IMG/VR virus record: IMGVR_UViG_3300001847_000660
Coordinates: 1 to 29,683 of that record
DNA: 29,683 nt
DNA from: a virus
Direction: 5' to 3' (one strand)
Positions 1 through 29,683 of this stretch are shown here, piece after piece (within the stretch, counting starts at the first letter, position 1; each line of letters begins with the position of its first letter). Both the position numbers and the translations under genes were made by a program. The notes under the pieces were generated by a model. It had not been told where the DNA came from. It ran no database searches and worked only from the letters and a program-made list of their open reading frames with translations.

Positions 1-191
1 AAATTCAAGCATATCCAGAATCAAATGATGTAATTGGACTGAAAGATCTTTATATCTCTTTTGACGTTTCTAAAAGCACAATAAATATGGTTAAAGATGT
101 GATTGCATCTGGTGATGATATATCGGGTGTAGTATTTTCAAAAGATTCTTATAGGTCAAGCTATTCTAACGGGGAATTAACGAGGTCGTAA
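1..191 (+). CDS. 6: Probable baseplate wedge protein gp6, C-terminal end (partial)
   Basis: Only the last 62 residues are present; the reading frame is open from base 3 to a TAA at 189-191, and the gene starts upstream of the window. The segment contains SNDVIGLKDLYISFDV and ends in SSYSNGELTRS. T4-like phages place gp6 directly before gp7, and the next gene starts one base after this stop and carries a gp7-type core, so gp6 is the natural assignment. I also recall similar endings in marine T4-like gp6 proteins, but that is memory, not a comparison made here. In T4, gp6 forms the dimeric backbone ring of the baseplate wedges and contacts gp7 and gp53. It could instead be another wedge component, because too little is visible for certainty. 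Confidence 0.55.
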   Translation, partial: IQAYPESNDVIGLKDLYISFDVSKSTINMVKDVIASGDDISGVVFSKDSYRSSYSNGELTRS

Positions 192-192
192 T

Positions 193-3100
193 ATGATACA
201 AACTGGTTTTGAATCTAGGATAAAAATTCAGCAGATTATTGACAATCAACTTCCAGAATTTATCCTAGATGAAAGTCCAAAGGCTGCTGAATTCTTAAAG
301 CAATACTATATTTCTCAAGAATATCAGGGTGGTTCTGTAGATATTGCAGAAAATTTAGATCAATATTTAAAATTAGATAATTTAATTCCAGAAGTTGTTG
401 TTGGATCAACTACACTTTCAACTTCGATTGATTCAGATGATATTCAAATTACGGTAGGTAGTGTAAAAGGATTTCCATCATCATATGGTCTTTTAAAAAT
501 TGATGATGAAATCATTACCTACACTGGAATTAACGGCAATACATTTACAGGATGTGTTCGTGGTTTTAGTGGAATTTCAACATATAATGCTGGAATTACA
601 ACAAGTAATACTTCAAATTATAATGGAGAACTTCTTTTTACAGAAACAAAATCTGCATCACATACTAGCGGTAGTTCTGTAATTAACTTAAGCTCCTTAT
701 TTTTACAAGAATTTTATAAAAAATTAAAGTATTCTCTTACACCTGGATTAGAGGATACTGATTTTGTTTCAGATTTGAATGTTGGTAATTTTATAAAAGA
801 AGCAAGAACATTATATGAATCAAAGGGAACAGAAGAATCTTTTAGAATTCTTTTTAATGTTTTATTTGGAGAAACACCAAAAGTAATTAATTTAGAAAAT
901 AATTTAATTAAACCATCATCTGCAAATTATATTAGAAGAGAAGTTGTAGTTGCTGAAAGATTATCAGGAAACCCTCTTTTACTCTCTGGACAAACAATTA
1001 AAAAAAGCACAGATGATGATACAAGTGCTTCAGTATCTGAAGTAGAAATTATTCGTAGAGGAGAAAAAACATATTATAAACTTCTTCTTTTTGTTGGATA
1101 CAATGATGCATTTCCAACAATCACTGGATCATTCTCAATTACAAGTAGTACTAAAAATATAGAATCAGTTAGTGTTGGAAGTTCAATTATAACGGTTGAT
1201 TCTACAATAGGATTTCCATCTTCGGGAGTAATTTACTCTGGAAATAATGAAATTACATATCAGAGTAAAAGTATTAACCAATTTTTTGGATGCTCAGGAG
1301 TTACTGAAGAAATTGATACTGCATCCGTAATTAGATCAAATGATACTTATTATGGATATGAAAATGGAGATACATCTAAAAAAGTTGAGTTAAGATTAAC
1401 TGGTGTATTATCTAATTTTATACCACTATCTCAATCTGCATCTATTAATGAAGGAGAAAGAATTTCTGTTAAGAATTTAGGCACACTGATTGAAAATCCT
1501 TCCGAAAATCTTTCATATAAAGAAATTTTTGCTAATTCTTGGATTTATAATACAAGTTCAAGATATCAAATAGATAGTTTTTCTTCTGGTTCAATATCTC
1601 AAGTAACTTTAAAATCCACTATTGATAAATCTAGTTTAAAAATTGGAGATACTATTGAAATTTTAAATAGAAATACTGAAGTACTAATTGCATCTGATTT
1701 AGTTGTAACGCAAATCAATGGTAAACAAGTTACAACTGACGGAACATTTACCCTCAATTCTTCATTTGATTATGATATCAGAAGAAAATTAAATTTTGCT
1801 TCAAGTTCTTTTGTCCCATTAGAATACGATAAATTAACATCAGATATTCAAAATTTATATGTTGAAGACGATGAATATGCATATGTTGCATCAAATTCTC
1901 TACCTTCATATCAAATAAACAAAAATATTTTTAGTTATCAAGCATCATCTGTTTCTGGACAAGATTTAGAAACAGAAAAGTATTCTATCATTAATTTTAT
2001 TAATGAAGTATCATTCTATACAGGATCAGAAATTTATTATTCATATTCAAATTCACCAATTGAGGGCTTAACTGAGGGTTTATACTATGTTGAAGTAATT
2101 AATGATAAAAAACAAATTAGATTATTTACTTCAAGATCTTTTGTTGGATCTAATAATTATATTCAATTTGGACCACTTTCAAGTGGAACTCATAAGTTTA
2201 CTTTGAGTGAACAAAAAGAAGGTATTATTTCAGCACAAAAAATTCTTAGAAAATTTCCATTAAATGTTAACATTGGTGATGGTGAATCAGATTTAACTCC
2301 AGTTGATTATGTTGGGATGTTAATTAATGGCGTTGAAATTAGTGGATATAAAACAAATGATAAAGTTTATTATGGTCCATTACAATCTGTTGATGTGTTG
2401 AATGGTGGAACTGGATATGATGTTATAAACCCACCAAACATTTCTCTTTCTTCAGGAAGTGCTCTCTTACAACCAATTATAAAAGGATCTTTTGAAAAAG
2501 TTTATGTTGATCCTCAAGATTTTGATATTGATGTTATAGTATCAGTTGCACTTACAGGAGGTAATGGTAAGGGTGCATCATTTGAACCTATCATTGAGTT
2601 AAGAAAAAGAGAAATTGCTTTTGATGCTAAAGAAGTTTATGTTGGTGGAGGTATAGATGTTACTTCAGAAACAATAACATTTTTAACTCCTCATGGACTA
2701 GTTGATGGACAACCAGTAGTATATAATCCTAAAAATAATTCTCCGATTGGTATTGGAACATTTGGAGCAGCATCACTGTTTGATAACACGGGATTAACTC
2801 TCAAAAAAGACGCAACTTATTATACAAAATATATTAGTGATACAACCATTCAATTGTATCAAACATTATCTGATTATAGATCAGGGATTAATACTGTAGG
2901 GTTTACTACAGTTGGAACTTCAGGAATACATCAATTTGAAACAGATCTGAAAAAAACTTTAACTGGTATTAGAGTTGTTAATCCTGGAAACAATTATCAA
3001 AATAGAAAACTCAGAGTTAATCCAGTAGGAATATCTACAGTTAATAGTGTAATTTCATTCACAGATCATGGATTTTTGGATGGAGAACTTGTAACATATA

Positions 3101-6100
3101 ATTATCAAACCTCTTCTATTAGTGGTCTTTCTACATCAAATCAATATTATATTTTAAAAATTGATAATGATAATTTTAAACTTGCAAATGCTGGTGCTGG
3201 CGGAACAGATCCTTCGAACTATCAAAGAAAAAAATATGTAAAATTTGAAAGTGCAGGATCTGGATATCAGATTTTTAATTATCCAGAAATAGAATTATCT
3301 GTTAAGTACAGTTCATCTAAACTTGAAAGCAACCAACAGAGGGGTACAATTACTGCTACTCCTATTGTAAGAGGAAATATTGTAGGTGTTTATGTTTATG
3401 AAAATGGACTTGATTATGGATCTACTATTTTAAATTTACATAAAAGACCAAAACTTACTATTAAAAATGGTAAAAATGCAGAAATTAAACCAATTATTGT
3501 AAATGGAAGAATTGAAGATATAAACATTCAATATGGTGGAAGTGAGTATTATTCTACTCCAGATATTAAAGTAACAGGATCTGGAACAGGTGCAATTATT
3601 AAACCAATTATTGTTGATAATAAATTAACCGATGTAGTAATCGTAAATCCTGGTGTTGGTTATAGTTCTATTGATACAGATATTAAAGTAGAATCAGCGG
3701 GAAAAAATGCAATCTTAAACCCACAAGTAAGATCAATACCAGTTAATAAAAATCTGTTATATGGAGAAGAAAATGATGCAAGAGAAATTGCAAATGAATT
3801 AATCATAGGAAAATCTGATAAATTAGAATATTCTGTTTGTGGTTATTCTGAAAATATACAAAATGAATTTGGAGACGATGGTGGATCACACTCTCCAATT
3901 ATTGGATGGGCATATGATGGTAATCCAATTTATGGATCATATGGATATTCCGATCCTAAAGATAATAACTCATCAATTAAAAGAATTAGTTCTGGATATT
4001 CCTTAGATACATCAAATATACAGAATAGACCATCTTCCTTTGAACCTGGATTTTTTACAGAAGATTATAAATTTACAAATGATGGAGATTTGGATGAATA
4101 CAATGGTAGATTCTGCGTAACACCAGAATTTCCTAATGGTGTCTATGCATATTTTGCTACTTCTGAAGAGAATTTATTTGGTAATCTAGTAGGACAGTTT
4201 CCATATTTTGTAGGTGAAAGATATAGATCAAGATTTTTATCAGAAAATAAATCATTAGATCAAACATTTGACTTCAACAAGTCAAAACTAATTAGGAATA
4301 CTTTCCCATATAATGTTAATAATGACTATGCTGGTAATGATTTTATAGTAGAATCTAATGAAATTATAAATCAAATAACTTTAGTTGACTCAGTAACTAC
4401 TGGAGTTGTTGATAACTATGAAATTATTAGTTCTGGTGATAATTATAAAGTTGGAGATACTTTACTCTTTGATCAGGACGGTACAGGTGGTGCAGGATTG
4501 TCCGCTCAAGTTTCTGAAGTTACTGGTAAAGATATAATTGATATTAACACATCAGTAACTTCTTATAATGATTCTATCTTTACATGGGAAAGCGGCGATC
4601 AAGTAAAAGTTTCTGTTTTACCATATCATATTTTAAATAATTTAGATTATGTGACTATTTCTGGATTTTCCACATCAGTCAGCACATTAAATGGATTTAC
4701 TCAAATAGGTGTAAGTTCATTTAGTTCAAGTTTAACTAAAGATATACCAGCATACTCTGTTGCTGGTGTAGTTACAGATATTTACGTTTCTAGAATTCCA
4801 GATAACATCTCAATCGGAAGTAGCATTAAAATTGATAGTGAAATATTATCTGTGATTAATGTATACGGAAATGATAACGTCTTAAGAGTTGTTAGAGAAA
4901 CAACCGGAACAGCACATACTTCCACTTCAGTTGTAAACTATCTCCCAAATAGTTTTACTATTAATCAGTCGGTTCCATATTTTGAGTCAAAACTAAACAA
5001 TATTTCATATTTTAATCCTAAACAATCAATCGGAGTGGGAGTAACATCTGGAATAGGTATTGCAACAGATTATAATATTGGAACACGTAGTATTTCAATT
5101 TCTATACCAACTCAGTCAATTTACTCACCTGAGCATCAATTTACAACCAACCAACAAGTAATTCTGAGAAAACTTTCTTCAGCATCAGCAATTTCCGTTG
5201 CTAATACTGAAAGTAGTACTCCGTTTAATCTTCCATATTCTGGAGATTCTCAGGTTGTTTATATTATTAAAAAATCAAATAATCATATTGGAATTGTTAC
5301 TCAAGTAGGTTTAACAACAACTACAAATGGTCTTTTCTTCATAGACAATGGAAGTGATGAATATCGATATTCTTTTGAATCTGATTTCACTCAAGTAAAA
5401 GGTGACATTGATAGTATTAAGTCAACGGTTTCAATATCTACAGTACATAATTTAATTTCTGGTGATAAAATTAATCTTACTATAAATCCAAATTTATCTG
5501 TAGGTATTGGAACTAGTGGATCAATCAAAGTAAAATTTGATTCTTTAACTGAAAAAATAGTTATTAATCCAATTCAATTTAGTTCTTCTGGAATTAATAC
5601 AATTACAAATGAAATTTATATTTCTGAGCATAATTTAAATACTGGAGATAAAGTTGTTTATTCATCAACAGGAACAATTGCATCTGGACTAACTACAGGA
5701 ATATATTACATCTATAAAGTTGATAATGATAATATTAAACTTTGTGAAACTTTAATTGATTCACAATCAAATCCACCATTATCAGTTGATATTACTAACG
5801 CACCAGTTTCTGTTCACCAAATTTCGCCAATCAATCCACCTTTAAATGTTATAAAAAATAATAATCTAGTATTTGATTTATCAGATTCTTCTCTTTCTGG
5901 ATATGGATTTAAATTATATTATGATAGATTATTTAAAGATGAATTCGTATCCACAGGAACAACAAGTATATTCTCAATAACTGGAATTGGAACAGTTGGA
6001 GTATCAACAAATGCATCACTTACATTAAACTATAGTAATGATCTACCATTTAACTTATTCTATAATTTAGAAAAATCTGGATATATTAGCACTGCAGATA

Positions 6101-9100
6101 CTGAAGTTACTAATTATAACCAAATTTTATTCACAAATAGCGTTTATAATAATTCATATGCAATTTCTGGAGTAGGAACTACTACCTTCCAAATTTCTTT
6201 ACGCTCTTTACCTGAAAATTTAAATTATACTTCTTCTGATTGTGATATTATTAAGTATACTACAAATTCTCCAAGAGCTCTTGGTGGAATTAGTAAGATT
6301 AGAACAATATCTCCAGGAACGGGATTTAAAAAGATTCCAGTATTTTATGGAGTAAATTCAGATTCTGGTGAAGGTGCATACTTACTTGCTAAATCTTCAT
6401 CTATTGGAAATATAAATCAAACTAGAATTTTAAATGAAGGGTTTGAATATCCATCAGATAAAACTCTGAGTCCTACTGCAGAAATTCCTACACTTTTAAT
6501 ACTAAAAAATTCAAATACAATTTCAAATATTCAGGTTACTGATAACGGCAAAAATTATACCGTAGCGCCAGATTTAATTATTATTGATTCTGAAACGAAT
6601 CAAAAAATTGATTCTGGAGTACTAATTGCAAAATTATTTGGATCAAGTATCAATTCTGTAGATATAGTCAATCCTCCAAAAGGTCTTCCTTCATTACCTG
6701 TAGAGATTAGAGCAATTAATAATACAAATGGAGTTGGAATTTCAACTATTGCAACTTCATCATCTGGAATTGTTACATGTTATCTAACAACACCCCAAAG
6801 TGGATTCCAGAGTGAGCCATTTGCTGTTGGAGATAAGATTTTTGTTGAGGGAATACAAAAATATGGTAATGAAGGTGATGGATTTAATTCTGAAAATTAT
6901 GGATATCAATTCTTTACTATTACATCTTATGAAAATGCAGCAACTCTATTACCAAGAAAATTAGAATATAATTTATCTGGATTATCTACTAATGTAGGAC
7001 TAGCTAAGACAGTACAAGAATTATATGCTCATATTGTAAATTATAATAATTATCCTAAGTTTGAAGTAATACAAGAACAATCACCATTTATTTTTGGAGA
7101 ATCTTTGTCTGTCCAAAATGAAATTGGATTTGAAAATACAGATTTAAAAGTTGTTGAAAATAATCTTAATTATATTAAAATTTCTGGAAATTATGAAGTT
7201 GATTCGAATCAATTGATTCGTGGAGTTCAATCTGGTAATTTAGCAACAATCAGTGGCGTAGAAAAAACAACTGGATATTTTTCAATTGGATACGGGTCTA
7301 CTCAAAATCTTGGGTGGTCAGATGATATTGGAAAATTGGATGAAGATACTCAAGTTATTCCAGACAATGATTATTATCAAACTCTTTCATATTCTGTAAA
7401 GAGTAATCAAGAATGGAATGATATTGTTACCCCTGTAAACAGTATTTTACATCCAAGTGGATTAAAAAACTTTGCTGATACCACATTAACTAAGAGTGTT
7501 GGTGCTGGTAATACTACAGTAGGTGAATTTACACAAGTACTATATGATATTTTTGATGAAAAACGAGTAGATACAATTAATAATTTTGATTTAGTTCTTG
7601 ATGTTGATACAGTTTTGAACTCATCAAAATATTTAAAATTTAAAAATAAAAGATTATCTGATTATATTGAATGCCGTACTAATAGAGTGCTTTCAATAGA
7701 TGATATAAGCCCAGAATTTTCAAACTCCGATGGAGAGATAACTGATTATTCTGTTGTTTTAGATATTAATCCATCAGACAGATATAACAGATACTTAGTT
7801 CAAATTGTAAGTAGTGATTATACAGAAGTTCAATTTACTGAGATTATTGTTTTGAGTAGTGATGAAAATGTATATACTTTAGAAAAAGCGAGTGTTAGTA
7901 ATGTAAATGAAAAAATTGGAGATATTGAAGGATATGTTGATGGAAATAATAATTTTTATTTAAAATTTGTCCCATATGAACCCTATAATACAAACTATAG
8001 AATAAAAGTTCTTAATGATAATTTTTCTACTTTCTCTAGTGGAATTGGTACCCAATCTATTGGATATGTTGATTTGATAGGATCAAATACTTCTATTTCG
8101 GCAGGTATTACAACATCATTAATAACTAAGAATATAAATGAGATAAAATCCCTTTATTCAAATATTCATATATTAAATAATTCTTCTGGTGAAATGAATT
8201 ATGCTGAAGTGTTTGTAGATCATGATGGAGTAAACACTAATCTTACCGAATTTTATTTTGATTCTAATAGCGAATTAAGTTCTAATTTTATCGGATCTTT
8301 TGGAGCATCAATTTCTGGAGGAATTTTATCATTAAACTATACAAATACCACCAATAATAATATATCAGTTAGAAGTAAAATAATAGGATTTAATACTACT
8401 TCCTCTGGAATATCTACATATAGATTTAAAAAAGTTGGGCAATTAGATGGTTCTGAAAGAACTGTTAATTATGATGTAGAAAGATCGGTTATTTCTTCAG
8501 CATCTACTATTACATCATTTGATATTTCTAAGTTTACTTCAGTTAAATCAACTGTAAGAGTTAGCATTGGTGAAACTAGATCTTTACATCAGGTTATGAT
8601 GATTCAAGATGATAATGATACTTATACCATCCAATATCCATCTTCATCAATAGGTAGTACTTCTGGAATTGGTACTTTTGGAGGATCTCTTTCTCCAACA
8701 ACAGCAAGTTTAATTTTCTATCCAGATTCTGGTCTTATTGGGTCATTTGAAGTTGTTTCTTTTAATGAAAAATTCTATACTGAAATAGATCAAACCAATA
8801 TACCTGCAGATTTAGAATATGCTGGTATTATAGAAAGTATTCATACTGCAAATTATTATGGAGTTAACGCTGATGAAGTAGATCGTTTAGATTTTGATGT
8901 GAATTATCAAGGATATCCAATTTTTATGAAAGAATTTGATCCTTCAGATTCAACCATTCTAAACTTATCTACAGGAGAATTCACACTTACAAATCATTTC
9001 TTTAGCACTGGTGAAAGATTAATCTATAGACCAAAATCGACTTATATTGGAGTTGGAGAAACTTCGGTAGGGATTGGGGCAACTTTAAATTCTGTCGGTG

Positions 9101-12100
9101 TTGTAACAGATCGTTTACCTACAGAAGTTTATGCATATAAGATTAATAATGATAAATTTAAATTATCTACAAGAAAAGAATATGCTCTTGCTGGAATTTG
9201 TGTAACATTTACCTCAGTTGGTGAGGGTAATGCACATCAACTTGAAATGTATAAGAAAAATGAAAAAACTATTATTTCTATTGATAATGTTATCCAATAT
9301 CCAATTGCATACTCTTTAATAAATCATTCTTTAAATAATTATATAAGTATTGGTCAGTCGGATACGATATTTGCGTTAAGTGGTATTTCTTCAATAAGAA
9401 TTGATGATGTATTGAAAATTGATGATGAATATATGAAAGTTAATAATGTTGGTCTTGGGACTACTGCGTCTGGACCAATATCTTTTAGTGGTAGTGTACC
9501 TTTGATAGAAGTTCAAAGAGGATTTGTTGGATCATCAGCAACTTCCCATGCTGATTTATCAACTGCATACATTTATAGAGGTTCTTATAATATTGCAGAA
9601 AATACCCTTTTCTTTACATCTCCACCAAAAGGATCCATTGTAGATCAGTTATCTCCAGATACAGATAATCTTCCAGAAGCAAGATCTAAGTTTAATGGTA
9701 GAGTTTTCCTAAGAAAAGATTATACTAGTAATCAAGTTTATGATAATATTTCAGAAAATTTCACTGGTATTGGTCAAACATATATACTCACTTCACAAGG
9801 AATAAACACTGTTGGATTAGGAACAAGTGGTGGAAATGGAATAGTATTAATTAATGGTATTTTCCAAACACCTACTACTCAAAATAATTTAAATAATAAT
9901 TTCAGAATTCTTGAAAATACAACTGCTGGTATAAGTAGTATTTCATTCTCAGGAATTACTTCTTCTAATGGTTCTATTGCTATTTCTCAATCTGATGTAA
10001 ATATGAATCAACTCCCAAGGGGAGGATTAATTGTATCTCTAGGATCCACTCCTGGATTGGGATATGCTCCTTTGGTTGGTTGCTCAGTAACTGCAAGAGT
10101 TGGTGCTGGTGGATCAATTATTTCAATTGGAATTGGTACAACAGGAAATTGGGGATCTGGATATAGAAATCCAGTTTCAATAGCAATAACTGAATCTGGA
10201 CATACTGGATCTGCGGCAGTAATAACTGCAAATGTTGGTTTTGGCGGAACTCTTGGATTTAATATTGTTAGTGGTGGTAGTGGATATTCAAGACCAACAA
10301 TTAATATATCTTCGCCAAGTTACGAAAATCTACCAATAACTGGTGTTTCTAGGTTGGGAGTTGGAGCAACAACAAGTACTGGAGTTGGTTTATTACTTAA
10401 TGTTGAAGTTGGCGCTAGTTCTACAGTAGGTGTTGGATCAACACTATTTGAAGTAACTGGATTTAAAATTACTAGATCTGGATATGGATTTAAAAAGGGC
10501 GATGTTTTTAGACCTGTAGGTTTGGTAACTGCTTATGGGTTATCTTCTCCAGTATCACAATTTGAACTAACTGTTTTAGATACATTCTCAGATTCCTTTG
10601 GAGCATGGCAGTTTGGTGAATTAGATTACATTGATTCAATCAAAAATTATCAGGATGGATCTAGAACTAGGTTCCCATTGTATTATAATTCATCATTACT
10701 AAGTTTTGAAAGAAGTTCTACAGATCCAGATTCACAATTAATTGATTTTGATTCACTATTACTCATTTTTATCAATGGAGTTCTTCAAGAACCAAAATCA
10801 GCATATCAATTTAATGGAGGAACTTCATTTACATTTACAGAACCACCAAAAGTAGAAGATAATGTTTCAATTTTCTTCTATAGAGGAAGTTCTGAAGATA
10901 GTAAATCTCAGAATGTAACAGAAACTTTAAAAATTGGAGATCAACTTCAGGTTTATAGTAGAAATGATTTACTTGGAATTACTACTACCCAAAATATAAG
11001 AACTATTTCAGATATTAGTTCATCAGATAAAGTTCAAACAGATTTATATACATTACAAGGAATTGATACTGTAAATCAAAAACCAGTAAGTTGGACAAAG
11101 CAAAAAGTAGATAAAATCATTGATGGTATTCTTGTTTCTAAATCTAGAGATTCTATTGAACCTCAAATATATCCAACTGCAAAAATTATTAAATCTATTA
11201 ATACATCTGATACTGAAGTTTATGTTGATAATGCCCAATTCTTCAACTATGAAAATGTTATACCTGGTGAAATTGATTTTAATGCTTTAATTATTTCTGG
11301 AGCATCAGATCCAGTTTCTGCTGCAATAACTGCAACTGTTTCTGCTGCTGGTACAATTCAAACACTTACAATTAATAATGCTGGAAGTGGATATGTTGGA
11401 TCTGCAGTAACAGTCAAAATATCTGCACCTCCATCTGTAGGAGTAGGTATTGGTACCACAGCGACAGCAGAAATCTCTATTGTTGGTGGATCGCTATCGA
11501 TAGTGAATATTACTAATCCAGGATTTGGTTACACTACATCTATTATACCGCAAGTAATAGTACCTCTTCCCGATCCAACATATGAAAATATTAATAATAT
11601 AACTATAGTTCAGGGATTCTCTGGCAATATTACAGGAATTGGTACTACTGTTGGAATCGGAACAGGTTTAGCCATTAACTTTACGTTAGATCCAACACTT
11701 TCACCATTTACAAATCTCACGGTTGGTCAACCAATTTATATTTTTAATACAAAAGTTGGTAGTGGATTAACATCTATTAATTTATTATCAATTGTAATAG
11801 ATCCAGATTCCAGTATTGTTAATACTGGAAGTTTCTTAAGAGTATCAGTATCAAACTCTGGAACTGGATCTGGTTCTGCAGGTGGATTTAATATTGGTAG
11901 ACATATAAGATTTGGATATACTGGAGGATTAGGAAATAGAAGATTTGATCTTAATCCATTAGATCTCACTAATTATAATAATATTACCATAAAAGCAATT
12001 AAAGGTAATAGCACTAATGGTGGAGAAGAACCAGATCCTGGAGAAGATTTACAACTACAATATAGCATAGATAATGGATCTTCATTTACTACAATTGGTA

Positions 12101-12576
12101 ATATTGTTGCAGAAAATGATTCTTCATTCAATAGTTTAAAGGATGTTTCAATTGCGATACCAGATCAAGCTAAAACTTCCTCTACTATTTTTAGATTTAA
12201 TCAACCATCATCAAGTGGATCTTTTGCTGATAATTATGGTATAAAATCTATCATTATAACAAATGATAATAATGTAATTGGTGTTGGAACAACATTCTTA
12301 GATAATATTTACATTATTGATGGTTTTAATAATACAACTGGAATTATTACTTGCAATGTTATGCCAGCATCATCATCACTTGTTGGAATTGCTACAACAG
12401 GATCATCTGTTGGTGAGTTTTCCTGGGGTAAGTTATCTGGATTTACAAGATCTTCTTCTCCAATATCTATAGCAATTTCATCTTATCAAGTTGATGCTGG
12501 TCTGTCCACTTTCCCAACTATTCAGAGAAGAGGATATGGTTTGAGAGACATTGGACCGATTAAAAAGATCTTGTGA
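193..12576 (+). CDS. 7: Giant baseplate wedge protein, gp7-type core with repeat-rich extension and YHYH domain
   Basis: A 4127-residue virion protein, about four times the ~1030 residues of T4 gp7. Residues ~20-60 (EFLKQYYISQEYQGG) and ~205-240 (LYESKGTEESFRILFNVLFG) match the C-terminal part of T4 gp7, which has STKGIEASYKFLFKVLYNEE, so the gp7 core sits at the N-terminus here. The rest is beta-rich modular sequence. An 'ID-x-E-I-x-x-Y...RG' module occurs at ~79-127, ~330-380, ~1533-1585 and ~3057-3130. Glycine-rich 'GxGY' modules occur about a dozen times (from ~733, 922, 1110, 1151, 2037, 2115, 3290, 3323, 3362, 3429, 3730, 3775). An 'H-x-L-x-x-G...YY...HQ' module recurs (834-913, 959-1005, 1813-1875, 2935-3015). 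A YHYH domain lies at ~1230-1350. 'INGVLQEP' modules lie at ~3220 and ~3535. A 'NGGEEPDPGEDL' beta-sandwich-like segment lies at ~3905-4030. Placement between gp6 and gp8 supports the wedge role; the extension probably projects from the baseplate as a host-contact or decorating arm (inference). An AGG lies about 7 bases before the ATG. No signal peptide or membrane segment is visible. Confidence 0.8.
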   Translation: MIQTGFESRIKIQQIIDNQLPEFILDESPKAAEFLKQYYISQEYQGGSVDIAENLDQYLKLDNLIPEVVVGSTTLSTSIDSDDIQITVGSVKGFPSSYGLLKIDDEIITYTGINGNTFTGCVRGFSGISTYNAGITTSNTSNYNGELLFTETKSASHTSGSSVINLSSLFLQEFYKKLKYSLTPGLEDTDFVSDLNVGNFIKEARTLYESKGTEESFRILFNVLFGETPKVINLENNLIKPSSANYIRREVVVAERLSGNPLLLSGQTIKKSTDDDTSASVSEVEIIRRGEKTYYKLLLFVGYNDAFPTITGSFSITSSTKNIESVSVGSSIITVDSTIGFPSSGVIYSGNNEITYQSKSINQFFGCSGVTEEIDTASVIRSNDTYYGYENGDTSKKVELRLTGVLSNFIPLSQSASINEGERISVKNLGTLIENPSENLSYKEIFANSWIYNTSSRYQIDSFSSGSISQVTLKSTIDKSSLKIGDTIEILNRNTEVLIASDLVVTQINGKQVTTDGTFTLNSSFDYDIRRKLNFASSSFVPLEYDKLTSDIQNLYVEDDEYAYVASNSLPSYQINKNIFSYQASSVSGQDLETEKYSIINFINEVSFYTGSEIYYSYSNSPIEGLTEGLYYVEVINDKKQIRLFTSRSFVGSNNYIQFGPLSSGTHKFTLSEQKEGIISAQKILRKFPLNVNIGDGESDLTPVDYVGMLINGVEISGYKTNDKVYYGPLQSVDVLNGGTGYDVINPPNISLSSGSALLQPIIKGSFEKVYVDPQDFDIDVIVSVALTGGNGKGASFEPIIELRKREIAFDAKEVYVGGGIDVTSETITFLTPHGLVDGQPVVYNPKNNSPIGIGTFGAASLFDNTGLTLKKDATYYTKYISDTTIQLYQTLSDYRSGINTVGFTTVGTSGIHQFETDLKKTLTGIRVVNPGNNYQNRKLRVNPVGISTVNSVISFTDHGFLDGELVTYNYQTSSISGLSTSNQYYILKIDNDNFKLANAGAGGTDPSNYQRKKYVKFESAGSGYQIFNYPEIELSVKYSSSKLESNQQRGTITATPIVRGNIVGVYVYENGLDYGSTILNLHKRPKLTIKNGKNAEIKPIIVNGRIEDINIQYGGSEYYSTPDIKVTGSGTGAIIKPIIVDNKLTDVVIVNPGVGYSSIDTDIKVESAGKNAILNPQVRSIPVNKNLLYGEENDAREIANELIIGKSDKLEYSVCGYSENIQNEFGDDGGSHSPIIGWAYDGNPIYGSYGYSDPKDNNSSIKRISSGYSLDTSNIQNRPSSFEPGFFTEDYKFTNDGDLDEYNGRFCVTPEFPNGVYAYFATSEENLFGNLVGQFPYFVGERYRSRFLSENKSLDQTFDFNKSKLIRNTFPYNVNNDYAGNDFIVESNEIINQITLVDSVTTGVVDNYEIISSGDNYKVGDTLLFDQDGTGGAGLSAQVSEVTGKDIIDINTSVTSYNDSIFTWESGDQVKVSVLPYHILNNLDYVTISGFSTSVSTLNGFTQIGVSSFSSSLTKDIPAYSVAGVVTDIYVSRIPDNISIGSSIKIDSEILSVINVYGNDNVLRVVRETTGTAHTSTSVVNYLPNSFTINQSVPYFESKLNNISYFNPKQSIGVGVTSGIGIATDYNIGTRSISISIPTQSIYSPEHQFTTNQQVILRKLSSASAISVANTESSTPFNLPYSGDSQVVYIIKKSNNHIGIVTQVGLTTTTNGLFFIDNGSDEYRYSFESDFTQVKGDIDSIKSTVSISTVHNLISGDKINLTINPNLSVGIGTSGSIKVKFDSLTEKIVINPIQFSSSGINTITNEIYISEHNLNTGDKVVYSSTGTIASGLTTGIYYIYKVDNDNIKLCETLIDSQSNPPLSVDITNAPVSVHQISPINPPLNVIKNNNLVFDLSDSSLSGYGFKLYYDRLFKDEFVSTGTTSIFSITGIGTVGVSTNASLTLNYSNDLPFNLFYNLEKSGYISTADTEVTNYNQILFTNSVYNNSYAISGVGTTTFQISLRSLPENLNYTSSDCDIIKYTTNSPRALGGISKIRTISPGTGFKKIPVFYGVNSDSGEGAYLLAKSSSIGNINQTRILNEGFEYPSDKTLSPTAEIPTLLILKNSNTISNIQVTDNGKNYTVAPDLIIIDSETNQKIDSGVLIAKLFGSSINSVDIVNPPKGLPSLPVEIRAINNTNGVGISTIATSSSGIVTCYLTTPQSGFQSEPFAVGDKIFVEGIQKYGNEGDGFNSENYGYQFFTITSYENAATLLPRKLEYNLSGLSTNVGLAKTVQELYAHIVNYNNYPKFEVIQEQSPFIFGESLSVQNEIGFENTDLKVVENNLNYIKISGNYEVDSNQLIRGVQSGNLATISGVEKTTGYFSIGYGSTQNLGWSDDIGKLDEDTQVIPDNDYYQTLSYSVKSNQEWNDIVTPVNSILHPSGLKNFADTTLTKSVGAGNTTVGEFTQVLYDIFDEKRVDTINNFDLVLDVDTVLNSSKYLKFKNKRLSDYIECRTNRVLSIDDISPEFSNSDGEITDYSVVLDINPSDRYNRYLVQIVSSDYTEVQFTEIIVLSSDENVYTLEKASVSNVNEKIGDIEGYVDGNNNFYLKFVPYEPYNTNYRIKVLNDNFSTFSSGIGTQSIGYVDLIGSNTSISAGITTSLITKNINEIKSLYSNIHILNNSSGEMNYAEVFVDHDGVNTNLTEFYFDSNSELSSNFIGSFGASISGGILSLNYTNTTNNNISVRSKIIGFNTTSSGISTYRFKKVGQLDGSERTVNYDVERSVISSASTITSFDISKFTSVKSTVRVSIGETRSLHQVMMIQDDNDTYTIQYPSSSIGSTSGIGTFGGSLSPTTASLIFYPDSGLIGSFEVVSFNEKFYTEIDQTNIPADLEYAGIIESIHTANYYGVNADEVDRLDFDVNYQGYPIFMKEFDPSDSTILNLSTGEFTLTNHFFSTGERLIYRPKSTYIGVGETSVGIGATLNSVGVVTDRLPTEVYAYKINNDKFKLSTRKEYALAGICVTFTSVGEGNAHQLEMYKKNEKTIISIDNVIQYPIAYSLINHSLNNYISIGQSDTIFALSGISSIRIDDVLKIDDEYMKVNNVGLGTTASGPISFSGSVPLIEVQRGFVGSSATSHADLSTAYIYRGSYNIAENTLFFTSPPKGSIVDQLSPDTDNLPEARSKFNGRVFLRKDYTSNQVYDNISENFTGIGQTYILTSQGINTVGLGTSGGNGIVLINGIFQTPTTQNNLNNNFRILENTTAGISSISFSGITSSNGSIAISQSDVNMNQLPRGGLIVSLGSTPGLGYAPLVGCSVTARVGAGGSIISIGIGTTGNWGSGYRNPVSIAITESGHTGSAAVITANVGFGGTLGFNIVSGGSGYSRPTINISSPSYENLPITGVSRLGVGATTSTGVGLLLNVEVGASSTVGVGSTLFEVTGFKITRSGYGFKKGDVFRPVGLVTAYGLSSPVSQFELTVLDTFSDSFGAWQFGELDYIDSIKNYQDGSRTRFPLYYNSSLLSFERSSTDPDSQLIDFDSLLLIFINGVLQEPKSAYQFNGGTSFTFTEPPKVEDNVSIFFYRGSSEDSKSQNVTETLKIGDQLQVYSRNDLLGITTTQNIRTISDISSSDKVQTDLYTLQGIDTVNQKPVSWTKQKVDKIIDGILVSKSRDSIEPQIYPTAKIIKSINTSDTEVYVDNAQFFNYENVIPGEIDFNALIISGASDPVSAAITATVSAAGTIQTLTINNAGSGYVGSAVTVKISAPPSVGVGIGTTATAEISIVGGSLSIVNITNPGFGYTTSIIPQVIVPLPDPTYENINNITIVQGFSGNITGIGTTVGIGTGLAINFTLDPTLSPFTNLTVGQPIYIFNTKVGSGLTSINLLSIVIDPDSSIVNTGSFLRVSVSNSGTGSGSAGGFNIGRHIRFGYTGGLGNRRFDLNPLDLTNYNNITIKAIKGNSTNGGEEPDPGEDLQLQYSIDNGSSFTTIGNIVAENDSSFNSLKDVSIAIPDQAKTSSTIFRFNQPSSSGSFADNYGIKSIIITNDNNVIGVGTTFLDNIYIIDGFNNTTGIITCNVMPASSSLVGIATTGSSVGEFSWGKLSGFTRSSSPISIAISSYQVDAGLSTFPTIQRRGYGLRDIGPIKKIL

Positions 12577-12582
12577 TATTAA

Positions 12583-12590
12583 TATAAATA
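12583..12590 (+). promoter_or_regulatory. T4-type late promoter upstream of gp8
   Basis: The octamer TATAAATA is an exact match to the T4 late promoter element recognised by the gp55 sigma factor with the gp33/gp45 co-activators. It lies in the 33-base gap between the gp7-like stop and the gp8 ATG. A start about 6-7 bases downstream would give a leader of only ~13 bases. Being exact, intergenic and repeated at 21734 makes chance less likely, although the region is AT-rich. Confidence 0.65.
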
Positions 12591-12606
12591 TAGAAAAAAC
12601 TATATT
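12587..12606 (+). promoter_or_regulatory. AT-rich hairpin at the gp8 leader
   Basis: Perfect inverted repeat AATATAG / CTATATT (12587-12593 and 12600-12606) around a loop of six A, ending three bases before the gp8 start codon. It overlaps the last bases of the late promoter octamer. The stem has one G-C pair, so it would be weak. It may influence initiation on the short leader, which has no Shine-Dalgarno sequence, or it may be chance in AT-rich DNA. Confidence 0.3.
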
Positions 12607-12609
12607 CAA

Positions 12610-14175
12610 ATGTCTGCACTTGTAACAGATCAATTTAGAATTCTAAATGCGTCTAATTTTATAGATTCTGTTCAGGATTCTTCAAACTCATATTATGTTT
12701 TTGTAGGTCTTTCAAATCCATCTCCTTCATCGGTTGGTTTTGGTAGAGATTCTAATTGGAATTCTACTCCACCAAATCCTACGGATAATGTTGATTATCT
12801 AAATCATTATGAGTCAACTGCTCTTTTTGGTAAAAAAATTACAAGTGCAAACATTAGAAGAGTAATTAGAAGAATTGATTGGGTCAGGGGTACAAAATAT
12901 GAAATGTACCGACCAGATTACAGTGGAATTAATTCGGCACCAATTACTGGTGCATTAAGATTATATGATGCAAACTACTATGTAATGAATTCTGATTATA
13001 GAATTTATATTTGTATTTCTAATGGTTCATCTGGAGTCAATCCAAAAGGAAATGCTTCACAAGATGAACCGACATTTACAGATTTAGAGCCATCTTCGGC
13101 AGGTGAAAGTGGAGATGGATATGTTTGGAAATATCTTTACACGGTTTCTCCTAGTGATATTATAAAATTTGATTCAATTGAGTATATTACTATTCCGAAT
13201 GATTGGGAAACATCTACAAATGCTCAAATTGAAGCAGTTAGAGAAAATGGAGATTCGACAGTAAATGATAATCAGATTAAAAAAGTTTATATTCAAAATA
13301 GAGGTTTAGGTTATACCCTAGCATCAGGTCAATCCTGCAATATTATTGGTGATGGTACTGGGGCGACAGTAAATGTAGATGTTGACTCTTCTGGGAGAAT
13401 TACAGACGCTATAGTTACTTCTGGAGGTAAAAACTATACTTATGCTATGGTTGATTTAGGAACAACTGTACCTCCTGGAGAATATGCAAAGTTAATTCCT
13501 ATTATTCCACCATCCAAAGGACATGGATTTAATATTTACAAAGAACTTGGTGCGGATAAAATTTTAATTTATGCTAGATTTGATGATTCTACAAAAGATT
13601 TTCCTGTAGATACAAAATTTTCTCAAGTTGGAATTTTAAAAAATCCAACAGTTTTTGATTCTACAGGAATTAATACCACGAAATACACTTCAACTGAATT
13701 TTCTGCAGTTTATGCTTTAAAATTAAGTGGAACTCCTTCAGGTAGTATTTCTGTTGGTGATAAGATTCAACAATCAGTTACTGGAGGAACAGCACTCGGT
13801 TATGTTGCATCATATGATTCTGAAACTAAAGTTCTAAAATATTATAGAGACAGATCTTTATACTTTAATTCGACAACTTATGATCAAACTGATTATATTG
13901 GAATATCAACTTCTGGAAAAGTATTAGATTTTAACTCATCAAATCAAGTTACTAAAGTTGGTGGTGGGTTTAATGCTTCTGTTGATAATTCTTTTACAGA
14001 CAATAAAGTTACAATTTCTGGAAAAATTATAAATTTAGGAATGGAATTTACAAATGGACTTGCAAATCCAGAGATAAATAATAAGTCAGGTGATATCATT
14101 TATATTGATAATAGACCTACAGTAACAAGAAGTTCTAGACAAAAAGAAGACGTTAAAATTATCCTGGAATTTTAA
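12610..14175 (+). CDS. 8: Baseplate wedge protein gp8
   Basis: 521 residues against 334 in T4 gp8. The T4 signatures are visible: an N-terminal VTDQFR start; PPNPTDN at ~54-60 (T4 PPYPTDS); RRIDW at ~87-91 (T4 RRDW); GDGYVWKYLYTVSP at 168-181 (T4 GDGYVWEYLFEIPP); EYITIP at 191-196; and the C-terminal GDIIYIDNRPTVTR at 494-507 (T4 GEMIYMENRPPI), ending in hydrophobic-E-F. In T4, gp8 dimers bind gp6, gp7 and gp10 in the wedge. The extra length falls in the middle: a GxGY/GxNY module at ~222-286 and a 'GGTALGYVASYDSET' segment at ~391-405, both related to modules in neighbouring virion proteins. It has its own late promoter and no visible Shine-Dalgarno sequence. The next gene starts three bases after its stop. 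Confidence 0.93.
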   Translation: MSALVTDQFRILNASNFIDSVQDSSNSYYVFVGLSNPSPSSVGFGRDSNWNSTPPNPTDNVDYLNHYESTALFGKKITSANIRRVIRRIDWVRGTKYEMYRPDYSGINSAPITGALRLYDANYYVMNSDYRIYICISNGSSGVNPKGNASQDEPTFTDLEPSSAGESGDGYVWKYLYTVSPSDIIKFDSIEYITIPNDWETSTNAQIEAVRENGDSTVNDNQIKKVYIQNRGLGYTLASGQSCNIIGDGTGATVNVDVDSSGRITDAIVTSGGKNYTYAMVDLGTTVPPGEYAKLIPIIPPSKGHGFNIYKELGADKILIYARFDDSTKDFPVDTKFSQVGILKNPTVFDSTGINTTKYTSTEFSAVYALKLSGTPSGSISVGDKIQQSVTGGTALGYVASYDSETKVLKYYRDRSLYFNSTTYDQTDYIGISTSGKVLDFNSSNQVTKVGGGFNASVDNSFTDNKVTISGKIINLGMEFTNGLANPEINNKSGDIIYIDNRPTVTRSSRQKEDVKIILEF

Positions 14176-14178
14176 GAA

Positions 14179-17100
14179 ATGGCTCAAAAAACAAATCTTA
14201 ATGTAAATCCATATTATGACGATTTTAATGAGCCTGATATAGGGGCTAAAGATAAGAATTATTATAAGGTACTATTTAATCCAGGAAAGCCTATTCAGGC
14301 AAGAGAATTAAATACTTTACAATCAATTCTACAAAATCAAGTAGAATCTTTTGGTAGTCATATTTTCAAAGAAGGATCAATGGTGATCCCTGGAAATATT
14401 GTCTATGATAATCAATTTTATTCTGTTAAATTAAATCCTACAAATTTTGGAGTTAATGTAGCATCTTATATTGAAAAATTTGTTGGGAAAAAAATTACCG
14501 GTCAAACTTCAGGAACAACAGCAACAATTCAAAAAGTTCAACTTCCAAATTCTGAAGTTGAATATGCAACTCTTTATGTAAAATATCAAGATTCTGATAG
14601 CAATTTTACATTTAATGAATTTCAAGATGGTGAATTTTTATATGCAAGTGAAAATGTAGAATACTCAGGTACAACTATTATTTCTGGAACTTCATTTGCA
14701 TCTACTATTGCAACTGAAGCAACATCCACTGGATCTTCAGCTTCTATTGGTGAAGGAGTATATTTCATTAGAGGAACTTTTGTAAGAGTTCCAAAACAAA
14801 CTATAATTCTTGATTATTACTCAAATACACCATCATACAGAGTTGGTTTGAGAGTAAGTGAGCAAATTATTACTGCAAAAGATGATTCAACACTCTATGA
14901 TAATGCAAAAGGATTTACAAACTATGCTGCTCCTGGAGCAGATAGATTTAAAATTTCTTTAACTTTAACTAAAAAATTATTAACTGATGTAGAAAACGAT
15001 ACCGATTTTGTTGAACTATTACGAGTTCAAGATGGAAAAATTAAAAAAATTGAAACTAAATCTCAGTATTCTATCATAAAAGATTATCTTGCACAAAGAA
15101 CGTATGATGAATCTGGAGATTATGTTGTAACTCCTTTCCAGTTTTCTTTAAATAACTCCCTTAATAATAGATTAGGAAATGATGGTTTATTCTTCAGTAA
15201 TGAAAAGACAGAGCAAAATAATACACCATCCGATGACTTAATGTGCATTAAGTTTTCACCAGGAAAAGCTTATGTTAGAGGTTACGATATTGAAAAAACT
15301 GGTGTAGAAATAGTAGATGTTCCTAAACCAAGAACAACTCAAACAAAATCTGATGTAAATATCCCATTTGAGATGGGAAATTTAGTTAGAGTAAATAATA
15401 TTTCTGGATCGCCAAAACAAAAAAATACTGTAGAACTTTATAATCAAAGAAAGTCATCATCTACATCTGCAACTGGAACAAAAATAGGTGATGCTAGAGT
15501 TTATACTTGCAATGTAACTGATGCTGCATATACAAATGCAACTACAAATTGGGATTTATATTTGTATGATATTCAAACTTATACTCAATTAACTCTCAAT
15601 CAATCTATTTCTAATATTGAACTTCCAGCAACATCTTTCGTAAAGGGTAAGAGTAGTGGTGCAAGTGGTTATGCATCTGCTGCTGGTGGTGGATCTGCTA
15701 CAGTTTCTTTAAGACAAACTTCTGGAACTTTTATTGTTGGGGAGCAAATTATTATTAATGGATTGGAATTATATCCAAGAACAATTAAGACGATAACAAC
15801 ATATACACCTCAAGATATAAAATCAATATTCCAACCAACTTCAGTATCTGGATTTTCAACTTCTTTTGTTGCAGATACTCAGTTAGATAAACTAACAGCA
15901 TTTGGATTTTCTCCAACTGACACTATTACTATTGAATCATCAGGTGCAGTTTCAGCATCTGGAAAATTATTCAGTGGTATTCCTGTTAATAGTATTATTA
16001 GATATCAAAAACCAGGATCTTCGACAGAAACATATAATAGAGTTTCATCTATTTCTTCAGATGGATCTGTTATGACCTTATCTTCTGTTACTAATGTAAC
16101 AGGAATTTGTGATGGTACTTTACCTGGATCGCAACTTAGAACTACTTTTTCAGTGGGTTCTCCAAAGATTAGAAAAGAAAAGCAAGGATATCTTTATGCA
16201 CAGCTACCAGATTCTAATATTGCATCAACAAATTTAAGTGATTCTATTTTAACATTTAATGCACAATCAAATTCAGTACTAACACCTTCAAGTAATACAT
16301 TAACAGTTTCTACCGGTAATTTTGATCTTGGGATTAGTTCTTCAGTTTCACAGTTCCAAGCATTTGATGAAGAAAGATATTCTATTCATTATTCTGATGG
16401 AACTATTGAAGATTTAACATCAGATAAAGTTACATTATCTAATAATCAGGTAACTTTTTCCAATATTGAAAATAAAAATATTACTTGTATTAATGCTACT
16501 TTTGTAAAAACTGGTATTCAAAGTAAAGTAAAGCAATTTAATCGTAGTAAAACTATTACGGTAAACTTATCAAAATATCCAGAATCTGGAACTGGGATTA
16601 GTACATCTATTAATGATGGTTTAATTTATAATAACTTTTATGGATTGAGAGTTCAAGATGAAGAAATTTGTCTGAAATATCCCGATGTTGTAAAAGTAAT
16701 AGCAGTATATGAATCTTTAAATACTTCAGAACCAGTATTAGATACTTTAAACTTCAATTCAATTGCTAATGTAGATACAAATGCTATCATTGGAGAAAAT
16801 ATTATTGGACAATCTAGTAAAGCAATTGCTAGAGTTGTATCTAAACCATCAGCAAATACTATTGGTATTGTATACTTAAATGCTAATAAATTTGTTGATA
16901 GTGAGAATGTTACTTTTGAAGAATCTAATATTAATACATCTATTGTTTTAATCACCCCAGGAAGTTATAAAAATATTACAAAAAGCTTTACCTTGGATAA
17001 GGGGCAAAAAGAACAATATTATGATTATTCAAAAATTGTAAGAAATTCTGGAGAATCTGCACCTTCTAAACAACTTTTAATTGTATTTGATTATTATTCA

Positions 17101-20100
17101 GTTCCATCTGGAGATACTGGTGATTTATTTACGGTTAATAGTTATACCGAAGAAAGATTTGGATCTGATGTACCTACTGTAGGTAGTAATAATGTAAGAG
17201 CATCTGATACATTGGACTTTAGACCAAGAGTATCTGTATTTTCAAATACAAATTCTTCACCATTTGACTTCTCTTCAAGATCTTTTGGAACAGAACCTAA
17301 ATTAATTCTCTCTCCAAATGAAAGTTCACTAGTTGGTTATGATTTCTATCTTGGTAGAATTGATAAACTTTATCTCGATAAATTAGGAAACTTTATAGTT
17401 TTACAAGGAACACCTTCAACAAATCCTAAACCACCATCAAAACCAGATCAAGTTTTAGAAATTGCTACAATCACTCTTCCACCATATCTTTACAATCCTA
17501 AAGATGCTTTAGTATCTCTAGAAGATAATAGAAGATATACGATGCGTGATATTGGTTTAATTGAAGATAGAGTAGAAAATCTTGAAAGAGTTACATCTTT
17601 GTCACTACTTGAACTTAATACTCAAACACTTCAAATTCAAGATGCTCAAGGATTTAATAGATTTAAAACTGGATTTTTTGTAGATGACTTTAAAAACACA
17701 GATTTAATCAATATAAATGTATCAAAAATTGAAGTAGATCGTGCTAATAACGAATTAACTACGCCAGTAAGTAGAAATAGTATAAGTTTAGTTCCAGTTT
17801 CAGCAGAAGTTTTTACAAATGAAACTTTAGATTTAACTAGTAACTTTGATTTATACGATTCATCAAATGTACAAAAAACTAATGATGCAATTACACTTAA
17901 ATATCAATCAAAGGGGTGGATTGAACAACCTCTTGCAACTAAAGTAGAAAATGTAAACCCATTCCATGTTGTATCTTATAGTGGATCTGTAAAACTTAAT
18001 CCATCTAGTGATAGTTGGATAAGAACCATTAGATTAGAAGATGTAAATATCAATCAAACAAACTGGATTTGGTTGTATGCAACAGGAACTTTCTCAGTTG
18101 TTGGTAGAAAAACAACAACTAATACTGAAGATAGATTACTAGCAAGTGGTGTTGAATTGTATATGAGATCTCGTAATACGGGATTTAATGCTGTTAATAT
18201 GAAACCACTAACGAGAGTATATCAATTCTTGGATGGAAATAGTGGAGTAGATTTTGTTCCAAAACTTGTTGAAATTGCAAGTGATTCTACTCTGGAAAAT
18301 TATGGGGCATCTTCAGCATTTTCTGTTGGGGAAACCGTGGTTGGTTCTTATGGTGGTCAAAATTTAATTAATTTTAGAGTAGCACAATCAAATCACAAGG
18401 AAGGACCTTTTAACTCACCAACTGTAACATATAATATTAATCCATATAATAAGGATGAAAATCTTCCTTCTGCATATAGTTTAACATCAAAAACTCTTAA
18501 TGTAGATGTTAATTCATTATGTTCTGAAGCTCAGGGTCTATATTCTGGATATCTTGTTACTGGAATGAAATTAGTTGGTCAAACTAGTGGTGCTGTTGCT
18601 TATGTAAAAGATCTCAGATTAATTACTGATAATTATGGAGATCTTCAAGGTGCATTTTTCTTAAGAGATCCAAATACATCTCCAGCACCATCAGTTAGAA
18701 TTGCAACAGGATCTAAAGTTTATAAACTTACTTCAAGTTCAACTAATGCAACTCCACTTCCTGGAAGCAAACTTATTTCTGCTGCAGAGACAATTTATAA
18801 GGCAGAAGGAACTTGGGAGCAAAGGCAGCGAATAATTACAACTACAACAAACATTTATTATGTTGATCCTCTTGCACAATCATTCTCTGTCGGTGGAAAT
18901 ATTGAAAGTACAAATGGAAATGCTCCAAATGATGATGCAAATGGTGCATATTTAACTGCAGTAGATCTTTATTTTGCACATAAAGATCCAGGTAACGCCC
19001 CATTAACTGTTGAAGTTAGAACAGTTGAGTTGGGAACTCCAACTAGAAACGTTATTGGAAATCCAGTTACACTCAAACCAAGTCAAATTCAAACTTCTTC
19101 TGATGCATCAGTTGCAACAACTGTGACTTTTGATTATCCAATTTACTTAGCACCAGGTTTAGAATATGCGATTGTTCTTTTAGCACCACAATCCGATCAA
19201 TATGAGGTTTGGATTGCTGAAATGGGAGAAAAGACAGTTAACACTGCCAACCTACCAGATGCAGAAAGTGTAAGATACACAAGACAATTTGCAATTGGTA
19301 GTTTGTTTAAATCTCAAAATGGATCAATTTGGACTGAAAACCAATATCAAGATCTTAAATTTAAACTTTACAAGGCAAACTTTACATCAAAATCTGGAAG
19401 TGTATACTTCCAAAATCCAACTTTAAATGAAAGTAACGGATATGTTCCTAAACTTTCCACCAATCCAGTTAGAACTTTACCTAAAAAGTTTGCAATTGGT
19501 ATAAGCACTGTAACATCCAGTGCAATGATTGGAATTTTAACAACTGGAAGAAAAGTTGCTGATGCTGCAAAACCATTTGATTATGCATATATTGTTGGTA
19601 CTGGAAGTAAAGTAGCATCTGTAGGAGTTACAACTGGAGGATCAAATTACACAAGTACCTCTAATGTAACGACATATCCAATTACTGGAAGTGGAACTGG
19701 TCTAAAACTCAATGTTACAGCAACTAATGGAGTTGTTTCAAGTGTTTCAGTTGTATCTGAAGGTAATGGATATGCAGTTGGAGATGTAGTTGGAATTACT
19801 ACATCTGATATTTCTCCAGCATCAGGAAGAGATGCAAGAATCACTATTACCGGAATAACAGGTTTAGATACTTTATATGTTTCAAATGCACAAGCCGAAT
19901 CATTTACAACTGTAGGTGTTTCAACTCTTGTTTATTATAATGATGCTGGAAGTAGAGTTTCTTTAGCAACAACTACGATTAGATCATCTTCTCCAGTTGG
20001 TGGTGTATATTCTGGTAACTTTATGAAGGTTGATCATTTTGATCATGGTATGTATGCTGCTAATAATCAACTAACATTATATAATGTCCAATCTAACATA

Positions 20101-21375
20101 CCTCCAACAACATTATCAATTCCTCTTGTTTCATCAAATACAACAATAAGTGTAGCATCTACATCTAATTTTAAAATGTTCGAAGGTGTTGTTGTTAGTG
20201 GTTCCAATCCAGGTTATATTAAAATTGAAAATGAAATTATTAAATATGAAGATGTGGGAGTAGGGCAACTTTTAACAATTACTAGAGGAATTGATTCTAC
20301 TCTTGTTTTAGACCATACTACAAATACTCAAGTATACAAATATGAACTAAGTGGTGTTTCTTTAAGAAGAATTAATAAAACTCACGATATTAGTGATACT
20401 GGTAATAATAACGATAGTTATTATATTGAATTTAATAGATCAAACTTTGATTCAAATGCTACTAATAGATCAACTGATGGAAGCTTAACTTCTACTCCAC
20501 AATTATCATTTGATTCCGAACTAACAGCAGGTGGAAATGATGTACGAGCAACTGAAAATATTCAGTATGATGTAGTTATTCCCGAAATTCCATTAATAGT
20601 TCCTGGTTCGGCTACAAGTGCTAATGCACAAATTAGAAGTGTAAGCGGAACGAGTGTAAATGGAATGGAATCTTCTTTCCAAGATCAGGGATATGAAAAT
20701 GTTGAAATTGGTACTCCCAATAAACTTCTGTCAACTAGAATCATTTGCTCCAATATAAATGAAAATACTTATCTAAATGGAACTTTATTACCAAATAGAG
20801 CAAAATCATTAATTACGAAAGTAAATCTATCCACAACTGATAGTAATCTATCTCCTGTAATTTTCTGGAAAAATGCATCTGTTCGATTATTGAGCAATCG
20901 CCTTAATAGTCCAATAACAGATTATATTAATGATGGTAGAGTCAATTCAATCATTGATGATCCACATGCTGCACTTTATGTTTCAAATACAGTTAGGTTA
21001 TCTCAACCAGCAACATCTCTAAAGGTCATTTTAAGTGCTTATAGACATGCTACAGCAGATTTTAGAGTACTCTATAGTTTAATTAGACCAGATTCCAGTG
21101 AAGTAGACCAAGCATTTGAATTATTCCCAGGATATAATAATTTAACAATTGATTCAAATCAAGATGGATACCCTGATGTAATTAATTCAGCAAATAATAG
21201 TGGTCTCCCAGATATATTTGTACCAGCAAGTTTAGAAGATCAATTCTTAGAGTATGAATTTACTGCTAATAACCTTGGAGATTTTACTGGATATACTATT
21301 AAAATAGTAATGTCTGGAACAAATCAGGCATTTGCACCAAGATTTAAAGATCTAAGGAGTATCGCAATTAAATGA
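14179..21375 (+). CDS. DUF4815 baseplate/virion structural protein (functional place of gp9-gp12)
   Basis: 2398 residues. The N-terminus (NPYYDDF at ~10-16, VLFNPGKPIQARELNTLQ at ~31-48, then a segment reading FGSHIFKEGSMVIPG) is the DUF4815 signature of large structural proteins in marine T4-like phages. 'GQTSGT/GQSSKA/GQTSGA' modules recur at ~105, ~489, ~873 and ~1463. A helical segment with RYTMRDIGLIEDRVENLE lies at ~1120-1137, and a VDPLAQSFSVGG motif at ~1561. A GxNY...GNGY pair lies at ~1815-1880 and an 'IENEIIKYEDVG' module at ~2014-2060. The conserved ending (~2260-2398) includes LKVILSAYRHATADFRVLYS and closes with APRFKDLRSIAIK. The gene occupies the position where T4 has gp9, gp10, gp11 and gp12, and no separate versions of those are present. 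It is therefore probably the main peripheral baseplate/tailpin protein that carries or serves as receptor-binding appendages (inference). Confidence 0.85.
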   Translation: MAQKTNLNVNPYYDDFNEPDIGAKDKNYYKVLFNPGKPIQARELNTLQSILQNQVESFGSHIFKEGSMVIPGNIVYDNQFYSVKLNPTNFGVNVASYIEKFVGKKITGQTSGTTATIQKVQLPNSEVEYATLYVKYQDSDSNFTFNEFQDGEFLYASENVEYSGTTIISGTSFASTIATEATSTGSSASIGEGVYFIRGTFVRVPKQTIILDYYSNTPSYRVGLRVSEQIITAKDDSTLYDNAKGFTNYAAPGADRFKISLTLTKKLLTDVENDTDFVELLRVQDGKIKKIETKSQYSIIKDYLAQRTYDESGDYVVTPFQFSLNNSLNNRLGNDGLFFSNEKTEQNNTPSDDLMCIKFSPGKAYVRGYDIEKTGVEIVDVPKPRTTQTKSDVNIPFEMGNLVRVNNISGSPKQKNTVELYNQRKSSSTSATGTKIGDARVYTCNVTDAAYTNATTNWDLYLYDIQTYTQLTLNQSISNIELPATSFVKGKSSGASGYASAAGGGSATVSLRQTSGTFIVGEQIIINGLELYPRTIKTITTYTPQDIKSIFQPTSVSGFSTSFVADTQLDKLTAFGFSPTDTITIESSGAVSASGKLFSGIPVNSIIRYQKPGSSTETYNRVSSISSDGSVMTLSSVTNVTGICDGTLPGSQLRTTFSVGSPKIRKEKQGYLYAQLPDSNIASTNLSDSILTFNAQSNSVLTPSSNTLTVSTGNFDLGISSSVSQFQAFDEERYSIHYSDGTIEDLTSDKVTLSNNQVTFSNIENKNITCINATFVKTGIQSKVKQFNRSKTITVNLSKYPESGTGISTSINDGLIYNNFYGLRVQDEEICLKYPDVVKVIAVYESLNTSEPVLDTLNFNSIANVDTNAIIGENIIGQSSKAIARVVSKPSANTIGIVYLNANKFVDSENVTFEESNINTSIVLITPGSYKNITKSFTLDKGQKEQYYDYSKIVRNSGESAPSKQLLIVFDYYSVPSGDTGDLFTVNSYTEERFGSDVPTVGSNNVRASDTLDFRPRVSVFSNTNSSPFDFSSRSFGTEPKLILSPNESSLVGYDFYLGRIDKLYLDKLGNFIVLQGTPSTNPKPPSKPDQVLEIATITLPPYLYNPKDALVSLEDNRRYTMRDIGLIEDRVENLERVTSLSLLELNTQTLQIQDAQGFNRFKTGFFVDDFKNTDLININVSKIEVDRANNELTTPVSRNSISLVPVSAEVFTNETLDLTSNFDLYDSSNVQKTNDAITLKYQSKGWIEQPLATKVENVNPFHVVSYSGSVKLNPSSDSWIRTIRLEDVNINQTNWIWLYATGTFSVVGRKTTTNTEDRLLASGVELYMRSRNTGFNAVNMKPLTRVYQFLDGNSGVDFVPKLVEIASDSTLENYGASSAFSVGETVVGSYGGQNLINFRVAQSNHKEGPFNSPTVTYNINPYNKDENLPSAYSLTSKTLNVDVNSLCSEAQGLYSGYLVTGMKLVGQTSGAVAYVKDLRLITDNYGDLQGAFFLRDPNTSPAPSVRIATGSKVYKLTSSSTNATPLPGSKLISAAETIYKAEGTWEQRQRIITTTTNIYYVDPLAQSFSVGGNIESTNGNAPNDDANGAYLTAVDLYFAHKDPGNAPLTVEVRTVELGTPTRNVIGNPVTLKPSQIQTSSDASVATTVTFDYPIYLAPGLEYAIVLLAPQSDQYEVWIAEMGEKTVNTANLPDAESVRYTRQFAIGSLFKSQNGSIWTENQYQDLKFKLYKANFTSKSGSVYFQNPTLNESNGYVPKLSTNPVRTLPKKFAIGISTVTSSAMIGILTTGRKVADAAKPFDYAYIVGTGSKVASVGVTTGGSNYTSTSNVTTYPITGSGTGLKLNVTATNGVVSSVSVVSEGNGYAVGDVVGITTSDISPASGRDARITITGITGLDTLYVSNAQAESFTTVGVSTLVYYNDAGSRVSLATTTIRSSSPVGGVYSGNFMKVDHFDHGMYAANNQLTLYNVQSNIPPTTLSIPLVSSNTTISVASTSNFKMFEGVVVSGSNPGYIKIENEIIKYEDVGVGQLLTITRGIDSTLVLDHTTNTQVYKYELSGVSLRRINKTHDISDTGNNNDSYYIEFNRSNFDSNATNRSTDGSLTSTPQLSFDSELTAGGNDVRATENIQYDVVIPEIPLIVPGSATSANAQIRSVSGTSVNGMESSFQDQGYENVEIGTPNKLLSTRIICSNINENTYLNGTLLPNRAKSLITKVNLSTTDSNLSPVIFWKNASVRLLSNRLNSPITDYINDGRVNSIIDDPHAALYVSNTVRLSQPATSLKVILSAYRHATADFRVLYSLIRPDSSEVDQAFELFPGYNNLTIDSNQDGYPDVINSANNSGLPDIFVPASLEDQFLEYEFTANNLGDFTGYTIKIVMSGTNQAFAPRFKDLRSIAIK

Positions 21376-21575
21376 TGATACCAGTCAAAGGACACCCAAA
21401 TCTGTATCGTGATGAACAGTCAGGAGCCATTATAAACTGCGATAATTATGCTTATAATCAATATGTAAATAGTTTGAATAATAGAGATTCTCAGAAAAGA
21501 GAACTAGATCAAATGAAAAAAGATATTGATGAAATTAAATCTTTACTTAAGGAGTTGTTAAATGGAACCAAATGA
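21372..21575 (+). CDS. Small conserved phage protein with C-terminal coiled coil, function unknown
   Basis: 67 residues, overlapping the upstream stop (ATGATGA arrangement); the second ATG at 21375 is an equally possible start. An AAGGAG lies at 21354-21359, somewhat far from either start. The N-terminus MMIPVKGHPNLYRDEQSGAI has the look of a small conserved family I associate with this locus in marine T4-like phages. The second half (~40-64: RELDQMKKDIDEIKSLLKEL) is a strong amphipathic coiled coil. It may be a small accessory or assembly factor for the adjacent baseplate protein, since it appears translationally coupled to it. No function can be assigned. Confidence 0.75.
   Translation: MMIPVKGHPNLYRDEQSGAIINCDNYAYNQYVNSLNNRDSQKRELDQMKKDIDEIKSLLKELLNGTK
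21549..21554 (+). promoter_or_regulatory. Strong ribosome binding site for the 58-residue gene
   Basis: AAGGAG, seven bases before the ATG at 21562. It lies inside the end of the preceding gene. Most genes in this window have no clear Shine-Dalgarno sequence, so this one marks the overlapping small gene as genuinely translated. Confidence 0.7.
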
Positions 21576-21738
21576 TGTTCAACTTGAAACCATGAATAAA
21601 ATGTTTGAATTTGAAAAACATTCACGAATTATTGATGAATTAAATATTGAAGAATTGAGAAAATTCTCTAAACTATATTGTAAACTGTATTTAAAGCAAC
21701 AAGAGGTTATTAGTTCCTTAGGGGCGGTTGGAATATAA
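21562..21738 (+). CDS. 58-residue protein, possibly NblA-like
   Basis: The ATG at 21562 overlaps the end of the previous gene by 14 bases and is preceded by AAGGAG at ideal spacing; the TAA is at 21736-21738. The protein begins MEPNDVQLETMNKMFEFEKH and is mostly helical and charged. Its core LNIEELRKFSKLYCKLYLKQ resembles the region of cyanobacterial NblA reading roughly 'MSxxQAxDFLVKLYxQMxxRE', and its length is in the NblA range (about 55-65 residues). NblA directs Clp protease to phycobilisomes, and some cyanophages carry nblA. The resemblance is short and seen by eye only. The alternative is an unrelated small virion or assembly protein, and its position inside a structural operon leaves that open. 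Its last codons overlap the next late promoter. Confidence 0.75.
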   Translation: MEPNDVQLETMNKMFEFEKHSRIIDELNIEELRKFSKLYCKLYLKQQEVISSLGAVGI

Positions 21739-21741
21739 ATA
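21734..21741 (+). promoter_or_regulatory. T4-type late promoter upstream of the fibre/neck genes
   Basis: Exact TATAAATA, overlapping the stop codon of the 58-residue gene and ending 22 bases before the ATG at 21764. Spacing to the start codon is nearly the same as for the copy before gp8. It would drive the 114-residue, 245-residue, gp13, gp14, gp15 and gp16 genes as one late transcript. Confidence 0.65.
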
Positions 21742-21763
21742 AAAAGTAGATCTTAAAAAATAG

Positions 21764-22108
21764 ATGTCGGCAGTATATGTAAATAATTTAGTTGTTAATT
21801 CTGGATCTGATTTTAGTCAGTCCTTTACACTGGAAGGAACATTTACAAATACTCCCCTTGATTTGAATGGTTATACTGTAGCGTCTCAAATGAGAAAATG
21901 GGCTGGTAGTTCTAATTATACAGATTTTAATGCATCTATTGAGTATCCAGCAAGTTCTGGGAGAGTTTTAATTGGATTAACTTCCGAGGAAACCTCTAAT
22001 TTAAAACCAGGAAGATACGTTTATGATGTGATAATTACAGATCAATATGATGTAAAATATAAAGTTGTTGAGGGAATGGTTCTTGTAAGAGAGGGAGTTA
22101 CCCGTTAA
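21764..22108 (+). CDS. Probable fibre-adaptor or small structural protein, beta-sandwich-like
   Basis: 114 residues. It starts MSAVYVNNLVVNSGSDFSQS and contains DLNGYTVASQMRK at ~33-45, a 'GRVLIGLTSEETSNLKPGRY' stretch at ~67-86, and ends VREGVTR. Short alternating beta-strand patterns and the 'L..Y...M.K ... L.PG.Y.YDV' layout are those of small Ig-like or BppU-type tail modules, but I cannot name a family. Its TAA overlaps the next ATG by one base, so it is coupled to the 245-residue fibre-like protein, which suggests both belong to one appendage. A late promoter lies directly upstream. Confidence 0.8.
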   Translation: MSAVYVNNLVVNSGSDFSQSFTLEGTFTNTPLDLNGYTVASQMRKWAGSSNYTDFNASIEYPASSGRVLIGLTSEETSNLKPGRYVYDVIITDQYDVKYKVVEGMVLVREGVTR

Positions 22109-22845
22109 TGGCCATTAAAGTCAGAGTCGGTCAGCAAAATGGAATACAGGTTACATCCAGTATTTCTGGATCTGCTGGTGGAGTTGCAGTAGTTTCTGAA
22201 AATGTAATTGGTGGTATAGGATCTTTATCAGAATTAACTGTTAATGGTTATTCTTCATTTGCAGGAGTCAGTACATTTAATGATAATGTTTTCATTAATG
22301 GTGATTTAACACTTGCAGGCACCATTATTGGAAATTTATCAGATGTAACAGTTGATGGTAATGCTGTATTTGTTGGAATTGCTACTTTCAATAATGATGT
22401 TTTTATTGACGGTAATTTAACAGTTGGTGGTAATTTTAGCTTTGATCAATTTACTGCTGAAGAAATTACTACAAAAAGATTAACAGTAATTGGTGTTACA
22501 ACTACTAATGCTTTAAGTATTGGTGCAACACAAGTTATTAGTGATACACGACAACTTCAAAATATTACTTCTCTTGATGCAGTTACAACTGCCACAATAG
22601 AATCGGCAATTCAAAATGCACCTAATACATTTGTTGATATTGAAGTAACAGGTATTTCGACTTTTACCGGAGATTTATATTATGGGCAAAGTAATTCTTA
22701 TGGTGTAGCATATTTTCTTCCTAGTGGACTAATGGAAACAACATTAGGTCCAGAAGATGGAATTGATTATACAAATAACATATTTACCACTGATAATAGT
22801 GGAATTCCCTGTTGGTCAAATGCAATAGATGGGGGTGCATATTAA
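22108..22845 (+). CDS. Fibre-like structural protein with beta repeats
   Basis: 245 residues. The middle consists of repeated strands of the form 'G.(S/A)TF(N)N(D)DVFI(N/D)G(D/N)LT(V/L)(A)G' at ~50-75 and ~88-112, with a degenerate copy around 180-192 (VTGISTFTGDLYYG). Such repeats are typical of trimeric phage tail fibres and similar attachment proteins. The C-terminus (ETTLGPEDGIDYTNNIFTTD...SNAIDGGAY) is probably a small tip or assembly domain. A GAGGGAG sequence lies about 10 bases before the ATG. Its stop overlaps the gp13 ATG by one base. A role in host contact is inferred from the repeats and from its place between baseplate and neck genes. Confidence 0.8.
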   Translation: MAIKVRVGQQNGIQVTSSISGSAGGVAVVSENVIGGIGSLSELTVNGYSSFAGVSTFNDNVFINGDLTLAGTIIGNLSDVTVDGNAVFVGIATFNNDVFIDGNLTVGGNFSFDQFTAEEITTKRLTVIGVTTTNALSIGATQVISDTRQLQNITSLDAVTTATIESAIQNAPNTFVDIEVTGISTFTGDLYYGQSNSYGVAYFLPSGLMETTLGPEDGIDYTNNIFTTDNSGIPCWSNAIDGGAY

Positions 22846-23687
22846 TGTCAAAACCAGCAAGTAGACAAGAATTAGTAGATTACTGTTTAAGGCGTCTAGG
22901 TGCCCCTGTATTAGAAATTAACCTAGATGATGACCAAATTGATGATCTAGTAGATGACGCTTTACAGTACTTCCACGAGCGCCATTTTGATGGTGTGGAA
23001 AGAATGTATTTAAAATATAAAATTACACAAGAAGATATAGACAGAGGAAAAGCAGATCCAACTAATGGTGTAGGAATAGTAACTACTACAGGTACAACTA
23101 CAATTAGTGGTCTTGGAACTAAATCATTTAATTTTTATGAGAACTCCAATTTTATTCAAGTTCCAGATTCAATTATTGGTGTTGAAAAAATATTTAAATT
23201 TGATACTAGTTCAATTTCTGCTGGTATGTGGAGTATAAAGTATCAATTATTTTTAAATGATCTTTATTACTTCAACTCTGTTGAACTTTTACAATATGCT
23301 ATGGTAAAAACTTATCTTGAAGATATTGACTTTTTATTATCTACAGATAAACAAATTAGATTTAATAAAAGACAAAATAGATTATATCTTGATATTGATT
23401 GGACATCAAAATCAAAAGATACTTTTATAGTTATTGATTGTTATAGAATTTTAGATCCAAATGATTTTACTAAAGTATATAATGATAGTTTCTTAAAAAG
23501 ATATTTAACTGCTTTGATGAAGCGCCAGTGGGGTCAGAATCTTATTAAATTTAGAGGAGTTAAACTTCCTGGTGGAATTGAATTAAATGGAAGAGAATTA
23601 TTTGATGATGCTGAAAAAGAAATAGAGAATATTAGACAAAGAATGTCTATGGATTACGAACTTCCACCTTACGATTTTATTGGATAA
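22845..23687 (+). CDS. 13: Neck protein gp13
   Basis: 280 residues against 309 in T4 gp13. The ATG at 22845 is chosen over an upstream in-frame TTG (22812) because it gives the family N-terminus, overlaps the previous stop by one base (TAATG) and follows a GGGGG run. Residues 1-60 contain QELVDYCLRRLGAPVLEINL, then a DDDQIDDLVDDALQYF helix and HFDGVERMYLKYK, matching the T4 pattern 'LKTYCLRQLGAP...EQI...DAL..F.E.HYDG'. gp13 with gp14 forms the neck that seals the filled head and receives the tail. It sits in T4 order before gp14, two bases from it. Confidence 0.93.
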   Translation: MSKPASRQELVDYCLRRLGAPVLEINLDDDQIDDLVDDALQYFHERHFDGVERMYLKYKITQEDIDRGKADPTNGVGIVTTTGTTTISGLGTKSFNFYENSNFIQVPDSIIGVEKIFKFDTSSISAGMWSIKYQLFLNDLYYFNSVELLQYAMVKTYLEDIDFLLSTDKQIRFNKRQNRLYLDIDWTSKSKDTFIVIDCYRILDPNDFTKVYNDSFLKRYLTALMKRQWGQNLIKFRGVKLPGGIELNGRELFDDAEKEIENIRQRMSMDYELPPYDFIG

Positions 23688-23689
23688 TA

Positions 23690-25099
23690 ATGGCTCTTAA
23701 TCCCTTTTTCCTACAAGGTTCACCAGGTGAACAACGTCTTGTACAAGATTTGATTAACGAACAACTCAAAATTTATGGAGTTGATGTTGTCTATATTCCA
23801 AGAAAATTTGTAAGAAAGGAAACTATTATAAGAGAAGTAACAACATCAAAATTTGATGATAACTTTGCAATTGAAGCATATATTAATACATATGAAGGAT
23901 ACTCGGGACAAGGGGATCTTCTATCAAAATTTGGAATGCATCTAAAAGATGAATTAGATTTAATTATTTCAAAAGAAAGATTTGAAGAATTTATATCTCC
24001 TTTTTTAGAAACTCCAACTGAAGGTGAAAGTGAAATAGAAATAACAATGAGACCTAGAGAAGGAGATATAGTTTATTTTCCTTTAGGTCAAAGAATATTT
24101 GAAGTAAAGTTTGTTGAACACGAACAACCATTTTATCAACTTGGAAAAACATATGTTTATGAATTAAAGTGTGAATTATTCGAATATGAAGATGAAATGG
24201 GTGGATGGAATAATGTTAATACCACAACAGAAGAAATAGATACTTCATTAGTAAATCAAGGATATATTACAACATTACAACTTATATCTGCCGGATCTCA
24301 AGCACTTGCAACGGCTTATATAAATTCTGGTTACGTAAGAAAAGTTGTTTTAACAAATGATGGGTATGATTACACTTCTACACCCGTAGTATCTATTTCT
24401 ACTGCACCACCTGGAGGAATAAATGCCGAAGCAGTTGCAATTACAACTTCTGTTGCTGGGATTTATTCAATTAAAGAAATTTTATTAATTAGTGCAGGTG
24501 CTGGATATACAGTTACACCAACTGTAAATATTATTGGTGGTGGTGGATCTGGAGCAGCAGCAACTTGTGTATTAGTTAAAGGTTATTCTGGCGTAACTAC
24601 AGTAGGAGTTTCTACATCATCATTTGGACTTGGTTATCCAAAAGCACCAACAATAACATTTGGATCTCCAACAGTAGGAGCAGCCATAACTGCTGTTGGA
24701 AGGGTATCTATTGCAGATACTGGAGTTGTAAAACAAGTACTATTGTCTGATGCTGGTATTGGTTATACATCTAGTCCAATTGTTACTATTGCTCCACCTC
24801 CAGTTTTAACTGGTATTGGAACATTTATCTTTAATGAGGTTGTAACTGGATCTATTTCTAAAGCAACTGCAAGAGTTAAAACATGGGATGCTGGTACGAA
24901 TACTCTTAAAGTTGGAACAACAAATGGAAATTTTGTTTTAGGGGATATTATCGTCGGTTCAGCATCTTCCGCAATTTATTCTCTTGATTTTATTCAAAGT
25001 GCAAAATTTGATGATAAATATGAGGATAATGATCAAATAGAAAAAGAAGCAGATCTTATAGTAGATTTTTCAGAATCAAATCCATTCGGTAATTACTAA
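23690..25099 (+). CDS. 14: Neck protein gp14 with a nested repeat insertion
   Basis: 469 residues against 256 in T4 gp14. Family features: YGVDVVYIPRKFV at ~29-41; YEGYSGQGDLLSKFGM at ~68-83; EGDIVYFP at ~124-131; and EQPFYQLGKTYVYELKCELF at ~145-164. The family ending appears as EADLIVDFSESNPFG at ~453-467. Between them, residues ~197-436 are a block of GY modules (NDGYDYTSTPVV, AGAGYTVTPTV, FGLGYPKAPTI, AGIGYTSSPIV) followed by a 'SKATARVKTWDAGTNTLKVG' module. These resemble modules in the gp7-like, gp8 and DUF4815 proteins and explain the added length. gp14 works with gp13 in head completion; the inserted domains probably project from the neck as decoration (inference). Its stop overlaps the gp15 ATG by one base. 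Confidence 0.93.
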   Translation: MALNPFFLQGSPGEQRLVQDLINEQLKIYGVDVVYIPRKFVRKETIIREVTTSKFDDNFAIEAYINTYEGYSGQGDLLSKFGMHLKDELDLIISKERFEEFISPFLETPTEGESEIEITMRPREGDIVYFPLGQRIFEVKFVEHEQPFYQLGKTYVYELKCELFEYEDEMGGWNNVNTTTEEIDTSLVNQGYITTLQLISAGSQALATAYINSGYVRKVVLTNDGYDYTSTPVVSISTAPPGGINAEAVAITTSVAGIYSIKEILLISAGAGYTVTPTVNIIGGGGSGAAATCVLVKGYSGVTTVGVSTSSFGLGYPKAPTITFGSPTVGAAITAVGRVSIADTGVVKQVLLSDAGIGYTSSPIVTIAPPPVLTGIGTFIFNEVVTGSISKATARVKTWDAGTNTLKVGTTNGNFVLGDIIVGSASSAIYSLDFIQSAKFDDKYEDNDQIEKEADLIVDFSESNPFGNY

Positions 25100-25902
25100 T
25101 GTTAGGAAATTATTATTATCATCAGATTATTAGAAGGACTATTATTGCCTTTGGTACTCTTTTCAATCAAATTTATATTAAACATTTAGATGAAGATGGG
25201 AATACCTACAATGAAATGAGAGTTCCTTTGGCCTATGGTCCAACTCAAAAATTTCTTGCTAGATTACAGCAACAGGCAGAACTAAACAAACCTGTAGCAA
25301 TTACTTTACCTAGATTATCATTTGAAATGACTTCTATTCAATATGATCCTACTAGAAAAGCTAATATAACTCAAACATTTAAGGCATGTGATAGTTCTGG
25401 ATCTAATATAAAAAAAGTTTTTTTACCAGTTCCATACAATCTTGGATTTCAATTGAACTTGATGTCAAAACTTCAGGATGATGCTTTGCAGGTAACTGAA
25501 CAGATTTTACCATATTTCCAACCTTCATTTAATCTTACTGTAGACCTTGTAGATTCAATTGGCGAAAAAAGAGATATTCCTATTGTTTTAGATAATGTAT
25601 CATTCACTGATGATTACGAAGGTGATTTTTCATCAAGAAGAATTTTAATTTATACTTTTAATTTTACAGTTAAAACTTATCTGTTTGGTCCTGTTTCTGA
25701 GACCACAGATGGTCTTATTCGTAAGGTTCAAGTTGATATGTATACGGATACTAATAGACAGACAGCAAAACGAGAAATGAGGTATACAGTTCAACCAGAT
25801 CCATACAATGCAGCACCTGATGATAATTTTGGATTTGATGAAGAGTGGTTAACTTTTGATGATTCTAAGACCTATAGCCCTACACAACAATCTGATATTT
25901 AA
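25099..25902 (+). CDS. 15: Tail completion / sheath stabiliser protein gp15
   Basis: 267 residues, close to T4 gp15 (272). Shared features with T4: an N-terminus of the form 'ML/FG.(Y/F)YY..(I/F)RR......LF..I.IK' at 1-28; LPRLSFEM at ~70-77; EQILPYFQPSFNLTVD at ~134-149 (T4 EQILPYFQPHFN); and SSRRILIYTFNFTV followed by GLIR at ~178-208 (T4 SRRRIEWSLTFEV...GLIR). In T4, a gp15 hexamer caps the tail tube and sheath and connects the tail to the neck proteins gp13 and gp14 encoded just upstream. The start overlaps the gp14 stop by one base. Confidence 0.93.
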   Translation: MLGNYYYHQIIRRTIIAFGTLFNQIYIKHLDEDGNTYNEMRVPLAYGPTQKFLARLQQQAELNKPVAITLPRLSFEMTSIQYDPTRKANITQTFKACDSSGSNIKKVFLPVPYNLGFQLNLMSKLQDDALQVTEQILPYFQPSFNLTVDLVDSIGEKRDIPIVLDNVSFTDDYEGDFSSRRILIYTFNFTVKTYLFGPVSETTDGLIRKVQVDMYTDTNRQTAKREMRYTVQPDPYNAAPDDNFGFDEEWLTFDDSKTYSPTQQSDI

Positions 25903-25907
25903 TTTTT

Positions 25908-26330
25908 ATGAAAGATAATTATGATGGTTTAGATAATGCTCTCAACATTGAAAGTAAAATTGTTGAGGTTGAAGATACTACTACTAAATTAAATGTTATA
26001 CCTTCCCAAGGTCAAGACATTAAAAAAGATTATGAGTATACTCGTGCAAATTTATATTCATTGATTGAAAAGGGGCAAGAGGCAATTAATGGAATTATGG
26101 AACTTGCCGGAGAGGGTGGAAGTCCTAGAGCTTATGAAGTTGCTGGTCAATTAATTAAAAGTGTTGGTGATGTTACAGATAAACTTATTGATCTGCAGAA
26201 AAAACTAAAAGATGTAGAAGAAGAAACTGTAAAAACAACCAATAATGTTACAAATAATGCAGTGTTTGTTGGATCAACATCTGAACTATCTAAGTTACTC
26301 AAACAAGGTTTTCTAAATAATAAAGAGTAA
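25908..26330 (+). CDS. 16: Small terminase subunit gp16
   Basis: 140 residues against 164 in T4 gp16. The central region reads YEYTRANLYSLIEKGQEAIN (~44-63) and then GIMELAGEGGSPRAYEVAGQ (~64-83). This is the helical hairpin core of T4-like small terminases, followed by a long coiled-coil helix (DVTDKLIDLQKKLKDVEEE at ~90-108) and a flexible asparagine-rich tail. It assembles into a ring that recognises concatemeric DNA and regulates the gp17 ATPase/nuclease. It follows gp15 in T4 order. The usual next gene, gp17, is not in the window; two accessory genes follow instead. Confidence 0.88.
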   Translation: MKDNYDGLDNALNIESKIVEVEDTTTKLNVIPSQGQDIKKDYEYTRANLYSLIEKGQEAINGIMELAGEGGSPRAYEVAGQLIKSVGDVTDKLIDLQKKLKDVEEETVKTTNNVTNNAVFVGSTSELSKLLKQGFLNNKE

Positions 26331-26342
26331 ACATATAGTTTG

Positions 26343-28148
26343 ATGAGTTGGTCTGACAAATACAAAAGATCAATAAACTGTGATTCCCCAAAAGGGTTTT
26401 CTCAACGTGCTCATTGTGCTGCTCGTAAAAAAAGAGCAAAAGGTGAACCAACAAAATCAAAGTCACCTTTCAATGAAATGCATGAAGTAAAATCTCATAA
26501 ATCAGTTGAAGAAATTGCAAAGAAACATCGTCTTGAGGTTTCTTTTGTTAAAAAACAACTTGAGATGGGAATTCCTATTGAACATGAGCATACTAAAGAT
26601 AAAGATCTTGCAACAGACATTGCTCTTCAACATTTAGATGAAATTCCAGATTATTATACTCGTTTGAAAAAAATGGAATCAGATGCTAAAAAGCATCATA
26701 AAAAATTTAAAGATGTGAAAGAACATTGTGGTTGTGAAGATAATGCGGTTCAAGAACTTGAAACTGCATTAAAAAAACTAGATAATACATCTTATGATTC
26801 TATTGATACCTTGATGCGTCGTATTATGAAAAAACATGATATGACTGCTAAACAACTTCATAATGCTTTTGTCGATAAACATCATAAAACTCCAGATGAC
26901 TGGATTAATGAAGGAACTCTTCATCATTGGTTTAAAGGTTCTAGATCAAAAGATGGAAAACCTGGTTGGGTTCAGGCAGATGGTTCTCCATGTGCTAATG
27001 AACCAGGAGAAACTAAAACACCAAAATGTTTTAGTAGCGCCAGATTATCAGCATTAAAAAGAAAGGGTGAAAAGGGAGAGTCATTGATTAGGTCTGCAAT
27101 CCAAAGAAAAAGAGCAAAAGATAAGAGTCAACAGGAAAAATCCGGAGCAGCAAAACCAACTAATGTTCCAACCTTTGCAAAAGGTAAAGAAGATCCTAAT
27201 TATGTAAAAGCAGAACCAGGAATTAAAGAAGAAATGGAAATTAACGAAGCACAAAAAGACAAACCAGGTAAAGGCAGCGGTAAAAAAGATGCCTGTTATC
27301 AAAAAGTTAAGTCAAGATATGATGTTTGGCCAAGTGCATATGCATCTGGAGCACTAGTCAAATGCCGTAAAGTTGGTGCTGCAAATTGGGGAACAAAATC
27401 AGAAGATTGTTGGGATGGTTATAAGCAAGAAGGTATGAAAAAGAAAGGTAAAAAAATGGTTCCAAACTGTGTACATGTAAAGGAGGAGCAAGCAATGATG
27501 AGGTATTGTCCAAAATGTCAGAAAGATGAAACTCGTAGTGAGTGTAAGTATGGACCAAAATATTGGGATATGTTTTCAATACCATCATCTTTAACTACAA
27601 ACCAGTTAAAGTACCATATTAATGCTCCACATCCAGGAAACTTTCCTGAGTCATATGATCACGAGTATTCAATGGCTCGTTCTGAACTTTCAACTATTAT
27701 CAAAGCTGCAAATAGAATTAAGAAGAAAGTTAAAAAAGGTGAGGGTGAACTTGAAGCTTGGGTTCAATCAAAAATTACTAAAGCGGCGGATTATATTGAT
27801 ACTGCAGCAGATTACATTGATAGTGGTGAAATGAAAGAAGGTAAATCTTTCAGTCAATTTATGAGTGAAGCAAAGACACCAGCATGGCAGCGTAAAGAAG
27901 GGCAAAGAGCATCTGGAGGATTAAATAAAAAAGGAGTTGCATCTTATCGCAAAGAACATCCTGGATCAAAATTGCAAACGGCAGTAACAACAAAACCATC
28001 TAAACTTAAAGCGGGTTCAAAAGCATCAAATAGAAGAAAATCATTTTGTGCTCGTATGAGTGGAATGAAGAAAAAACTCACTTCGGCAAAAACAGCAAAC
28101 GATCCAAATAGCAGGATCAATAAATCATTAAGAGCTTGGAATTGTTGA
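26343..28148 (+). CDS. Basic multidomain mosaic protein of small phage domains (DUF5661-, DUF5872-, DUF6321-like)
   Basis: 601 residues, very rich in lysine. The ATG at 26343 is chosen over an in-frame TTG three bases earlier; it gives the motif MSWSDKYKRSINCDSPKGFS followed by AHCAARKK. Modules in order: residues ~50-116, with IPIEHEHT and then IALQHLDEIPDYYTRLKKME (resembling DUF5661); ~151-190, ending AFVDKHHKTPDDW; ~193-279, with FKGSRSKDGKPGWVQADGSP and then CANEPGETKTPKC; ~307-355, with KKDACYQKVKSRYDVWPSAY and KCRKVGAANWG (DUF5872-like); a three-cysteine stretch YCPKCQKDETRSEC at 388-401; ~438-498, with SMARSELSTIIKAANRIKKK and AWVQSKITKAADYI; and ~512-601, with TPAWQRKEGQRASGGLNKKG and KSFCARMSGMK (DUF6321-like). 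DUF names are from memory. These modules occur singly in other phage proteins. The basic charge suggests DNA or head association, but no function is established. Confidence 0.85.
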   Translation: MSWSDKYKRSINCDSPKGFSQRAHCAARKKRAKGEPTKSKSPFNEMHEVKSHKSVEEIAKKHRLEVSFVKKQLEMGIPIEHEHTKDKDLATDIALQHLDEIPDYYTRLKKMESDAKKHHKKFKDVKEHCGCEDNAVQELETALKKLDNTSYDSIDTLMRRIMKKHDMTAKQLHNAFVDKHHKTPDDWINEGTLHHWFKGSRSKDGKPGWVQADGSPCANEPGETKTPKCFSSARLSALKRKGEKGESLIRSAIQRKRAKDKSQQEKSGAAKPTNVPTFAKGKEDPNYVKAEPGIKEEMEINEAQKDKPGKGSGKKDACYQKVKSRYDVWPSAYASGALVKCRKVGAANWGTKSEDCWDGYKQEGMKKKGKKMVPNCVHVKEEQAMMRYCPKCQKDETRSECKYGPKYWDMFSIPSSLTTNQLKYHINAPHPGNFPESYDHEYSMARSELSTIIKAANRIKKKVKKGEGELEAWVQSKITKAADYIDTAADYIDSGEMKEGKSFSQFMSEAKTPAWQRKEGQRASGGLNKKGVASYRKEHPGSKLQTAVTTKPSKLKAGSKASNRRKSFCARMSGMKKKLTSAKTANDPNSRINKSLRAWNC

Positions 28149-28151
28149 TAA
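28140..28151 (+). repeat. 12-base direct repeat, copy 1
   Basis: AATTGTTGATAA, containing the last codons and TGA stop of the mosaic protein gene. An identical copy lies at 28195-28206, directly before the GTG start of the collagen-like gene. The two copies bracket the intergenic region with its late promoters. Confidence 0.8.
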
Positions 28152-28154
28152 ATA
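28147..28154 (+). promoter_or_regulatory. Late-promoter-like octamer (GATAAATA)
   Basis: One mismatch from the T4 late consensus TATAAATA, overlapping the stop codon of the upstream gene in the same way as the copy at 21734. It is the weaker candidate of the pair before the collagen-like gene. Confidence 0.4.
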
Positions 28155-28170
28155 GGGGTTTTTAAGATAG

Positions 28171-28178
28171 AATAAATA
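28171..28178 (+). promoter_or_regulatory. Late-promoter-like octamer (AATAAATA)
   Basis: One mismatch from TATAAATA, 28 bases before the GTG at 28207 and in the largest intergenic gap of the window. Spacing to the start is comparable with the two exact copies (19 and 22 bases). A TATAAT at 28182-28187 could alternatively be a host-type -10, but no convincing -35 is seen. Confidence 0.45.
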
Positions 28179-28194
28179 CTTTATAATAAACGTT

Positions 28195-28206
28195 AATTGT
28201 TGATAA
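28195..28206 (+). repeat. 12-base direct repeat, copy 2
   Basis: AATTGTTGATAA, identical to 28140-28151. Its final TAA is an in-frame stop immediately before the GTG start at 28207, so it fixes the upstream limit of the collagen-like gene. Confidence 0.8.
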
Positions 28207-29683
28207 GTGGCGCTTCAAAAACCATCAGATTTGTTTAATAAAAAAGAACGAGTAAGTTCTATCGATACTAGTATTCAAGATCTGGCGGATAAACCAGAAT
28301 TGAATACTTTTTCTGATGCTTTTGATTCATTTAAAAATAATTTAACAAATTTTGAAGTAGTTTCAGAAAAAGTTGAATATATTCAAAAAGAAATTCAATC
28401 TCTTCTTAAAAAAGAAGATTTGGATCGTGCCTTAATGTCTCAACTTTTAATTGTTGAGAAAAGTATTCGTGAAGTTCAGGATAAGGTAAAAAGTGTAAAT
28501 GAAGAAACCTTATTTGAAATTCGCTCAGAAGTAACAGAATTAACTAATATTGTAGAAAATCTTTCAAAAGTTGAGTTTCCACAATATAAAAAACAAATAT
28601 CTAAAAATCAATTTAATGTTGGGGAAAAGTTTGATACACTAAAAGAAATTGTAGAAAGCAATATTGTTGATGTTAAAGTAGAGTTAGATCATAAGTTAGA
28701 AAATATTGCAGAAGTTATTGATGAAAATTTAGAGTTTTTTAATCAAAAACTTCAAGAAACATCATCAGAAGTTAAGAAAACAACTAATACTTATAATAAA
28801 CTTTCAAAAATTATTGAAAGTAAAGTTTCAAGAGAAAATGAGAAGTTAGAAGAATATTCAGAAACTATTAAATCTCTTTATGAGTCATTTGTAGATCTTC
28901 AAAATTTAATTGAAGAAGAAAATTTATCTCAAGTTCAAATTGTTAATGAAAAAATTAATATTATTTCTTCAGATATTGATAACAAAATCAATACATTTGA
29001 TGCGGAGGTATCTAGCTTCAGAGAAAAAATTTCATCAGAAGTTTTAAACATCAAATCTGATGTTGTAATTAATGAGCAGCATCTCAAGAAAGTTGAATCT
29101 TTTATTCAAGAAAATCATAAGGAAATTGTAGATCTTCGAGAAGAGATCTTTGAGGAACTTGAAAAACTTCCAGTCGGGGATGTTCAAGATAATATTGAAC
29201 GTTTAGAAAAGAAGATTGATTTTATTCGTGAAACTTATTCTAAGATTGAACCAGAAGTTGTAGTTAAAGAAGTTATTCAAGAAGGATTATTAAATATTCC
29301 ACCCGAAGAAAAAACATCAGATCCATTATCACCTCTTGATAAAAACTATGTAACATTAGATCAACTTCAAGAACATTATCGCTTATTCATCAATCGTATT
29401 CAGCAGCAACTAGCAACTCTTGGTGGCGGTGGCGAAACACGTCTAAGATACTTAGATGATATTGTTGGTGTTGCAACAAATTCATCAGCATATAATGGTA
29501 AGTTCTTGCAGTGGAACTCAACTACTAATAGTGCAGAATTTGTAACTGTTTCAGGTGGTGGAGGAGGATCTCAAGGAACTCAAGGTACTCAAGGAAATAA
29601 TGGAGTACAAGGATCTCAAGGAACTCAAGGTGCTCAAGGTAGTCAAGGAAATATAGGATCTCAAGGTGCTCAAGGAACACAAG
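28207..29683 (+). CDS. Coiled-coil, collagen-like tail fibre protein (partial, runs off the window)
   Basis: The frame is open for 492 codons to the window end. A TAA immediately upstream (28204-28206) leaves GTG at 28207 as the first start; the next ATG lies about 75 codons inside. The protein begins (V/M)ALQKPSDLFNKKERVS. Residues ~30-370 are almost continuous heptad-type helix (EEIF/EELEKL, NIERLEKKIDFI and similar), pointing to a long coiled-coil shaft. A short segment, LDKNYVTLDQLQEHYRLFI (~377-395), leads into GGGGETRLRYLDDIVGVATN, a module of phage tail fibres. From residue ~454 a Gly-X-Y tract follows, mostly G-S-Q, G-T-Q and G-A-Q. The likely product is a trimeric fibre; the tip lies outside the window. 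It has no Shine-Dalgarno sequence and is preceded by late-promoter-like octamers. Its place after gp16 suggests a head or neck fibre or an unplaced tail fibre. Confidence 0.85.
   Translation, partial: MALQKPSDLFNKKERVSSIDTSIQDLADKPELNTFSDAFDSFKNNLTNFEVVSEKVEYIQKEIQSLLKKEDLDRALMSQLLIVEKSIREVQDKVKSVNEETLFEIRSEVTELTNIVENLSKVEFPQYKKQISKNQFNVGEKFDTLKEIVESNIVDVKVELDHKLENIAEVIDENLEFFNQKLQETSSEVKKTTNTYNKLSKIIESKVSRENEKLEEYSETIKSLYESFVDLQNLIEEENLSQVQIVNEKINIISSDIDNKINTFDAEVSSFREKISSEVLNIKSDVVINEQHLKKVESFIQENHKEIVDLREEIFEELEKLPVGDVQDNIERLEKKIDFIRETYSKIEPEVVVKEVIQEGLLNIPPEEKTSDPLSPLDKNYVTLDQLQEHYRLFINRIQQQLATLGGGGETRLRYLDDIVGVATNSSAYNGKFLQWNSTTNSAEFVTVSGGGGGSQGTQGTQGNNGVQGSQGTQGAQGSQGNIGSQGAQGTQ
29566..29683 (+). 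repeat. Collagen-like Gly-X-Y coding repeat
   Basis: Tandem nine-base units of the form GGA-(TCT/ACT/GCT)-CAA encode about 13 Gly-X-Gln triplets, with two variants (GNN and GNI). The repeat runs off the window end. Near-identity at DNA level makes the tract prone to length change by slippage or recombination. Confidence 0.9.

Follow-up and report, generated by a model that had tools for sequence, protein, structure and literature searches.

The gene at positions 26343-28148 of a 29,683-nucleotide stretch of viral DNA (IMG/VR record IMGVR_UViG_3300001847_000660; hereafter, the window) raises the question of what a phage does with a long basic protein made of many small domains and encoded beside its terminase.

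Modules of the window protein and their surroundings

The protein was divided by eye into nine segments (D1 to D9), profiles were made from 86 loci, and the architectures of relatives were read from these profiles. The features of the gene and its upstream neighbor are listed below, with the TTG codon at 26340 counted as residue 1 and a slash marking a predicted cut.

25908-26330, plus strand: T4-like small terminase gp16 (neighbor), Pfam and PHROG matches
26343-28148, plus strand: whole gene, 601 amino acids from the ATG at 26343; the ORF from the TTG spans 26340-28148
26343-26459, plus strand: D1, 'SDKYKRSINCDSPKGFSQRAHC' start module (profile); also stand-alone in six loci
26490-26714, plus strand: D2, DUF5661 (PF18905), 54.5 bits against a gathering cut-off of 27
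26718-26906, plus strand: D3, ending KHHKTPDDWI (profile); D2/D3 junction without a cleavage-like site
26904-26912, plus strand: predicted prohead-protease-like site I-N-E/G at the D3/D4 junction, E191 (motif)
26919-27155, plus strand: D4, SKDGKPGW module (profile); separate gene in other phages
27240-27248, plus strand: predicted site I-N-E/A at the D4/D5 junction, E303 (motif)
27255-27395, plus strand: D5, KKDACYQKVKSRY...KCRKVGAANWG module (profile)
27402-27488, plus strand: D6, CWDGY...PNC module (profile)
27498-27593, plus strand: D7, YCPKCxKDETRSEC cysteine module (profile)
27609-27833, plus strand: D8, SMARSEL helical module (profile); D7/D8 junction without a cleavage-like site
27843-27869, plus strand: capsid-targeting-like sequence KSFSQFMSE, internal, residues 502-510, predicted cut after E510 (motif)
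27870-28145, plus strand: D9, DUF6321 (PF19846), 92 amino acids, net charge +21, 61.6 bits against a cut-off of 28.5

The ATG at 26343 is likely to be the start codon; relatives of the protein begin with M-[SNG]-WSDKYK, and the window protein begins with MSWSDKYK. The protein is lysine-rich, as described in an earlier note made from the sequence (15.9% K), with a pI of 9.6 and a net charge of +46. The net charges of eight other proteins of the window ranged from -3 to -32, one of them, a fiber protein, being incomplete at the window end. The gene of this T4-like, cyanophage-type virus begins 12 bases after the small terminase gene ends, which bears out the position beside a terminase given in the same note. 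The genes upstream are gp15-, gp14-, and gp13-like, and a collagen-like fiber gene, incomplete at the window end, lies downstream. Among phage records, the closest full-length relative was that of Synechococcus phage S-SRM01, with 50% identity, which likewise follows the small terminase gene.

The neck protein at 23690-25099 has a Gly/Thr/Ser-rich extension past the neck domain, and this extension matched virion, baseplate, and fiber PHROGs. Two very large upstream ORFs, at 14179-21375 and 193-12576, encode 2398 and 4127 amino acids, respectively, and large ORFs at a similar place in S-SCSM1 are labeled VrlC-like and baseplate wedge virion protein.

DUF5661 and DUF6321 were the sole families recognized by Pfam, both above the gathering score, in agreement with two labels of the earlier note; its third label, DUF5872-like, was not borne out, with no Pfam match to DUF5872 in the protein up to E = 1 (six families listed). 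Together with at least six further modules found by profiles, these two make the protein a chain of at least six small domains, as the note had proposed. Both Cys/Trp motifs said to end domains were present; KCRKVGAANWG does end D5, whereas FCARMSGMK lies within DUF6321. The C-terminal half of the protein matched PHROG 727 (E 2.4e-94) and PHROG 3477 (E 3.4e-67), and an NCBIfam search of the protein gave nothing useful. An enzymatic role was considered and dropped after the Pfam search.

The predicted structure models reveal no known fold. The full-length model had a mean pLDDT of 64.8 and a pTM of 0.24, and its Foldseek matches in the PDB had E values of 2.4 or worse. The DUF6321 model (pLDDT 85.4, pTM 0.53) had no match in the PDB, and its significant matches in a viral structure library were mostly proteins named DUF6321. 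A sequence search of solved structures returned one helical design (E 0.009), which was judged to be a chance match.

Recurrence and shuffling of the modules in relatives

The 86 loci contained 49 architectures, some of them truncated at contig ends, and the order and number of modules varied widely. In the relatives, modules are reordered, lost, or encoded as separate genes. In a second scan, for DUF6321 alone, 76 ORFs across 80 loci had it as their sole module; for 35 of these 76, a distinct ORF no more than 1.5 kb away encoded D4, D5, or D6. The domains thus recur independently, a check that had been suggested with the original proposal. The gene order in loci L109 and L115 was large terminase, D5, D4, D9, and portal. 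In L164 and L167, D4 is located inside a cytidylyltransferase and the next gene is DUF6321; the L164 protein also has a zeta-toxin-like kinase part. A tenth module, D10, is slightly acidic and absent from the window protein; 18 long relatives contain it, and in 32 cases it forms a short gene of its own, directly after the relative as judged by coordinates.

A translated search detected DUF6321 in 527 of 50,697 phage records, most of them from phages of Synechococcus, Prochlorococcus, and Pelagibacter. A genome collection had it at 29 loci, nearly all of them on contigs of metagenome-assembled genomes. With these numbers, the description of the domains as phage-specific holds broadly. The literature searched did not mention DUF6321 or DUF5661, and DUF5872 appeared there in one algal-virus paper only.

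Two further variations were observed. An alternative C-terminal module ending AYWANKVKW, preceded in several cases by a targeting-like linker, replaces DUF6321 in L021, L031, L052, L054, L066, L067, and L069. In the L052 ORF (2381-4474), a Hint/intein-like insert splits D5 (its match to Pfam Hint, E 7.8e-4, falls short of the cut-off).

Targeting-like sequences and module junctions

According to two reviews (PMC9026906, PMC3012670), the T4-type capsid targeting sequence consists of 10 residues, and gp21 cuts after L/I-x-E. In the T4 record, IPII and IPIII start with MKTYQEFIAEA and IPI starts with MKTFKEF. In the window protein, K502-SFSQFMSE-A511 immediately precedes DUF6321 (KSFSQFMSE/A versus MKTYQEFIAE/A of T4). 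The N-terminus of the window protein does not fit M-K-[ST]-[FY]-x-x-F-x-x-E, and the motif sits inside the chain. In the literature searched, 'capsid targeting sequence' and 'cyanophage' co-occurred only in a review. In T4 itself, a 54-residue frame on the minus strand (18966-19130; L190 1357-1521) has an IPI-like start, MKTFKEFIKED, and belongs to PHROG 1823.

Module-bearing ORFs of the 86 loci (38,490 residues, with the window protein, which is also L001, counted twice) contained 21 matches to the pattern [ST][FYL]xxF[MIVL]xE; the other ORFs (318,599 residues) contained 37, of which 32 were starts of the D10 gene. Stand-alone D1 genes started with MKTFK[QEH]FQE in all six loci, and stand-alone D10 genes had a targeting-like start in 32 of 32. 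The single DUF6321 genes of L164 and L167 start with MKTFIQFIEE and MKKFIQFIEE, and that of L168 with MRAEEFITE; the other single DUF6321 genes mostly lack a targeting-like start and begin directly (e.g., MAKTPAWQ). Among the multi-module ORFs bearing D9, only 21 of 56 contained the full targeting-like motif.

The junctions of 77 multi-module ORFs were examined by scoring [LIVMF]xE within the ten residues that precede each module and shuffling the linkers; junctions identical over these ten residues were counted once. This hydrophobic class was used since strict L/I-x-E was too narrow for the junctions, and both were counted. The site was present at 49/52 D9 junctions (shuffle mean 13.9, maximum 23), 36/53 D7 junctions (11.0, 20), 26/45 D4 junctions (6.2, 13), 33/44 D5 junctions (9.5, 19), 10/10 D2 junctions (1.7, 6), and 16/16 D10 junctions (4.5, 10). 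D6 junctions showed little enrichment (17/48; shuffle mean 8.0, maximum 17), and D3 and D8 junctions showed none (1/7; 1.0, 4 and 3/49; 2.5, 8, respectively), indicating that D2-D3 and D7-D8 each act as one joined unit. At the D4, D5, D9, and D10 junctions combined, 125 of 161 had a site, 64 with L or I and 61 with V, M, or F, and 36 had none; the residue after the Glu was A in 32, D in 25, G in 24, E in 17, V in 14, S in 7, and another in 6. Because the relatives are not independent, these junction and motif counts overstate the number of events. In the window protein, two I-N-E sites (191 and 303) and one M-S-E site (510) fall at junctions, compared with the L/I-x-E rule of T4 gp21.

In a second set of loci, 8 of 9 ORFs whose locus contained a T4-like gene had a site in the 12 residues preceding DUF6321, versus 6 of 69 ORFs whose locus lacked such a gene (Fisher p 1.1e-6; one ORF, cut at its start, was left out). 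Confining the contrast to ORFs in which 8 or more residues precede the DUF6321 core gave 8 of 9 versus 6 of 33 (p 0.0002). L164 and L167, whose phage kind is not settled, account for two of the six site-bearing ORFs without a T4-like gene. An alternative junction type, [ST]xWRx[ED][LFM], was found in 17 D9-bearing ORFs; its one match near a gene start was an antisense frame. The new part of these results is that the modules are divided by T4-type targeting or prohead-protease-like sequences.

Virion labels, head signatures, and competing explanations

SSCSM1_29, the homologue in S-SCSM1 (D4-D5-D6-D7-D9, net charge +29), carries the record label 'virion protein'. The S-SCSM1 record contains 48 proteins with a virion label by count, versus 45 virion proteins identified by mass spectrometry in the S-SCSM1 paper. 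SSCSM1_29 is among 15 proteins with the bare label 'virion protein', versus 13 of unknown function in the paper, and its detection in virions is therefore likely, not certain. The homologues of S-B43 and S-P4 are labeled structural. S-CREM2 ORF137, matched to the window gene by homologous position only, was detected by four peptides.

A cytidylyltransferase was reported in virions of S-SCSM1, S-SM1 (T4-GC190), and S-CREM2. This protein had an MK-x-F-x-x-F-x-x-E start in 7/7 cyanophage records, S-CREM2 not being among them (MKSFLQFLKE, MKSFSQFLTE, MKSFLNFFSE, MKNFHQFITE, MKKFSAFLNE in two, and MKNFNSFLTE). The narrower start pattern MK[ST]FxxF misses the MKKF and MKNF cytidylyltransferases; hence, a census was made with M-K-x-F-x-x-F-[hydrophobic]-x-E in 59 records chosen out of about 175 loci. 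It yielded 34 matches, with at least one in 23 records, and the reversed pattern yielded none. No match was found in two podophage records or in the included records with MAKTPAWQ-kind DUF6321 genes. The 30 translated matches were 15 D10 genes, eight cytidylyltransferases, one DUF6321 gene, and six others, including orphans with net charges of +37, +23, and +10. In S-SCSM1, only 1 of the 48 virion-labeled proteins had such a start; the signature catches few virion proteins, as would be expected if it marks head cargo only. With the narrower pattern, basic orphans with targeting-like starts and no PHROG match were also seen in S-SRM01 (L182 2094-2924, L191 1501-2517, and L197 1501-2844; net charges +32, +41, and +43, respectively).

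As for the protease, gp21 of S-SCSM1 matched Peptidase_S77. The gp23 arms of 7/7 cyanophages carry L-x-E, with A or T as the next residue, ahead of a variable arm (FLAE/A, FLSE/A in two, LLSE/A, NLME/T, and ILTE/T in two), with the cut position inferred from T4. A 61-residue protein with a virion label, SSCSM1_97 (L088 43121-43306; S-SCSM1 93121-93306), resembles the mature N-terminal arm of gp23, and short gp23-arm matches outside gp23 were also seen in S-B68 and S-B43.

Among known systems, T4 IPI, IPII, and IPIII resemble the window protein, which is probably head-related as they are, in being strongly basic and equipped with an MKTYQEFIAE/A-type sequence. However, they are small single proteins of 95-193 amino acids with this sequence at the N-terminus, whereas the window protein has many modules and carries it internally. 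Since the window protein does not itself begin with a targeting sequence of the T4 type, it is not simply a T4 internal protein; by analogy, it may work like a set of them in one chain. The cyanophage virion cytidylyltransferase / NMNAT (T4-GC190) shares the targeting-like start and carries D4 in L164 and L167, but it is an enzyme, and no enzyme domain was recognized in the window protein. D9 also occurs in the members of T4-GC119, located downstream of gp15 or gp16; T4-GC119, PHROG 727, and PHROG 3477 have no function label, and their module order and number differ from those of the window protein. The T4 core proteins gp22 and gp67 and head proteins of giant phages undergo several cuts after Glu in short motifs, according to PMC9026906 and PMC5694885. 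No sequence relation of these to the window protein was found among Pfam or PHROG matches, and, unlike them, its pieces are shuffled, conserved modules.

We consider that the window gene probably encodes a shufflable precursor of head-internal virion proteins, cut by gp21 during head maturation. A head-cargo precursor best explains why T4-type targeting or prohead-protease-like sequences stand between the modules. Small, mostly basic modules, which are single genes in relatives, would have been fused into one chain in which most junctions bear either a hydrophobic-x-Glu site like those cut by gp21 or a putative capsid-targeting sequence of the T4 type. The precursor or its pieces would be targeted to and enter the prohead core, gp21 would cleave at the module junctions as the head matures, and the modules would remain in the head beside the DNA, possibly in contact with it, and may be ejected into the cell. 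Against this reading stand the N-terminus, which is not of the T4 type, the putative nature of the internal targeting-like sequence, the restriction of strict L/I-x-E to 64 of the 161 junctions, and the slightly acidic charge of D10, which is the most frequent of the relatives that begin in a targeting-like way.

The joined modules may instead form an uncut DNA- or shell-associated head protein, with the junction signatures as gene-fusion relics of formerly separate targeted proteins. The occurrence of the same domains as separate genes with targeting-like starts and the many junctions that fail the strict rule fit this explanation, but relics should decay, and yet the Glu and the hydrophobic residue are kept where linkers vary in length and sequence; D10 inserts, another junction type, have the site too, at every one of their junctions. 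We regard it as rather unlikely. A DNA-packaging accessory that works with the terminase and is not a stable part of the virion is improbable: the gene directly follows the small terminase gene, and in L109 and L115 the large terminase and portal genes flank D5, D4, and D9, but homologues carry the virion label and the targeting-like sequences point to the prohead core. The earlier note had suggested an internal head protein or a packaging accessory; the former is favored by the virion and structural labels, the basic charge, and the T4-type appearance of the junctions, and the latter is, as said, improbable. A role as a neck, tail, or fiber-associated structural protein, which the gp13-gp16 neck and terminase cluster and the downstream collagen-like fiber gene might suggest, is very improbable, given the strong basicity of the protein, unlike that of the neck, tail, and fiber proteins of the window, and the presence of the DUF6321 module in phages whose tails differ, podophages among them.

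A broader picture can be offered, tentatively and as a possibility we hold with some doubt: T4-like cyanophages may use an evolvable cargo polyprotein, whose exchangeable modules, each bounded by capsid-targeting or prohead-protease sequences, would be loaded in the head, cut into separate small proteins, and delivered with the DNA as a multi-part kit that acts in a new host. The same signal may mark head cargo more widely, with the cytidylyltransferase and the strongly basic orphans as examples. Many virion proteins of marine T4-like phages are without an assigned function. With a readable N-terminal or internal signature that predicts entry into the head, sequence would suffice to list head cargo, and the way in which modules are fused and shuffled in this protein suggests how phages exchange such cargo.
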